Assembly (NCBI RefSeq): GCF_017876795.1
Contig: NZ_JAGIOR010000001.1
Location: 3,994,501-4,058,500, forward strand
Origin: Rhizobium leguminosarum
Lineage (GTDB): Bacteria > Pseudomonadota > Alphaproteobacteria > Rhizobiales > Rhizobiaceae
Length of the DNA stretch: 64,000 nucleotides
Direction of reading: 5' to 3'
Made by a program: the position numbers and the translations under genes. Positions 1 through 64,000 of the stretch are shown piece after piece. The stretch's first letter is position 1, and each line of letters opens with the position of its first letter. The notes under the pieces were generated by a model. That model searched no databases. It was not told the DNA's origin and worked only from the letters and a program-made list of their open reading frames with translations.

Positions 1-6
1 ACCAGC

Positions 7-1080
7 ATGAGCCAGTCTGGGAAAAACGGCCTGACATACAGCGATGCGGGCGTCGACATCGATGCCGGCAACCTCCTCGTCGAGAAGATCAAGCCGGCGG
101 TGCGCTCGACGCGCCGCCCCGGCGCCGATGGCGAGATCGGCGGCTTCGGCGGGCTGTTCGATCTCAAGGCCGCCGGCTTTACCGATCCGGTTCTGGTCGC
201 CGCCAATGACGGTGTCGGCACCAAGCTGAAGATCGCCATCGATGCCGACTTCCACGACACCGTCGGCATCGATCTCGTCGCCATGTGCGTCAACGATCTC
301 GTCGTTCAGGGCGCCGAGCCGCTGTTTTTCCTCGATTATTTCGCCACCGGCAAGCTCGACCCCGACCAGGGCGCGGCCATCGTCGGCGGCATCGCCGCCG
401 GCTGCCGGCAGGCCGGCTGCGCGCTGATCGGCGGCGAGACGGCCGAAATGCCCGGCATGTATTCCTCCGGCGACTACGATCTCGCCGGTTTCGCGGTCGG
501 TGCTGCCGAACGCGGCAAGCTGCTTCCCTCCGGCGACATCGCAGAGGGCGACGTGATCCTCGGGCTTGCCTCCTCCGGCGTCCATTCGAATGGCTTCTCG
601 CTGGTGCGAAAGATCGTCGAACTGTCCGGTCTCGACTGGGATGCGCCGGCGCCGTTCGCCGACGGCAAGAAGCTCGGCGAGGCCCTGCTGGAGCCGACAC
701 GCATCTATGTGAAGCCGCTTCTGAAGGTGATCCGCGAGACCGACGCCATCAAGGCGCTGGCGCACATCACCGGCGGCGGCTTCCCGGAAAATATTCCGCG
801 CGTGCTGCCGAAGCATCTGGCGGCCGAGATCGATCTTGCCGCCGTCAGGGTTCCCACGGTGTTTTCGTGGCTCGCCAAGACGGGCGGCGTCGAAGCCAAT
901 GAAATGCTGCGCACCTTCAACTGCGGCGTCGGCATGATCGCCGTCGTCGCCGGCGAGAATGTCGCGGCCGTTTCCGCCGCACTCGAAGCCGAAGGCGAGA
1001 CTGTGGTCACGCTTGGGCGCATGATCGCCCGTGATGAGGGTGCTGCCGGCACTGTCTACAAGGGCACGCTTGCCATATGA
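7..1080 (+). CDS. purM: Phosphoribosylformylglycinamidine cyclo-ligase (AIR synthetase)
   Basis: PurM closes the imidazole ring: formylglycinamidine ribonucleotide plus ATP gives aminoimidazole ribonucleotide, the fifth step of cytosolic purine synthesis. The 357-residue protein has the usual family length. Visible signatures are ANDGVGTK (about residues 66-73), the glycine-rich GGETAEMPG (142-150) and [13 protein letters not shown] further on, all typical of the AIRS ATP-binding fold. The start codon is only six bases from the window edge, so its promoter cannot be seen. Its stop overlaps the purN start by four bases (ATGA), so the two genes are almost certainly translationally coupled. Confidence 0.97.
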
Positions 1081-1748
1081 GTTCGTCGCGCAAACGCGCC
1101 GTCGTCTTCATCTCCGGCGGCGGCTCGAACATGATGGCGCTGGTTGCGGCGGCGAAGGCCGCCGACTATCCGGCCGAGATCGTCGGGGTGATTTCAGACA
1201 AGGCGGAGGCCGGTGGACTTTCCAAGGCCGCAGTCGAGGGTATCGCCACCTTCGCCTTTCCGCGCAAGGATTATACCAGCAAGGAAGCGCATGAGGCGGC
1301 GATCTTTGCCGCACTCGACACGCTTTCTCCCGACATCCTCTGCCTGGCAGGCTACATGCGGCTGCTGACGCCTACCTTCATCCAGCGTTATGAAGGCCGG
1401 ATGCTCAACATCCACCCTTCCCTGCTGCCGCTGTTTCCAGGCCTGCATACACATCAGCGCGCCATCGACGCCGGCATGCGGATCGCCGGCTGCACCGTGC
1501 ATTTCGTCACCGAAGGCATGGACGAAGGGCCGGTGATCGGCCAGGCGGCCGTCCCGATTCTTTCCGGCGACACGGCCGAAAGCCTTGCCGCGCGGGTGCT
1601 CACCATCGAACACCAGATCTATCCGCAGGCGCTGCGGCTCTTCGCCGAAGGCCGTGTGACGATGGAAAGCGGCAAGGCGGTGGGCGCTGAGGCGTCGGCC
1701 GTTGCGCCGAAGACTCAGCTGATTTCGCTGATCGGCGACCGCGCTTAG
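1077..1748 (+). CDS. purN: Phosphoribosylglycinamide formyltransferase
   Basis: PurN transfers a formyl group from 10-formyltetrahydrofolate to glycinamide ribonucleotide, the third step of purine synthesis. The 223 residues include the N-terminal nucleotide-binding loop ISGGGSNM (12-19) and the catalytic trio Asn111, His113 (NIHPSLLP) and Asp149 (MDEGPVIGQ), matching the E. coli Asn/His/Asp set. It is about ten residues longer than the E. coli enzyme, with a short C-terminal tail. It overlaps purM by four bases and is convergent with phnM, with 14 bases between the stops and no terminator hairpin visible there. Confidence 0.97.
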
Positions 1749-1762
1749 CGCGCGCCGGCGTA

Positions 1763-2932
1763 TTAAGCCGCCAGTGCCCGCAACGGGTGCAGCGTGCCGT
1801 CGCTGTAGACGAAGCGGCCGGCGCGGAAGGTGGCGCGGATGCGGTTGATGTCGCCGGGCTCGACCGCCACGAGATCGGCGCGCTGGCCGATGGCGATTTC
1901 GCCTCGGTCCAGGAGGCCGGCGGAACGGGCAGCATTGCCGGTCGCCATGGCGACGGCGGCCGGCAGGCCGCCTTTTACCATGTCGGCAAGCTTGAAGATG
2001 CCGGGCACGAAGGCGGCCGGATGATAATCGGCAGCGATGACGCTGAGCAGTCCCGCCCTTGCGGCATCCAGCGCGCTGAGATTGCCCGACATCGACTGGC
2101 CGCGCAGCGCGTTCGGCGCTCCCATCAGCGTCCAGAGGCCGCGCCGGCGCGCCTCTTCGGCGGCAGGTGCCGTCACCGGAAACTCGCTGATGGTGACGCC
2201 GAGGTCGTGCATCTCGGCGACTTTTTCGACGCTGTCATCATCATGCGAGGCCAGCGACAGCTTGTGCTTCAGCGACAGCGCGACGATCTCCTTCAGCTTG
2301 GCCTCGATGTCAGGATTGTTGCGCATGGCGATGCGCTTGGCGACGATCTCGGCGGCCATTTCCTCCGAGACGGCGCGGCGCTCGGAAATGCTGAGGATGT
2401 AGCTTTGCAGGTTGTTGTATTGGCCCTGGCCCGGCGTGTGATCGGTCAGCGAAACCATGTCGATCTGGTCGGCATTCAGCAGGCGTTCGAGCGCCGGAGC
2501 GGCGCCGACATTGGTGATTTCGTAGCGGGCGTGGACGCGGTGATCGATCAGCAGATTGTCGCGTAGGCGGTTGATGCCTTCGATGACCGCGGAGGTCGTC
2601 TCCAGCGAGCGGACGTGACCATAGACGCTTTCGGTGGCGAAGGAGACGGCGGCAAAAGCCGTGGTGACACCGGCGGCGGCAAGTTTCTTGTCGAGCTCGT
2701 GGATGCCGAAATCGATCGGCATCGTCGCGTTCGGGCGCGGCGCGATCTCGCGTTCGATCATGTCGCCGTGCAGATCGACGAAGCCCGGCATCAGCAGCCG
2801 CCCGCCGCCGTTGATTGCCGCCCCGGCAACCGGCTCCGGCCTGATCTCGGCGATGGCGCCGTCCTCAACACGCACGGAACCTTCACTCACCACCTCGTTT
2901 GGGAGAACGAGGGTGAAATTGCTGAGCCACAT
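1763..2932 (-). CDS. phnM: PhnM-type phosphonate metabolism amidohydrolase
   Basis: PhnM removes pyrophosphate from alpha-D-ribose 1-methylphosphonate 5-triphosphate in the C-P lyase pathway. The 389-residue protein shows the amidohydrolase metal site HGDMIE (55-60), the family-typical EREIAPRPNA, a SHDDDS metal-binding stretch and AADYHPAAF near the C-terminus. The frame stays open upstream to 3085, but the ATG at 2932 is preceded by AGGAGA at good spacing and aligns with the family start, so I chose it. No phnG-L genes are in the window, so this copy is detached from a C-P lyase operon. The substrate is inferred from family membership. Confidence 0.88.
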   Translation of the reverse strand: MWLSNFTLVLPNEVVSEGSVRVEDGAIAEIRPEPVAGAAINGGGRLLMPGFVDLHGDMIEREIAPRPNATMPIDFGIHELDKKLAAAGVTTAFAAVSFATESVYGHVRSLETTSAVIEGINRLRDNLLIDHRVHARYEITNVGAAPALERLLNADQIDMVSLTDHTPGQGQYNNLQSYILSISERRAVSEEMAAEIVAKRIAMRNNPDIEAKLKEIVALSLKHKLSLASHDDDSVEKVAEMHDLGVTISEFPVTAPAAEEARRRGLWTLMGAPNALRGQSMSGNLSALDAARAGLLSVIAADYHPAAFVPGIFKLADMVKGGLPAAVAMATGNAARSAGLLDRGEIAIGQRADLVAVEPGDINRIRATFRAGRFVYSDGTLHPLRALAA

Positions 2933-3117
2933 GGGCTTTCTCCTGACCGCATCGGATGATTGACAGACCGCAGCGGATAGAACCGCTTCGTGACAGTCGT
3001 ATGAAATTTCGAGCGCACTCACCTTAAAGCGGAAACTTGCGCTTTGGAAATGGTCCGATGCGCCGCTCCACGAATTCACGGTCACCGATCCAACCGAGCA
3101 CCCTGTCCAAGAACCAG

Positions 3118-3146
3118 TTGACTAGTTATAACATAACTAGTAATAT
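3118..3146 (+). promoter_or_regulatory. padR promoter embedded in a perfect palindromic operator
   Basis: The sequence ACTAGTTAT (3121-3129), three bases, then ATAACTAGT (3133-3141) is a perfect inverted repeat. It coincides with a near-consensus sigma70 promoter: TTGACT (3118-3123), 17 bases, TAATAT (3141-3146). The predicted transcription start, about seven bases past the -10, falls on the ATG at 3154, so the padR message should be leaderless. A repressor bound here would cover both promoter boxes. PadR proteins commonly repress their own operons from such palindromes, so autoregulation is likely but is inference. Confidence 0.75.
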
Positions 3147-3153
3147 TATGACT

Positions 3154-3774
3154 ATGACCTCAATCAAACGCTCTCCAGTCGCGCTCGCTGTCCTTGCAAT
3201 GCTTATGGAAGAGCCGCTGCATCCTTACAGAATGCAGCGGCTCATCAAGGAGCGTGGCAAGGATGAGGTAATCAACGTCACGCAGAGGGCTAGCCTTTAT
3301 CAAACAATCCATCGGCTCGAACGCGAGGGTTTGATTGCCCAGCAGAAAACAGTCCGGGATGACAAGCGTCCCGAGCGGACCGTATACGAGATCACCGAGA
3401 AGGGCCGCGACATCGCGCTGGCATGGATCCGCGAGATGTTGTCGACCTTGACGCGGGAATATGCGGAATTCCCCGCAGCCATATCATTTCTTGCTCTGCT
3501 GACGCCGAACGATGTGTTGGGTCTGCTTGAGCACAGGGCAAAAGCCATCGAGTCGGAACTTCGCCGGATCGACGGACTCCTGCGGGAGGCGCAGGCCGTA
3601 CCAAGGCTCTTCCTACTCGAGATGGAATATCTCCAAGCGCTTCACGCGACCGAGTTGTCTTGGGTCAATGGCGTCATCGGGGACCTGCGCGCCGGGCGCA
3701 TCACCTGGACAGATGAGTGGCTCAGGCAGATTGCCGTCGAGTTCTCCACCCACTCCAAGCTCGACAAGGACTAG
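3154..3774 (+). CDS. PadR-family transcriptional regulator
   Basis: This 206-residue protein has an N-terminal winged helix typical of PadR: ALAVLAMLMEEPLHPYRMQ, a helix with SLYQTIHRLEREGLI, and a wing ending in RTVYEITEKGRD. A C-terminal helical dimerisation region (about 95-200) follows. ATGs exist at 3148 and 3154. I chose 3154 because the promoter predicts transcription starting there; neither has a Shine-Dalgarno sequence. It is five bases upstream of an FAD monooxygenase gene and surely cotranscribed with it. PadR regulators often sense the phenolic or drug-like compound that the neighbouring enzyme handles. Codon use is less GC-biased than in the neighbours, hinting at transfer. Confidence 0.88.
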   Translation: MTSIKRSPVALAVLAMLMEEPLHPYRMQRLIKERGKDEVINVTQRASLYQTIHRLEREGLIAQQKTVRDDKRPERTVYEITEKGRDIALAWIREMLSTLTREYAEFPAAISFLALLTPNDVLGLLEHRAKAIESELRRIDGLLREAQAVPRLFLLEMEYLQALHATELSWVNGVIGDLRAGRITWTDEWLRQIAVEFSTHSKLDKD

Positions 3775-3778
3775 CACC

Positions 3779-5077
3779 ATGAAGGTTTTGATTATCGGCG
3801 CCGGGACTGGCGGTTTGGCACTCGCTCATCTGCTTAAACAGGCTGGCGTTTGCATTGCTGTTTATGAGCGCGACATCGCACCGAACGCCGACACCGGCGG
3901 CTATCGCGTCGGTATCAGCCCGGCTGGGAGCCGAGCGCTAAAAGCCTGCATCCCCGGCCACCTCTACGACCTCTATGTCGCTACCTGCGCCAGGTCGCCG
4001 CGCTATTTCAACATGCTCACTGAAAAGCTGGGCGAAGTGCTGAGCTTCGATATCGATGATGCAGGCCCGAACGCCATCGACGGTGAACGGAACGTCATTC
4101 GAAAGACGTTGAGGCGGGTTCTGCTCAGGGGACTTGAAGACGACGTCTTCTTCGGGAAGGCGCTTCAAAGTTACACAAACAACGCCGACGGGTCGGTCAC
4201 CGCTTGTTTTCAGGATGGAAGCCTCGCGACGGGAGATATCCTGGTGGGGGCTGACGGCACGAGTTCGGCTGTACGCAAGCAACGTCTGCCGGAAGCGCGT
4301 CTGGAAGACACGGGGATCGTGTCGCTCGGGGGCAAAATGCCTATGACGGTCGAGGCGAAAGCTCTGCTGTCGGACAAAATGTTCCGAGGCATGTCGTTGA
4401 TCATGGCGCCGATGGACTTCGGCGCAATCATTCACTCGCTTGAGTTCGTCGACACTAGAAACGACCCAGGTTTTGCTGCTCGTTGGCCGGAATTCGTCGA
4501 AGCACTCGACGAGGACAGCATCGGCTGGGGCATATGGGGCGCTCGGCAGAATTGCCCGCGGGACCCGACCGGCCTCAGCGGCGAACAATTGAGAGAGCTC
4601 GGCTTGGAGATCACTCGCGACTGGCACCCGCACTTGCGTGCACTCATCCGCATGACGGAGCCCTCGACGATCCACGATGTCAAGATGAGGACCTCCGTGC
4701 CACTGACGCCTTGGACGAGTTCGAATGTCACTCTGCTCGGTGACGCCGTCCATACGATGACACCCGGACGAGGCGCGGGCGCCAATACAGCGCTTCGCGA
4801 TGCCGCTCTGCTTGGGCACATGCTGGTCGAAGCGGACCGAGGTCAAAAGCCGCTCGTCGAAGCCATCCACGCCTATGAAGCCGAAATGCTTCGCTACAGT
4901 ACCGAAGCAGGACTAGAATCGAAAAAGCATATGGATGCCAGCCATCCGGCTCATCGGCCGATTGTCGGCACGGTCCAGCTCGCTGCCATGCGCGGCGTCA
5001 TGCGCATCATCAACGCAACACCTGTATTAAAGCGACGTGCCTTTCGGCAGATGATGCGAGTTCGCGGCGAAAACTAA
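3779..5077 (+). CDS. FAD-dependent monooxygenase (PHBH/TetX-like fold)
   Basis: This is a 432-residue flavoprotein of the class A aromatic hydroxylase family. The FAD-binding Rossmann motif GAGTGGLALA is at residues 7-16, a DG fingerprint (VGADGTSSAVR) lies in the middle, and the GD motif GDAVHTMTPGRGAGANTA is near residue 320. The frame is open far upstream within padR, but ATG 3779 places the dinucleotide motif at the correct N-terminal position, four bases after the padR stop. Members hydroxylate phenols, polyketides or tetracyclines using NAD(P)H and oxygen; the substrate here is unknown. With PadR it forms a self-contained inducible cassette. Confidence 0.87.
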   Translation: MKVLIIGAGTGGLALAHLLKQAGVCIAVYERDIAPNADTGGYRVGISPAGSRALKACIPGHLYDLYVATCARSPRYFNMLTEKLGEVLSFDIDDAGPNAIDGERNVIRKTLRRVLLRGLEDDVFFGKALQSYTNNADGSVTACFQDGSLATGDILVGADGTSSAVRKQRLPEARLEDTGIVSLGGKMPMTVEAKALLSDKMFRGMSLIMAPMDFGAIIHSLEFVDTRNDPGFAARWPEFVEALDEDSIGWGIWGARQNCPRDPTGLSGEQLRELGLEITRDWHPHLRALIRMTEPSTIHDVKMRTSVPLTPWTSSNVTLLGDAVHTMTPGRGAGANTALRDAALLGHMLVEADRGQKPLVEAIHAYEAEMLRYSTEAGLESKKHMDASHPAHRPIVGTVQLAAMRGVMRIINATPVLKRRAFRQMMRVRGEN

Positions 5078-5144
5078 GACGATCGCGGGAAATGGGATCG
5101 CCCCGGAGGCAACTTGGCGAACGAGGCGTCGATCGCTGCATCCG

Positions 5145-5735
5145 CTATCGAAGATTATTCCGGTTCAACAGCGCCCATTGCAACAGCATAATCGTCTTGG
5201 AGTCGAAGATTTCGCCGGTTTCGATCATTCGGGCGGCCTCGGCGAGCGGAATTTCGAGGACCTCGATATCCTCGTGCTCCTCGTCCAGGCCGCCGCCTTC
5301 CGCGACGCGATCGGCGGTGTCGATCAAGGCCGTGAAGAAATGAACGACTTCGGTGACGGCGCCCGGCGTAGTATAGGTTTTGAAGAGGAAGCGTGCATCG
5401 CGCAGGCGGTAGCCGGTCTCCTCCATCGCTTCGCGACGGATCGCCGCCTCGGGATGATCGTCGTCGAGAAGGCCGGCCGGCACCTCGATCATCCAGGCGG
5501 GATCGCCGTTGAGATGAACGGCGAGACGAAACTGGCGGACGAGAACGACGAGGTCGCGCTTGGGATCATAGAGCAGGATGCAGGCGGCGGGTGTGCGGTG
5601 ATAGACTTCGCGCTTCAACCGTTGCGTCGCACCCTTGCGGTCGATGTAGTCGAGCAAATAGCTGCTCAGCCGCGTCCATCCATTCGACAACGTTTCCTCG
5701 CTGACGATCTTCACCCGTGATTTCGGCTGCATCAT
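5145..5735 (-). CDS. NudK/NudF-type Nudix hydrolase
   Basis: The 196-residue protein carries a Nudix box: AGLLDDDHPEAAIRRE followed by AMEETGY. The spacing and the downstream TPGAVTEVVHFF resemble E. coli NudK (GDP-mannose pyrophosphatase) more than ADP-ribose pyrophosphatase, where the acidic residue pattern differs. Such enzymes split nucleoside-diphosphate sugars into NMP and sugar phosphate using magnesium. The start ATG overlaps the end of the upstream molybdopterin oxidoreductase gene, so the two form a translationally coupled pair. NudK-like specificity is an inference; the Nudix family is clear. Confidence 0.9.
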   Translation of the reverse strand: MMQPKSRVKIVSEETLSNGWTRLSSYLLDYIDRKGATQRLKREVYHRTPAACILLYDPKRDLVVLVRQFRLAVHLNGDPAWMIEVPAGLLDDDHPEAAIRREAMEETGYRLRDARFLFKTYTTPGAVTEVVHFFTALIDTADRVAEGGGLDEEHEDIEVLEIPLAEAARMIETGEIFDSKTIMLLQWALLNRNNLR

Positions 5736-7870
5736 GCTGCGTCCCTGCGAAGCCAGACCTTGTTGTCATGCACGGCCGCACCACCATAGGGCGCGACCGG
5801 ATCGGCGCCGGTCAGCACGTTGATACCCTCGCCATCGACATGCGCCTTGTTTGGCCAGAGACCTTCGGCGATCAGGACGCCCGGCTTCACCTCGGAGGTG
5901 ATGCGGGCGTGGATACGCAGATCGCCGCGGCTGTTGCCGATGCGGACGAGATCGCCATGAGCGATGCCATTGGCCTCGGCATCAACAGGATTGATCATCA
6001 CTTCGGGACGGCCTTCCTTCTGACGCGAGGTCTTCGTTTCGGAAAAACTCGAATTGAGGAAGTTGCGAGCGGGCGACGTGGCGAGACGGAAGGGATGCTC
6101 GGGATCGGCGACCTCGATGACATCGACTTGGTCGGGAAAAGCCGGAAGTTCCGCGTGTGGCCCGAGCACGCCGATGGCGGCCGGCGGCTTGTTCGGCGCC
6201 GGCTGGTTCATCCAGTCCGGGCGGAAATGAAACTTGCCGTCCGGATGGGCAAAGCCGTTCAGATAATGCGCCTCTGCAAAAGCCGGCTGGCGATCGAACC
6301 ATTTGTATTCGAGGAAATAGTCGTAGTCCGGCAGATCGCTCGACTTCAGGACACGGTCGATCATCTCGCGGGCGGTGAAGCCGAAGCCGGGGCGATCGGC
6401 GACGCCGAGGCGTTTGGCCAGTTCCTCGATGACGAAGAGGTTGGTGCGCACGGTTGGCGGCGGCTCGACGAGCTTCGGCCCCAGCAGAATATGGTTCTGG
6501 CCGCCGGCGCGATAAATGTCGTCGTGCTCGACAAACATCGTCGCAGGAATGACGATATCGGCGATATCGGCCGTCTCGGTCATGAATTGCTCGTGGACGG
6601 CGACGAAGAGGTCGTCGCGGGCGAAGCCCCGCTTAACAAGGCGCTGCTCGGGAGCGATGTTGGCAGGATTGGTGTTCTGGATCAGCATCGCCGTCACCGG
6701 GCCGCGATGGCGCAGCGCCATCGGATCTCCGGTCAGCACCCGGCCGATCTGCGACTGGTCGAGCATGCGGATATCGGCATCCTTCATCGACCGGCCGGTC
6801 AGCTCCGCATTGTTCATGCGGAAGATATCGCTATTCGAATGAAAGGCGCCGCCGCCCTCATACTGCCAGGAGCCGAGAACGGTGGCGATCGAGGCGGCCG
6901 CATGCATGGCGACCGCGCCGTTGCGCTGGCGGGTGAAGCCGTAGCCGAGGCGGAAGAAGGTCTTTTTCGTCGTGCCGACGAGGCTGGCGAAGGCTTCGAT
7001 CTCCTCGACCGAAAGGCCGGTGATGTCAGCTGCCCATTGCGGCGTCCTGGTTTTCAGATGCGCTTCGAGACCCTCGGGATCATCGGCATATCGCGCCATG
7101 TAGTCACGGTCGGCATGGCCGTCGCGGAAGGCGATGTGCATGACGGCGCAGGCAAGTGCCGCATCGGTACCCGGCCTGACGATCAAGGCCATATCGGCCT
7201 GCTTCATCGTCGGATTGTCGTAAATGTCGATGACGACGATCTTGGCGCCGCGCTCCTTGCGCGACTTGATGGCGTGGGTCATCACGTTGACCTGCGTCGA
7301 GACCGCATTGGTGCCCCAGATGACGACGCAATCGGTGCGGCCCATCTCGCGCGGATCGGGACCGCGCAGTGTGCCGGTCGCCATGGTGAAGCCGGTCCAG
7401 GCGGGGTTGGTGCAGATCGAGGAGAAGAAGCCGGAATAGCGCTTGGCATGACGAAGGCGATCGATCGAATCGCGCTGCACCCAGCCCATGGTGCCGGCGT
7501 AGAAATAGGGCCAGATCGCTTCGCTGCCGTCCCGTGCCTCGGCCTTGACGAAGGCTTCGGCGATCTCATCCAGCGCTTCGTCCCAGGAAATCTGCTGCCA
7601 CTGCCCCGCCCCCTTGGCGCCTGCGCGGCGCAAGGGATGCATCAGCCGATCGGGGTGGTAGAGCCGCTCCGCATACCGGGCGACCTTGGCGCAGATGACG
7701 CCCGAGGTATAGGAATGGTCGCCGGCGCCGCGCACGCGGCCGATGCGGCCATCCTCTGCTATATCGACCTCCAGCGCGCAGGTGGAGAGACAGTCGTGCG
7801 GACAGGCCGTGTGGCCTACTCTAGTGTCCGGCTTCGGGGATTTGGCGTGGATGGGGGTCGCAATGTTCAT
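5732..7870 (-). CDS. Molybdopterin-dependent oxidoreductase, DMSO reductase family
   Basis: This is a protein of about 712 residues with an N-terminal iron-sulfur motif (CPHDCLSTC then CAKV about 30 residues on), the bis-MGD binding core (YFYAGTMGWVQRDS, CVVIWGTNAVSTQVN) and the C-terminal beta-barrel domain with FSETKTSRQKEGRPEVMINP. It lacks a twin-arginine signal, so it is probably cytoplasmic. The open frame extends to 7936, but ATG 7870 begins a more typical N-terminus just before the CxxxCxxxC motif. The substrate cannot be told from sequence. moaD and moaE, needed to make its cofactor, are also in this window. Confidence 0.9.
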   Translation of the reverse strand: MNIATPIHAKSPKPDTRVGHTACPHDCLSTCALEVDIAEDGRIGRVRGAGDHSYTSGVICAKVARYAERLYHPDRLMHPLRRAGAKGAGQWQQISWDEALDEIAEAFVKAEARDGSEAIWPYFYAGTMGWVQRDSIDRLRHAKRYSGFFSSICTNPAWTGFTMATGTLRGPDPREMGRTDCVVIWGTNAVSTQVNVMTHAIKSRKERGAKIVVIDIYDNPTMKQADMALIVRPGTDAALACAVMHIAFRDGHADRDYMARYADDPEGLEAHLKTRTPQWAADITGLSVEEIEAFASLVGTTKKTFFRLGYGFTRQRNGAVAMHAAASIATVLGSWQYEGGGAFHSNSDIFRMNNAELTGRSMKDADIRMLDQSQIGRVLTGDPMALRHRGPVTAMLIQNTNPANIAPEQRLVKRGFARDDLFVAVHEQFMTETADIADIVIPATMFVEHDDIYRAGGQNHILLGPKLVEPPPTVRTNLFVIEELAKRLGVADRPGFGFTAREMIDRVLKSSDLPDYDYFLEYKWFDRQPAFAEAHYLNGFAHPDGKFHFRPDWMNQPAPNKPPAAIGVLGPHAELPAFPDQVDVIEVADPEHPFRLATSPARNFLNSSFSETKTSRQKEGRPEVMINPVDAEANGIAHGDLVRIGNSRGDLRIHARITSEVKPGVLIAEGLWPNKAHVDGEGINVLTGADPVAPYGGAAVHDNKVWLRRDAA

Positions 7871-7952
7871 GGCATTTGTATATTCCAAGGCTTGCACGGC
7901 CAAAAGCCACAAAACTTTCCCATGACGCGAATTCATACGGACATCAGCGAAA

Positions 7953-8840
7953 ATGAACTACCGCCACATCTATCACGCGGGCAATTTTGCCGATGTGCTG
8001 AAACATGCCGTGCTGGCGCGGCTGATCCGCTACATGCAAAAGAAGGATGGCGCATTCCGCGTGCTCGACACGCATGCCGGCATCGGACTCTACGACCTCT
8101 CCTCCGAAGAAGCACAGAAAACCGGCGAATGGCTCGAAGGCATCGGCAAGCTGATGGCGGCCGATCTCGGACCTCAGGTTGGCGAACTGCTGGAGCCCTA
8201 CCTTACAGCCATCCGCGAACTCAACCCTGAGGGCGGCATCCGTTTCTACCCCGGATCGCCGAAACTTGCGCGCCTGCTGTTCCGGCCGCAGGACCGGCTG
8301 TCGGCAATGGAGCTGCACCCCGAGGATTTCGTCAGGCTACACCGGCTGTTCGAGGGCGATCACCATGCCCGCATCACCGAGCTCGACGGCTGGCTAGCGC
8401 TCGGCGCGCATCTGCCGCCGAAGGAGAAACGCGGCATCGTGCTCGTCGATCCGCCCTTCGAGGAGGAGGACGAATATCAGCGTCTCGCCGAGGGACTGGA
8501 AAAGGCCTATCGCCGTTTTCCCGGCGGCACCTATTGCCTGTGGTATCCGCTGAAGAAGGGAGCGCCAATCAAGGAATTCCACGAGGCGCTGCAGGCGCTC
8601 GACATCCCGAAAATGCTCTGCGCCGAACTCATTGTCCGCAGCGACCGCGGCATCACCGGATTGACGGGCTCAGGCCTCGTCATCGTCAACCCGCCCTTCA
8701 CGCTGAAGGCCGAGCTGCACCAATTGCTGCCGGCATTGAAGGACCATCTGGCCCAAGACCGTTTTGCCTCGCACCGGGCTTTCTGGCTGCGCGGCGAGAC
8801 CAAGGCGGTCAAGGACGGTGACCGAGCACGAGAATCTTAA
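7953..8840 (+). CDS. rlmJ: 23S rRNA (adenine2030-N6)-methyltransferase
   Basis: RlmJ methylates A2030 of 23S rRNA using S-adenosylmethionine. The 295-residue protein starts with the family hallmark MNYRHIYHAGNFADVLKH. It has the SAM-binding LDTHAGIGLYDL (38-49) and the catalytic DPPFE (166-170) of N6-adenine methyltransferases. The ATG overlaps no other gene and lies 82 bases from the divergent molybdopterin oxidoreductase start. No strong Shine-Dalgarno is visible (CAGCGAAA precedes ATG). The length is slightly above the E. coli protein (280). Confidence 0.94.
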   Translation: MNYRHIYHAGNFADVLKHAVLARLIRYMQKKDGAFRVLDTHAGIGLYDLSSEEAQKTGEWLEGIGKLMAADLGPQVGELLEPYLTAIRELNPEGGIRFYPGSPKLARLLFRPQDRLSAMELHPEDFVRLHRLFEGDHHARITELDGWLALGAHLPPKEKRGIVLVDPPFEEEDEYQRLAEGLEKAYRRFPGGTYCLWYPLKKGAPIKEFHEALQALDIPKMLCAELIVRSDRGITGLTGSGLVIVNPPFTLKAELHQLLPALKDHLAQDRFASHRAFWLRGETKAVKDGDRARES

Positions 8841-8844
8841 ATTT

Positions 8845-8895
8845 GCCCATAATCCTATCGGGAAATCGATTCCGATTTTCGGGGTTATGCGCTAG
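8845..8895. repeat. Dispersed intergenic palindromic repeat, type C copy
   Basis: The stretch between rlmJ and the GST gene contains an imperfect palindrome, CATAATCC...GGGGTTATG, around the core AATCGATTCCGATT. The same core and flanking pattern recurs at 55139-55189. This fits a rhizobial intergenic repeat of the RIME/REP type; identity with a named family was not checked. Confidence 0.6.
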
Positions 8896-8942
8896 CTTCG
8901 GGAATAATCCGCCCGCAGGTCCACAATCTGATCAGGTATCCC

Positions 8943-9539
8943 ATGAAGCTGCTCTGTTCGCCCGCCTCGCCCTATTCCAACAAGGTGCGGATGGCCGCGC
9001 ATTTTCTCGGCCTTAACCTGAACGCCATCCGGGTCGACACCAATACCGGACCGGCGATCCTGGTGGACAACAATCCGCTCGGCAAGATCCCGACGCTGCT
9101 GACCGATGACGGCGTGTCTATATACGACAGCGTGGCGATCATGCATTATTTCGACCGGCTGACGAAGGGCAGGCTCTACCCTTCCAAGAAGAGCAAGCGC
9201 ACAGAGGCGGAAATCCTCGAGGCGCTCTGCGACGGCATCTGTGACTGCCTACTCGCCATCATCTACGAGCGGCGCTTCCGCGACGAGGACAAGGTCCATC
9301 AGCCCTGGATCGATCGGCAATGGAAGAAGGCAACGAGCGGGCTCGCTCACCTCAGCGCCGATCTGCCGAAGCTCGGCAAGAAGCTGAATGGTGGGCATTT
9401 CGCGCTGGCTGCGACACTCGATTATCTCGACCTGCGCTTCAAGGACCAGTGGGAAGCCGATCATGCGCCGCTGGTCGACTGGCTGCGGCAGTTCGACAAG
9501 AAATTCCCCGCCCATGGCGAACTGCAGGGCCAGGGCTGA
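8943..9539 (+). CDS. Glutathione S-transferase family protein
   Basis: The 198-residue protein has a thioredoxin-like N-terminal half (MKLLCSPASPYSNKVRMAAH, with a Ser-Pro-Tyr-Ser turn where glutathione binds and an IPTL cis-proline segment near 57). This is followed by DSVAIMHYFD and an all-helical C-terminal half. It probably conjugates or reduces small electrophiles with glutathione, but the substrate is unknown. AGG seven bases upstream of ATG serves as a weak ribosome-binding site. It ends just before a strong bidirectional terminator shared with the convergent outer-membrane protein gene. Confidence 0.87.
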   Translation: MKLLCSPASPYSNKVRMAAHFLGLNLNAIRVDTNTGPAILVDNNPLGKIPTLLTDDGVSIYDSVAIMHYFDRLTKGRLYPSKKSKRTEAEILEALCDGICDCLLAIIYERRFRDEDKVHQPWIDRQWKKATSGLAHLSADLPKLGKKLNGGHFALAATLDYLDLRFKDQWEADHAPLVDWLRQFDKKFPAHGELQGQG

Positions 9540-9590
9540 GACGGGTCGGCTCGTAAGGCTTGCGCGCCCGGCAACAACAAGCGAGCAGCA

Positions 9591-9617
9591 AAAAGCCGGG
9601 CGATGTGCCCGGCTTTT
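9591..9617. terminator. Bidirectional intrinsic terminator (GST / ropB)
   Basis: AAAAGCCGGGC (9591-9601), loop GATGT, GCCCGGCTTTT (9607-9617) is a perfect 11-bp stem with A tracts on one side and T tracts on the other. It therefore works for both convergent genes. Confidence 0.88.
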
Positions 9618-9642
9618 CCATGCTTGGACGGTTCTGTTCGGC

Positions 9643-10278
9643 TTAGAACTTGACGCCGATACCGAGCTTGACGCTGTTCTCGTCGTAACCGCGCGAGAAG
9701 CTGCCGGAGTCGAGGTCGTAGTCCTTGCTCTGGTAGTCGGTGTAGCGATATTCGAGGCGCGTCGTGATGTTGTTGGTCACGAAAGCTTCGACACCGGCGC
9801 CGACCGTATAGCCGTAGTTCGTCTTGCTTTCATCCGAGGTGCCGTCGGAAACCTTGACGTTGCCGAGGGCAAGACCGGCCGTGCCGTAGAGCAGGAAGGG
9901 GTTCATGTCGTAGCCGACGCGGCCACGGACGGAGCCGTTCCAGCCATACTTGTTCTTGACGCCGTCTGAGGAGACGTCGTCGCCGCTGTAGCCGAGGTCG
10001 GATTCAACGCCATAAACGATCTGGCCCTGCTGCCAGTTGTAGCCGGTGAACACCTGGCCGCCGAAACCATAGGTGTGGCGGTCGGAACCGAAGTCACCCA
10101 TGTTGTAGGTGCCGGCGCCGCCGAGGTAAAAGCCTTCCCAGCTACCGGCCGGCTTGACCGGAGCTTCCTGGGCGACCGGTGCTTCCGGAACCTGGTCGAC
10201 GGCATCGGCCGCCTGAGCTACCGAGACGCCCGCAATTGCAAAAACGGAGGCCATGAGGCCAGCAATGAGTACACGCAT
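9643..10278 (-). CDS. ropB: Outer-membrane beta-barrel protein, Omp25/Omp31/RopB family
   Basis: The 211-residue protein has a cleavable signal peptide (MRVLIAGLMASVFAIAGVS, cleavage after AQA), then a short Ala/Pro/Glu-rich linker. An eight-strand barrel typical of porin-family OmpA-like proteins follows: WEGFYLGGAGTYNMGDF at the first strand, LEYRYTDYQ in the middle, and VKLGIGVKF with a terminal aromatic at the end. Length and N-terminus match rhizobial RopB, an abundant surface protein that is lost or altered during symbiotic differentiation. AAGGAG lies at good spacing before the ATG. The symbol rests on remembered family resemblance. Confidence 0.85.
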   Translation of the reverse strand: MRVLIAGLMASVFAIAGVSVAQAADAVDQVPEAPVAQEAPVKPAGSWEGFYLGGAGTYNMGDFGSDRHTYGFGGQVFTGYNWQQGQIVYGVESDLGYSGDDVSSDGVKNKYGWNGSVRGRVGYDMNPFLLYGTAGLALGNVKVSDGTSDESKTNYGYTVGAGVEAFVTNNITTRLEYRYTDYQSKDYDLDSGSFSRGYDENSVKLGIGVKF

Positions 10279-10643
10279 ACTTAGTCTCCTTTCAGTCCCG
10301 CTTCGCTTACCATCTGTCTATCAGTGAAGCATTGGCGGGATATTGCCAGATGTCCCTTCCGGATCGAGACTGAAATTGGAACTCAAATGCGGATTTGAAA
10401 GAGCCAAATTGTGATATCATTGTGGCTGCCGCATGGCCGAAATTCGATGTTGCTTGGGCGCAACATACACTTCATTAACCCTACTGAAGAGTTAATCTTC
10501 AAATACTTATTTTAAGAAATCGCATTCTTAAATAATACATAGAATATCCCGCTCACGGACGCAACCGCAACGGCCTATTTATATAATCTCCGCCCGCGCC
10601 TATATAGTCAGCAGACAGACTCGCGGGATCAGAAGGCAGGATT
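10279..10643. other. 365-bp AT-rich divergent intergenic region
   Basis: This lies between ropB (minus) and the short-chain dehydrogenase (plus). It is strikingly AT-rich from 10490 to 10545. Toward the plus-strand gene there are -10-like boxes TATAAT (10582-10587) and CTATAT (10600-10605), but no convincing -35 for either. The long ropB leader could be a site for post-transcriptional control; I see no specific RNA motif. Confidence 0.4.
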
Positions 10644-11407
10644 TTGAACCACAAAAGACTTCGCTCGGCCCTTGTAACTGGGGCCGCCAAAAGAATAGGC
10701 CGGGCAATCGCCGAAGACCTTGCTGCAAATGGCTTTTCGGTCGCAATCCACGCAAACGGCTCCATCGGTGAAGCCGAAGAGCTGGCGGCGGAATTGCGGC
10801 AGAAGGGATATCGGGCGATCGCGATCGAGGCCGACCTTACCGATATCGGCGAAACAAGCGCGCTCGTCGCAAAGGCGTCCGAGGCGCTCGGCCACCTCGA
10901 TCTGCTCGTCAACAACGCATCGATTTTCCGCCAGGATTCGGCCCGCAGTTTCGATGCGCAGGCATGGGCGCAGCATTTCGACATCCATGTGCGGGCGCCC
11001 TCGATTCTCGCTGCGGCCTTTGCCAGTTGCCCGACGATGCGAACGGACTGATCGTCAACATTATCGACCAGCGGGTCTGGGCGCTCAACCCCGGCTTCTA
11101 TTCCTACACGCTTTCGAAGGCGGCACTCTGGACGGCGACGCAGACCATGGCGCAGACCTTTGCGCCGAAGCTGCGCGTCAACGCCATCGGCCCCGGTCCG
11201 ACGGTGCGTAGCGCCCGGCAGTCGGAAGAGGACTTCCAGGCTCAGATCGATGGGCTTATCATGAAAGCGGGGCCGGGATTCGGCGAGTTCGGACAGACGA
11301 TTCGCTTTCTCTTCGACACGCCCTCGATCACCGGCCAGATGATTGCCCTCGACGGCGGCCAGCACCTCGCCTGGCAGACGCCTGATGTGGCGGAGATTAC
11401 GGAATGA
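10644..11407 (+). pseudogene. Short-chain dehydrogenase/reductase (FolM/pteridine reductase-like), frameshifted
   Basis: Two overlapping frames together make one roughly 255-residue SDR. Residues from a TTG start at 10644 give TGAAKRIGRAIA (the TGxxxGxG cofactor loop) and LVNNAS. The second frame (to 11407) gives YSYTLSKAALW with the catalytic Tyr and Lys, then NAIGPGPT. The break is at about 11023-11029, where a lost CCAG from a likely CCAGCCAG would explain the shift; restoring four bases (or one) rejoins the frames. The first frame stops at 11051, before the catalytic residues, so the product as sequenced is non-functional unless frameshifting occurs. AGGCAGG precedes the TTG. It overlaps uvrC by four bases. 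Confidence 0.85.
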
Positions 11408-13446
11408 ACGGACGAAAGCTGCCGGATGGCGGCGTTCTCTACGATGATACGGATGAGAGCGAAGACGATATCGAGGTGGAAAGCGACGTTTCCGCCGTCG
11501 CGCCGCTTGCGACTGCGGTCGACTGGAACGCGGGCAGCCTCAACGAGACCGGGCTTATCGGCGCGGAACTGATCGGCGAATTTGTCAAACGGTTGCCGAA
11601 CAGCCCCGGCGTCTACCGCATGTTCAATGCCGAAGGCGACGTGCTTTATGTCGGCAAGGCGCGCAGCCTGAAGAAGCGCGTCGGCAACTACGCCGTCGGC
11701 CGCGTGCATTCCAACCGCATCGCCCAGATGGTGCGGCAGACGGCGAACATGGAATTCGTGACGACGCGCACGGAAACCGAAGCGCTGCTCTTGGAAGCGA
11801 ATCTGATCAAGCGCTTGCGGCCGCGCTTTAACGTGCTGCTGCGCGACGACAAGTCCTTCCCCTATATCCTCATCACCGGCGACCATCGGGCGCCGGCCAT
11901 TTTCAAGCACCGCGGCGCGCGAGCGCGAAAGGGTGACTATTTCGGACCTTTCGCTTCGGCCGGCGCGGTCGGGCGGACGATCAATTCGCTGCAGCGCGCC
12001 TTCCTGATCCGCACCTGCACCGACAGCGTCTTCGAAACGCGAACCCGTCCTTGCCTGCTCTACCAAATCAAGCGCTGTTCCGGGCCGTGCACCCACGAGG
12101 TCAGCGACCGTGGTTACGGCGAACTGGTGCAGGAGGCGAAAGACTTCCTGTCCGGCAAGAGCCAGAAGGTGAAGTCGCATATGGCCGAGGCCATGAACCA
12201 GGCGGCCGAAGACCTCGACTTCGAGCGGGCGGCGATCTATCGCGACCGCCTGGCAGCACTTTCGCATGTGCAGAGCCATCAGGGAATCAATCCAGCCGGA
12301 GTCGAGGAGGCGGATGTTTTCGCCATCCACCACGAAGGCGGCATTTCCTGTATCCAGGTGTTCTTCTTCCGCACCGGCCAGAATTGGGGCAACCGCGCCT
12401 ATTTCCCGAAGGCCGATCCGCAGCTTTCCGGCGCCGAGGTGCTGAATGCCTTCCTCGCCCAGTTCTACGATGACAAGCCGGTGCCGAAGCAGATCATGCT
12501 GTCGGAAACGATCGAGGAGATGGAACTGCTCGCGGCCGCACTCAGCCAGAAGGCCGCTCACAGGGTTTCGATCCTGGTGCCGCAGCGCGGCGAGAAGCGC
12601 GACCTGGTCGACCATGTCGTCGGCAATGCGCGCGAGGCGCATGGGCGAAAGCTTGCCGAGACGGCGTCGCAATCGCGGCTGCTCGAAGGTTTCAAGGACA
12701 CGTTTGGGCTTGCCTATGCACCGCAGCGCATCGAGATCTACGACAACTCGCATATCATGGGCACCAATGCCGTCGGCGGCATGGTGGTCGCGGGGCCGGA
12801 AGGTTTCGTCAAGAACCAGTACCGCAAGTTCAACATCAAATCGACCGACATCACCCCCGGCGACGACTTCGGCATGATGAAAGAAGTGATGACGCGGCGC
12901 TTCTCGCGGCTGATCAAGGATGAAGGTATTCCCGACCGAACGGCGCAGACCGCGGCTTCCGACGCCGCCGACATGCCCTTCCCGGCCTGGCCCGATGTGA
13001 TCCTGATCGACGGCGGCCAGGGGCAGATGACGGCGGTACGCGCCATCCTCACCGAGCTTGGCATTACCGACAGCGTGACGGCGATCGGCATCGCCAAGGG
13101 TGTCGACCGCGATGCCGGGCGCGAGCGCTTCTTCCCGCCGGGACGCGAGAGTTTTAGCCTGCCGCCGCGCGATCCGGTGCTCTATTTCGTCCAGCGCATG
13201 CGCGACGAGGCGCATCGTTTCGCGATTGGCTCGCACCGGGCACGGCGCAAGAAGGAGATGATCAAGAACCCGCTCGACGAGATCGGCGGCATCGGACCAT
13301 CGCGCAAACGCGCGCTGCTCCAGTATTTCGGCACGGCGAAGGCGGTTTCGCGCGCCGCACTCTCCGACCTGATGACGGTGGAAGGCATATCGGAAGCCGT
13401 CGCCAGGCAGGTCTACAACCATTTCCACGACGACGCCGCGAAATAA
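11404..13446 (+). CDS. uvrC: Excinuclease ABC subunit C
   Basis: UvrC makes both incisions in nucleotide excision repair. The 680-residue protein has the N-terminal GIY-YIG nuclease (PGVYRMFN...[14 protein letters not shown], about residues 68-90), the UVR motif for UvrB contact ([14 protein letters not shown], about 275-290), and the RNase H-like C-terminal nuclease with EIYDNSHI and [10 protein letters not shown]. Tandem helix-hairpin-helix motifs are at the end ([16 protein letters not shown]). It has an acidic N-terminal extension of about 60 residues relative to E. coli, common in rhizobia. Its start overlaps the frameshifted SDR gene, implying historical cotranscription. Confidence 0.97.
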
Positions 13447-13582
13447 CCGGCGTCCGTCGCAAATTCCACGCAAAGGCGGTGGAAAGACAGAAAGAATGTT
13501 GACGGTCCGCGGCCAAAGCCGTCATCTACCGCGTCGGCTCGAAAATCGGACTCGATATCAGGAAAGCAGGATGCGTCTATTC

Positions 13583-13634
13583 AAAGTGTTACAGCGTTCT
13601 TTGCGCTAGAAGACGCGCAGTGCTTTAGCAGCGC
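13583..13634 (-). repeat. Dispersed intergenic repeat, type B copy
   Basis: TACAGCGTTCTTTGCGC, a loop, then GACGCGCAGTGCTTTAGC matches the reverse complement of 55081-55123 with few changes. The hairpin pairs GCGC/GCGC around an A-rich loop. It lies in the 210-bp gap between uvrC and pgsA; nothing else was recognised there. Confidence 0.6.
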
Positions 13635-13656
13635 ATCAATTCAGAGAAACGATCCC

Positions 13657-14247
13657 ATGGCATCGCGTGCGTACAGCATTCCCAATCTTCTGACCTACGG
13701 CCGTATCCTCGCCGTACCGCTGATCGTTCTCTGCTTCTTCATCGAGGGTAAGCTGTCGATCAGCAACACGGCGCGCTGGGTGGCGCTGTGGATCTTCGTC
13801 ATTGCCTCGATCACCGATTTCCTCGACGGCTACCTCGCGCGCATCTGGAACCAGACGTCGAATATCGGCCGCATGCTCGATCCGATCGCCGACAAGCTGC
13901 TGGTCGCCTCGATCCTCCTCCTGGTCGCGGCCGACCAGACGATTGCCGGCTGGTCGATCTGGGCGGCGATCACCATTCTCTGCCGTGAAATCCTGGTGTC
14001 GGGACTGCGCGAATATCTGGCGGCGCTGAAGGTCAGCGTGCCGGTGACGCGGATCGCCAAGTGGAAGACGACGCTGCAGCTCGTCGCCATCGCCTTCCTG
14101 CTCGCCGGCCCGGCCGGCGACGAGATTTTCCCCTATACGACACAGACCGGCATCGCGCTCTTGTGGATTGCCGCGCTGCTGACCATCTACACCGGCTACG
14201 ACTATTTCCGCGCCGGGGTGAAACATATCGTGGATAACGAGGAATGA
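13657..14247 (+). CDS. pgsA: CDP-diacylglycerol-glycerol-3-phosphate 3-phosphatidyltransferase
   Basis: PgsA makes phosphatidylglycerol phosphate at the inner membrane, the committed step to phosphatidylglycerol and cardiolipin. The 196-residue protein opens with SIPNLLTYGRI, typical of the family. It contains the CDP-alcohol phosphotransferase motif DG-x2-AR-x8-G-x3-D-x3-D (DGYLARIWNQTSNIGRMLD then PIADK, about residues 56-80) and five or so hydrophobic helices. The stop overlaps the moaD start by four bases. Confidence 0.95.
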   Translation: MASRAYSIPNLLTYGRILAVPLIVLCFFIEGKLSISNTARWVALWIFVIASITDFLDGYLARIWNQTSNIGRMLDPIADKLLVASILLLVAADQTIAGWSIWAAITILCREILVSGLREYLAALKVSVPVTRIAKWKTTLQLVAIAFLLAGPAGDEIFPYTTQTGIALLWIAALLTIYTGYDYFRAGVKHIVDNEE

Positions 14248-14498
14248 CGCGGCTTGTCTATTTCGCATGGGTGCGCGAACGCATCGGCAAGGGCGAGGAG
14301 GAGATCGACCTCCCCTCCTCCGTCGTTACCGTTACCGATCTCCTGAATCATTTGAAGACGCTGGGCGAAGAATATGAGACCGCGCTTCAATATCCGGAGG
14401 TGATCCGCGTGGCGCTCGATATGGAGCATGTCGAGCATGACGAGTCGATATCAGGCGCGCGCGAGATCGGGATATTTCCGCCGATGACGGGGGGGTGA
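14244..14498 (+). CDS. moaD: Molybdopterin synthase sulfur-carrier subunit
   Basis: MoaD is the small ubiquitin-fold subunit whose C-terminal glycine is thiocarboxylated. It donates sulfur to cyclic pyranopterin monophosphate in molybdopterin synthase. The 84-residue protein ends in the required Gly-Gly (PPMTGG). It is coupled to pgsA by an ATGA overlap and separated from its partner moaE by a 260-bp gap filled with a palindromic repeat. Confidence 0.94.
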   Translation: MTRLVYFAWVRERIGKGEEEIDLPSSVVTVTDLLNHLKTLGEEYETALQYPEVIRVALDMEHVEHDESISGAREIGIFPPMTGG

Positions 14499-14520
14499 AG
14501 CGGTGACGGCCGTGCCAGAT

Positions 14521-14695
14521 CGCCCCCCTCTGCCCTGCCGGGCATCTCCCCCACAGGTGGGGAGATTGGCTGGGAGCGCCGGCTCTTCCAAACAATCAAC
14601 GTTTCAGCCCAACGAAACGGAAAGGTGGCAGGAAGAGCGCGCCACTTGTGATCTCCCCACCTGTGGGGGAGATGGCCGGCAGGCCAGAGGGGCGC
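14521..14695. repeat. Nested palindromic repeat element between moaD and moaE
   Basis: Two arms of about 45 bp (14521-14566 and 14651-14695) are near-perfect inverted repeats of each other. Each arm is itself palindromic (ATCTCCCCCACAGGTGGGGA type). The 84-bp centre has weaker pairing. The structure resembles a small non-autonomous palindromic (MITE/REP-like) element of rhizobial intergenic regions. It lies inside a transcription unit, so the mRNA between moaD and moaE should form a long hairpin. Confidence 0.8.
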
Positions 14696-14759
14696 TTCCG
14701 CGGCACGCCCTTTTTTCCGTATTCTTTGCAGCCGCAACAAAGCAGCGGAGGATTTCGCT

Positions 14760-15221
14760 GTGACCGTCACCCCCACCATCCGCGTCCAGCATGAGGACTT
14801 CGACCTTCAAACCGAGGTCGACCTCCTCACCAAAGGCAAACCCGGCGTCGGCGCCATCGTCACCTTCTCCGGCCTCTGCCGCGATGGCGGGGGCACGCTG
14901 GCAGCGCTCGAACTCGAACACTACCCCGGCATGGCCGAAGCGGAGCTGCGGCGCATCAGCGATCTCGCCATTGCGCGTTTCGGGCTTCTCGGCTTCACCG
15001 CCATCCACCGTTACGGCAAGATCGCCGTGGGTGAGAATATCGTGCTCGTCATTGCCGCCGCACCGCACCGGCAGGCGGCGTTCGACGGCGCCAATTTTGT
15101 CATGGATTTCCTGAAGACCGCGGCCCCCTTCTGGAAAAAGGAGCACGCTAGGGATGGCGCCGCCGGCGACTGGGTCGCGGCGAAAGACGCCGACGACACG
15201 GCGCGCGACAAGTGGAAGTGA
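14760..15221 (+). CDS. moaE: Molybdopterin synthase catalytic subunit
   Basis: MoaE forms the large subunit of molybdopterin synthase with MoaD and inserts the dithiolene sulfurs. The 153-residue protein begins at a GTG. It has VGAIVTFSGLCRD (about 30-42), HRYGKIAVGE with the family's conserved Arg/Lys region, and APFWKKE, where the lysine contacts the MoaD tail. Its stop codon abuts the stop codon of the convergent permease gene with no intervening base, so the transcripts must overlap. Confidence 0.95.
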   Translation: MTVTPTIRVQHEDFDLQTEVDLLTKGKPGVGAIVTFSGLCRDGGGTLAALELEHYPGMAEAELRRISDLAIARFGLLGFTAIHRYGKIAVGENIVLVIAAAPHRQAAFDGANFVMDFLKTAAPFWKKEHARDGAAGDWVAAKDADDTARDKWK

Positions 15222-16118
15222 TCAGAGAACCACGCGCTCCCTGCGGCTCATCACCAAGAGCAGGACGAGCAGCGAAAAGATGACCAGATCCCGCCAGACG
15301 AAGGGGCCGTAGGCGCCCCACATGGTCTCGACGACGGCGAGGCCGGCGGCACCGCCTGCCGAGCGCAGCGGGTCGGAATAGCCGCCGACCGCCGCAATCA
15401 GCAGCACCTTCAGCCCGAACATCAGGCCGGCGCCGAAATCCATCGAACCGTAGTAGAAAGTGGCGAGGATTCCGCAAATGGTGGCGACCAGGCTAGCTGC
15501 CGCATAAGCGACGAGAAAAACGCGGTTGGCGCTGGTGCCGCAGAGCTCAGCCGCCAGCGGATCGTCGGTGACGGCGCGCCAGACGCGGCCCCAGGCCGTG
15601 CGCCTGAGGATCAGCGTTCCGACAGCGACGATGGCTGACATCAGCGCCGTGTCGATCAGCTGGATATAGGTGAGCGTCACCTTGAACGGGCCGTCACGCC
15701 AGAAGATCACCGTATCGTTCAGAAACGGCGGCAGCCAGATGGTGCGGGTATTGGCGGCTAGCCGGGCGGTCTCCATCAGCACGATCATGATGCCGAGGGC
15801 GGCAACGATCACCGTATTCGGCGATTTACTGACCAGCGGCAGCATGATCGAGCGGCCGATCCACAGGCCCGCCCCCAGCGAATAGACGATGGAAGCGCAG
15901 GCGCCGACGGCAAGGGCCGCGGGCAACACCAGCCAGAAGCGGTTGAAGGCGAGTTCGGTGAAGAGCAGCAGGATTTGGCCTGCGAAAGCAAAGATCGCCC
16001 CATAGGTGATATCAGCCCGCTTCGTCACGCCGAAGGCGACGGCATATCCGAAGGCGAGCGCGGCATAGAGAGCAGCAAGCGGAACCGCATTCGCCAACTG
16101 CTGCAGAAGATAGGCCAT
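15222..16118 (-). CDS. Orphan LivH-type branched-chain amino-acid ABC permease
   Basis: This is a 298-residue membrane protein with about eight hydrophobic segments and the LivH-family signature region (GRVWRAVTDDPLAAELCGTS, then a FGLKVLLIAAVGGYSDPLRS loop). No LivM, LivG, LivF or binding-protein gene is adjacent, which is unusual for this family. A GTG at 16127 is possible, but ATG 16118 has GGAG eight bases upstream, so I prefer it. It is divergent from the CGNR regulator and shares its palindromic promoter region. Partner subunits must be encoded elsewhere if it functions as a transporter. Confidence 0.82.
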   Translation of the reverse strand: MAYLLQQLANAVPLAALYAALAFGYAVAFGVTKRADITYGAIFAFAGQILLLFTELAFNRFWLVLPAALAVGACASIVYSLGAGLWIGRSIMLPLVSKSPNTVIVAALGIMIVLMETARLAANTRTIWLPPFLNDTVIFWRDGPFKVTLTYIQLIDTALMSAIVAVGTLILRRTAWGRVWRAVTDDPLAAELCGTSANRVFLVAYAAASLVATICGILATFYYGSMDFGAGLMFGLKVLLIAAVGGYSDPLRSAGGAAGLAVVETMWGAYGPFVWRDLVIFSLLVLLLVMSRRERVVL

Positions 16119-16138
16119 TCCAGACACTCCGCGTCACC

Positions 16139-16180
16139 GAAATTATAACTGGTAAAACTCATTTCACCAGTTATAATTTC
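16139..16180. promoter_or_regulatory. Bidirectional operator-promoter, 15-bp perfect inverted repeat
   Basis: GAAATTATAACTGGT (16139-16153) and ACCAGTTATAATTTC (16166-16180) are perfect inverted repeats separated by 12 bp. Each arm contains a consensus -10 box TATAAT facing outward: plus strand 16172-16177, minus strand 16147-16142. The plus-strand -10 is six bases from the CGNR ATG, predicting a leaderless mRNA; the minus-strand one gives the permease a short leader with its GGAG. A dimeric repressor here would shut both genes. Confidence 0.75.
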
Positions 16181-16183
16181 ATC

Positions 16184-16729
16184 ATGAGCTTTTCCTGGAC
16201 CCCTCATCGCTTTGCCGGCGGCGCACTGGCGCTCGATGTCGCCAACAGCGTCGTGCTGCGCCACGATGCAACGCGGCGGATCGACCGCTTCGCGGTTCGG
16301 GACCAGATGCGGGGCTTTCCGCGCGCCGCTGCCGAATTCTGCGCCGAACGCGCGCTTTTTGGTGATATCGCCCCAGTGGCGGCGGAAAACGAGACGGATT
16401 TCATTGCGCTGCGGGAAGCGATCGACCTCTATTTTCGCAAGCGTATACTCAAGGGCGGCGATGACCAATTGCTGGCCTTGCTGCTGGAAGCGCTGGCGAC
16501 GGTGTTGCGCGGAGCAAGCCTCGGCAGCCTGGCGGCGGCCACCGCGCATTCGGTGCTGCGGCTGATCACCATGCCCGATCCGGAACGTATGAAGGTCTGC
16601 GGCAATTGCGGCTGGCTGTTCATCGACCGCAGCAAGAACAGGAGCCGCGCCTGGTGCGACATGGCGGTCTGCGGCAACCGCGCCAAGGCGAACCGGCACT
16701 ATCGCCGCAAGAAGGAGGAGACGCCATGA
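16184..16729 (+). CDS. CGNR zinc-finger / ABATE-domain transcriptional regulator
   Basis: This 181-residue protein has an N-terminal stress-induced ligand-binding (ABATE) region and a C-terminal CGNR zinc finger: CGNCGWLFIDRS, then WCDMAVCGNR with a basic tail (AKANRHYRRKK). The four cysteines and the CGNR signature are intact. Such proteins are thought to be ligand-responsive DNA-binding regulators. There is no Shine-Dalgarno before the ATG, consistent with the leaderless mRNA predicted from the promoter. The stop overlaps the lipoprotein gene start. Divergence from the orphan permease suggests it controls that gene. Confidence 0.88.
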   Translation: MSFSWTPHRFAGGALALDVANSVVLRHDATRRIDRFAVRDQMRGFPRAAAEFCAERALFGDIAPVAAENETDFIALREAIDLYFRKRILKGGDDQLLALLLEALATVLRGASLGSLAAATAHSVLRLITMPDPERMKVCGNCGWLFIDRSKNRSRAWCDMAVCGNRAKANRHYRRKKEETP

Positions 16730-17229
16730 GGAAATATCTGATCCTGACGGCAGCAACAATTGGCCTTCTGCTGTCTGCCTGCCAACGCCAGGCTGAAAAC
16801 CTGGTCGAAGTCACCGGTCATCTCTTCGTCTTCAACTATCGGGTGGCGAGCGCCACCTATCTGCTGACGCTGAAGAAGACGGGGCCGATCCCCGATGGTT
16901 CTCTCATCATCGCCGAATTCGAAAATCCTCAGGGCGGCGATCCGCTGGTGCTGAACCAGAAAATCTACCCGATCGACGACAAAATTGCGCTGCAGAGCGA
17001 AAAACTGCACTGCGTGCGCAAGGACCGTCCCTATTCCGTCAGTGTCCGGCTGGTCGACAAGGACGGTAAGGTACTGCAGGAGTTGAAGACGCAGTTCCGC
17101 TCCGATCTCGACCAGACCGTGCTGCCGAGCAAGCCGCTCGTCCTCGGTGCGCTTTATGACAAGAACCCAGAGGTCTTCAAGCCGGACGGCAGCGTCGATT
17201 TTTCGAATACCGACAAATGCCCGGCATAG
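16726..17229 (+). CDS. Hypothetical lipoprotein
   Basis: This 167-residue protein starts with a lipoprotein signal (MRKYLILTAATIGLLLSAC; lipobox LSAC, Cys19), so it is probably anchored in a membrane and faces the periplasm. The rest is a soluble, beta-rich domain with two cysteines (KLHCVRKDR and DKCPA at the end) that could pair. I recognise no family. It overlaps the CGNR gene by ATGA, so it is in that operon, and it ends at a bidirectional terminator. The frame extends upstream inside the CGNR gene, but the lipobox fixes this start. Confidence 0.8.
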   Translation: MRKYLILTAATIGLLLSACQRQAENLVEVTGHLFVFNYRVASATYLLTLKKTGPIPDGSLIIAEFENPQGGDPLVLNQKIYPIDDKIALQSEKLHCVRKDRPYSVSVRLVDKDGKVLQELKTQFRSDLDQTVLPSKPLVLGALYDKNPEVFKPDGSVDFSNTDKCPA

Positions 17230-17256
17230 AAAAGCCGGAGCGAGGCCCCGGCTTTT
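17230..17256. terminator. Bidirectional intrinsic terminator (lipoprotein / ndk)
   Basis: AAAAGCCGG (17230-17238) pairs with CCGGCTTTT (17248-17256) across a GC-rich loop. It lies between the convergent lipoprotein and ndk genes. Confidence 0.82.
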
Positions 17257-17300
17257 AAGAGTCAATTCAAGGCATTGCCGGGCAATGCAGAAGCGTGGCC

Positions 17301-17723
<423 letters not shown>

Positions 17724-17804
17724 AGTCAAATCCTCTGTTTTCTCGGGAAAAGTGGGCGGTCTTTACCCGCCCCAACGCCCGAAAACAAGGGGTCGGCGGC
17801 AATT

Positions 17805-18494
17805 TCACGCCGCTGTCACAGTCCGGCCGCGGCTTTCATGGAGATCGAGGCAGCGCTCGAACCAGGCCATGACGGGATCGGCGGCAGCCAGCATGGTGAG
17901 ACCGGCTGAAACACGCAGCCATTGCAGCGCGCCGAAGACGATATAGTCGGCAAAGAGCGGTGTCTGCCCACCGATGAACGATTGGAATTTCAGCATGTGC
18001 CGGAGCGGCTCCAGCTTGGCGCCGAAGGCGGCCTTCTCCGCTTCGCTGTCGGCGGCAATCACCTCTAGCGGTTTGCCGAGCCTGACCTCACGGCTCTCGC
18101 GGAAATAGGCCTTGTCTCCGTCGTCGAGGTTCGCGTGAATGTCGAGAAGGGCGATGCGCATGATCGCCGGATGGATGATCATCTGCGAATAGCCTTCCAC
18201 CATCCGCGACAGCGCCTTGCCGCCCTCGCCGCCAAATAGCGACGGCCGCTCGGGATAGGCCTCCTCGAGATAAAGGGCGATATCGAAACTGTCGGAGACC
18301 AGCCGGCCGTTATCGTCGAGGACGGGCACCGTCTGCGAGACGCCGCCGCCGATTGCGCGGATGCGGGCATAGGTCGTCGGGATCTCCTCGAAATCCAGCC
18401 GCTTATGCGCCAGCGCCATCACCGCCTTCCAGCAATGGGGCGAGAAGAAGCGCTGTTCGTCGGCGCCGCACAGGGAATAGAGGGCTCGGGTCAT
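17805..18494 (-). CDS. Glutathione S-transferase family protein
   Basis: The 229-residue protein has an N-terminal thioredoxin-like domain with CGADEQRFFSPHCWK (a Ser-Pro-His-Cys turn near the glutathione site), VPVLDDNGRLVSDS with the cis-proline, and ALYLEEAYP. A helical C-terminal domain ends in WFERCLDL. The family is clear; the substrate is unknown. It is divergent from the DinB-family gene with about 140 bp between starts. Confidence 0.86.
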   Translation of the reverse strand: MTRALYSLCGADEQRFFSPHCWKAVMALAHKRLDFEEIPTTYARIRAIGGGVSQTVPVLDDNGRLVSDSFDIALYLEEAYPERPSLFGGEGGKALSRMVEGYSQMIIHPAIMRIALLDIHANLDDGDKAYFRESREVRLGKPLEVIAADSEAEKAAFGAKLEPLRHMLKFQSFIGGQTPLFADYIVFGALQWLRVSAGLTMLAAADPVMAWFERCLDLHESRGRTVTAA

Positions 18495-18632
18495 AACGGT
18501 CCTTTCAAGGTCACAGCTCTGGCCATTCCACGACAGAAAACACCGGCGATCAAATCAGGAAATTTCATGGGGCCATCACTGGGATTTCTGGGGAAGCGGG
18601 CTAAATTGCCGACAAGACACGGGGAGGACCGA

Positions 18633-19160
18633 ATGCTCCGACATTACAGGATGTTTGCTGCCTATAACCGCTGGGCCAACGCCCAAGTCTATGCGGCGGC
18701 GGCTGAACTCAGCGACGCGGAATTCCGCAGCGACCGCGGCGCCTTCTTCGGGTCGCTGCACCGCACGCTCAATCATCTGCTCGTCGCCGACCGGATATGG
18801 ATGAAGCGCTTCACCGGCACCGGCGAAGCGCCGGCGACACTTGATGCCGTTCTCTATGAAGAGCTGGATGCGCTTGCCATGGCACGCAGGGCGGAGGACG
18901 AGCGGATCATTGCCTGGACGGGCACGCTTGATCAGGCAACCCTTGCCGCCGACTTCACCTATGTGCCGGTGACGCAGGCGATCGAGATCACCCAGCCATT
19001 GCAGCCGGCGCTCGCGCATCTCTTCAACCACCAGACCCATCATCGCGGCCAGTGCCACATGACGCTGACGGCGCTCGGCAAGACGAGCCTCAGTCTCGAT
19101 CTCATCTACTTCCTGCGCAGTGAGGGCCACGAGTGGATGTCAAGCGGCCCTCTAAATTGA
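18633..19160 (+). CDS. DinB-family protein
   Basis: This 175-residue four-helix-bundle protein begins MLRHYRMFAAYNRWAN, the DinB family opening. It has three likely metal-binding histidines, in HRTLNHLLVADRIW and HLFNHQTHHRGQ. Relatives are metal-dependent thiol transferases or DNA-damage-inducible proteins of uncertain function. ATG 18633 is preceded by GGGGAGGA; the frame is open upstream but that segment overlaps the divergent GST start. Confidence 0.88.
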   Translation: MLRHYRMFAAYNRWANAQVYAAAAELSDAEFRSDRGAFFGSLHRTLNHLLVADRIWMKRFTGTGEAPATLDAVLYEELDALAMARRAEDERIIAWTGTLDQATLAADFTYVPVTQAIEITQPLQPALAHLFNHQTHHRGQCHMTLTALGKTSLSLDLIYFLRSEGHEWMSSGPLN

Positions 19161-19218
19161 AAAGTTAGAACATGATGTTATCCAAAAACCGCACACACTT
19201 TTCGGCACCATGTTCTCA
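19161..19218 (+). repeat. Dispersed intergenic repeat, type A copy (short)
   Basis: AGAACATG (19167-19174) and CATGTTCT (19209-19216) form an 8-bp perfect stem around CCAAAAACCGCACACACTTT. The core AAAACCGC...CACACTTTT is shared with 37133-37239 and 59821-59920. The copy sits directly after the DinB gene. Confidence 0.65.
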
Positions 19219-19348
19219 AGATAGCATTAACCGCCTTTGCCGGTTCCGCCGCGCATCCGTGGCTTCCCGCTCGAAAATTCAGCCTCTTTTAAAAGCTTGC
19301 GCGCATAGCGGAAACACGGAGCAAAACGTCGGGCATCGAGGGATCGTC

Positions 19349-20398
19349 ATGCAGAATGCAAGCGCAAACGCATTGGTGCCGCGCGAGGCGGTGCGCCCGG
19401 CGCCTATGCCCGACATTCAGAAGATCGCCCAGCACCTGGCGCGCCTGAACGTCGCCGCCTTGCCGCGCAACTACGAACTCTTTCATGAGGCGATTATCGG
19501 GCTGAATGCCGGTCTTGCGCAGGATATCGCAGCACTCGGGCCGCAGCCGCAACAAGCGATGCTCGACGAACTCGGATTGAAATATCGCCTGGTCGGCCAT
19601 TGCGGGCTGGCGGGTGAGACGTCGCGGAACGAGGCGAGCCGTATGCTGCGTGATGTAGCGGACAGGCTTGCCGAAGGACTGAGGCACAAGGACGCCTTTG
19701 CACGCGCCTGCGGCACAATCCTGAAATCGGTTTCCGACTATGACGACCAGAGCCTTGCCGCCTTCCTCGGCGAGGTCGACTACCTCTCCGCCTCGCTTGC
19801 GACGGTGCTGTCGGCGGAAACGGAGATCGCGGCTAAGCTGCAGGATGACATCAAGAGGCTGGAAACGCTGGAACGCGGCATTTCGGCGATGCAATCGGCG
19901 GCCGTCGCCGACAGGATCACCGGGCTTCCGAACCGCATCGCGCTGAACCGGGAGATAGCCGATCTCTATGAGCGCGAAGAGGGTTTTGCCGGCAGCGCGC
20001 TGATCATGGTCGATATCGACAATTTTTCCGATCTTAATGAAAGATATGGCGCCCAGGCAGGCAACAAGCTGCTGAAGAAGCTCGCCGGGCTTTTCCGCAA
20101 GTCGGTCAAGAAGAACGACTTCGTCGCCCGCACTGAGGCTGACGAATTCGCGCTGCTGTTTGCCAATGTCGGCATGCAGGATGCCTTGACGATCGCCGAG
20201 CGCCTGCGCGCCTCCGTCGAGGACAATCTCGTCTTCGCAACCTCTGATAACGCCGATCGCGGCAGGCTGACCATCTCGATCGGCGTGGCACTCAGCACCG
20301 ATGCGGCAACACCGGGACAATTGCAGGCCAATGCCCGGGTGGCGCTTCTCGCCGCGCAGTCCAATCCGAGGCGGCCGGTGCAGGCTTTCGGACACTGA
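19349..20398 (+). CDS. GGDEF-domain protein with degenerate active site
   Basis: This 349-residue protein has an N-terminal helical region (about 20-180) of unknown fold ending in a coiled segment. A C-terminal GGDEF domain follows, with TGLPNR (191-196) and VDIDNFSDLN (221-230). The active-site loop reads RTEADEF (261-267) where diguanylate cyclases need GG[DE]EF, so both catalytic glycines are lost. It probably cannot make cyclic di-GMP and may act as a sensor or partner. ATG 19349 has GAGGGA upstream; the longer open frame begins inside an intergenic repeat and is rejected. Confidence 0.86.
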   Translation: MQNASANALVPREAVRPAPMPDIQKIAQHLARLNVAALPRNYELFHEAIIGLNAGLAQDIAALGPQPQQAMLDELGLKYRLVGHCGLAGETSRNEASRMLRDVADRLAEGLRHKDAFARACGTILKSVSDYDDQSLAAFLGEVDYLSASLATVLSAETEIAAKLQDDIKRLETLERGISAMQSAAVADRITGLPNRIALNREIADLYEREEGFAGSALIMVDIDNFSDLNERYGAQAGNKLLKKLAGLFRKSVKKNDFVARTEADEFALLFANVGMQDALTIAERLRASVEDNLVFATSDNADRGRLTISIGVALSTDAATPGQLQANARVALLAAQSNPRRPVQAFGH

Positions 20399-20470
20399 AG
20401 GCGGACAAGCAAGCTTGTCGCGGAACAAGCGCTCTTGCCTTGGCGGGCGCTTTCGGCCAAAACGCCGGCC

Positions 20471-22354
20471 ATGATCACGCTCACCGATATTTCCGCCCGC
20501 ATCGCAGGGCGCCTGCTTCTCGATAATGCCAGCATTTCGCTGCCTTCGGGCACGAAGGCGGGGCTCGTCGGGCGCAACGGCGCCGGCAAGTCGACGCTGT
20601 TTCGCGTCATCACCGGCGATCTCGGCTCGGAGACCGGATCGGTGTCGATCCCGAAGGCCGCACGCATCGGCCAGGTGGCGCAGGAAGCGCCGGCGACCGA
20701 GGACGCCCTGATCGAGATCGTGCTTTCAGCCGACAAGGAACGCGCGGCCCTCGTAGCCGAGGCGGAGACGGCGACCGATCCGCACCGCATTGCCGAAATC
20801 CAGATGCGCCTCGTCGATATCGATGCGCATTCGGCCGAAGCGCGCGCGGCGAGCATCCTTGCCGGCCTCGGCTTCGACCAGGAGGCGCAGGCCCGCCCGG
20901 CCTCGTCCTTTTCCGGCGGCTGGCGCATGCGCGTCGCCCTTGCCGCCGTGCTGTTTTCCGAGCCGGATCTGCTGCTGCTGGACGAGCCGACCAACTATCT
21001 CGACCTCGAAGGTACGCTATGGCTGGAAGACTATGTCCGGCGCTATCCGCACACCGTCATCATCATCAGCCACGACCGCGACCTCTTGAACAATGCGGTC
21101 AATGCGATCGTCCATCTCGACCAGAAGAAGCTGACCTTCTATCGCGGCGGTTACGACCAGTTCGAGCGGCAGAAGGCGGAAGCCGACGAGCTACAGACCA
21201 AGGCCAAGGCCAAAAACGACGCAGCCCGCAAACATCTGCAGGGCTTCATCGACCGCTTCAAGGCCAAGGCTTCCAAGGCCCGACAGGCGCAATCGCGCGT
21301 CAAGGCGCTCGAGCGCATGGGTACGGTCGCTGCTGTGATCGAGGATCACGTGCAGCCGATCACTTTTCCCGAGCCGGAAAAGCAGCCGGCCTCGCCGATC
21401 GTCGCGATCCAGAGCGGCGCCGTCGGCTACGAGCCCGGCAATCCGATCCTGAAGAACCTCAACCTGCGCATCGACAATGACGACCGCATCGCCCTGCTCG
21501 GCTCGAACGGCAACGGCAAATCGACCTTCGCCAAATTCATCTCCGGCCGGCTTGCGCCGGAAAGCGGTGAAGTGAAGCTGGCGCCGAGCCTGAAGATCGG
21601 CTTCTTCGCGCAGCACCAGCTCGACGACCTCATCCCTGAGCAATCGCCGGTGGAGCATGTGCGCCGGCTGATGCCCGGCGCGCCGGAGCCCAAGGTTCGC
21701 GCCCGCGTCGCCCAGATGGGGCTTGCCACCGAGAAGATGGCGACCGCCGCCAAGGATCTTTCCGGCGGTGAAAAAGCCCGCCTGCTGATGGGACTTGCCG
21801 CCTTCAATGCGCCCAATCTGCTGATCCTCGACGAACCCACAAACCATCTCGACATCGACAGCCGCCGGGCGCTGATCGAGGCGCTGAACGATTACGAAGG
21901 AGCGGTCATCCTGATCTCGCACGATCGCCATCTGATCGAGGCGACGGTCGACCGGCTGTGGCTGGTCAATGGCGGCACGGTGACGACCTTCGAAGGCGAT
22001 ATGGACGAATATCGCGACCTCATCGTCAGTTCAGGTAAAAAAAAAGAAGAAAAGCCGCAGCTAACTGAAGATGCGACGTCGAAGGCCGACCAGCGCAAGC
22101 TCAATGCCGAACGTCGCGCCTCGCTGACGCCGCTCAAGAAAAAGATCAACGAAATCGAATCCTTGACGGCGAAGCTGGAGAAACAGATTCAGGCGCTTGA
22201 CGCGGAACTTGCAAATCCCGCCCTTTACGAGAAAACGCCCGCCAAGGCCGCCGAGAAGGTAAAGCAGCGCGGCGAGGCTGCGGCAAAACTGGCTGCCGCC
22301 GAGGAAGACTGGCTGATGCTTTCGGCCGAATACGAAGAAGCGATGGCGGGATAG
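20471..22354 (+). CDS. ABC-F family ATPase, YheS-like
   Basis: The 627-residue protein has two ABC ATPase domains and no membrane segments. Walker A sites are GRNGAGKST (34-42) and GSNGNGKST (about 346-354). The signatures are SFSGGWRMR and LSGGEKARL, and there are two LLLDEPTN/LILDEPTN Walker B regions. The interdomain linker reads FIDRFKAKASKARQAQSRVK. The N-terminus and linker resemble E. coli YheS more than Uup or EttA. ABC-F proteins bind ribosomes and relieve stalling. The C-terminal 90 residues form a basic coiled coil. ATG 20471 fits the family start better than the in-frame ATG at 20435. Confidence 0.92.
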   Translation: MITLTDISARIAGRLLLDNASISLPSGTKAGLVGRNGAGKSTLFRVITGDLGSETGSVSIPKAARIGQVAQEAPATEDALIEIVLSADKERAALVAEAETATDPHRIAEIQMRLVDIDAHSAEARAASILAGLGFDQEAQARPASSFSGGWRMRVALAAVLFSEPDLLLLDEPTNYLDLEGTLWLEDYVRRYPHTVIIISHDRDLLNNAVNAIVHLDQKKLTFYRGGYDQFERQKAEADELQTKAKAKNDAARKHLQGFIDRFKAKASKARQAQSRVKALERMGTVAAVIEDHVQPITFPEPEKQPASPIVAIQSGAVGYEPGNPILKNLNLRIDNDDRIALLGSNGNGKSTFAKFISGRLAPESGEVKLAPSLKIGFFAQHQLDDLIPEQSPVEHVRRLMPGAPEPKVRARVAQMGLATEKMATAAKDLSGGEKARLLMGLAAFNAPNLLILDEPTNHLDIDSRRALIEALNDYEGAVILISHDRHLIEATVDRLWLVNGGTVTTFEGDMDEYRDLIVSSGKKKEEKPQLTEDATSKADQRKLNAERRASLTPLKKKINEIESLTAKLEKQIQALDAELANPALYEKTPAKAAEKVKQRGEAAAKLAAAEEDWLMLSAEYEEAMAG

Positions 22355-22482
22355 CCACAGGCTTTATTGAAAGCGTGGCGAAGTGCCGCGGATCGGCACA
22401 ATTCCGGCCACCATCAACCAATCGTTAACCATAATTCGAAAGGTTGTCTCAACATTCGTTACTGATTTGTTGAGCCCTTTCG

Positions 22483-23325
22483 ATGTATCGCTTTTTCATT
22501 CTGTCCTGCATGGCCCTTACGGCCACCCTGTCTGCCTGCAGCACCACCAAACAGGCCCCGGATACATCGATCAAGACCTCCTCGGTGATCGCGCCCGAGG
22601 AGCGGAAACTTGCCTATGCCGGCGACGATGCGGCGCCGCGCATGAGCGGCTGGCACCATCTGGCCGGACGAACGCTGGAAGTCTCCTCGCTCGCCGATCT
22701 CAAGCTGCAGGACAAGGAAGTGATCCTGAGCTTTGACGACGGCCCGATCCCCGGTCGGACAGACAAGGTGCTGGCGATCCTCGACCGGTTCGGCGTCAAG
22801 GGCGCCTTCATGATGGTCGGCGAAATGGCCGCAATGCATCCGGCGCTGGCCCGCAAGGTCGCTGAGGACGGCAACACGATCGGCAGTCACACCTATGACC
22901 ACGCCAACCTGAGTTCGCTTGATTTCGACGCGGCGATGGCCGAGGTGATCAAGGGCGAATTGGCGGTGACCAAGGCGACGGGAACCGACGTCTCCTTCTT
23001 CCGCTTCCCCTATCTTGCCGAGAGCCACAGACTGCGCGCCGCGATCGCCATGCGCGATTTGGTGGTCATGGATGTCGATATCGACAGCAAGGACTATTTC
23101 GCCACAACACCGGCCTCCGTGACGCAGCGGACGATGGATCTGCTGCACAAACGCGGCCGCGGCATCATTCTGATGCATGACATCCACAAGCGCACCGCAA
23201 CGATGCTGCCGACCCTGCTTTCGGACCTTGAAGCCGAAGGCTACAAGGTGGTGACGCTGAAGTTCAAGAAGACCCAGGCGCCGAACAACCTCGTCGCCTC
23301 GGCCGATTTCGTGACAACCCGGTAA
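22483..23325 (+). CDS. Polysaccharide deacetylase (NodB-homology) lipoprotein
   Basis: The 280-residue protein begins with a lipoprotein signal (MYRFFILSCMALTATLSAC; Cys19). A NodB-type carbohydrate esterase 4 domain follows: LSFDDGP (catalytic Asp and metal Asp), SHTYDH (metal-binding His pair), RFPY and LMHDIH (catalytic His). All key residues are present, so it is likely an active, zinc-dependent deacetylase of envelope polysaccharide or peptidoglycan. A short hairpin (CAACCCGG/CCGGGTTG, 23315-23335) overlaps its stop codon. Confidence 0.9.
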   Translation: MYRFFILSCMALTATLSACSTTKQAPDTSIKTSSVIAPEERKLAYAGDDAAPRMSGWHHLAGRTLEVSSLADLKLQDKEVILSFDDGPIPGRTDKVLAILDRFGVKGAFMMVGEMAAMHPALARKVAEDGNTIGSHTYDHANLSSLDFDAAMAEVIKGELAVTKATGTDVSFFRFPYLAESHRLRAAIAMRDLVVMDVDIDSKDYFATTPASVTQRTMDLLHKRGRGIILMHDIHKRTATMLPTLLSDLEAEGYKVVTLKFKKTQAPNNLVASADFVTTR

Positions 23326-23394
23326 AGCCGGGTTGCCAAGTCCAGACCGGCTGCCTAGATCTGTTCGACGTCAACAGGAGCCGGCAGGTCGAAC

Positions 23395-25437
23395 ATGAAC
23401 CTTCACCTCGAAATGGACGACGATCCGCGCACCCGCCTGTTCATCGACGAGCATAATCGCGTTTCCGACGTGGCACTCAGAACACCTGAATTCGTCAGCG
23501 ATCGCGACGCGATCAAGGCGCTGATCGAGCGCCAGGACCGGCTGATCGTTCCGATGCGCCGCGGTGCGTGGCTGTTCGATTTCCGGCAGAGCAAGGACAA
23601 TCCTCTCGGCGTCTGGCTCCGTCTGCCTGAAGACCGGGAGCCGCGGCCGGATGCCGATTGGGAGCCGGTCTTCGATCTCGATGCCTTCTGCGTCAGTGAA
23701 GGCAAGCGCTGGAACTGGCGCGGCGCCGTCACCTGCCCGTGGGAGCCGACGCGGGTGCTGCTCACCCTTTCGGACGGCGGCTCCGACCTTCTCCGGCTGC
23801 TCGAATTCGACGCAGAGAGCAAGCAGATCGTCGAGGGCGGTTTCGATACGCCGGCCGCGCGATCGCACGCCAATTGGCTGAGCCGCGACGAGATCTGCTA
23901 TTTCGGTTCAATCGACCGATTTTCGGCGACCCGCTCCGGATGGCCGCGGGTCGGGCGGCGATTGAAGCGCGGGCAGCGGCCGGAAGATGCCACCGTCATG
24001 TTCGAAGCCGCAAACGAGGACGTCTACGGCTTCAATCTCGTCATCGACCCTGCCCTGTCAGGCGCTTCGGCGGATGCCGGATTGATCGACATTTTCGTCG
24101 CCGCCCATGAGATCGGCGTGGCCAGCGCTTTCCTGACTGCCGACGACGGCACACAGCGGCGCATCGATCTGCCCAAGGAGGCGGACTTCCAGTTCAATCA
24201 CGATCATTGCCTCTGGCGGGCAAAGACCGATGAGCGGGTTCCCACCGGCAGCCTGGTGCTGCAGCGCTTCGATCCCGGCTCGGAGACAGCGCCGCTCGGG
24301 CCGGAGCGTATCCTGTTTCAGCCTGGCGAGGGCCAGTCGATCTCGCAGTTGATGCTGATGCGCGAGTGGTGCGTCTTCATCATTTCCGATCGGCTGCGCC
24401 CGCGGCTCATGGTGCTTGATCTGACGAAGCCCGATGCCGAACAGCGCGAGATCGCGCTGCCGGCGGACATGCAGACGGCTCATTTCAGGCCGCTCTATGC
24501 GGATCTGCATCTTGGCGACGACACGCTGTGCATCATCGGCCAAGGCTTCCTGCAGCCTCCGGCCTGTTACCGTCTCGCGCTGTCGGACCGCAGCAAGGAG
24601 GCCGAGCCGATTTTCGTCGCCGCGGCGCCCAGCTATTTCGATGCGACCGATATGTCATCCGAACTGCTGGAGGCGGTTTCCGAGGACGGAACCAGGGTTG
24701 CCTACCGGCTGGTCCTGCCGAAGCAATGGACTAAGGGCGCGCTGCCGGTGCTGCTTTACGGCTATGGCGGCTTCGATGTTTCGTTGTCGCCGAACTATTC
24801 CGGCGTGACAGGCCGCTGGCTGGAACAAGGCGGGGCCTATGTGCAGGCCTATATCCGCGGCGGCGGCGAATTCGGGCCCGACTGGTATCGCAGCGCCAAG
24901 CGGCAGGGGCGAGACAGGGCGTTTGCCGATTTCGTCGCCATCGCCCGCGATCTCGTCGCCCGCGGCTACACCGTGCCGTCGCGGATCGCCTGCCAGGGCG
25001 GCAGCAATGGCGGTCTGCTGACGGGCGTGATGCTGACGCGCTACCCACAAGATTTCGGCGCCGTCTGGTGCCAGGTGCCGGTGCTCGACATGACACGCTT
25101 CCACCTGTTCAGCGCGGGGCAGGCCTGGATGGACGAGTACGGCGATCCGGAGATTTCAACGGACCGGGATTTCATGCTCGGTTATTCGCCGCTCCACAAT
25201 GTCAGGCCGGCGACTGAGATCACCTATCCGCCGATCTATATCGAAAGCTCCGCCAATGACGACCGCGTGCATCCCTCGCATGCGCGCCGCTTCGCCGCGC
25301 GGCTGGAAGAAGCAGGACACCGGCCGTTCTTCCATGAATTCGGCTCAGGCGGGCATGGCGGCGACGGCAATTCCGAAGAACGCGCCGCCCGCGCGGCAAT
25401 GGGATACAGCTTCCTTCGCCAGACCATCATGGGCTAG
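23395..25437 (+). CDS. Prolyl oligopeptidase family serine peptidase (S9A)
   Basis: The 680-residue protein has the two-domain plan of prolyl oligopeptidase: an N-terminal beta-propeller (about 70-390) and a C-terminal alpha/beta-hydrolase domain. The hydrolase domain has the nucleophile Ser in GGSNGG (about 540-545), the catalytic Asp in SSANDDRVHP and the His in GSGGHGG. GYGGFDVSLSPNYS forms the oxyanion-hole region. No signal peptide is seen, so it is probably cytoplasmic and cleaves short proline-containing peptides. Confidence 0.93.
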   Translation: MNLHLEMDDDPRTRLFIDEHNRVSDVALRTPEFVSDRDAIKALIERQDRLIVPMRRGAWLFDFRQSKDNPLGVWLRLPEDREPRPDADWEPVFDLDAFCVSEGKRWNWRGAVTCPWEPTRVLLTLSDGGSDLLRLLEFDAESKQIVEGGFDTPAARSHANWLSRDEICYFGSIDRFSATRSGWPRVGRRLKRGQRPEDATVMFEAANEDVYGFNLVIDPALSGASADAGLIDIFVAAHEIGVASAFLTADDGTQRRIDLPKEADFQFNHDHCLWRAKTDERVPTGSLVLQRFDPGSETAPLGPERILFQPGEGQSISQLMLMREWCVFIISDRLRPRLMVLDLTKPDAEQREIALPADMQTAHFRPLYADLHLGDDTLCIIGQGFLQPPACYRLALSDRSKEAEPIFVAAAPSYFDATDMSSELLEAVSEDGTRVAYRLVLPKQWTKGALPVLLYGYGGFDVSLSPNYSGVTGRWLEQGGAYVQAYIRGGGEFGPDWYRSAKRQGRDRAFADFVAIARDLVARGYTVPSRIACQGGSNGGLLTGVMLTRYPQDFGAVWCQVPVLDMTRFHLFSAGQAWMDEYGDPEISTDRDFMLGYSPLHNVRPATEITYPPIYIESSANDDRVHPSHARRFAARLEEAGHRPFFHEFGSGGHGGDGNSEERAARAAMGYSFLRQTIMG

Positions 25438-25530
25438 TATCCAACAGAATGGAGGAGGAGAGCTTGTCGGCGCGCCTCTTTCTGCTACAAAGCGCAATAA
25501 ATCATACTTTTCATCAGGCTGGAAAACATC

Positions 25531-26457
25531 ATGTCCCCAATCAACCTCGCCATCGTCGGCGTCGGCAAGATCGTCCGCGACCAGCACCTCCCCTCCATCG
25601 CCAAGAACGCGGATTTCGAGCTTGTCGCCACGGCAAGCCGCCACGGCACGGTCGAAGGCATCAGGAGCTACACGACAATCGAGGCGATGCTCGACGCCGA
25701 GCCGTCGGTCGATGCGGTGTCGCTCTGCATGCCGCCGCAATACCGCTACGAGGCAGCCTATAAAGCGCTCGTCGCCGGCAAGCACGTCTTCCTGGAAAAG
25801 CCGCCCGGCGCAACGCTGAGCGAAGTGGCCGACCTCGAGGCGCTTGCCGCTAAGCAGGGCGCGTCGCTGTTTGCCAGCTGGCATTCGCGCTATGCGCCGG
25901 CCGTCGAGGCCGCCAAGGCGTTTCTGGCTTCGACGACGATCAAAAGCGTGCATGTGATCTGGAAAGAGGATGTCCGCCACTGGCATCCGAACCAGGATTG
26001 GATCTGGCAGGCCGGCGGCCTCGGCGTTTTCGATCCCGGCATCAACGCGCTGTCGATCGTCACCCATATCCTGCCGCGGCCGATCTTCATCACCGAGGCC
26101 GTGCTCGAATTTCCCGAGAACCGCGATGCGCCGATCGCGTCCGACATTCGCTTCCGCGATGCCGACGGCCTGCCGGTTCATGCCGAATTCGACTGGCGCC
26201 AGACCGGCAAGCAGAGCTGGGATATCGTCGCGGAGACGGCAGCCGGCCAGATGGTTCTCGCCGAAGGCGGCGCCAAGCTTTCTATCGACGGCACGCTGAC
26301 CTTCGCCGAGCCGGAGCAGGAATATCCCTCGCTCTACCGTCGCTTCGCCGAAATCATCAAGGCCGGCAAATCGGATGTCGATCTCGCGCCGCTGCGCCAT
26401 GTCGCCGACGCCTTCATGCTCGGCAAGCGAAAATTCGTGGACGCGTTCCACGACTGA
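25531..26457 (+). CDS. Gfo/Idh/MocA dehydrogenase, L-arabinose/D-galactose 1-dehydrogenase-like
   Basis: The 308-residue NAD(P)-dependent dehydrogenase has a Rossmann N-terminus (AIVGVGKIVRDQHLP), the conserved EKPPGATL (about 90-97, including the catalytic Lys) and GGLGVFDPGINALSIV. These features and its length closely resemble Azospirillum L-arabinose 1-dehydrogenase and Pseudomonas D-galactose dehydrogenase. Both oxidise the aldose to the lactone in non-phosphorylative sugar catabolism. Which sugar is used cannot be told. It is convergent with holC across a hairpin. Confidence 0.85.
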   Translation: MSPINLAIVGVGKIVRDQHLPSIAKNADFELVATASRHGTVEGIRSYTTIEAMLDAEPSVDAVSLCMPPQYRYEAAYKALVAGKHVFLEKPPGATLSEVADLEALAAKQGASLFASWHSRYAPAVEAAKAFLASTTIKSVHVIWKEDVRHWHPNQDWIWQAGGLGVFDPGINALSIVTHILPRPIFITEAVLEFPENRDAPIASDIRFRDADGLPVHAEFDWRQTGKQSWDIVAETAAGQMVLAEGGAKLSIDGTLTFAEPEQEYPSLYRRFAEIIKAGKSDVDLAPLRHVADAFMLGKRKFVDAFHD

Positions 26458-26524
26458 GCCGTCGGCGGCCGGGGGATCGTGCCGCTCAATATCCTCACGA
26501 ATTTCGACGACGACAAAGGCTCGA

Positions 26525-26557
26525 AGCGGTAACGCGCCACCGGCGCGGTAAACCGCT
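26525..26557. terminator. Hairpin between convergent sugar dehydrogenase and holC
   Basis: CGCGCC (26533-26538), ACC, GGCGCG (26542-26547) is nested inside AGCGGT...ACCGCT (26525-26530 and 26552-26557). It is a strong stem but lacks a clear T tract, so termination is uncertain. Confidence 0.4.
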
Positions 26558-27006
26558 CAAGCCTTCCTTTCCCACCGCCCTTCCGGCGTCTGCTGCCAAT
26601 AGGTGAGGTTATGCCCCTCGCCTTTCAGCTTCTTCCATTGCGCACGGGCGGCCTCCAGTTGCTCCTGGTCGTGACCGTCGAACATGAAGACAACGCGCTC
26701 ATAGGCATCAACCGGCGGCGGCTCGGCGCCGTCGATGATGAAACGCACGGTCGCAGCATTGGCATTGTCAGGTGTCACCGTCAAAAGCACCGGCTGGCTT
26801 TCGGCGAAATCGCCCTCGTCGGTGCCGTGGGGCAGGAAGCTCTCCTCGCGGAACGTCCAAAGATGCGCGTCGAGAACATCGCGCCGCGCCGGCTCACGCG
26901 TCTGAATGGCGACGCGCCAGCCGCGCTCGACGCTTTTGTCGATCAGCGGTGGAAGCGCGTCCTCCAGCCTGGTTTCGGTCAGATGATAAAAGAGAACGTC
27001 CGTCAT
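26557..27006 (-). CDS. holC: DNA polymerase III chi subunit
   Basis: HolC (chi) links the clamp loader to single-strand binding protein at the replication fork. The 149-residue protein begins TDVLFYHLTETRLEDALPPL and has the chi-family WTFREESFLPHG and VFMFDGHDQEQLEAAR stretches. It overlaps the stop of pepA by one base (TGATG), and pepA-holC is a conserved alphaproteobacterial pair. Confidence 0.92.
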   Translation of the reverse strand: MTDVLFYHLTETRLEDALPPLIDKSVERGWRVAIQTREPARRDVLDAHLWTFREESFLPHGTDEGDFAESQPVLLTVTPDNANAATVRFIIDGAEPPPVDAYERVVFMFDGHDQEQLEAARAQWKKLKGEGHNLTYWQQTPEGRWERKA

Positions 27007-28496
27007 CAGGCTTCATAATGGGCGCGAACGAGCTCGTCGAGCAGGCGCACACCAAATCCGGAACCCCAGGACTGGTTGATCTCATCCTGCGGCGAGCCCA
27101 TCGCCGTGCCGGCGATATCGAGATGCGCCCAGGGCGTGTCCTGGACAAAGCGCTTGATGAAATGCGCCGCGGTGATCGAGCCGGCCTGGCGGCCGCCGGT
27201 GTTCTTCATGTCGGCGAACTTGCTGTCGATCAGCTTGTCATAGTCCTTGCCGAGCGGCATGCGCCAGAGCTTCTCGTTTGTGGAAAGGCCGGCTGCCGTC
27301 AGTTGGGCGGAAAGCTGGTCGTCATTGGAGAACAGGCCGGCATGCACACTGCCGAGCGCCACGACGATAGCGCCGGTCAGCGTTGCGAGATTGATCATGA
27401 ACTGCGGCTTGAAACGATCGTTGCAATACCAGAGGGCATCACACAGCACGAGGCGGCCTTCAGCATCGGTATTGATCACCTCGATCGTCTGGCCGGACAT
27501 CGAGGTGACGATATCACCCGGACGCTGGGCGTTGCCGTCAGGCATGTTCTCGACCAGGCCTATAATGCCGATGGCATTGACGGCGGCCTTGCGGGCGGCG
27601 AGCACATGCATGAGGCCGGTGACGGCTGCGGCACCGCCCATATCGCCCTTCATGTCCTCCATGCCCGCGGCCGGCTTGATCGAAATGCCGCCGGTATCGA
27701 AGACGACACCCTTGCCGATGAAGGCGATGGGACGATCCTTGCCCTTGCCGCCCTTCCACTGCATGACCGCCAGGCGCGGCGGACGCACGGAGCCCTGGGC
27801 GACGCCGAGAAGGGCGCCCATACCGAGGCGGCGCATTTCCTTCTCCGTCAGGATTTCCACTTCGACGCCCAGCTTTTCCAGCTCTTTCGCTTTAGCGGCG
27901 AACTCGACGGGGCCGAGCACGTTCGGTGGTTCGTTGACGAGGTCACGGGCAAGATTGACGCCGCCGGCAATCGCTTCGGAATCGGAAAACGCCTTCTTGG
28001 CACCATTCGGATCGGCGGTGACGATCGTCACCTTGACGGATTTTGCCGCCTTTTCCTCGTCGTCACTCTTCTTCGTCTTGTAGGTATCGAAGCTATAGGC
28101 GCGCAACAGCATGCCGAGCGCGAAATCGGCGGCTGCCCGCGCGCTCGTCTCGAGACCAGGCACGTCGATGAAGACGGCGGCCTTGTCGGTATTCTTGATT
28201 CTCGCTGCCGCAATACCGCCGGCCTTCAGCCAGTCATGGGCGGTGAGGTCGGCGGCCTTGCCAAGCCCGATGACGACGATGCGCTCAACGGGTGCGCCTT
28301 CGGGGGCGACAATATCAAGTGCGCTCATGGATTTCGCGGAGAATCGGGCGATCCTGGCAGCCTTGGCGACAACACCTGCCGGATCGACCGTTTCAGTGCC
28401 TGCGGCGCTGTCGGCCTCGGCAGTCTTCAACAGGATCGCCAGGCCGCCAGTGAGTTTTGCCGATTTTGAGAATGAAATTTCGAACTTTGCTGACAT
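27006..28496 (-). CDS. pepA: Leucyl aminopeptidase (M17, cytosol aminopeptidase)
   Basis: PepA removes N-terminal residues from peptides with a two-metal site. The 496-residue protein carries the M17 signature NTDAEGRL in its C-terminal half, plus the metal-ligand stretches [10 protein letters not shown] and MKGDMGGAA. The N-terminal domain is typical of the family. The open frame runs upstream to 28577, but ATG 28496 has GGAGA before it and matches the family start. It is the first gene of the pepA-holC unit. Confidence 0.95.
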
Positions 28497-28638
28497 GTCT
28501 TCTCCGCTGGGATTCTTTGAAATCCGTCCGTGGCGGATAATTTCGCGTTTGACGGGTCTGTCAATGGCTTGCGACAATTGTTATGGTCACCCGCGGCCAT
28601 CAGGCCTTCGTGTTTCGTCAGTTTCGTAGATATTCGCG

Positions 28639-29412
28639 TTGACAATTTTTTCGAAAAATCGATGGCGGAGCCAATCAATCCGCCTGCCGAAAACGACTTT
28701 CGGTGCATTCATGCTGCTGTTCTGGACGTGGTGGGCGCTGCTTGTCGTCTTCCGCGCCTTCCCCGGGATAGACATCTATTTTTCCCAGCTTTTTTTCGTA
28801 CGTGCAGATTGCGACGCGGCTGCCGTCGCCGGCAGCATTTGCGGCGGCTTTCCCTATCGCGACTCGGGCAACTTCGACTTTCTGCGTACCGTCTTCTTCC
28901 GCCTGCCCTATGTCGTAGCGATCGTGATGGTGTGGAAACTCATCGAATGCCATCAGCAGCATGGCGCAACCTTCAATGCCGAACGGGCGCGCAAACTGAA
29001 CGTCGCGCTCGGAACGCTGCTGATCGGACCGGTGCTGCTCGTCAATGTCATCCTGAAGGAACATTGGGGGCGGCCGCGGCCGATACAGACGGACATTTTT
29101 GGCGGTGCCCTGCATTTCGTCGAGGCCGGTTCGCTTGCCGGAAAATGCGTTTCGAACTGCTCGTTCATCTCAGGCGAGGCCGCGGGCGCCGGTTGGCTTT
29201 TCTGCCTTCTGCTGTTCGTTCCAAAATCCCTGCGTTATGCGCTGGCAGCACCCGTGGCGGCAATCTCGATCCTCACTCCGGCGATGCGGCTATCCTTCGG
29301 CGCGCACTACCTCTCCGACGTCGTTCTCGGATGGCTTTCGTCGCTTGTCGTCTTCGCCGCGTTGCTGGCATTAACTGAGTCGCAACAGCATCGAAAAAAT
29401 TCTGAAAATTGA
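28639..29412 (+). CDS. PAP2-family membrane phosphatase
   Basis: This protein of about 257 residues has five or six hydrophobic segments and the three PAP2 motifs: KEHWGRPRP (KxxxxxxRP), SFISGEAAG (the usual PSGH, here SGE) and RLSFGAHYLSD (RxxxxxHxxxD with the nucleophilic His). The Cys-x3-Cys before the SGE (CVSNC) and the SGE variant recall rhizobial LpxF-like lipid A phosphatases, but that is a weak recollection. The start is uncertain: a TTG at 28639 without a ribosome-binding site, or ATG 28711 just inside the first membrane segment. It lies directly before the LPS-export operon. Confidence 0.8.
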   Translation: MTIFSKNRWRSQSIRLPKTTFGAFMLLFWTWWALLVVFRAFPGIDIYFSQLFFVRADCDAAAVAGSICGGFPYRDSGNFDFLRTVFFRLPYVVAIVMVWKLIECHQQHGATFNAERARKLNVALGTLLIGPVLLVNVILKEHWGRPRPIQTDIFGGALHFVEAGSLAGKCVSNCSFISGEAAGAGWLFCLLLFVPKSLRYALAAPVAAISILTPAMRLSFGAHYLSDVVLGWLSSLVVFAALLALTESQQHRKNSEN

Positions 29413-29512
29413 ATGAATTTTTGACACCAGCTTGTCGCAAAAGCGCGACAAAGAGCGTAGAGGGATTCTCCCGCAAAGCCGTTTGGGCGTGCAGGTGCTT
29501 TCAAGGGCAGGC

Positions 29513-30694
29513 ATGAAATTACTCGAGACATACATATTGCGGCGCGTCGGCCAGATGTTTCTCGTGGCGCTCCTGCCCGTTCTGGCGATCATCTGGACGA
29601 CTCAGGTTTTGCAGCGCATCAATCTGGTCACCGATAGCGGCCAGTCGATCGGCTCGTTCGCCAAGCTCGCCACGATGATCCTGCCGTCGATCATTCCCGT
29701 CGTCCTGCCCTTCGCCCTCGTTATCGCGATCACCCAGACGCTGACGACGATGAACAACGATTCCGAGCTCACCGTCATCGACGCGGCAGGGGCGCGGCGC
29801 AGTGTGCTGATCCGCCCGATCCTGCTGCTTGCCGCCGTCGTCAGCGTCTTTTCCTTCTTTGTCGACAACGTCGTCGAGCCGCGTGCAAAAACCGTCGTGC
29901 GCCAGATGATTGCCGAGACCTACGCCGACCTGCTGTCTTCGGTGATCGAAGAAAAGACCTTCCGCAAGCTTGATGAAGGTCTCTATGTGCAGATCTCGAA
30001 GCGGATGGCCGGCCGCATGCTGAAGGGCCTTTTCGTCGCCGATGAGCGCGACCCCGCCTACGAGCTGATCTATTATGCGAAGGAAGGCGCTGTCGACGAT
30101 ACGGGCACGACGCTGATCATGCATGAGGGTGAAGTGCATCGCAAAACGCCCGATGGCAATGTCTCGGTCATCAATTTCGATTCCTATTCCTTCGACCTCT
30201 CGGACATGACGGAGAACCGCGGCCAGGCGACGTTGCGCGCCAGCGACCGTGACCTGTGGTTCCTGATCAATCCGGATCCGGCCGACAAGGATTATACGAT
30301 CCGACCGCAGAGCTACCGCGCCGAACTGCATCGCCGGCTGACGGACTGGATCCTGCCTGTCGTCTTTGCCCTGTTTTCGCTGGCGATCGCCGGAGATGCG
30401 CGCTCGCACCGCGAAGCGCGGTTGCATCCGATGGTGAGCGCGCTCGCCTATGCCTTCGCGCTGCGATGGGCGGCGTTCTACGCGGCCAATCAGATCGACA
30501 CCGACCCTGAATATATCGTCGTTCTCTATGCCATACCGATCGTCAGCGGCATTATCTCGATCGCCTTCCTCGGCTTGCACAAACGACTGGCCATCCCTTC
30601 GTTCATCCGGGACCGGATTTCGTCTTTCTGTAGGCGGGGGCAGGAAAGGCTGCTTGCCGCGGCCGGCAGGACCGGCGGGGATACGGCCCAATGA
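29513..30694 (+). CDS. lptF: LPS export ABC transporter permease LptF
   Basis: LptF and LptG form the membrane part of the LptB2FG engine that extracts LPS from the inner membrane. The 393-residue protein begins MKLLETYILRRV and has three N-terminal membrane helices, a periplasmic beta-jellyroll (about 130-270) and three C-terminal helices, typical of the YjgP/YjgQ family. The ATG at 29513 matches the family start; the open frame continues upstream without homology. The stop overlaps the lptG start by four bases. Confidence 0.93.
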   Translation: MKLLETYILRRVGQMFLVALLPVLAIIWTTQVLQRINLVTDSGQSIGSFAKLATMILPSIIPVVLPFALVIAITQTLTTMNNDSELTVIDAAGARRSVLIRPILLLAAVVSVFSFFVDNVVEPRAKTVVRQMIAETYADLLSSVIEEKTFRKLDEGLYVQISKRMAGRMLKGLFVADERDPAYELIYYAKEGAVDDTGTTLIMHEGEVHRKTPDGNVSVINFDSYSFDLSDMTENRGQATLRASDRDLWFLINPDPADKDYTIRPQSYRAELHRRLTDWILPVVFALFSLAIAGDARSHREARLHPMVSALAYAFALRWAAFYAANQIDTDPEYIVVLYAIPIVSGIISIAFLGLHKRLAIPSFIRDRISSFCRRGQERLLAAAGRTGGDTAQ

Positions 30695-31779
30695 TATTCG
30701 GGACATTGTCGCGTTATTTCTTTCGCCGCTACCTGGTGACGATGGGCTGGTTCCTGATCGGCGTCTCGGCGATTTCTTTCCTCCTCGACTTCAGCGAGAC
30801 GGCGGGCCGCATGTCCGGCCTGCCCGGCTACACGATCGGCGGCGGCATCCTGATGACCGCCGTGCGCCTGCCGCTCATCCTGCAGCAGACGGTACCCTTC
30901 ATCGCGCTGTTCGTCGGCATGACCGTGCTGATCGGGCTCAACCGCAAATATGAGCTGGTCGTCACGCGCGCAGCCGGTATTTCGGTCTGGCAGTTCATGT
31001 TTCCGTTCATCGCCGGCTCGCTGCTGCTTGGCCTGCTGACGATGACGGCGCTTAATCCGCTTGCCGCCTGGGGACAACGCCAGGCGCTGCTCGTTGAATC
31101 GGACTGGCGCGGCGAGAACGCGGTTCTGCGCAAGGCGCCGCAGATTCCGTGGCTGCGCCAGATCAGTGGCCGGGACGATGTTATCATCGGCGCCCAGACG
31201 GTTCAGGAGAACGGAACTAAGCTGATCGACGCCGTACTGATCCATTTCGATTCAAGCGGTCAGGTCATTCTGAGACAGGACGCCGCGACGGCAAAATTGG
31301 AAGATGGTTACTGGCAACTTAACAACGTTGTCGAGCGCAAGCCTGGCGAAATCCCCGTGCGTAAAGCTTCGGTTCAACTTCGCACCAATCTGAAACAGGA
31401 CTTCATCCAGGAGCGGCTGACAGCGCCGGAAACAATTGGTTTCTTTGACCTTTCCAACCGCATCGCCGCGGCCAAATCCTTCGGTATCTCGACCAAGACG
31501 CTGGAGACGCAATTCAACTCCCTGTTGTCCCAGCCTTTGCTGCTGGTGGCGATGACTTTCATTGCTGCAACAGTGTCTTTAAAATTTAGCCGGTTCAACC
31601 AATCCCGCTCCGTGATTCTGGGTGGCATCCTTTCGGGCTTCATGCTTTATGTCATCACCGTGCTTGTAAAGGCATTCGGAAGCAGTGGAGTTGTGCCCCC
31701 CTTCGTGGCGACGTGGATACCGGTGATCGTCGCGCTGGCTTTGGGTGCGACAATTCTGCTTCATCAGGAGGACGGCTAG
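30691..31779 (+). CDS. lptG: LPS export ABC transporter permease LptG
   Basis: This is the second permease of the LptBFG complex, 362 residues, with the same helix-jellyroll-helix plan as LptF (first helix FLIGVSAISFLLDFSE, last helices FVATWIPVIVALALG). It overlaps lptF by ATGA and its TAG stop overlaps the lptD GTG start, so lptF-lptG-lptD are coupled. Functional assignment follows from family and operon. Confidence 0.93.
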   Translation: MIFGTLSRYFFRRYLVTMGWFLIGVSAISFLLDFSETAGRMSGLPGYTIGGGILMTAVRLPLILQQTVPFIALFVGMTVLIGLNRKYELVVTRAAGISVWQFMFPFIAGSLLLGLLTMTALNPLAAWGQRQALLVESDWRGENAVLRKAPQIPWLRQISGRDDVIIGAQTVQENGTKLIDAVLIHFDSSGQVILRQDAATAKLEDGYWQLNNVVERKPGEIPVRKASVQLRTNLKQDFIQERLTAPETIGFFDLSNRIAAAKSFGISTKTLETQFNSLLSQPLLLVAMTFIAATVSLKFSRFNQSRSVILGGILSGFMLYVITVLVKAFGSSGVVPPFVATWIPVIVALALGATILLHQEDG

Positions 31780-34106
31780 TGGCGGCAGGCGACCGCAAGT
31801 ATTTTAGTAAACAGTTGGTTGCCCTGCTCGTCGGTGCGACTCTATATTCATATTTCGGCAGCGCCCCGGTCTCCTACGGCCAGGTCAGCGCGCCCGACCA
31901 AACGATTGGAAAGAAAATTCCTGCAGAGGCCAAGCTTCTGCTTTCGGCCAATGAACTCCTCTATAACCGTGACGCCGATCTGGTGTCGGCGGTTGGCGGC
32001 GTGCAGATCAACTATGCCGGCTACAAAATGGTCGCGCAGAAGGTCGAGTACAATCAGAAGACCGGCCGGATGATGGCGCTCGGCAATGTCGAGCTGGTCA
32101 GCCCCGACGGCAACCGCATCTATGCCGACAACCTTGACGTGACCGACAATTTCGCCGACGGGTTCTTGAACTCGCTGCGCATTGAAACCGCCGACAATAC
32201 CCGTATCGTCGCCGAAAGCGGCCAGCGCGTCGGCGGCACGATGATGATTCTCAACAAGGGCGTCTACACCGCCTGCCTTCCCTGCGCCGAAGATCCGAAG
32301 CGCGCGCCGTTCTGGCAGGTCAAGGCCAAGCGCGTGATCCAGAACGGCGTGACGCATACGATCCGTCTGGAGAGGGCTCGCTTCGAGCTGCTCGGTCATC
32401 CGATCGCCTTCCTGCCATTCATCGAAGTTCCCGACAATACGGTGAAGCGCAAATCGGGCTTTCTCTTCCCGACGATGAGCCTGTCGCAGAATCTCGGCTT
32501 CGGTCTTTCCGTTCCATATTACTATGTGATCTCGCCGAGCATGGACGCGACGGTCACCGGCACCGGCTACACCGCCCAGGGCTTCCTCGTCGAAGGCGAA
32601 TTCCGCCAGCGCTTCGAAAATGGCACGCATATCCTGCGCGTCGCCGGCATAGACCAGGCTAAGCCGGACAATTTCAGCTCCGGCACCAGCGATGCCGAAG
32701 CCAGTCAGCGTGGCATGGTGGCCTCGAAAGCCGAATTCCGCATCAATCCGCGCTGGACGTTCGGCTGGGACGTCATGATGCAGAGCGACAACAATTTCTC
32801 GAAAACTTACAAGCTGCGGGACTTCACCGCCACGGATCGCACCAACCAGATCTACCTGACAGGACTTGGCAAACGCAATTATTTCGACATGCGGGCGTTC
32901 TATTTCGACGTCCAGGATGCCGATCGGACGAACACGGCCGAAAAACAGCAGGCGATCGTCTATCCCTCGCTCGACTATCACTATGTGGCGCCGCAGCCGC
33001 TTGCCGGCGGCGAACTGTCGGCTGATGTCAACCTGACGAATATTTCGCGCACCCATGACGACTTTTATACCGTCGACGGATTCGAGCGCTTCCGCGGCCT
33101 GAAGGGCCAGACGTCGCGACTGACCACCGAGCTGCAGTGGAAGCGCACCTACGTCACGCCGACCGGCCTGGTCATCACGCCACTGCTGGCCGCGCGCGGC
33201 GACGCCTTCGCGCTGAATATGGACGACCCCACAGGTTACACCGGCAACTACAGCGACGACAATTCCGCCACCCGCTCGATGTTCACCGCCGGGCTGGAGA
33301 TGCGTTATCCGATCCTGATGACGACGGATAACAGCACCCATATCCTCGAGCCGATCGCGCAGATCTATGCCCGCCCCGACGAGCAGCTCGCAGGCCGCCT
33401 GCCGAACGAAGATGCGCAGAGCTTCGTCTTCGACGCCACCTCACTGTTCGACCGCGACAAATTCTCGGGCTACGACCGCGTCGAAGGTGGCACCCGCGCC
33501 AATCTCGGCGTCCAGTACACCGGTACGTTCGACAGCGGTTACAAGCTGCACGGCATCTTCGGCCAGTCTTATCAGATCGCCGGCCAGAACTCGTTTGCCA
33601 CCGATGATCTTGTCAATGTCGGCGCGGATTCGGGCCTTGAAACCACTCGCTCCGACTATGTCGGCCTCGGCGGCATCGAGACACCGTTCGGCGTTTCCGT
33701 GACGGGCTCGTACAGGCTCGACGAGAAGAATTTCGAGTTCCGCCGCGGCGACCTGACGACGGCCTACCAGAACGACACCTTCTCCACGCAGATGACCTTC
33801 ACCCATCTCAGCGCCCAGCCGGAATATGGCTTTGCCGAAGACAATGACGAGCTCCAGACCAGCAGCAGAATCAAGTTCAAGGATTACTGGTCGATTTTCG
33901 GCGGCATCGCCTGGGATCTGAACAATGATGTGATCAGCCGGCGGACGCTTGGCCTGTCCTATGACGACGAATGCACGATCTTCACGATTGCGTATACCGA
34001 CAGCAGGGATTCCGGCGACGAGACGGCAAGCGACTGGACGATCGGCGCACGGCTGACCTTCCGCACGCTCGGCGACATCAAGATCGGCACAGATACCCTC
34101 CAGTGA
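31779..34106 (+). CDS. lptD: LPS-assembly protein LptD (OstA/Imp)
   Basis: LptD is the outer-membrane barrel that places LPS on the cell surface. The 775-residue protein has a signal peptide (LVALLVGATLYSYFG), an N-terminal OstA jellyroll (about 45-160) and a large C-terminal barrel. Cysteines in TACLPCAED and DDECTIF could form the family's disulfides. The start is a GTG at 31779 with AGGAGG seven bases before it; it overlaps the lptG stop (TAGTG). Rhizobial LptD assembles the very-long-chain-fatty-acid lipid A. Confidence 0.95.
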   Translation: MAAGDRKYFSKQLVALLVGATLYSYFGSAPVSYGQVSAPDQTIGKKIPAEAKLLLSANELLYNRDADLVSAVGGVQINYAGYKMVAQKVEYNQKTGRMMALGNVELVSPDGNRIYADNLDVTDNFADGFLNSLRIETADNTRIVAESGQRVGGTMMILNKGVYTACLPCAEDPKRAPFWQVKAKRVIQNGVTHTIRLERARFELLGHPIAFLPFIEVPDNTVKRKSGFLFPTMSLSQNLGFGLSVPYYYVISPSMDATVTGTGYTAQGFLVEGEFRQRFENGTHILRVAGIDQAKPDNFSSGTSDAEASQRGMVASKAEFRINPRWTFGWDVMMQSDNNFSKTYKLRDFTATDRTNQIYLTGLGKRNYFDMRAFYFDVQDADRTNTAEKQQAIVYPSLDYHYVAPQPLAGGELSADVNLTNISRTHDDFYTVDGFERFRGLKGQTSRLTTELQWKRTYVTPTGLVITPLLAARGDAFALNMDDPTGYTGNYSDDNSATRSMFTAGLEMRYPILMTTDNSTHILEPIAQIYARPDEQLAGRLPNEDAQSFVFDATSLFDRDKFSGYDRVEGGTRANLGVQYTGTFDSGYKLHGIFGQSYQIAGQNSFATDDLVNVGADSGLETTRSDYVGLGGIETPFGVSVTGSYRLDEKNFEFRRGDLTTAYQNDTFSTQMTFTHLSAQPEYGFAEDNDELQTSSRIKFKDYWSIFGGIAWDLNNDVISRRTLGLSYDDECTIFTIAYTDSRDSGDETASDWTIGARLTFRTLGDIKIGTDTLQ

Positions 34107-34294
34107 TGGGCGGCCGGCGCAAACATGGCCTGAAGCCATTCTTTCGCCGTAAGCCTGTGCAGGACATTGCCGCCAGTCGATATCTGAGGCATAGGGGATT
34201 CGCGCCGTGATGGAAGCGAATGTCCGCGTGTCTCGCACTGTGGTAAGAACGCCGCGAACAACGTCTCGCGGCGCTATCGGGAGGTCAACAACAG

Positions 34295-35239
34295 ATGATT
34301 GACGCAAAAAAAGCTATAACCACGTTCCTCGCCGGGGCAGCGCTTGCCTTGCTGACGGGTGTTGCCGCTCCAGCGCTTGCAGCAAGTGAGGTCAAGGCCG
34401 TGGTGAACGGCACCGCCATTACCAGCGGCGATGTCGCCAAGCGCCAGGCCTTTATGCGCCTGCAGCATTCGAAGGCCGATGCCAAAGCTGCCGAGGAGCA
34501 ATTGATCGACGAGGCGCTCAAGCGCCAGGAGGTTTCCCGAGTCCACATGTCGGTTTCGCAGCAGGATGTCGACGCGTCTTTTGCCCGTTTTTCGAGCGGC
34601 AACAAGCTTTCCGTCGAGCAGATGTCGCAGATCCTCGATCGCGCCGGCGTTGGCGTCGACCATTTCAAGGGTTTCATCGCCATACAGATGAGCTGGCCGC
34701 GGGTCGTCAACGCGCGCTACGGTTCGACCTCGCGGCTGTCGAACTACGATCTCGTCTCGCGCATGATGCAGAACAACAAGCAGAAGCCGGTGACGACCGA
34801 ATATATGCTGCAACAGATCATCTTCGTCATTCCGCAAGCCAAGCGCAACGCCATCACCGGCAAGCGCAAGGGCGAGGCCGAGGCGTCACGCTCGAAGTTT
34901 CCGGGCTGCGATCAGGCAAAGGTCTATGCCGCAACGATGCGCGACGTTTCCGTGCGCGATCTCGGCCGCATGCTTGCGCCTGAGATCCCGCCGGAATGGA
35001 AGCCACTGGTCGAGCAGGCGAAAGGTAATACGACAGGGACCCGCGTCACCGACAAGGGCGTCGAATATCTGGCAATCTGCAGCCAGCGTCAGGTTTCCGA
35101 CGACCAGGCGGCCGAAATGGTGTTCCGCCAGGAAGATCTCGGCAAGTCCAAGGCCGACAAAGACGCCAGCCCGGAAAACGATAACAGCAAGAAGTATCTG
35201 GATGAACTGCGCAAAAAGGCGCAGATCGCCTATCGCTGA
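34295..35239 (+). CDS. SurA-like periplasmic chaperone
   Basis: The 314-residue protein has a signal peptide (cleavage near ALA-AS) and a SurA N-terminal chaperone domain (EVKAVVNGTAITSGDVAKRQ). No intact parvulin PPIase domain with its usual motifs is visible, so it is probably a chaperone rather than an isomerase. Position between lptD and pdxA is the classical surA site; SurA helps LptD and other barrels fold. The C-terminal 30 residues are highly charged. Confidence 0.85.
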   Translation: MIDAKKAITTFLAGAALALLTGVAAPALAASEVKAVVNGTAITSGDVAKRQAFMRLQHSKADAKAAEEQLIDEALKRQEVSRVHMSVSQQDVDASFARFSSGNKLSVEQMSQILDRAGVGVDHFKGFIAIQMSWPRVVNARYGSTSRLSNYDLVSRMMQNNKQKPVTTEYMLQQIIFVIPQAKRNAITGKRKGEAEASRSKFPGCDQAKVYAATMRDVSVRDLGRMLAPEIPPEWKPLVEQAKGNTTGTRVTDKGVEYLAICSQRQVSDDQAAEMVFRQEDLGKSKADKDASPENDNSKKYLDELRKKAQIAYR

Positions 35240-35245
35240 CCGACG

Positions 35246-36274
35246 ATGGCGATACCGTTTTCGCGACCGCTTGCGCTGAGCCAGGGCGACCCCGCCGGCA
35301 TCGGTCCGGATGTTACGCTGATGGCCTGGCTCCGGCGGCGTGAACTCGGGCTGCCGCCTTTCTTCCTGATCGGCGATCCCGATGTATTGGCGTTGCGAGC
35401 ACGCCAGCTCAACCTTTCGGTTTCGATCCGCGAGACGGACAAGGCCAGCGAGGCCGCTGGCCTGTTTGTCGACGCGCTGCCCGTCATGACAGTGCCTGCC
35501 GGTATCGAAGTGGTGGCTGGCGAGCCGCATGTGGCAACGGCGAAGGGCACGATCGCTGCGATCGAGAAAGCGGTCTCGCTTGTCATCGACGGCGAGGCGC
35601 TCGCGGTCGTTACCAACCCGATCTCCAAATCAGTGCTTTACGAGGCAGGTTTCCGGTTTCCCGGCCATACCGAATTTCTCGCCGATCTCGCCGCCAGGGC
35701 GACCGGCAGACCGGTAACGCCTGTCATGATGCTGTCAGGACCAAAACTCCGGGCCATCCCCGTGACCATCCACATTCCGGTTCGAGACGTGCCGCAGGCG
35801 CTGACCGGCGAACTGATCGTGGAGACCTGCCGGATCGCCCATGAAGACCTGAGGCAGCGCTTCGGCATCGCGGCGCCGCGGCTCGCCGTTGCCGGCCTCA
35901 ACCCGCATGCGGGCGAAGGCGGGACGATCGGCAAGGAGGACGAGCATGTCATCCGCCCGGCGATCGAGCGCCTGCGCGACGAGGGCATCGATGCGATCGG
36001 CCCCCTGCCCGCCGATACGATGTTCCATGACGAGGCGCGGGCGCGATATGACGTCGCTGTCTGCATGTATCACGATCAGGCGCTGATCCCGGCCAAGGCG
36101 CTGGGTTTCGACGACAGCGTCAACGTGACGCTCGGGCTTCCCTTCGTGCGCACCTCGCCGGATCACGGTACCGCTTTCGGCATTGCCGGCAAGGGACTGG
36201 CGCGCGAGCAGAGCCTCGTTGCGGCGCTGAAGCTTGCCGCCCAGCTCGGCCGCAGCGCGGAAGGCCGCCGCTGA
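35246..36274 (+). CDS. pdxA: 4-hydroxythreonine-4-phosphate dehydrogenase
   Basis: PdxA oxidises 4-phosphohydroxy-L-threonine in the DXP-dependent pyridoxal phosphate pathway. The 342-residue protein shows [13 protein letters not shown] at the N-terminus, the metal-binding histidines (FPGHTEFL and [10 protein letters not shown]) and [10 protein letters not shown] near the end. It follows surA by six bases and overlaps rsmA by one base (TGATG). Confidence 0.96.
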
Positions 36275-37134
36275 TGGCAGCACTCGATGGCCTGCCGCCG
36301 CTTCGCGACGTCATCCAGCGTCACGGCCTCGACGCGCGCAAGGCGCTCGGGCAGAACTTTCTGCTCGACCTCAACCTCACGCAGAAGATCGCCCGGACGG
36401 CCGGCGCGCTCGAGGAGGCGACCGTCTTCGAGGTCGGCCCTGGCCCCGGCGGGCTGACGCGGGCGATCCTCGCGCTCGGCGCCAAGAAGGTTATCGCCAT
36501 CGAGCGGGATAGCCGCTGCCTGCCGGCACTCGCCGAGATCGCCGATCATTATCCCGGCCGGCTGGAGGTGATCGAAGGCGATGCGCTGAAGACCGATTTC
36601 GAGGCCTTGGCGCCGGAAGGCCCGATCAAGATCATTGCCAACCTGCCCTACAATGTCGGCACGCAGCTTTTGGTCAACTGGCTGCTGCCGAAAGCCTGGC
36701 CGCCATTCTGGCAGTCGCTGACGCTGATGTTTCAGAAGGAAGTCGGCGAGCGTATCGTCGCCTGCGAAGACGACGACCATTACGGCCGCCTCAGCGTGCT
36801 TTGCGGCTGGCGGACGGAGGCACGCATGGCCTTCGACGTGCCGCCGCAAGCCTTCACGCCGCCACCGAAGGTAACGTCGACGGTCGTGCATCTGACACCC
36901 CGCGAAACCCCCATCCCCTGCGCTGTCAGCAATCTGGAAAAGGTGACGCAGGCGGCCTTCGGCCAGCGTCGCAAGATGCTGCGTCAAAGCCTGAAACCGC
37001 TCGGCGGTGAGAGCCTGCTCGTCAAGGCCGGGATCGACCCGGCCCGGCGGGCAGAGACCCTGTCCGTCGAGGAATTCTGCCTTCTCGCAAACAGCTTAGT
37101 GATAACGAAGGCAAGCCGCGAAGTCGGCACCTAA
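36274..37134 (+). CDS. rsmA: 16S rRNA (A1518/A1519-N6,N6)-dimethyltransferase
   Basis: RsmA (KsgA) dimethylates two adjacent adenines in helix 45 of 16S rRNA late in small-subunit assembly. The 286-residue protein has ALGQNFLLD (24-32), the SAM-binding [12 protein letters not shown] and the catalytic NLPYN motif (about 128-132). Conserved company with pdxA, surA and lptD supports the call. A dispersed repeat begins at its stop codon. Confidence 0.96.
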
Positions 37135-37239
37135 AGCGTGTCGCGATCTTTCAGATTCGCTTGTCACGCTTTAGGTCTTTGTTTTTACGCATGTCTTTAT
37201 CGCAAAACCGCAGCACACTTTTGCGAGACATGCTCTAGA
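37133..37239 (+). repeat. Dispersed intergenic repeat, type A copy (long)
   Basis: It starts at the rsmA stop. The first half is AAGCGTGTCGCG...CACGCTTT, and the second half has GCATGTC...GACATGC around CGCAAAACCGCAGCACACTT. The full layout matches 59821-59920 and its 3-prime half matches 19161-19218, always downstream of a plus-strand gene. It may act as an mRNA 3-prime-end hairpin. Confidence 0.65.
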
Positions 37240-37372
37240 CTTGCCCTCGCACGGTTCTTGGAAGCCACGGCGAGAAAATGCCAAATGACCGGCTGTGGGC
37301 GACGGCTGCCGCAATTTCGGCAAGGAAATTCGGGGCGAATTCAGTTTCGGATGACTGGATGTTCATGCTGTT

Positions 37373-38500
37373 TCACGATGCGCCATTGAGAATATGGTTC
37401 AGCGAAGCGAGAACGCGATCATTCTGCTTGGGCGTTCCGATGGTGACGCGCACCCAATTTTCGTAGCCCGCCTCGTGCCACGGCTTTACGATGATCCCGT
37501 CTGAGAGCAGCGCCTTGGCGACATGCTCGCTCGGAAGGGTGGTCCGGAAGAAAAGAAAGTTAGTCTGGGAAGACGCGGTGATGACGCCGAGCTCGTCCAG
37601 ACCCCGCGCCAACCGTGCTCGCTCGGCTTTTGTGCGTTCGACGGATTGCTTCATCCATTGTTGATCGGCAAGCGCGGCGACGGCCGCGACCTGGGCTGCA
37701 GCGTTCACGTTGAACGGCGGCTTTGCAGCGGCAACGATACGGGCGATCTCACGGTTGAAACAGGTCGCATAGCCCACCCTGAGGCCTGCAAGGCCATAGG
37801 CCTTAGAGAAGGTTCGAAGCACGATCGAAGGAAAATTGCCGCTGCGAACCAGCGCCATCCCGTCCGTCTGCCCTTCTTCCATATATTCGAAATAGGCTTC
37901 GTCCAGCACGAAGAGTGTTTGCGGCCGCGTGGCGGCCACCAGCCTGTCGAGCTCGCTGCGGGTCAGCGCCGCACCGACCGGGTTTGACGGAGACGGAAGG
38001 AAGAAAAGCGCCGGGCCGGTTGCAAGCGCCGCTTCCAGAGCCGGGATGTCGAAGCCCATATCCGTCGTCATCGGTACCTTGGTGACCCGTGCTCCCGCTG
38101 CAAGCGGCTCGATCTCGTGCAAGCCGAAGCTCGGCGTCACGGTCAACGCCGATGAACCCGGTACGAGGAAGGCACGGGAGATGGCGGCGACCATCTCCTC
38201 CGAGCCATTGCCGACGACGATTTGGCCGGGCGGCAGGTCAAGCACACGGGACAGGGCGTTTCGCAGTTCGGTGCAGGCTGGATCCGAATATCGGGACGGG
38301 TTGAAGGCCGACGATGCCAGTGCTCCCATCACCTTCGGCGAGCAGCCGTTCGGATTTTCATTGCTGGCGAGTGCCGCGATGTCGTCATGGCCGCTCAACT
38401 GACGCGCAAGGCCGATATTCATGCCTGCATTGTAAGTCGGCAAGGCCGATATATGCGGGTTGGGGACGATCCCTGGCTTTGCGGATTCATTGACTGACAT
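37373..38500 (-). CDS. hisC: Histidinol-phosphate aminotransferase-type PLP enzyme
   Basis: The 375-residue fold-type I aminotransferase has the PLP-binding Asp in VLDEAYFEY, the Schiff-base lysine in FSKAYGLAGLRVGY and the HisC-like PSNPVGA. HisC enzymes transaminate histidinol phosphate, and many rhizobial paralogues also act on aromatic or other amino acids. It is 70 bases downstream of a flavin reductase gene on the same strand, inside a catabolic-looking cluster. A role in histidine synthesis is therefore not assured. Confidence 0.87.
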   Translation of the reverse strand: MSVNESAKPGIVPNPHISALPTYNAGMNIGLARQLSGHDDIAALASNENPNGCSPKVMGALASSAFNPSRYSDPACTELRNALSRVLDLPPGQIVVGNGSEEMVAAISRAFLVPGSSALTVTPSFGLHEIEPLAAGARVTKVPMTTDMGFDIPALEAALATGPALFFLPSPSNPVGAALTRSELDRLVAATRPQTLFVLDEAYFEYMEEGQTDGMALVRSGNFPSIVLRTFSKAYGLAGLRVGYATCFNREIARIVAAAKPPFNVNAAAQVAAVAALADQQWMKQSVERTKAERARLARGLDELGVITASSQTNFLFFRTTLPSEHVAKALLSDGIIVKPWHEAGYENWVRVTIGTPKQNDRVLASLNHILNGAS

Positions 38501-38570
38501 CGATCAAGCGCTTTCGAATTTCCATGGGACGGGTGACCAAGGGAGAGGGATTGCTGCGGGACGTCTTGGT

Positions 38571-39116
38571 TCAGGAGGCCGGGGCAACGTCCGCGAGATG
38601 GCGAAAGGCGCCGTTCCAGTAAAGAAGCGGCTCAGCCCCTCTCCGCAGCGTGATCGCCCTCACCCTTCCAATCAATATGGCGTGGGAATGCATGTGGATG
38701 GTCTCGTCCAGTTCGCAATCGAGAGCCGTCAGCGCGCCGTCGAGCACCAGCGCGCCGGTCTCAAGCGTCGACCACGCGCCACCCTCGTAGCGGCGAACGC
38801 CGCTTCTTCCCCCGTAACCGGCAAATGATTGCGCCACGCTCTGCTGGTCATGCGCAAGCACGTTGACGCAGAAGTGTCTGTGGCGCTGCAGCGCCGGCCA
38901 CGAAGACGATCCGCGATTGACGCTGACGATGACGGGGGGGACGTCGGCCGACAATGATGACACCGAGGTCGCCGTAAAACCGGTCCGGCCATCACCGATA
39001 CCCACGGTGATGACGCTAACGGCGCCGGCGAGATAGCGCATCGATGCCTTGAAAAGGTCCTGGTCGACCACCTGCAACTCGGCAGGGATCTCGGGAAGCG
39101 TTATTGAAACTGTCAT
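38571..39116 (-). CDS. Flavin reductase-like domain protein
   Basis: The 181-residue protein is of the HpaC/NtaB flavin reductase family: RYLAGAVSVITVG at the start, TGFTATSVSSLSADVPPVIVSVN for the flavin-binding strand, FCVNVLAHDQ and HSHAILIGRV near the end. It supplies reduced FMN to a two-component monooxygenase. The frame is open to 39311, but the upstream part is the remnant of a monooxygenase C-terminus; ATG 39116 is the natural start. It forms a unit with the downstream hisC. Confidence 0.9.
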   Translation of the reverse strand: MTVSITLPEIPAELQVVDQDLFKASMRYLAGAVSVITVGIGDGRTGFTATSVSSLSADVPPVIVSVNRGSSSWPALQRHRHFCVNVLAHDQQSVAQSFAGYGGRSGVRRYEGGAWSTLETGALVLDGALTALDCELDETIHMHSHAILIGRVRAITLRRGAEPLLYWNGAFRHLADVAPAS

Positions 39117-39188
39117 CGGGGATCCTCGATAGTCTTTCAGGAAGCCCCGACCGGAGCCTCCGAGACATTGCGTCCTGGCGCAGACGGA

Positions 39189-39307
39189 TTTGCGTGCGGC
39201 GGAGTCGCGGTTGACCGGCATCGAGAGACCCAAGTTCTCCCGCCGCGTCTTTCCTTCGTATTCGAACAAGCTCCGATGCCGAGTTTCAGTTTGTCCTGCC
39301 GAGGCAT
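39189..39307 (-). pseudogene. Internally deleted NtaA/SnaA/DszA-type monooxygenase remnant
   Basis: Reading the minus strand, an ATG at 39307 with AAAGGTGA before it encodes MPRQDKLKLGIGA, like the N-terminus MARKMKLG of the intact monooxygenase at 40738-42075. Within a few bases, in another frame, follows LFEYEGKTRRENLGLSMP, nearly identical to that protein's C-terminus (EYEGSTLRENLGLSMP). About 400 codons between are missing. The remnant lies directly upstream of the flavin reductase, which would have been its partner. Confidence 0.8.
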
Positions 39308-39444
39308 GCAATCACCTTTCAAAGGCTTTGGGTTGAGCGTGCTTGTCGTGCGCCGATTGCTGATCAATGTGTCTTCGGCAGCTCCCCTCACATTCAATAG
39401 GCCGGGCCTGCCAAGGCAACAAGGCGGCAACAAATGCGTTCATT

Positions 39445-39459
39445 TTTAGATTTTCTAAA
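39445..39459. promoter_or_regulatory. Candidate operator TTTAG-N5-CTAAA (copy 1)
   Basis: TTTAG (39445-39449), ATTTT, CTAAA (39455-39459) lies between the monooxygenase remnant (minus) and the aminotransferase (plus). The same element is found at 42158-42174 upstream of the intact monooxygenase. It fits a T-N11-A LysR-type box. Confidence 0.5.
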
Positions 39460-39573
39460 CGGCGGGAGATCGTCGATGTCGGCGTTGTGAGCGCCTGTCT
39501 TATGGTCTTCGACAAAGCGGTTGAGAAGGCGAGCGATATCGGTGTAGCAATCGATTTCAAAAGGATAATCGAT

Positions 39574-40737
39574 ATGCCAATCGCTGCCGCCAATTCGCTC
39601 GTTGCTCGTCTTTCACCTCCACCAATTCCCTCTGTCATTGCCTGGAGCCGCGAATATACCGGTGGAAAGGGCGCGCTCATCGATCTCTCGCAAGCCGTGC
39701 CGGGCTATCCGGCGCATCCGGAGATGCTGCGGCTACTCGGCGAGGCCGCCGCATCGCAGGCCATGACCGGCTACGGACCGATCGAGGGAGAGGCGGTCTT
39801 GCGGACGGCCTATGCGCGACATGTGAGCGGGCTTTACGGTGCGCCCGTCGGTGCTGAGAATGTCCACATCACCTCCGGCTGCAATCAAGCCTTCATGTGC
39901 GCGGCCATCGCGCTTGCAGGCGCCGGCGAAACCGTCGCACTGACCAATCCCTTCTATTTCAATCACGATACGACACTGGCAATGCTCGGGATCAAGCGTG
40001 CGTTGGTCGCATGTGATGCGGCGAATGGATTTCTTCCCGATCTCGCATCCGCCGAACAAGCGCTAGCTGCCGGAGCGCGCGCCCTGGCGATCGTCACGCC
40101 CAACAATCCGAGCGGGGCAGTCTATCCGCCGGCATTGTTGCATGACCTGTTCCTGTTGTGCCGGAAATACGGCGCCTGGCTGATCCAGGACGAGACCTAT
40201 CGCGATTTCCTGGCGGAGGGTTACGGGCCTCCGCACGCGCTGCTCTCCGAGCCCGGATGGGAGGAAACGCTCGTTCTCCTTTACAGCTTCTCGAAGTCCT
40301 TCTGCATTCCCGGCCACAGGCTCGGCGCAATTACGGCGGGTCCGAAGCTGCTCGCCGAGATCACCAAGGTCATGGACAATATGCAGATCTGCGCGCCGCG
40401 CTCAGCGCAGCATGCCGTCGCCGAGGCCTTGCCGGTGCTGGCAACCTGGCGGGCCGATAACCGGCTGGAAATCGCCAGGCGGGCGGATGCGTTGAAGACG
40501 GTGATCGTTGAGTTGCCCGGCTGGGATATCGCCGCGATCGGCGCCTATTTTGCCTTCATCCGCCATCCCTTCGCCGATCAGCCGTCCACGGTGGTCGCCG
40601 AGCGGCTTGCGAAACAGGCGGGCATCATCTCGATCCCCGGCGCTTATTTCGGCGAAGGGCAGGAGCGATATCTGCGCCTGGCCTTTGCCAACGCAGATAC
40701 GGCTTCGATCGGCCTGCTCGGTGAACGCCTGCGCTGA
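39574..40737 (+). CDS. Class I/II PLP-dependent aminotransferase
   Basis: The 387-residue aminotransferase has an aspartate aminotransferase fold: YGPIEGEAVLR, VTPNNPSGA, the PLP Asp/Tyr region IQDETYRDF and the lysine in YSFSKSFCIPGHRLG. ATG 39574 is preceded by AAGGAT; the open frame begins earlier within intergenic DNA and the remnant's promoter region. It converges on the monooxygenase gene with adjoining stops. The substrate is unknown; the cluster suggests an amino acid brought in by the nearby ABC transporter or one of its products. Confidence 0.87.
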   Translation: MPIAAANSLVARLSPPPIPSVIAWSREYTGGKGALIDLSQAVPGYPAHPEMLRLLGEAAASQAMTGYGPIEGEAVLRTAYARHVSGLYGAPVGAENVHITSGCNQAFMCAAIALAGAGETVALTNPFYFNHDTTLAMLGIKRALVACDAANGFLPDLASAEQALAAGARALAIVTPNNPSGAVYPPALLHDLFLLCRKYGAWLIQDETYRDFLAEGYGPPHALLSEPGWEETLVLLYSFSKSFCIPGHRLGAITAGPKLLAEITKVMDNMQICAPRSAQHAVAEALPVLATWRADNRLEIARRADALKTVIVELPGWDIAAIGAYFAFIRHPFADQPSTVVAERLAKQAGIISIPGAYFGEGQERYLRLAFANADTASIGLLGERLR

Positions 40738-42075
40738 TCAGGCGGGGGCCGCGAACCGATTGGCGGGCATGGAGAGCCCGAGATTTTCGCGAAGCGTCGA
40801 ACCTTCATATTCCTCGCGGAACAATCCGCGGCGGCGCAGTTCCGGCAAGACAAGCGTTACGAAATCGTCGAGGCTTGCCGGCAAGGTCGGGAACATCAGG
40901 ATGAAGCCGTCGGCGGCGCGCGTATCGAACCATTCCTCCATGAAGTCGGCGATTTCGGCCGGCGTGCCGGTCATGCCGTTGCCCGTATGCTTTTCCGCAT
41001 AATGGCGGATGAGTTCTCCTACGGTGCGGCCGTTCTTGACGAAGTCGACCAGTTCGTCGAAGAGCGCCCGCGAGCCCTTGGGCGCGTCCGGGAGCCGGTC
41101 CATCGGAAAAGGCTTGTCCAGAGGCACGCCTCGCAGATCCGCCTCCAGGAATTCCGAAAGCATCAGGCGACCAACATCGGGATGCATCTTGTCGATCAGG
41201 TAATCGACCTTCGCCTGCGCTTCGGCTCTGGTCTCACCGACATTGACGACGACGCCCGGCATGATCTTGAGATCATCCGGGTCGCGTCCGTAGGCCGGCA
41301 TACGTTTTTTCACATTTTCATAGAAGGCCCGGTTGCGGTCGATGTTGGACGCGAGGCTGAAGACGATCTCCGCGGTGCGCGCCGCCATTTCCATGCCGGG
41401 TTCGGAGCCGCCGGCCTGCGCGATAACCGGGCGGCCCTGAGGTGTCCGGGCGATATTGAGGGGACCGCGCACTTGGAAATGCTTACCCTTGTGGTTCAGC
41501 GTATGATGCTTGGTCTTGTCGTAATAGACCCCGCTCTTGCGGTCGAGAAGTAGGGCTCCGTCCTCAAAACTATCCCACAGGCCGAAGACGACGTCGACGA
41601 ATTCGTTGCCTCGCTCATAGCGCAAGGCGTGCGGATCCAGGCCCTCGCGATTGAAATTGTAGCCGGTCTCGTCATGGTCGGAGGTGACGACATTCCAACA
41701 GGCGCGGCCGCCGCTGAGATGATCTATCGAGGCGAAGAGGCGCGCGACGTTATAAGGCTCGTAGTAGCTCGTCGACACGGTTGCGACCAGACCAAGATTC
41801 TGTGTGGTGACCGAAAGCGCCGATAGCAGTGAAAGCGGCTCGAAGCGGTTCATCTTGGTGGGAATACGGGCGAGAGCATCAGGATCGCCGACGGCTGCGG
41901 CGGGTGAATCCGCCATGAACATGAAGTCGAACTTCGCCGCCTCCGACCTTTTGGCAACGTCAAGAAGATGGGCAAAGTCATTGGCGCCGTTGATATCGCT
42001 GGCAGGATGAAGCCACGATGCCGGATGGAAGCCGAACGTGTAGACAAAGGTGCCGAGCTTCATCTTACGCGCCAT
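40738..42075 (-). CDS. NtaA/SnaA/DszA-family FMN-dependent monooxygenase
   Basis: The 445-residue protein is a bacterial-luciferase-like monooxygenase: MKLGTFVYTFGFHPASW at the start, DHLSGGRACWNVVTS in the middle and PVIAQAGGSEPGM further on. Its length and C-terminus (LRENLGLSMP) are typical of the NtaA/SnaA/DszA branch. These enzymes use FMNH2 from a partner reductase to cleave C-N or C-S bonds in compounds such as nitrilotriacetate, dibenzothiophene sulfone or S-substituted cysteines. GGAGG lies ten bases before ATG. The flavin reductase at 38571 is the likely partner. Confidence 0.9.
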   Translation of the reverse strand: MARKMKLGTFVYTFGFHPASWLHPASDINGANDFAHLLDVAKRSEAAKFDFMFMADSPAAAVGDPDALARIPTKMNRFEPLSLLSALSVTTQNLGLVATVSTSYYEPYNVARLFASIDHLSGGRACWNVVTSDHDETGYNFNREGLDPHALRYERGNEFVDVVFGLWDSFEDGALLLDRKSGVYYDKTKHHTLNHKGKHFQVRGPLNIARTPQGRPVIAQAGGSEPGMEMAARTAEIVFSLASNIDRNRAFYENVKKRMPAYGRDPDDLKIMPGVVVNVGETRAEAQAKVDYLIDKMHPDVGRLMLSEFLEADLRGVPLDKPFPMDRLPDAPKGSRALFDELVDFVKNGRTVGELIRHYAEKHTGNGMTGTPAEIADFMEEWFDTRAADGFILMFPTLPASLDDFVTLVLPELRRRGLFREEYEGSTLRENLGLSMPANRFAAPA

Positions 42076-42157
42076 GAAATTCCAGCCTCCAAGATTGATG
42101 ATTGCGCAAATTATCGCCGCGCCGATTTTTCGAGCAATAGTGCTGAACTATCTTTCA

Positions 42158-42174
42158 TTTTAGTTTTTCTAAAA
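42158..42174. promoter_or_regulatory. Candidate operator TTTTAG-N5-CTAAAA (copy 2)
   Basis: TTTTAG (42158-42163), TTTTT, CTAAAA (42169-42174) is a perfect inverted repeat in the 113-bp gap between the LysR gene and the monooxygenase gene it precedes. It shares sequence with 39445-39459. Confidence 0.5.
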
Positions 42175-42188
42175 GATTGGCAAGATCT

Positions 42189-43121
42189 TTATTGCGGGGC
42201 GGAAATCCGCGCCTGCTGCCGCGAAATCGTCATCAGCCAATCGCGGAAGGCGGCACCATGGGATTTCTGTAGCGCTGACCTATCCCAGGCCAGGAAATAA
42301 CTTTCGCGAAGCGGGATCCGGACATCGAGGGGAATGACGAGCGTCTGAGCTTCCAGCTCATCGGCGATCATCGACATTTGCGCGAGGACGATGCCACGTT
42401 TTTTGACGGCAGCGTCGATCGCGCGGCTTGATAAGGTGAAGGACAGTCCAGGCGTCGTCTCCCTAAGAGTCACGCCCACTTTCGCGGCGAAGTCGACCCA
42501 GCTGGGGTACGGGGTGAAGTGCCTTTCCCATTCGACATGCAATAGCGGATAGTCGAAAAGTTCAAATGCCGACGGCTTAGGCTTTTGAATGAGCGCCGGC
42601 GAGCAGGCGGGCACGACCCAGTCGCGGAATAGCTCGCTGTAATGCTCGTGCTGCAACACGTCCGATCCGTAGCTGATGCGAAAGTCGATTTCATCGAAGC
42701 CCATACGTGGCTCACTGTCGCGACCGATGATCCGGACATGTGCATCCGGATGAAGCGCCTGCCAACCGAAGATAAGCCGGCCGATCCACTTATTGACGAC
42801 GGAAGACAAGGCACTCAGGACGAGGGCATTTTCATTGCGTGCCCGCTCCAGCATACGCTCGGCAATCGCGAATTGCTCGAAGCCTTTGGATATCTCCTGA
42901 TGATACAGCCTGCCCCAGAGGGTCAGCTCCGCGGTGCGGCCGTTGCGCTCCAGAAGCGTCACGCCCAGAAAGCTTTCGATCTTGCGCACCTGCTGGCTGA
43001 TCGCACCGGGCGAAACGTTCAATTCCAGGGCAGCGGCCGTCACGCTACCGCAGCGGCCGACGGCTTCGAAGGCCTGCAAGCCTTTAAGCGGAATGGCTTT
43101 GAAGCGGCGGGGCGCACTCAC
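42189..43121 (-). CDS. LysR-family transcriptional regulator
   Basis: The 310-residue protein has an N-terminal helix-turn-helix (LQAFEAVGRCGSVTAAALEL then SPGAISQQVRKIESFLG) and a C-terminal periplasmic-binding-protein-like sensor domain. The start is a GTG overlapping the GntR stop by four bases. It resembles the GcvA branch. It is followed on the same strand by the monooxygenase, whose upstream region contains a T-N11-A palindrome, the usual LysR target shape. Confidence 0.93.
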   Translation of the reverse strand: MSAPRRFKAIPLKGLQAFEAVGRCGSVTAAALELNVSPGAISQQVRKIESFLGVTLLERNGRTAELTLWGRLYHQEISKGFEQFAIAERMLERARNENALVLSALSSVVNKWIGRLIFGWQALHPDAHVRIIGRDSEPRMGFDEIDFRISYGSDVLQHEHYSELFRDWVVPACSPALIQKPKPSAFELFDYPLLHVEWERHFTPYPSWVDFAAKVGVTLRETTPGLSFTLSSRAIDAAVKKRGIVLAQMSMIADELEAQTLVIPLDVRIPLRESYFLAWDRSALQKSHGAAFRDWLMTISRQQARISAPQ

Positions 43122-43864
43122 GTTGCGTTTCTCCGGGACGAATTGTCGGACATTTCCTGCTCGGTCGGCTGAAAGTCACCGGCGAATTGAAAGCGGTCGC
43201 CAGGATGGGTGATTTCGACATAGCTGACGGTCCGGCCATTCTGCCATGTCTGGCGAATGAGCGTCAGGCAGGCGTCACCACGCTCGGTCTCGAGCAGCCT
43301 GGCGGTTGCCGGATCTGCGGAAACGGCGCGAATGATGTGCCTTGCCTTCGACCACGGCACCTGCTCCAGCAGCCATTTGGCCGGCGGAACGGATGCGAAG
43401 TTTTCATTCCTGGCAAGCGGTACGGCATCAAGCATGATGATGCGTCGCTCGATGGCGTTCGGCTTGCCGTCGACGAGATGCAGACATTGCAGCTTGAGAA
43501 CCTCCGCACCCGGCCTTTCACCCAATAAGACGGCGCCTGACGTATCCAGTTTCTCTATCTGCCGCTTCATGATGCGGTGGTCGTGCTTGTGTCCGGCAAG
43601 CTCCGCCGCGGTACTGATATCCTGAATATCCATGACCGTGCGATCGATCTGCTGCGAGGCGACAAAGGAGCCTGTCTTGCGTCGCCGCACGATCATGCCG
43701 CGCTCGGCGAGCGCCGACAGCGCCTTGTTGACGGTCATCCGCGAGCATTGGTATTGGTCGGCGAGTTTATGCTCGATCGGGATACGCTGGCCAGGTTTCC
43801 AATCGCCATTCATGATCTTCGCCTCGATGTCTCCGAAGATTCTGTGATGAATTGAGACCAACAC
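43118..43864 (-). CDS. GntR-family regulator, HutC subfamily (UTRA domain)
   Basis: The 248-residue protein has a GntR winged helix (IEAKIMNGDWKPGQRIP, then YQCSRMTVNKALSALAERG) and a UTRA ligand-binding domain with the HutC-typical VPWSKARHIIRAVSAD and EVTHPGDRFQFAG-like ending. HutC proteins usually sense urocanate or related acids and repress uptake and breakdown genes. The start is a GTG at 43864. It is divergent from the amino-acid ABC transporter, whose promoter carries a TGT-N4-ACA site, and is translationally coupled to LysR. Confidence 0.92.
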   Translation of the reverse strand: MLVSIHHRIFGDIEAKIMNGDWKPGQRIPIEHKLADQYQCSRMTVNKALSALAERGMIVRRRKTGSFVASQQIDRTVMDIQDISTAAELAGHKHDHRIMKRQIEKLDTSGAVLLGERPGAEVLKLQCLHLVDGKPNAIERRIIMLDAVPLARNENFASVPPAKWLLEQVPWSKARHIIRAVSADPATARLLETERGDACLTLIRQTWQNGRTVSYVEITHPGDRFQFAGDFQPTEQEMSDNSSRRNAT

Positions 43865-43961
43865 TCACCTCGATCCCGCGACGGCGTTCAGATCCTGGCC
43901 TCGATGCGAGGCGGTTTCGGCCAAAGGTCCGGCACGTTTTTTGCCTTTCATGACTTTTACA

Positions 43962-44002
43962 TTGACACTGTATGCCGAGCTATATCTATTTGTATAGACA
44001 AA
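43962..44002 (+). promoter_or_regulatory. ABC transporter promoter with GntR-type operator
   Basis: TTGACA (43962-43967) is followed about 15-17 bases later by a weak -10 (TATCTA/TCTATT). The palindrome TTTGT-ATAG-ACAAA (43989-44002) overlaps and follows it. The TGT-N4-ACA half-site pattern matches HutC/FadR-type GntR operators. Confidence 0.55.
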
Positions 44003-44086
44003 AGCGGGCCAGAGAAGCTCGTTCGGCGGGAATACGCTGGGGAACCTGGACTCTTCCGCTGGAAGGGCAAAACTGGAGAGAAGATC

Positions 44087-44914
44087 ATGAAGAAGAATTC
44101 ATTGCTCAAAGGGTTGATGAGCGCCGCGTTCCTGCTCGGGGCGACACTTTCCGCGCACGCTGCCGATACGCTGGCGGCGGTCAAGGCCGCCGGCACCCTC
44201 AAGGTCGGCACCGAGACGGCCTTCGCACCCTTTGACTTCATCGACGCTGGTGAGCATGTCGGATTGAACGTCGATCTTTTCGACGAGATCGGCAAGGAGC
44301 TCGGTGTGAAGATCGAGTGGGTGACGTTGCCCTGGGACGGCGTTTTCCCTGCTTTGGAAGCCGGAAAATTTGACGTGGTGGCCGGCCCGGCGACGATTAC
44401 CAAGAAACGCATGGAGCGCTATCGCTTCACGCCGCCGCTGGCAGAAGCGACCATAGCCATTCTCAAAAAGGCGGGCGATCAAACCATCAGCAAGCCGGAA
44501 GACATCGCTGGCAAGAAGATCGGCGTCGGCAAGGCAACCTCGCAGCTCGATCAGCTCAAGGAATTCTCCGAGACATTGCCGACGAAAGCGGACATTCGTG
44601 AATATCCGGCCTTTACCGAATCCTATGCCGATCTTGCCGCCGGTCGCATCGCCGGCGTGGCAAACTCTCTGCCGAACATTGCTTTCGTCGCCAAGCAGCG
44701 TGAGGGTGTCTTCGAAGTCGTGCTACCGCCCTTCGGCAAAAAATCCTATTTCGGCTTTATCGGCCTGAAGGATACCGATCACGCGCCGCTAATGGATGCG
44801 ATCGATGCCGCGATGCTGAAGATAAAGGCGGACGGCAGAATGGCCACGCTGCAGAAGAAGTGGTTCGGCGCGACCTTCGACACCCCGGATTCGGTCAAGG
44901 ATCCAGCATTCTGA
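44087..44914 (+). CDS. Polar amino-acid ABC transporter substrate-binding protein
   Basis: The 275-residue periplasmic protein has a signal peptide (cleavage near AHA-ADT) and a family 3 solute-binding fold: TLKVGTETAFAPFDFID, GLNVDLFDEIGKELGVKIEWV and the PATITKKRMERYRFTPP hinge region. It binds an amino acid or related compound. ATG 44087 has GGAGAG before it; the frame is open upstream through the promoter. It is followed by a strong hairpin and two permease genes. Confidence 0.93.
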   Translation: MKKNSLLKGLMSAAFLLGATLSAHAADTLAAVKAAGTLKVGTETAFAPFDFIDAGEHVGLNVDLFDEIGKELGVKIEWVTLPWDGVFPALEAGKFDVVAGPATITKKRMERYRFTPPLAEATIAILKKAGDQTISKPEDIAGKKIGVGKATSQLDQLKEFSETLPTKADIREYPAFTESYADLAAGRIAGVANSLPNIAFVAKQREGVFEVVLPPFGKKSYFGFIGLKDTDHAPLMDAIDAAMLKIKADGRMATLQKKWFGATFDTPDSVKDPAF

Positions 44915-44931
44915 TCGATTGATCGTCATCA

Positions 44932-44966
44932 CCAATCATGCCCCGGATGTGCCTGGGCATGATTGG
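44932..44966 (+). promoter_or_regulatory. Intercistronic hairpin between binding protein and permease
   Basis: CCAATCATGCCC (44932-44943), an 11-base loop, GGGCATGATTGG (44955-44966) is a perfect 12-bp stem without a T tract. It probably protects the upstream mRNA or partly terminates, giving more binding protein than permease. Confidence 0.65.
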
Positions 44967-45013
44967 AAGCAGATCCGGTTTCATGACCGCCAAGGGGACG
45001 ACATCCAACCCTC

Positions 45014-45655
45014 ATGTCCTTCAAACTCTTCGAATTGCTGCTGCAGGCGTCGATCTATACGGTCACGATCAGCATCGTATCAATCCTGATCGGTTTCGCC
45101 ATCGCGATCCTGCTGTCGGGCATGCTGCTTTCGCTGCGGCGCCATCTGGTGTTGCCTGCCCGGATTTTTGTCAGCTTTTTCCGCGGCGTGCCGCTGCTTG
45201 TGCAATTGCTGCTGATTTACAATCTTTTGCCAGTTATTGGCATCAATGTGCCAAGCGTTGTGGCGGCAGTCGTCGGCCTGTCGCTCTGTACCGCCGCCTA
45301 TCAGGCGGAGAACCTGCGGGGCGGCTTTGCCAGTGTTCCCGTCGGGCTGGTCGAATCCGCTGAAATGGTCGGCTTGACGCCCGGTCAGATCTTTCGCCGC
45401 ATCAAGGTTCCGACCGCCCTTCGCCTGACATTGCCTGCCCTCGTCAACGAGGCGATCCTCATTCTCAAGGCGTCGTCTCTCGTCTCCGTCGTCGGCATTG
45501 TCGAATTGACGCGCATGGCGCAGGATCTCGCTGGCAGCACCTTTCTGCCCCTGCAGCTCTTCGCGTCTGCCGGATTGATCTATCTGGTGATCAACTGGAT
45601 CGTCGCATTGGCCGGCGGCCTGATCGAACGCTCTCTTCCTGGAGCACCCCGATGA
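45014..45655 (+). CDS. Polar amino-acid ABC transporter permease (first)
   Basis: The 213-residue inner-membrane protein has five hydrophobic segments. It has the His/Glu/Gln permease signature, including the FFRGVPLLVQLLLIYN motif and an EAA loop (VESAEMVGLTPGQIFRRI) that contacts the ATPase. It overlaps the second permease by ATGA, and the two probably form a heterodimer. Confidence 0.92.
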   Translation: MSFKLFELLLQASIYTVTISIVSILIGFAIAILLSGMLLSLRRHLVLPARIFVSFFRGVPLLVQLLLIYNLLPVIGINVPSVVAAVVGLSLCTAAYQAENLRGGFASVPVGLVESAEMVGLTPGQIFRRIKVPTALRLTLPALVNEAILILKASSLVSVVGIVELTRMAQDLAGSTFLPLQLFASAGLIYLVINWIVALAGGLIERSLPGAPR

Positions 45656-46320
45656 GCTTCGACATCAACGTCCTCATCGACCAATGGCCTGCGATCGCCA
45701 GCGGCGCGGGCGTCACGATCATGATTTGGGTTTTCGGCACGATTGCCGCCGCCGCCCTTGGCTTTCTGCTGGCTGTCGCCAGGCAATATGGCGGCCTGGC
45801 GGTCGATAAGGCGCTCGGTCTTATCGTCGCGGTCCTGCGCGGTACACCCTTCCTGATCCAGATCTTCCTAGTCTACTATGGCGGTCCTTTCATCGGTCTG
45901 TCGCTCGATCCCCTACTCGCCGGGCTGATCGGCATCTCGATCTATGGTGCGGCCTATTTTAGCGAAATTTTCCGCTCCGGCTTTCGAGCCGTCCCAAGGG
46001 GGCACATCGAAGCCGGTGAATGTGTCGGCCTCACGCAAGGGCAGATCGTCAGGCGCATCCTGCTGCCGGAAATGACCATGCTGGTGCTGCCGCCGTCGGT
46101 GAACATGGCAGTGATCCTCATGAAGGAGACGGCAGTACTTTCGATCATTACCGTGCCGGAACTGACGGCGACATTGAGCGCCATAGGCTCGCAGCAATAC
46201 GCCTTCGTGGAAGCGCTTTCCGCGCTGGCGCTCTTTTATTGGGTGCTGGTCGAATTCACCGGCCGGCTTGGCAATCTCGCCGAAACGAAACTTTCCAGAT
46301 TCAGGTTTTTCAACGCATGA
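45652..46320 (+). CDS. Polar amino-acid ABC transporter permease (second)
   Basis: The 222-residue permease of the same family has LRGTPFLIQIFLVYYGG and the EAA loop IEAGECVGLTQGQIVRRI. It is coupled to both neighbours by ATGA overlaps. Typical of HisM/GlnP-type importers. Confidence 0.92.
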   Translation: MSFDINVLIDQWPAIASGAGVTIMIWVFGTIAAAALGFLLAVARQYGGLAVDKALGLIVAVLRGTPFLIQIFLVYYGGPFIGLSLDPLLAGLIGISIYGAAYFSEIFRSGFRAVPRGHIEAGECVGLTQGQIVRRILLPEMTMLVLPPSVNMAVILMKETAVLSIITVPELTATLSAIGSQQYAFVEALSALALFYWVLVEFTGRLGNLAETKLSRFRFFNA

Positions 46321-47108
46321 GCGTTCCCGCAATCGCAGTCAAAAATCTTATCAAGAAGTTCGGGGATTCCACTGTCCTGCAAGGCATCGACCTCGAGATA
46401 GCGCAGGGACAAGTCTCTTGCCTGATCGGCCCTTCCGGCTCCGGCAAGAGCACGCTTTTACGCTGCATGGCCTTTCTCGAAGAGGCAACCCGCGGCACGA
46501 TTGCCATCAATGGCGAGGTACTTGGCTTCAGCGAGAACGCCGAGGGTGTGAGGGAGCGCGTTCCTGCGGCGACGAACCGAACAATCCGCGCCCAGATCGG
46601 CATGGTCTTCCAGCAGTTTAATCTTTGGCCGCACATGACGGCGCTCGGCAATGTCAGCGAGGCACTAAAGATGGTTCACAGGTTGAGCCGCAAACAGGCC
46701 GAGGATCTGGCGTTGGCTCAGCTTGTGAAAGTCGGGCTGGAAGCGCGTGCCGGGCACTATCCCTCGCAGCTTTCCGGCGGCCAGCAACAGCGTGTCGCCA
46801 TTGCCCGCGCATTGGCGCTCAAGCCGAAGATCATGCTGTTCGACGAACCAACCTCTTCGCTCGATCCGGAGCTAACGGGCGAGGTGCTGAATGTCATGCG
46901 CGATCTGGCGGCCGAGGGCATGACCATGGTCGTCGTCTCACACGAGATCGGCTTCGCCGCAACGGTCGGCCAGCAGATCATCTTCCTCGACCACGGCAAG
47001 GTACTGTTTACCGGGGCGCCGCAAGACGTGTTCAAGAAACCGCGAAATCCGCGTCTGGAGCAGTTCCTAGACACCTATCTCGATCGCGGCGCGTCCATGC
47101 TTCTCTAA
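46317..47108 (+). CDS. Polar amino-acid ABC transporter ATP-binding protein
   Basis: The 263-residue ATPase has Walker A GPSGSGKST (about 37-45), the Q-loop, the signature LSGGQQQRVAIARAL, Walker B IMLFDEPTSSLDPE and the switch His in VVSHEIGFA. It is a typical GlnQ/HisP-family subunit completing the transporter. ATG 46317 overlaps the second permease stop; the longer open frame lies in the permease gene. Confidence 0.95.
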   Translation: MSVPAIAVKNLIKKFGDSTVLQGIDLEIAQGQVSCLIGPSGSGKSTLLRCMAFLEEATRGTIAINGEVLGFSENAEGVRERVPAATNRTIRAQIGMVFQQFNLWPHMTALGNVSEALKMVHRLSRKQAEDLALAQLVKVGLEARAGHYPSQLSGGQQQRVAIARALALKPKIMLFDEPTSSLDPELTGEVLNVMRDLAAEGMTMVVVSHEIGFAATVGQQIIFLDHGKVLFTGAPQDVFKKPRNPRLEQFLDTYLDRGASMLL

Positions 47109-47229
47109 GCGCAGCCAGAGCAACAGGCTGAGTGAAACCGTCGCCGTCACATCAGCGGTGGCCGTAGCTGGCATCTGACGTTTCTTACCCAGAGCGGCTA
47201 GGAGCGCTCAAGCTTCTTATGATCTACCT

Positions 47230-47892
<663 letters not shown>

Positions 47893-47895
47893 GTC

Positions 47896-48783
47896 CTACT
47901 CCAAATTCTGGACCTGCTCGCGGAACTGGTCGATCACGACTTTCAACTCGATGCCGGCGGCGGTGACCGCCGAAGCATTCGACTTCGAGCAGATGGTATT
48001 CGATTCGCGGTTAAATTCCTGTGCAAGGAAGTCCAACCGGCGCCCGGCAGGGCCATCTTTCACCAGGAGATCGCGCGCTGCGGCGACGTGCGCCTTCAGA
48101 CGATCGATTTCCTCGCGCAGATCCGCCTTGGTCGCCAGCAATGCAGCTTCGGCATGCAGCCTGTCGCGGTCGAGCGCAGCCATGCCGTCCATCAACAAGG
48201 CGACCTGCGCGGCCAGCCGTGCGGCGATCTCCTGCGGCGAGCGTGAGGGATCGGCCGCGATCGTGCGCGTGAGACCTTCGATCGTCGTGACATGATCGAG
48301 GAGAATGCCGGTCAGAGCCGACCCTTCCTGCTCCCGCATGGCTCTCAGATCGGAAAGCGCGGCCAACAGGCCGGCTGTGATATCGGCGTCACGGGCGGCA
48401 AGCGCTTCCTCGCCATCCTCGCTTTCGCGGAATTCGACGATGCCGCGCACCAGAAGCAGCGTATCGAGCTTCAGCGGTGCCGGATCAATGATACCGTCCA
48501 ATTGCTCGCGCATGGCAAGCACGGCGGCAAGCGCTTGCCTGTTCAGCACTGCCTCGAAGCGGTTCTCGTCGGCGGTGACGGACAGCGATGCCTGCAGGTT
48601 GCCGCGGCTGAAGCTTTCACCGGCGAGGCGGCGGACGTCTGCCTCCATGCGTTCGAGGCCGGGTGGCAGGCGCAGCCGCAGGTCGAGGCCCTTGCCGTTG
48701 ACCGAGCGCAGTTCCCATGCCCAGCGCCAGCGGCCGCTCGTTCCCTCGCGCCGCGCAAAACCGGTCATGGACTGCAAAGCCAT
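47896..48783 (-). CDS. YicC/YloC-family endoribonuclease
   Basis: The 295-residue protein begins MALQSMTGFARREG, the family signature, and ends with QEFNRESNTICSKS and a helical YicC C-terminal domain. E. coli YicC cuts or adapts RNA for degradation, for example RyhB. It is located just upstream of gmk, as in many bacteria. Confidence 0.93.
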   Translation of the reverse strand: MALQSMTGFARREGTSGRWRWAWELRSVNGKGLDLRLRLPPGLERMEADVRRLAGESFSRGNLQASLSVTADENRFEAVLNRQALAAVLAMREQLDGIIDPAPLKLDTLLLVRGIVEFRESEDGEEALAARDADITAGLLAALSDLRAMREQEGSALTGILLDHVTTIEGLTRTIAADPSRSPQEIAARLAAQVALLMDGMAALDRDRLHAEAALLATKADLREEIDRLKAHVAAARDLLVKDGPAGRRLDFLAQEFNRESNTICSKSNASAVTAAGIELKVVIDQFREQVQNLE

Positions 48784-48801
48784 CCGAGCCTCCAGAAACT
48801 A

Positions 48802-50019
48802 TCAGTTGATCTTCTTTTTCTTCGGCGGCACGACGGTCGCGCCGTCATCCGCCGGCTGTTCTTCCGGCTGGCCGTCGACGGCGATGCTCGGGTCGGAGCC
48901 CTTGTCGGCTTCGAGCTTGCGCCAGTGCTTGACGTTGGCGTTGTGCTCCTCGAGCGTAGCAGCGAAAACATGGCCGCCAGTGCCGTCGGCGACGAAATAG
49001 AGGTCCTGCGTCTTCCAGGGATTGGCGACGGCTTCCAGCGCATCCTTACCGGGATTGGCGATCGGCGTCGGCGGAAGACCCTTGATGACATAGGTGTTGA
49101 ATGGTGTGTCCCGCTTCAGGTCCGACTGGGAGATCGGCCGGTCGGCCGGTTTGCCGTCGCCGCCGAAGAGACCGTAGATGATGGTCGGGTCGGACTGCAG
49201 GCGCATGCCCTTTCCGAGCCGGTTGAGGAAAACCGAGGCGACATGAGCGCGTTCGTCGGCAACGCCGGTTTCCTTTTCGACGATCGAGGCGAGCGTCACG
49301 AATTCTTCCTTGGACCGCAGCGGCAGCGAAGAGTCGCGCTTGTCCCAGATCTGATCGACGATTTTCTGCTGTGCCGCCGCCATCTGCTGGATGATTTCCG
49401 AGCGCTTTGTGCCGCGCGAGAACTTGTAGGTATCCGGGCGAAGGCTGCCCTCGGCCGGAAGGGCGGCCGGCAGGTCGCCTTCCAGCACCCGATCTTCCAG
49501 CATGCGATTGAACATCTGGCGGACCGTCAAGCCCTCAGGGAAGGAAACGGAATAGAGAATGGACTTGCCCGATTTCAGAAGCTCCATGATATCGCTCATG
49601 GAGGCTCTGGCCTTGATCTCATATTCACCGGCCTTCAGGCTCTCGCCGGCAGAAAGATGCGTTGCCGTGAGATAACGGAAGATGCGGGCATCGCTGATGA
49701 TTGCGTTGCGCTCGAGGTTCGAGGCAATTTCGGCCAGACCGGCGCCATTGCGGATAATGAAGTTGGTATTGGTCTGCAGCGGACCGGGATTCCGATAGGT
49801 CGATGTGGCGTAGTAGAAGGCGATGATGGCGACGACGCAGACCACAACCGCCATCGTCATGATGAAGTTCAGGAAAAGAACCACCTGGCCGCGGGCTTTC
49901 TTGGACCGTTTCGGCGGCTCCGGAACGCGCTCCGGACGCAGGGCTTCGCTGGGCGACTTCGGGATGATCGGTCCCTTCTGGCCCTGGGTATCGTTGCTCT
50001 GGTTCGTCGTATCGCTCAC
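48802..50019 (-). CDS. mltG: Endolytic murein transglycosylase
   Basis: MltG cleaves nascent glycan strands at the periplasmic face of the inner membrane and sets their length. The 405-residue protein has a short cytoplasmic tail, one membrane helix (VVLFLNFIMTMAVVVCVVAI), a LysM-like region and the catalytic YceG domain with the conserved Glu in ASIVEKETGVADER. GTG 50019 has AGAGGA at six-base spacing, so I prefer it to the TTG at 50025. The C-terminus is Pro/Lys-rich. Confidence 0.93.
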   Translation of the reverse strand: MSDTTNQSNDTQGQKGPIIPKSPSEALRPERVPEPPKRSKKARGQVVLFLNFIMTMAVVVCVVAIIAFYYATSTYRNPGPLQTNTNFIIRNGAGLAEIASNLERNAIISDARIFRYLTATHLSAGESLKAGEYEIKARASMSDIMELLKSGKSILYSVSFPEGLTVRQMFNRMLEDRVLEGDLPAALPAEGSLRPDTYKFSRGTKRSEIIQQMAAAQQKIVDQIWDKRDSSLPLRSKEEFVTLASIVEKETGVADERAHVASVFLNRLGKGMRLQSDPTIIYGLFGGDGKPADRPISQSDLKRDTPFNTYVIKGLPPTPIANPGKDALEAVANPWKTQDLYFVADGTGGHVFAATLEEHNANVKHWRKLEADKGSDPSIAVDGQPEEQPADDGATVVPPKKKKIN

Positions 50020-50191
50020 CGGCAATCCTCTAAAACTTGACCCTTACTTCGCTATTTCGCGAAGCAATGCGGCAAAAGCAGGTTCTGCCGCCGTTCAACG
50101 GCGCTTCCGGCCGTTATGCTCGCGCGCGCCCTGCGACGCAACGCAGCGGACGGTTGCGGCGTAAGGAACACTCATTACACCGCGCGGACCG

Positions 50192-51454
50192 TTATTGCGC
50201 GTAACGGCGCAGGACGAGCGACGCGTTCGTGCCGCCAAATCCGAACGAGTTGGACAGCGCCACATTGATTTCTCGCTCACATGCCTTGTGCGGAACAAGA
50301 TCGATCGCCGTCTCGCGTTCGGGATTGTCGAGATTGAGCGTCGGCGGCGCGATATTGTCGCGGATAGCAAGCGTGGTGAAAATCGCCTCGATCGCGCCGG
50401 CAGCACCGAGAAGATGCCCGGTCGCCGACTTGGTCGAAGACATGGAGATCTTCGACGCCGCATTGCCGACCAGTCGCTCGACGGCGCCGAGTTCGATCGT
50501 GTCGGCCATGGTCGAGGTGCCGTGGGCGTTGATGTAATCGATATCGGCCGGCGTCAGCCCGGCGCGCTTCAGCGCCATCGCCATGCAGCGGCCGGCGCCC
50601 TCGCCGTCTTCGGACGGCGCAGTGATATGATAGGCGTCGCCCGACAGGCCATAGCCGACGATTTCGGCATAGATCTTGGCGCCGCGCGCCTTGGCGTGTT
50701 CCAGTTCCTCGAGCACGACGATGCCGGCGCCCTCGCCCATGACGAAGCCGTCGCGGTCGCGGTCATAGGGGCGCGAGGCCCTCTGCGGATCGTCGTTGTG
50801 CTGGGTCGACAGCGCCTTGCAGGCGGCAAAGCCGGCGAGCGAAATGCGGCTGACAGGGGATTCCGTGCCGCCGGCGACCATGACGTCGGCATCACCAAGC
50901 GCAATCAGCCGCGCGGCATCGCCGATCGCATGCGCGCCTGTCGAGCAGGCGGTGACGACCGAATGATTGGGTCCGCGCAGCTTGTGGCGGATCGAGACCT
51001 GGCCGGAGACGAGGTTAATCAGGCGGCCGGGAATGAAGAAGGGGGAGATGCGGCGTGGGCCCTTGTCGCGCAGGGTGTAACCTGCCTCGACAATGCCTTC
51101 GATGCCGCCGATGCCGGAGCCGATCAGCACGCCGGTGGCGATCTGGTCCTCATCGGTCTCGGGATGCCAGCCGGCATCGGCAAGCGCCATGTCGGCGGCG
51201 GCCATGCCGTAGATGATGAAGGGATCGACCTTACGCTGCTCTTTCGGCTCCATCCACTGATCGACATTGAAGGTGCCGTCGGTGCCGTCGCCGACGGGAA
51301 TACGGCAGGCGATTTTGGCGGGAAGGTCGTCGACCTCGAATTCGGTGACCAGACGGGCGCCGTTCTGACCGGCAAGCAGCCGGGACCACGTCACCTCGGT
51401 TCCGCATCCTAAGGGTGATACCATGCCGGTACCCGTTATGACGACACGTCTCAT
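50192..51454 (-). CDS. fabF: 3-oxoacyl-ACP synthase II
   Basis: FabF elongates acyl-ACP with malonyl-ACP in type II fatty-acid synthesis. The 420-residue protein has the nucleophile Cys in VTACSTGAHAIG (about 170), and the two catalytic histidines in INAHGTST and SATGHLLGAAGA. It is separated from acpP by a terminator-like hairpin, so its expression is probably lower than that of acpP. Confidence 0.97.
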   Translation of the reverse strand: MRRVVITGTGMVSPLGCGTEVTWSRLLAGQNGARLVTEFEVDDLPAKIACRIPVGDGTDGTFNVDQWMEPKEQRKVDPFIIYGMAAADMALADAGWHPETDEDQIATGVLIGSGIGGIEGIVEAGYTLRDKGPRRISPFFIPGRLINLVSGQVSIRHKLRGPNHSVVTACSTGAHAIGDAARLIALGDADVMVAGGTESPVSRISLAGFAACKALSTQHNDDPQRASRPYDRDRDGFVMGEGAGIVVLEELEHAKARGAKIYAEIVGYGLSGDAYHITAPSEDGEGAGRCMAMALKRAGLTPADIDYINAHGTSTMADTIELGAVERLVGNAASKISMSSTKSATGHLLGAAGAIEAIFTTLAIRDNIAPPTLNLDNPERETAIDLVPHKACEREINVALSNSFGFGGTNASLVLRRYAQ

Positions 51455-51505
51455 CGCGTGCTTTCCCCCGTCTCTTATGTTCTATGGAGAAATATGCCGA
51501 AAAGA

Positions 51506-51532
51506 AAAGGGCGGACTCCAGGCCCGCCCTTT
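51506..51532 (-). terminator. Terminator/attenuator between acpP and fabF
   Basis: AAAGGGCGG (51506-51514) pairs with CCGCCCTTT (51524-51532). Read on the minus strand it is followed by a CTTTTCTTTTC tract. Its place suggests partial termination after acpP. Confidence 0.75.
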
Positions 51533-51547
51533 CTCAAAATTACAGGA

Positions 51548-51784
51548 TCAGGCCTGGGCCTTCTCGATAAACTTCACGGCATCGCCGACCGTCAGGATCG
51601 AGTCGGCAGCGTCGTCAGGAATTTCAACGCCGAATTCTTCTTCGAAAGCCATGACAAGTTCGACCGTGTCGAGCGAGTCGGCGCCCAGATCGTCGATAAA
51701 GCTGGCGCTCTCGACGACCTTGTCGGCATCGACGCCAAGATGATCAATAACAATTTTCTTTACGCGTTCTGCGATATCGCTCAT
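51548..51784 (-). CDS. acpP: Acyl carrier protein
   Basis: The 78-residue acidic carrier protein has the phosphopantetheine-bearing serine in the DSLDTVEL motif (Ser about 37). It shuttles growing acyl chains between the Fab enzymes. It lies about 290 bases downstream of fabG on the same strand, which leaves room for its own promoter. It is followed by an attenuator before fabF. Confidence 0.97.
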
Positions 51785-52070
51785 GTCGGTTTCCTCGACC
51801 TTATGTCCTGATCGGAATGCCGTTGCGGCACCCCTACCCTGTTTCAGCCTGCGATGTTTTCAGACATCCTCGGCAAACTCGTTTACCCGGCTTCAGAGAT
51901 GTCCCAGGCTTGCAAAAAGCCCGCCGGTCCGTCTGCTTTCTCGGGACGACTGTTGACAGTCATGGCCCGCTTAACATGCTTTATGTCTGCCGCAAAGCGA
52001 GAAAATCAACGGTTCGTGATTGCTCAACATGCTATTGGCGGAAATACCCCCATGCCAGCGGTTTGTCGTT

Positions 52071-52808
52071 TCAGATCATCGCCATGCCGCCGTTTACGTG
52101 CAGCGTCTGGCCCGTCATATAGGCAGCCTCGGAGGACGCAAGATAAGCGACCGCCGAAGCAACCTCGCCGCCCGTGCCCATGCGCTTCATCGGGATCGCT
52201 CCCATGATCGCTTCCTTCTGCTTGTCGTTCAGCTTGCCGGTCATGGCGCTTTCGATGAACCCGGGCGCCACGCAGTTGACCGTCACGTTGCGGGTGGCGA
52301 TCTCCTGGGCCAGCGACTTGGTGAAGCCGATCATACCGGCCTTGGAGGCGCAGTAATTGGCCTGGCCCGGATTGCCGGTGACGCCGACGATGGAGGTGAT
52401 GTTGATGATGCGGCCATAGCGGCGGCGCATCATCGGATGCGTCAATTCGCGCGTCAGCCGGAAGGTCGACGTCAGGTTCACTTCGAGAACGACGTCCCAA
52501 TCCTCGTCGCTCATGCGCACGAACAGGCCGTCCTTGGTGATGCCGGCATTGTTGACGAGGATATCGACGCCTTCGAGTTCGGCCTCGGCCTTCTGGCCAA
52601 GCGCCTTGACCTCATCGCGGTCGGAAAGGTTTGCCGGGAAAATCTTGACGCGCTCGCCGAGTTCGGCGGCCAGCGCTTCCAGCTTCTCGACGCGGGTGCC
52701 GTGCAGACCGACGATAGCGCCCTGCTTATGAAGAAGGCGAGCGATTTCCTCGCCGATACCGCCCGATGCGCCGGTGACGAGAGCCTTGCGGCCGGAAAGA
52801 TCGAGCAT
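52071..52808 (-). CDS. fabG: 3-oxoacyl-ACP reductase
   Basis: FabG reduces beta-ketoacyl-ACP with NADPH. The 245-residue SDR has the TGASGGIG cofactor motif (12-19), NNAG, the catalytic Ser in ITSIVG and YCASKAG (Tyr/Lys). ATG 52808 matches the family start; the frame continues upstream through fabD in the same frame without homology. It follows fabD by 37 bases. Confidence 0.96.
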   Translation of the reverse strand: MLDLSGRKALVTGASGGIGEEIARLLHKQGAIVGLHGTRVEKLEALAAELGERVKIFPANLSDRDEVKALGQKAEAELEGVDILVNNAGITKDGLFVRMSDEDWDVVLEVNLTSTFRLTRELTHPMMRRRYGRIINITSIVGVTGNPGQANYCASKAGMIGFTKSLAQEIATRNVTVNCVAPGFIESAMTGKLNDKQKEAIMGAIPMKRMGTGGEVASAVAYLASSEAAYMTGQTLHVNGGMAMI

Positions 52809-52845
52809 GGAAACGTTCCTTATATCTGGATATCTGGAAATACAA

Positions 52846-53790
52846 TCAGGCCATGAGGGCGGCGACGGCCGCGTCGATATCCGCCGGACCGTTGACGGAG
52901 ATGCCGTTGATCGTCTTGTCGATGCGCCGCGCAAGGCCGGTCAGCACCTTGCCCGAGCCGAGTTCATAAAGCGTCGTCACGCCATTGCCGGCGAACCATT
53001 CCACCGTCTCGCGCCAGCGCACCTGACCGGTCACCTGCTCGACCAGGAGGCCGGCGATCTCGCCGGCGCTGGTCACGGGCGCGGCACGGACATTGGCAAT
53101 GACCGGCACGACGGGATCGGACTTGGCGACCGTTGCCAGGGCTTTGCGCATGGCGTCGGCGGCGGGCGCCATCAGTGTCGAATGGAACGGAGCGGAGACC
53201 GGCAGCAGAATGGCGCGCTTGGCGCCCTTGTCGGTCGCCAGGCCGGCGGCCTTTTCGACAGCTGCCTTCTCACCTGAGATGACGATCTGGCCGCCGCCAT
53301 TGTCGTTGGCGATCTGGCAGGCGCCGAGAACGGCCGCTGTCTCGCAGACGGCAACGACGTCGGCATGTTCGAGGCCGATGATCGCGGCCATAGCGCCGAC
53401 GCCGACGGGGACGGCCGCCTGCATGGCATTGCCGCGGATGCGCAACAGCCGCGCCGTATCGGCGAGCGAAAAGGTGCCGGCGGCGCAAAGTGCCGAATAT
53501 TCGCCGAGCGAGTGACCGGCGACGTAAGCGACCTTGGACTTCATATCCAGCCCTTTGGCCTCCAGAACGCGGACGACGGCGATCGAGACGGCCATCAGCG
53601 CCGGCTGGGCGTTCGCCGTCAGGGTCAACGTATCCTCGGGACCGTTGAACATGACGTCCGAAAGCTTTTCACCGAGCGCCGCATCGACCTCTTCGAAAAC
53701 GGCGCGAGCTTCCGCGAAATTCTCGGCGAGATCCTTGCCCATGCCGACGGCCTGACTGCCCTGACCGGGAAAAGTGAAAGCAATGGTCAT
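52846..53790 (-). CDS. fabD: Malonyl-CoA:ACP transacylase
   Basis: FabD loads malonyl groups on ACP. The 314-residue protein has FPGQGSQ at the start, the nucleophile in GHSLGEYSAL (Ser about 92) and the catalytic His in SAPFHSTLM. It is first in the fabD-fabG-acpP-fabF run. A pair of direct GCAGAGTCAAG repeats (53863-53873 and 53881-53891), each giving CTTGAC on the minus strand, lies upstream as possible tandem -35 boxes. Confidence 0.96.
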   Translation of the reverse strand: MTIAFTFPGQGSQAVGMGKDLAENFAEARAVFEEVDAALGEKLSDVMFNGPEDTLTLTANAQPALMAVSIAVVRVLEAKGLDMKSKVAYVAGHSLGEYSALCAAGTFSLADTARLLRIRGNAMQAAVPVGVGAMAAIIGLEHADVVAVCETAAVLGACQIANDNGGGQIVISGEKAAVEKAAGLATDKGAKRAILLPVSAPFHSTLMAPAADAMRKALATVAKSDPVVPVIANVRAAPVTSAGEIAGLLVEQVTGQVRWRETVEWFAGNGVTTLYELGSGKVLTGLARRIDKTINGISVNGPADIDAAVAALMA

Positions 53791-54022
53791 TCTCGTGCCC
53801 CTGGCTCATGCCCCTGATTGCGCCCCTTGGGGCTGTTTTGCCTCCAATTGACATTCTTTCCCGCAGAGTCAAGCTTTCCGGCAGAGTCAAGTGGCGGCTC
53901 ATTCTCCGCAAAGCCCTTCTCCCCGGCGCAAAAGCCAGGTTTTTGCTCTTGCGCTCTGCCAAATCGAGCCTAGATTTGCGCGGACCCTCCCTAAGGCTTC
54001 ACCTCTCTCCCAAGGTTTTCCC

Positions 54023-55066
54023 ATGCAGTACAATTCACTCGGCCGCACCGGCATTTCCGTTTCAGAGATTTGCCTTGGCACAATGACCTGGGGTTCGCAG
54101 AACAGCGAAACCGACGCTCATGCACAGATAGATTACGCCGTCGAAAAGGGCGTCAATTTCTTCGATACCGCCGAAATCTACCCAACCACCCCGGTTTCGC
54201 CCGAAACACAGGGCCGGACCGAGGCCTATATCGGCAGTTGGTTTGGCAAATCAGGCAAGCGAGGGGATATCGTGCTCGCCACCAAGGTCGCCGGTCGCGG
54301 CCGCGATTATCTGCGCGGCGGCGAAGGTGCGGATGCCAGGAATATCCGCCTGGCGCTCGAAGCCAGCCTGACGCGGCTGAAGACGGATTATGTCGACCTC
54401 TACCAGATCCACTGGCCGAACCGCGGCCATTTCCATTTCCGCCAGAACTGGAGCTATAATCCCTTCAATCAGGATCGCGACAAGGCCGTCGCCAATATGC
54501 TCGACATCCTGGAAACCCTCGGCGCACTGGTGAAGGAAGGCAAGATCCGGGCGATCGGCCTTTCCAACGAAACCACCTGGGGCATCCAGAAATACCTGAC
54601 ACTGTCAGAACAGAAGAGCCTGCCGCGCGTTGCCAGCGTCCAGAACGAATACAATCTGCTCTACCGCCATTTCGACCTCGATCTCGCCGAACTCTCGCAT
54701 CACGAGGATGTCGGGCTGCTCGCCTATTCGCCGCTCGCCGGCGGCATCCTGTCCGGCAAATATGTCGATGGTCTCAGGCCGAAGGGTTCGCGTGGCTCGA
54801 TCAATCATGATATCGGCGGCCGCCTGCAGCCGCTGCAGGAGCCGGCGACCAAAGCCTACCTGGCGATCGCGGCCAGATACGGTCTCGACCCGGCGGCCAT
54901 GGCGCTCGCCTTCTGCCTGTCGAGGCCCTTCATGGCCGCGGCCATCATCGGCGCAACCTCGATGGAGCAGCTGAAAGTCGATATCGGCGCGGCCGAGCTG
55001 ACGCTTTCGGACGAGGTGCTGGCGGAGATCGCCAAGGTCCACCGACAATATCCGCTGACGCTTTGA
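54023..55066 (+). CDS. Aldo/keto reductase (Tas-like)
   Basis: The 347-residue NADPH-dependent oxidoreductase has the AKR barrel. The catalytic set shows in FFDTAEIYP (Asp, Tyr), ATKVAGRG (Lys) and YQIHWP (His), and the cofactor part is IGATSMEQLK. The N-terminal LGRTGISVSEICLGTMTWG resembles E. coli Tas. ATG 54023 aligns with the family; the open frame upstream lacks homology. It is divergent from fabD. Confidence 0.9.
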   Translation: MQYNSLGRTGISVSEICLGTMTWGSQNSETDAHAQIDYAVEKGVNFFDTAEIYPTTPVSPETQGRTEAYIGSWFGKSGKRGDIVLATKVAGRGRDYLRGGEGADARNIRLALEASLTRLKTDYVDLYQIHWPNRGHFHFRQNWSYNPFNQDRDKAVANMLDILETLGALVKEGKIRAIGLSNETTWGIQKYLTLSEQKSLPRVASVQNEYNLLYRHFDLDLAELSHHEDVGLLAYSPLAGGILSGKYVDGLRPKGSRGSINHDIGGRLQPLQEPATKAYLAIAARYGLDPAAMALAFCLSRPFMAAAIIGATSMEQLKVDIGAAELTLSDEVLAEIAKVHRQYPLTL

Positions 55067-55080
55067 TTATATTCCTTTGA

Positions 55081-55189
55081 CGCTACAGCGCCGCGCGTCT
55101 TTTCCGACGCGCAAAGGACGCTGTCGCATTTTGAATGGCTGCATAATTTTGTTCTTAAATCGATTCCGATTTAAGGAATTGTGCAGTAG
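55081..55189. repeat. Dispersed intergenic repeats B and C, adjacent
   Basis: Part B (55081-55123) has the stem GCGCGTC (55093-55099) and GACGCGC (55106-55112), and matches 13583-13634 inverted. Part C (55139-55189) has CTGCATAATT...AATTGTGCAG around ATCGATTCCGAT, matching 8845-8895. The adjacency suggests one composite element. Confidence 0.65.
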
Positions 55190-55237
55190 CCCGACGCCAC
55201 CGATTGCTCTGCGTCGGGCTCGAATGTCCGATTGGGC

Positions 55238-55265
55238 TTGCCTTCCCGCGAAAAATCCGTATAAG
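55238..55265 (+). promoter_or_regulatory. Candidate rpsF operon promoter
   Basis: TTGCCT (55238-55243), 16 bases, TATAAG (55260-55265). It is also readable as the rhizobial form CTTGCC-N17-TATAAG. It is the best promoter match upstream of the ribosomal protein operon. Confidence 0.5.
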
Positions 55266-55484
55266 CCGCCCTGTTCGTTAACCCGGTCTTCTGGCTGGTG
55301 GCTGAACGGAGGGCCGGTTTCCTTTTGGAAATCGTTCGGAACGGAAGCGTTCCAGCCTCCCGTGTCTCCGCTCTCGACCGTCTCGGAAACGCTTTCTTGC
55401 CTGGGTTCGCCCAATCAGGAGCAGTCGTTGAGGCTTAGCCGCCGAATATCGGGTTGAACCAAACGCAAGAAAGGCAAAGCTGTC

Positions 55485-55952
55485 ATGGCTCTTTATGAAC
55501 ATGTATTCCTTGCCCGGCAGGATATTTCCGCTCAGCAGGTCGATGCCCTCGTAGAACAGTACAAGGGTGTGATCGAAGCTAACGGCGGTAAGGTCGGGCG
55601 TATCGAGAACTGGGGCCTCAAGTCCCTCACCTACCGCATCAAGAAGAACCGCAAGGCGCACTACGCCCTGATGGACATCGATGCACCGGCTGCTGCCGTC
55701 CAGGAAATGGAACGTCAGATGCGCATCAGCGAAGACGTTCTTCGCTACATGACGATCGCCGTCGAGAAGCATGAAGAGGGTCCGTCTGCCATGACGCAGA
55801 AGCGCGACCGCGACGACCGTCCGCGCGAAGGCGGCCGTGGCCCGCGTGAAGGCGGCTTCGGCGATCGCGACCGCGGCCCGCGTCCGCCGCGTGAAGGTGG
55901 CTTCGGCGACCGTGACGACCGTCCGCGCCGTCCGCGCGAAGACCGTGTATAA
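55485..55952 (+). CDS. rpsF: 30S ribosomal protein S6 with extended C-terminus
   Basis: S6 binds S18 on the platform of the small subunit. Residues 1-100 are the normal S6 fold ([33 protein letters not shown]). The last 50 or so residues are a low-complexity tail rich in Arg, Gly, Asp and Pro with repeated PREGG and GDRD units, common in rhizobia but absent from E. coli S6. It is followed by rpsR after 14 bases. Confidence 0.97.
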
Positions 55953-55966
55953 GGGAGATCTGAGAT

Positions 55967-56215
55967 ATGTCTGAAACTTCCTCCGCTCCGGTCCGCCGCC
56001 CGTTCCATCGCCGCCGCAAGACCTGCCCGTTCTCTGGCGCCAACGCGCCGCGGATCGACTACAAGGACGTACGTCTGCTGCAGCGCTACATTTCCGAGCG
56101 CGGCAAGATCGTTCCGTCGCGCATCACGGCCGTTTCCCAGAAGAAGCAGCGCGAACTCGCCCAGGCGATCAAGCGCGCCCGTTTCCTCGGCCTGCTGCCC
56201 TACGTCGTAGCCTAA
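55967..56215 (+). CDS. rpsR: 30S ribosomal protein S18
   Basis: The 82-residue basic protein has RRKTCPFSG at its start and [10 protein letters not shown] at its end, the family landmarks. It pairs with S6. GGGAGA precedes the ATG. An imperfect hairpin CCCCCGGAT/ATCTGGGGG (56228-56250) follows its stop and may attenuate the downstream genes. Confidence 0.98.
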
Positions 56216-56363
56216 TAGACTATGTGACCCCCGGATTTCTGATCTGGGGGTTGCCTCCCTTCTGCGATGGGCGCGGATCGGAATTCTTAAAACCCATGTT
56301 GAGACGTTTCTGAATTCGATTCAGCAACATCCTCTAACTGCTTGATGAAGCAGGACAGCGACC

Positions 56364-57350
56364 TTGAAACGACCGGATCTTAAAACACTGCTGATCGGCG
56401 CACTCGCCGGATTGACCGCCGCCCTGCTGGTGCTGGGCGCGAGCATGCAGCCGTCGTTTTTCAGCGCGCTCCTCTATACGGCCTCGGCGCTGCCGATCCT
56501 GATCGTCGGGCTCGGCTGGGGCAATGCCGCGGCGATCTCGGCCGTTGCCACTGCAGCGGCGCTCGGCGCGATCTTCATCTCGCCTTCCTTTGCGCTGATC
56601 ATGACGCTGGTGACGCTCCTGCCGGCCGGCTGGCTCAGCCACCTCGCCAATCTCGCTCGCCCCGCCTCCGAACTCGGCGGCCCTGACCATCTGCTTGCCT
56701 GGTATCCGCTCTCCGATATCCTGCTGCATCTCTGCGGCCTGGTGACGATCGCCGTCATCGTTATCGGCGTGATGATCGGCTATGGGCCGGAGATCACCGA
56801 TCCGATCGTCGATCTGCTGATCACCTCGGTCAAGCAGCAGCAACCGGAATTCATGCCCGATCCGACAGCCACCGCGCAGACCAAGTCGCTGATCCTGTTG
56901 ATGCTGCCGGCTTTGCAGGGCGGCATGTGGGTGAGCATGCTGTTTGCCGCCTATTATTTCGCCGTGCGCATCGTCGCAGCGTCAGGCCGCGGCCTTCGCC
57001 CGCGCGAGGACATTCCCTCGTCGCTGCGCATGAACCGCAACTCGATCTTCATCTTCCTCGCCGGGCTTGCCGCCTGCTTCTTCGGCGGCGTTCCGGCGCT
57101 GGTCGGCGCGACGGTGATCGGCACTTTCGGCGCCGGCTTCGTGCTTTCCGGTTTCGCCTCGCTGCATTTCCGCACGCGCGGCAAGGACTGGCGCATCCCG
57201 GCCCTCATCCTTAGCTACCTGGCTTCGATGCTCATGCTGTTGCCAGCTCTCCTCATCCTCGTGCTCGGTCTCAGCGATACCCGGAAGGCTATCGCGCTGA
57301 CCCCGACGAAAGATGCTGATGCCCCCAAACAATCCGACACGAAAATCTGA
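56364..57350 (+). CDS. DUF2232 polytopic membrane protein
   Basis: The 328-residue protein has about eight hydrophobic segments, starting at LLIGALAGLTAALLVLGAS, and resembles the DUF2232/YybS family of unknown function. The start is a TTG at 56364 with AGGA upstream. It sits between rpsR and rplI, as in other alphaproteobacteria, so it may be coexpressed with ribosomal proteins. The function cannot be assigned. Confidence 0.8.
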   Translation: MKRPDLKTLLIGALAGLTAALLVLGASMQPSFFSALLYTASALPILIVGLGWGNAAAISAVATAAALGAIFISPSFALIMTLVTLLPAGWLSHLANLARPASELGGPDHLLAWYPLSDILLHLCGLVTIAVIVIGVMIGYGPEITDPIVDLLITSVKQQQPEFMPDPTATAQTKSLILLMLPALQGGMWVSMLFAAYYFAVRIVAASGRGLRPREDIPSSLRMNRNSIFIFLAGLAACFFGGVPALVGATVIGTFGAGFVLSGFASLHFRTRGKDWRIPALILSYLASMLMLLPALLILVLGLSDTRKAIALTPTKDADAPKQSDTKI

Positions 57351-57372
57351 GACACAAGAAAGGTAAAAGAAA

Positions 57373-57951
57373 ATGGAAGTCATCCTTCTCGAACGCATCT
57401 CCAAGCTCGGCCAGATGGGCGAGACCGTAAAGGTTCGCGACGGCTTTGCCCGTAACTACCTGCTGCCGCTCGGCAAGGCGCTGCGCGCCAACGCCGCCAA
57501 CAAGACCCGCTTCGAAGCCGAGCGTTCGACGCTCGAAGCCCGCAACCTCGAGCGCAAGTCGGAAGCCCAGAAGGTCGCCGACGTTCTCGACGGCAAGTCC
57601 TTCATCGTCGTGCGTTCGGCCGGCGAAACCGGCCAGCTCTATGGTTCGGTCGCTGCCCGTGACGTCGTCGATATTCTCGCCGCCGAAGGCTTCAACATTG
57701 GCCGCAACCAGGTTCACCTCAACACGCCGATCAAGGCAATCGGCCTGCACAAGGTCGAACTGCAGCTGCATGCCGAAGTCGAAATCCATGTCGAGCTGAA
57801 CGTTGCCCGTTCTGCCGAAGAGGCAGAGCGCCAGTCCAAGGGCGAAGAACTCACCTCGGTCGACGCCATCTACGGCGTCGACGAAGACGCTCTGCGTCCG
57901 GAAGATTTCTTCGATCCGGAAGCCGACGGCGTCGACGAAGACGAAGCATAG
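57373..57951 (+). CDS. rplI: 50S ribosomal protein L9 with acidic tail
   Basis: The 192-residue L9 has the N-terminal domain ([30 protein letters not shown]), the long connecting helix and the C-terminal rRNA-binding domain. It carries about 40 extra C-terminal residues rich in Asp and Glu (ending DGVDEDEA), absent in E. coli (149 residues). A strong terminator follows. Confidence 0.97.
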
Positions 57952-58279
57952 TATCGCCGGAGCGATCCGCGACAGAAAGCCCGGCCAGTGTGCCGGGCTT
58001 TTTCGTTGGGGATGTTCCGGATGTTTTTGCTGCGAGCCTTATCGCATCGCGCTAAAATAAAGTTCTCCAAAACGGATGGGCTGAGTCGGCGCCAAACCGT
58101 GTCGTGCGGGTGACACTGCCGGTATTTCTCGTTTGTGTCGCCCCGGACTGTGGAGAAGTCGAACAACGTGCACAGCGTTCAGGATTTAAGCGAAGCGAGT
58201 CCCCGCTCCCTTCGCGGCCTCTTGATTTTCGCGTCCGGAATTGCGAATCCGGAGCTGGAAAAAGACAGAACGGATGATG
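57952..58279 (+). other. 328-bp region before dnaB
   Basis: It starts with the rplI terminator (57976-58004). The rest holds no recognised gene. I see no convincing promoter by eye, though dnaB must be transcribed from here or by readthrough. Confidence 0.4.
57976..58004 (+). terminator. Intrinsic terminator after rplI
   Basis: AAAGCCCGGC (57976-57985), loop CAGTGT, GCCGGGCTTT (57992-58001) followed by more T. It closes the rpsF-rpsR-DUF2232-rplI unit. Confidence 0.9.
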
Positions 58280-59776
<1,497 letters not shown>

Positions 59777-59820
59777 TCGCAAGGCGATGCTGCTCTGCAG
59801 CGTCGGCTTTCCCTGAACAA

Positions 59821-59920
59821 GATTGACCTCCAACGCGTCGCATGAGACGCGCTTGGATCTTGCTTTTATGCATGTCGTTCTCCCAAAACCGCTGCACACT
59901 TTTAGGCGACATGCATTAAA
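59821..59920 (+). repeat. Dispersed intergenic repeat, type A copy (long)
   Basis: It lies between dnaB and alr. ACGCGTC...GACGCGC is followed by GCATGTC...GACATGC around CCAAAACCGCTGCACACTTT. It matches 37133-37239 over its whole length and 19161-19218 in the second part. Confidence 0.65.
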
Positions 59921-59953
59921 CTGGCCGGAAAATCTTTCTCCGACCTCTTTTCG

Positions 59954-61126
59954 ATGTGGATCATGAGCGAATTTCTCGACGCCCCCGAAGACGACAATTT
60001 TGCCTCGGCAGGCCTGCGGCTGACCGTCGACCTGACGGCCTTGACGGAGAACTGGCGCGACATGGCGCGCCGCTCCGGTGCGGCGCGCGCCTCGGCGGTC
60101 GTCAAGGCGGATGCCTACGGCATGGGCATCGAGGATGCCGGCGAAGCGCTCTACATGGCAGGCGCCCGCGACTTCTTCGTTGCGACCGTCGACGAGGGTG
60201 TGACGCTTCGCCTGTATGCGCCCGAGGCGCGCATCTTTGTGCTCTCGGGCATATGGCCGGGCACCGAGCGGCGCTTCTTCGACAACGATCTGGTGCCGGT
60301 GATCTCCTCTGACGAGCAGCTCGCCTTCTGGATGGCGGTGCTTGCCGATTATGGCGACTACCCCTGCGCGCTGCATGTCGATACCGGCTTCAATCGGCTG
60401 GGATTGCACATGGACGACGCGATCGCGCTCGCCGACGACGTCTCGCGGCCGGCGAGCTTCGCACCGGTGCTCGTCATGAGCCATCTCGCCTGCGCCGACG
60501 AGCCCAGCCATGCGATGAACCGGCGGCAACTCGAATCATTCCACAGGGTTAATGCTGCCTATGAAGGCATCGATTCAAGCCTTGCCGCCTCGGCCGGCAT
60601 TTTCCTCGGCGAGGATTATCACTTCGACCTGACCCGTCCCGGCATCGCGCTTTATGGCGGCGAGGCGGTCTGCGGCCTGGCCAATCCGATGCGGCCGGTG
60701 GCAACCGCGGAAGCCCGCATCATCCAGGTGCGCAGCGTCGAGGCCGGCGAGACCGTCAGCTACGGGCGGGCGCTGCAGCTTGGCCGCAAGAGCCGGCTGG
60801 CGATCGCTTCGGCCGGGTATGCCGACGGCTACATGCGCAGCCTGTCGAGCGGCGGCGTACCGCTGCGCCAGACCGTACCGCAGGGTGGGCAAGGCTTCAT
60901 CGCCGGACATAAGGTGCCGGTCGCAGGCAGGATCACCATGGACCTGACGATCTTCGACGTGACGGATCTGCCCGACAACGCCGTGCGCGCCGGGGATTAT
61001 GTCGAGCTGTTCGGAAAGAACATGGCCCTGGACGATGTGGCCCGGGCGGCAGGCACGATCGGATACGAGATCCTGACCAGCATGGGGCTCCGCCACGAGC
61101 GGCGCTATGTCGCCGACGAGGAGTAG
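59954..61126 (+). CDS. alr: Alanine racemase
   Basis: Alr makes D-alanine for peptidoglycan. The 390-residue PLP enzyme has the cofactor lysine in VVKADAYGMG (about 50-59), HVDTGFNRLG, and the second catalytic tyrosine domain with DLTIFDVTD. The start may be 59954 or the ATG at 59963; neither has a strong ribosome-binding site. It is convergent with the LysE gene, with nine bases between the stops. Confidence 0.94.
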   Translation: MWIMSEFLDAPEDDNFASAGLRLTVDLTALTENWRDMARRSGAARASAVVKADAYGMGIEDAGEALYMAGARDFFVATVDEGVTLRLYAPEARIFVLSGIWPGTERRFFDNDLVPVISSDEQLAFWMAVLADYGDYPCALHVDTGFNRLGLHMDDAIALADDVSRPASFAPVLVMSHLACADEPSHAMNRRQLESFHRVNAAYEGIDSSLAASAGIFLGEDYHFDLTRPGIALYGGEAVCGLANPMRPVATAEARIIQVRSVEAGETVSYGRALQLGRKSRLAIASAGYADGYMRSLSSGGVPLRQTVPQGGQGFIAGHKVPVAGRITMDLTIFDVTDLPDNAVRAGDYVELFGKNMALDDVARAAGTIGYEILTSMGLRHERRYVADEE

Positions 61127-61135
61127 CTTCCCCCG

Positions 61136-61771
61136 TCAGCGGCTGCTGAGCGCAAGGCGGACGCCGAGCGCAAGGAACAGCGCGCCGAGGCCGCGATCGA
61201 GCCATAGCCCGATTTTTTGGTTATGCCTGAGCGCACCGGCAAGGCGCCCTCCGAGAAGGACGAGCGGCGGCTCGATGAAGGCTGCGACAACGATGATCAA
61301 CCCGCCATGCAGCAGGAGCTGTGCCCATGCCGGCCCTGCCCCTTCGACGACGAATTGCGGCAGGAAGGCCAGGAAGAAAATCGCCACTTTCGGATTGAGC
61401 AGTGACACCAGAATTCCCTGTCGGTAGATCCTGGCTGCCGGCATTTTTTCGCCGGCAGTCTTTATCAGGCCATTGCCGCCGCCGGTGCGCAAAGCCTGGA
61501 TTCCCAGCCAGACGAGATAGGCGGCGCCGATCCATTTGACCGCGGAGAAGGCGACTGAAGAAGCGGCGAGCACGGCGGAAAGGCCGAGCGCTGCCATCAG
61601 AACATGCAGGCAGGCGCCGGACCAGACGCCGAACAGCGCGGAAAAACCGGCGCGTTTTCCGCTTCTCATCGTGTGACCGAGGATGAAGGCGATGTCGGGG
61701 CCGGGCGACAGGTTGAGCAGAACCGCCGCCGAGAGAAATGCAAACCAGTGCGCAAGCGAATAATCGAACAT
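61136..61771 (-). CDS. LysE/RhtB-family amino-acid exporter
   Basis: The 211-residue protein has about six membrane helices and the family's LSPGPDIAFILGHTM near residue 20. YLVWLGIQALR and PKVAIFFLAFLPQF further on are also typical. It exports amino acids such as threonine, homoserine or lysine; the substrate is not predictable. It is inserted between alr and radA on the opposite strand. Confidence 0.9.
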   Translation of the reverse strand: MFDYSLAHWFAFLSAAVLLNLSPGPDIAFILGHTMRSGKRAGFSALFGVWSGACLHVLMAALGLSAVLAASSVAFSAVKWIGAAYLVWLGIQALRTGGGNGLIKTAGEKMPAARIYRQGILVSLLNPKVAIFFLAFLPQFVVEGAGPAWAQLLLHGGLIIVVAAFIEPPLVLLGGRLAGALRHNQKIGLWLDRGLGALFLALGVRLALSSR

Positions 61772-61821
61772 CTTCCACCGTCAGGATGAGCAGAGGCAAA
61801 GCATAGGCACGGGAGGCGCTG

Positions 61822-61932
61822 ATGGGAAAATCATTAGTTTTGATCCGTCGCGATAGCCATTATCTCAGGCACGACAACGATTCGATGAAGCGGCGCGTCT
61901 GCTTCACTCGGGAACCCGGACTGAAAGAGTGA
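61822..61932 (+). CDS. Candidate 36-residue small protein or leader peptide before radA
   Basis: An ATG at 61822 has GGGAGG five bases upstream, the best ribosome-binding site in this region. It opens 36 codons (MGKSLVLIRRDSHYLR at the start, basic overall) ending TGA at 61930-61932, three bases before the radA ATG. The arrangement fits translational coupling. I know no family. It could be a small protein, a leader peptide or chance; conservation decides. Confidence 0.45.
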   Translation: MGKSLVLIRRDSHYLRHDNDSMKRRVCFTREPGLKE

Positions 61933-61935
61933 TTG

Positions 61936-63336
<1,401 letters not shown>

Positions 63337-63426
63337 TCCTTTCATTGCCAAGATTGGTAATGATATAGGAGACACACGATAAGGCACGACACGGCCGCCA
63401 AGCGGCAGTCCTGGAGTTGAATTTAC

Positions 63427-64000
63427 ATGCCCATTACGATTTTCGACGGTATTGTCATCGGCGTCGTGCTCTTCTCCGCCGTGCTGGCGATGGTCCGCGG
63501 CTTTTCGCGCGAGATCCTCTCGATCGCGAGCTGGGGCGGGTCGGCGGCGGCTGCCTATTACCTCTATCCGTACCTGCTGCCCTACGCGAAGAAATACACC
63601 GATGACGACCGCATTGCGATCGTCGGTTCGGCAGCGGTCGTCTTCCTGATCGCGCTCATCGTCATCTCCTTCATCACGATGAAGATTGCCGATTTCATCA
63701 TCGACAGCCGCGTCGGCGCGCTGGACCGCACGCTCGGCTTCCTGTTCGGGGCAGCGCGCGGCGTGCTGCTGCTGGTCGTCGCCGTCGCCTTCTGGAACTG
63801 GCTGGTCGATGTCGACCACCGCCCGGCCTGGGTCAACGAAGCGAAGTCGAAACCCTTCCTCGATTCGATGGTCGTGAAGCTGAAATCGGTTCTGCCGGAG
63901 CAATTTGCCCAGATGATACCGGCAAGCATCCGTGATAAGCTTCAGCCGCCGGCACCGGGCGCCGAAGGTACCAATCCGCCGACGGGCGACCAGGCGCCGG
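63427..64000 (+). CDS. CvpA family membrane protein (partial)
   Basis: This gene continues past the window end; at least 191 residues are visible. Four hydrophobic helices (FDGIVIGVVLFSAVLAM first) match the CvpA colicin V production family. A Pro/Gly-rich cytoplasmic or periplasmic tail begins about residue 180. In rhizobia cvpA follows radA and usually precedes purF. Confidence 0.9.
   Translation, partial: MPITIFDGIVIGVVLFSAVLAMVRGFSREILSIASWGGSAAAAYYLYPYLLPYAKKYTDDDRIAIVGSAAVVFLIALIVISFITMKIADFIIDSRVGALDRTLGFLFGAARGVLLLVVAVAFWNWLVDVDHRPAWVNEAKSKPFLDSMVVKLKSVLPEQFAQMIPASIRDKLQPPAPGAEGTNPPTGDQAP

Follow-up and report, generated by a model that had tools for sequence, protein, structure and literature searches.

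Among the closest described systems, the Bacillus ytm/ytn-type operon groups YtnJ with N-acetyltransferase/deacetylase and sulfur genes. NtaA-family genes are frequent in the soil bacteria concerned here, and to our knowledge most of them have no known substrate. Among the binding proteins, residues 77 and 161 of HisJ hold the alpha-carboxylate and the alpha-ammonium group, and NocT binds a secondary amine. The degradation of N-tau-methylhistidine and ergothioneine has reportedly been worked on by Seebeck and colleagues. Literature searches found no paper on the module described here among those listed; a search by old locus tags had no match, and tag searches of PMC3333776, PMC6421345 and PMC11103875 gave no relevant match.

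The module is located in a 64-kb stretch of Rhizobium leguminosarum DNA (the window, meaning the whole of the DNA analysed) between rsmA (36274-37134, forward strand) and gmk (47230-47892, reverse strand), both directed at it and named in an earlier reading. There is about an even chance that it constitutes a side branch of histidine catabolism comprising import, oxidative dealkylation, transamination and entry into hut. The ten genes of the families claimed by the first-pass annotation are all present, as judged by profile scores and domain matches. An SBP_bac_3 importer is formed by a periplasmic binding protein (44087-44914), two ABC permeases (45014-45655 and 45652-46320) and one ATPase (46317-47108), identified by domain matches and adjoining on the forward strand as a predicted operon. 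The reverse strand carries the HutC-family GntR/UTRA regulator (43118-43864; 266.4 bits with TIGR02018, cut-off 220; 125 bits with NF011575, under the cut-off of 424), a LysR regulator (42189-43121; PF00126/PF03466) that is GcvA-like, GcvA being the best model with a score under its cut-off, and the intact NtaA/DmoA-family FMN-dependent monooxygenase (40738-42075; TIGR03860, 520.2 bits, cut-off 279.7). A second aminotransferase, of the PRK07550 type, is on the forward strand (39574-40737; NF005732, 573 bits, cut-off 366). Finally, the reverse strand contains a RutF/HpaC-like flavin reductase (38571-39116; Flavin_Reduct, PF01613, under the listed equivalog cut-offs), with its start set at MTVSIT as common to locus L009, and a HisC-like class I/II aminotransferase (37373-38500). 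The latter passes TIGR01141 hisC (291.9 bits, cut-off 276.55), scores 393.5 bits with NF003496, under the cut-off of 540, and has histidinol-phosphate aminotransferases as best PDB matches. The flavin reductase would supply FMNH2, and FMNH2-dependent cleavage of a C-N or C-S bond by the monooxygenase is predicted from family membership.

The first-pass annotation had missed a second, decayed copy of ntaA around 39186-39307 on the reverse strand and two conserved palindromic operator types. The copy, recognized by its sequence match to ntaA, is upstream of the flavin reductase; it starts with MPRQDKLKLG from 39307, has an internal deletion and a frame change, and ends in a C-terminal fragment (39287-39186), with a 73% match over residues 412-443 (L008). 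A less decayed form is present in G045 (L145). When the genome was searched with this monooxygenase, 8 places matched, including the gene itself and the relic, and no paralogue in the genome is more than 47% identical to the protein.

The grouping of the module genes is real, conserved and beyond chance. The first-pass annotation had named synteny among relatives as a check, and 50 of 80 orthologous loci were found to group the importer (ABC4), HutC, LysR and NtaA. A flavin reductase homologue is present in 48 of the 80, mostly directly 3' of ntaA, a PRK07550-family aminotransferase in 36 and the HisC-like aminotransferase in just 3. Rhizobium johnstonii 3841 has the locus on plasmid pRL10; a formaldehyde dehydrogenase near it was left uncounted, since flanking gene clusters there occur in only 7 or 8 of the 80 loci. 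Outside the window's own, no NtaA relative above 50% identity came out of a search of 385 genomes of the class (E up to 1e-120).

The main clue is the HutC regulator, for which the first-pass annotation had found no place. In the whole genome just three proteins exceed the TIGR02018 cut-off, two of them beside hut (C3:303-305 kb) and the third being that of the module; the fourth-best score, 114 bits, falls under it. The canonical HutC operator is TGTA-N2-TACA (PMC12977541). The window has a putative HutC-type operator, TCTATTTGTATAGACAA, at 43985-44001 (forward strand), 5' of the transporter, and the TGTATAGACA it contains shows one mismatch to the canonical form, whereas the genome's own hut locus has an exact site. 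The window operator is one base off that hut site, TGTATATACA, and 66 of 73 loci have the operator core ATTTGTATAG 5' of their binding-protein gene. Sites of the form GTATAGAC are found at the hutF/hutI, binding-protein and HutC promoters in L081, and at the hutF/hutI, NtaA and binding-protein promoters in L082 (three in each locus, shuffle means 0.04 and 0.05, with 0 of 300 shuffles having as many). In these two hut-linked loci hut and the transporter have a common HutC-type operator, shared in L082 by the monooxygenase. Such a site was looked for in L071 and L075 and none was found, and matrix searches for the transporter operator gave no match near hut in L075 or at the hut locus of the genome itself (L158, L159), which weighs against the histidine reading. 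A match of the GTATAGAC type in L065, L066 and L077 was disregarded because the sole match falls within the NtaA coding region.

The second operator type is a LysR-type palindrome, present at 39445-39459 as TTTAGATTTTCTAAA, 5' of the decayed ntaA copy, flavin reductase and HisC-like genes on the reverse strand, and also at 42159-42173, 5' of the intact monooxygenase. These two occurrences in the 64-kb window compare with a mean of 0.00 in 100 shuffles. The box is present in 52 of 80 NtaA-upstream regions, 49 of these 52 loci having a LysR match of more than 35% identity, and the module LysR is predicted to read TTTAGN5CTAAA.

Physical links with histidine and ergothioneine catabolism were identified among the relatives. 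Of the 80 orthologous loci, 7 have hutF/I/H/U genes next to the unit and 6 have thiourocanate hydratase together with thiohydantoin desulfurase, two of these six also having ErtD; an ErtE-type gene is present in six loci. Representative neighbours of both kinds exceed the curated cut-offs. No hutU other than the adjoining one was found in the L065 and L081 genomes. Hut or ert adjacency was seen in 1 of 66 control loci of other NtaA-family genes. These controls combine 6 loci chosen from one retrieval with 60 from later ones, and at the thresholds applied all are free of HutC and of binding proteins of the module type. All 13 linked loci fall within one 24-locus part of the NtaA tree and therefore represent few independent linkage events; the tree compared hut with ert rows only, leaving 70 rows unlabelled and having long branches on three distant paralogue rows, and its counts give no date for the hut link. 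Also against the histidine reading, the module has neither hut nor ert genes beside it in Rhizobium proper, and hutH, hutU, hutI, thiourocanate hydratase and the desulfurase are not among its ten genes. The genome's own hut is on another contig, C3 (hutU at C3:296 kb), and its ert cluster is at C1:93.9-101.3 kb (hydratase/desulfurase copy at C1:99.7 kb).

The window order of LysR box, decayed ntaA copy, flavin reductase and HisC-like aminotransferase has a counterpart in the HisC-like homologue loci fetched outside the window's genome, with the order LysR, Rieske, reductase and HisC-like in 15 of 18 and the exact LysR box in 14 of 18. Module-type transporters are beside Rieske genes in L264, L265, L270 and L273. 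Rieske genes adjoin hut in L262, L270, L274, L275 and L149, the hut-linked gene of L274 and L275 being more distant (59%), with no LysR, reductase or HisC-like partner. The context of the HisC-like homologues argues for a putative catabolic role of the module's HisC-like aminotransferase, which is predicted to act on imidazole-type 2-oxo acids. A search of the window's genome for VanA-type Rieske genes at E 1e-110 had no match. The NtaA and Rieske systems occur in 14 and 28 of 346 genomes with zero overlap; as about 1.1 shared genomes were expected, this carries no weight as a sign of mutual exclusion, and L062 has both. Oxidative cleavage, as proposed by the first-pass annotation, fits both the enzyme family of NtaA and the Rieske oxygenases of demethylase type that relatives carry in this operon slot. 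A narrower proposal, tentative and rather doubtful, is that the NtaA-type monooxygenase is an oxidative N-demethylase/N-dealkylase of a substituted histidine (N-methylhistidine, hercynine or a histidine opine), interchangeable with a VanA-type Rieske demethylase in one slot under one LysR operator, and feeding hut.

The binding protein gives an indication of the substrate. Arg77, which would contact the carboxylate, is retained in the module binding-protein rows aligned, and Asp161 is lost in all 79 readable rows of the 80 of module type, as it is at the alpha-ammonium position of NocT. Against the histidine reading, the loss is not confined to the module, since some unrelated binding proteins of the same loci, for example one in L075, are without this Asp too. 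Judging from these residues, the imported compound would be an imidazole amino-acid derivative without a free ammonium group at the alpha position. The likeliest candidate is a histidine substituted by an N-methyl or N-carboxyalkyl group, and the 2-hydroxy or 2-oxo acid is less likely. Of the N- or S-substituted amino acids put forward by the first-pass annotation, an N-substituted or otherwise alpha-modified one fits the binding protein and an S-substituted cysteine finds no support. Mimosine, trigonelline, canavanine and imidazoleacetate pathways were considered and dropped as no result supported them.

Salvage of S-substituted cysteines, with a YtnJ/CmoJ-type monooxygenase freeing sulfur from S-alkyl cysteines, is very unlikely. 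B. subtilis YtnJ 1yw1 (E 8e-98) is among the solved structures nearest to the monooxygenase, and permeases and binding protein match cystine transporter models under the cut-off; however, 3sdo, a nitrilotriacetate monooxygenase, matches equally well, and no sulfur-amino-acid gene was found in the part of the recurrent neighbour clusters that was identified. The N-acetyltransferase/deacetylase and sulfur genes of the ytm/ytn type are not among the module's ten genes. Because the neighbours nameable by curated cut-offs include hut and ergothioneine-catabolism genes, the ytm analogy of the first-pass annotation was set aside. A decidedly unlikely alternative limits the hut link to HutC and the importer, in which case a HutC paralogue would control a histidine transporter, with the monooxygenase as an unrelated, LysR-controlled passenger. 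It agrees with the two controls seen in Rhizobium, a LysR box for the monooxygenase and a HutC-type site for the transporter; unrelated regulation of the two, which the first-pass annotation had named as a refutation of its own reading, gives a mixed picture, with different operators in Rhizobium and, in L082, both genes behind the HutC-type site of hut. The monooxygenase is flanked by hutD and the transporter in L081 and L082, having a HutC-type site of its own in the latter; 68 of 80 loci keep ABC4 and HutC together with it; and the module binding protein is without the Asp kept by HisJ, ArgT and the genome's own hut-locus binding protein, all of which speak against a passenger.

The remaining alternative, which is unlikely, concerns arginine or guanidino compounds: the importer would take in an N-substituted arginine or guanidino amino acid, the monooxygenase would cleave it, the PRK07550 aminotransferase would yield a guanidino 2-oxo acid and a ureohydrolase would release urea, HutC being merely recruited. 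A ureohydrolase gene is in fact present in 40 of 80 orthologous loci, nearest to 3-guanidinopropionase and guanidinobutyrase, and it passes TIGR01230 and fails PRK02190. The PRK07550 aminotransferase matches the guanidino enzyme GntC, and the best model of the binding protein is lysine/arginine/ornithine, both under the cut-off. The ureohydrolase and second aminotransferase fit arginine-type compounds equally well, which counts against the histidine reading. Nevertheless, the window and L009 have lost the ureohydrolase but retain importer, regulators, monooxygenase and both aminotransferases; the hut/ert adjacency and HutC-type operators are left unexplained; and L250/L270, of one genome, hold the ureohydrolase plus a hut operon.

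In the preferred side branch of histidine catabolism, HutC would sense a urocanate-like imidazole compound and control the importer through the conserved site at 43985, and the importer would take in a substituted histidine-type compound. LysR, through the TTTAGN5CTAAA boxes observed, may control both the intact monooxygenase and the flavin reductase/HisC-like pair. The NtaA-type enzyme, with FMNH2 from the flavin reductase, would dealkylate the substrate, as suggested by its family and the Rieske exchange, and the aminotransferases would convert any 2-oxo acid formed to histidine or an analogue for the hut pathway. The regulator and the relatives' neighbourhoods tie the module to histidine breakdown and make the substrate identity testable. 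If the link is true, the candidates narrow from N- or S-substituted amino acids in general to a few histidine derivatives, giving one widespread NtaA subfamily a histidine link, with one operon slot taken by either of two unrelated oxygenase systems.

Compared with the hut operon, the module has a HutC-family regulator in common and a putative operator one base off the canonical site, and in 7 of 80 orthologous loci it sits right beside hut genes, but unlike hut it lacks the hut enzyme genes. The ert genes adjoin six orthologous units, yet are absent from the window's module. Opine uptake of the NocT type resembles it in the absence of the alpha-ammonium Asp, whereas no opine oxidase or dehydrogenase is among its ten genes, an opine being only a putative ligand. 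VanA-type Rieske demethylases (vanillate/dicamba O-demethylase, NdmA N-demethylase) belong to a different protein family from NtaA, and in relatives a VanA_C oxygenase and its reductase occupy the same slot with the same LysR box. Finally, with the NtaA/SnaA/DszA enzymes (nitrilotriacetate and EDTA monooxygenases, YtnJ/CmoJ) the module shares a family score over the cut-off and a paired flavin reductase; unlike those known systems, its orthologues are in putatively HutC-controlled loci, some of them linked to hut or ert.

The module comprises ten genes at 37373..47108 of the window, which is C1:3994501-4058500 of a 7.58-Mb genome in 9 contigs. From left to right these are a HisC-like aminotransferase (-), a flavin reductase (-), a PRK07550-type aminotransferase (+), an NtaA-family monooxygenase (-), a LysR (-) and a HutC (-) regulator, and a binding protein, two permeases and an ATPase (all +). 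The flanking genes, named rsmA (36274-37134, +) and gmk (47230-47892, -) in the first-pass annotation, face each other across the module. The naming of the ten genes in that annotation was borne out by Pfam and NCBIfam, and its observation of a module is confirmed. The window contains no tRNA and no Rfam family reaching the gathering threshold.

Relatives of the monooxygenase were identified in GTDB species genomes at 144 loci, the top match being Rhizobium phaseoli JHI366 (99%). Co-occurrence was counted with fixed identity thresholds over the best 80 of these 144. The four ABC genes accompany NtaA in 72 of the 80 loci, with HutC in 68, with LysR as well in 50, with the flavin reductase added in 43 and with the PRK07550 aminotransferase also present in 29, while the HisC-like gene was identified in only 3 of the 80. 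An orthologue of the monooxygenase at 82% or more is present in 31 of 60 same-genus genomes, own included, the next match being 54% among the matches listed; in 40 same-order genomes no listed match exceeds 48%. From these counts and matches, the conserved core is the transporter, HutC, NtaA and, less constantly, LysR; the flavin reductase and the aminotransferases are variable. In Rhizobium johnstonii 3841 the monooxygenase is encoded by RL_RS29220, the binding protein by RL_RS29205 and the aminotransferase by RL_RS29230. In two loci, L059 and L067, the transporter near NtaA has a class III CoA-transferase and an HMG-CoA-lyase-like gene as neighbours. Matches to CoA-transferases (30-35%) are also present among the hut genes of L262, L274 and L149.

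The best-supported setting for this core is the histidine branch. Only three proteins of the window's genome pass the HutC cut-off, the one in the module and two beside hut. Genes hutF, hutI, hutH and hutU adjoin the unit in 7 of the 80 orthologous loci (L065, L066, L071, L075, L077, L081 and L082), and thiourocanate hydratase and thiohydantoin desulfurase, of ergothioneine catabolism (ert), adjoin it in 6 others (L068, L069, L072, L074, L076 and L079). Representative neighbours score above curated cut-offs: in L065, HutU 965 (cut-off 375), HutI 439 (298), HutH 724 (539) and HutF 625 (413); in L072, thiourocanate hydratase 1049 (930) and desulfurase 599 (440); in L068, ErtD 774 (600) and ErtE 573 (520). 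Neither the L065 nor the L081 genome was found to contain a hutU other than the adjoining one, and the monooxygenase lies directly 3' of hutD in L081 and L082. Among other NtaA-family genes hut adjoins in 1 of 66 loci, only L149, from another alphaproteobacterial family, where two tandem NtaA-family genes lie inside a hut cluster (1-10796). This cluster also holds two Rieske oxygenases, one of them GbcA-like (below its cut-off). All hut- and ert-linked loci group within a single part of the NtaA tree, comprising 24 loci, so the joinings represent few independent events. Gene order is not the same in the Xanthobacteraceae arrangement as in that of the Rhizobiaceae.

An ert cluster is also present in the window's genome itself (G000:C1 93.9-101.3 kb). 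Its lead protein is histidine ammonia-lyase-like and probably an ergothionase; genes resembling ErtD, ErtE and desulfurase accompany it, together with a thiourocanate hydratase (1054.9 bits, cut-off 930). A 75% relative of this lyase sits elsewhere in the genomes of the ert-linked L068 and L072, and the monooxygenase therefore need not replace the ergothionase step. At the hut locus (G000:C3 303-310 kb) HutC is encoded twice, and a second gene like histidine ammonia-lyase (453 bits, cut-off 539) lies 3' of a separate ABC importer for polar amino acids.

Two conserved putative operators precede the core genes. The longest conserved block in the aligned NtaA upstream regions of L009-L064 (56 regions, 46 once near-copies were dropped) is TTTAGNNNNNCTAAA, with two copies in the 64 kb, both within the module, and none in 100 shuffles. 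Of the 80 loci, 52 have it 5' of NtaA, and a LysR match above 35% is present in 49 of the 52. The second has the core ATTTGTATAG 5' of the binding-protein gene in 66 of 73 loci, the core itself having served as search word; it was not found there in L059, L067, L081, L082, L084, L087 and L088. Its full form TCTATTTGTATAGWCAA, single copy in the window, contains TGTATAGACA. The HutC site is published as TGTA-N2-TACA (PMC12977541). The hut locus of the window's genome carries TGTATATACA in the hutF/hutI region. Sites of the form GTATAGAC were identified at the promoters of hutF/hutI, binding protein and HutC in L081 and of hutF/hutI, NtaA and binding protein in L082. Each of the two loci has three such sites, a number reached in none of 300 shuffles (means 0.04 and 0.05). 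At 39500-39573, about 60 bp before the PRK07550 aminotransferase start are far more conserved than the preceding sequence (21 distinct upstream regions, 36 with near-copies kept, 14 rows shown). Lengths differing by 2 bases between groups suggest that this stretch is not coding, and it is possibly a regulatory element.

In the module binding protein, as in HisJ and ArgT of E. coli, the carboxylate-binding Arg is retained. The position of their Asp161 is not acidic: the segment there reads ANSLPN, and the equivalent residue is Asn or Ser according to gap placement. In HisJ the Arg holds the alpha-carboxylate of the ligand and Asp161 its alpha-ammonium group. Asp is present in the binding protein of the genome's own hut locus, unlike that of the module, whereas the nopaline-binding NocT has Ser. 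Among 80 module-type rows (at least 44% identity; L250 and L270 come from one genome) Asp is absent in all 79 readable segments, and it is present in the binding proteins of Rieske clusters L062, L251, L259 and L271. Since some other binding proteins in the studied loci, such as one in L075, also lack it, the missing Asp is suggestive rather than diagnostic. Its loss fits a ligand without free alpha-ammonium, candidates being N-substituted amino acids, betaines and 2-hydroxy or 2-oxo acids.

The variable part of the module contains a decayed second ntaA. An own-genome search gave, 5' of the flavin reductase, a match of 32 residues to the C-terminus of the monooxygenase. In a three-frame reading the copy starts (MPRQDKLKLG) at 39307, is interrupted by an internal deletion that changes the frame, and continues with the C-terminal fragment. 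At the equivalent place a close relative, G045 (L145), retains more of the N-terminal part, and an internal piece as well. Since the palindrome TTTAGATTTTCTAAA precedes the window's relic, the HisC-like and flavin reductase genes seem to be the tail left of an operon that formerly opened with its own monooxygenase. Between the second operon and the PRK07550 aminotransferase L145 also has a guanidino-acid hydrolase-like ureohydrolase (10490-11539), which neither the window nor L009 contains.

A search at E up to 1e-110 identified homologues of the HisC-like aminotransferase in 19 of the 346 genomes of the family, counting the window's own. Fetched with flanks, 15 of the 18 loci outside the own genome show LysR (45-62% to the window's), then a Rieske oxygenase, then HisC; the remaining three comprise a contig of 3.1 kb and two homologues with 52-53% identity. 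An exact TTTAGN5CTAAA box was identified in 14 of the 18. The Rieske protein is of VanA_C type, with solved relatives including dicamba demethylase and NdmA, and an FAD/2Fe-2S reductase gene lies between it and HisC, found in all 15 genomes. Of 20 Rieske loci fetched next, 12 of them in genomes already represented, four have hut alongside (L262, L270, L274 and L275); in L274 and L275 the Rieske gene is more distant and lacks LysR, reductase and HisC-like partners. The module-type binding protein adjoins in four of the 20, L264, L265, L270 and L273. L270, from the genome of L250, lacks the exact box and presents in one row ureohydrolase, HutC, module transporter, HisC, reductase, Rieske, LysR and the hut operon. 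L062 carries both the NtaA and Rieske systems, and these may act in sequence. In Rieske-type clusters an ABC ATPase is fused to an N-terminal DUF2817 domain (L251 4563-6527, L062 14125-16089).

The first-pass annotation had proposed uptake and oxidative cleavage of an N- or S-substituted amino acid and transamination of the product, naming Bacillus operons for S-substituted cysteines as comparable. This reading is partly supported: import of a substituted amino acid and its oxidative cleavage are kept, and sulfur is set aside. By our judgement, not computed, a link with histidine catabolism in some form is quite likely, oxidative dealkylation of an imidazole amino acid has about an even chance and any single named substrate is improbable. 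Dealkylation is proposed because the NtaA and Rieske enzyme classes share it, and by this analogy it would be the chemistry of the module. The window's order of box, ntaA relic, flavin reductase and HisC follows the same plan as box, Rieske oxygenase, reductase and HisC in the relatives, with unrelated oxygenases and reductases.
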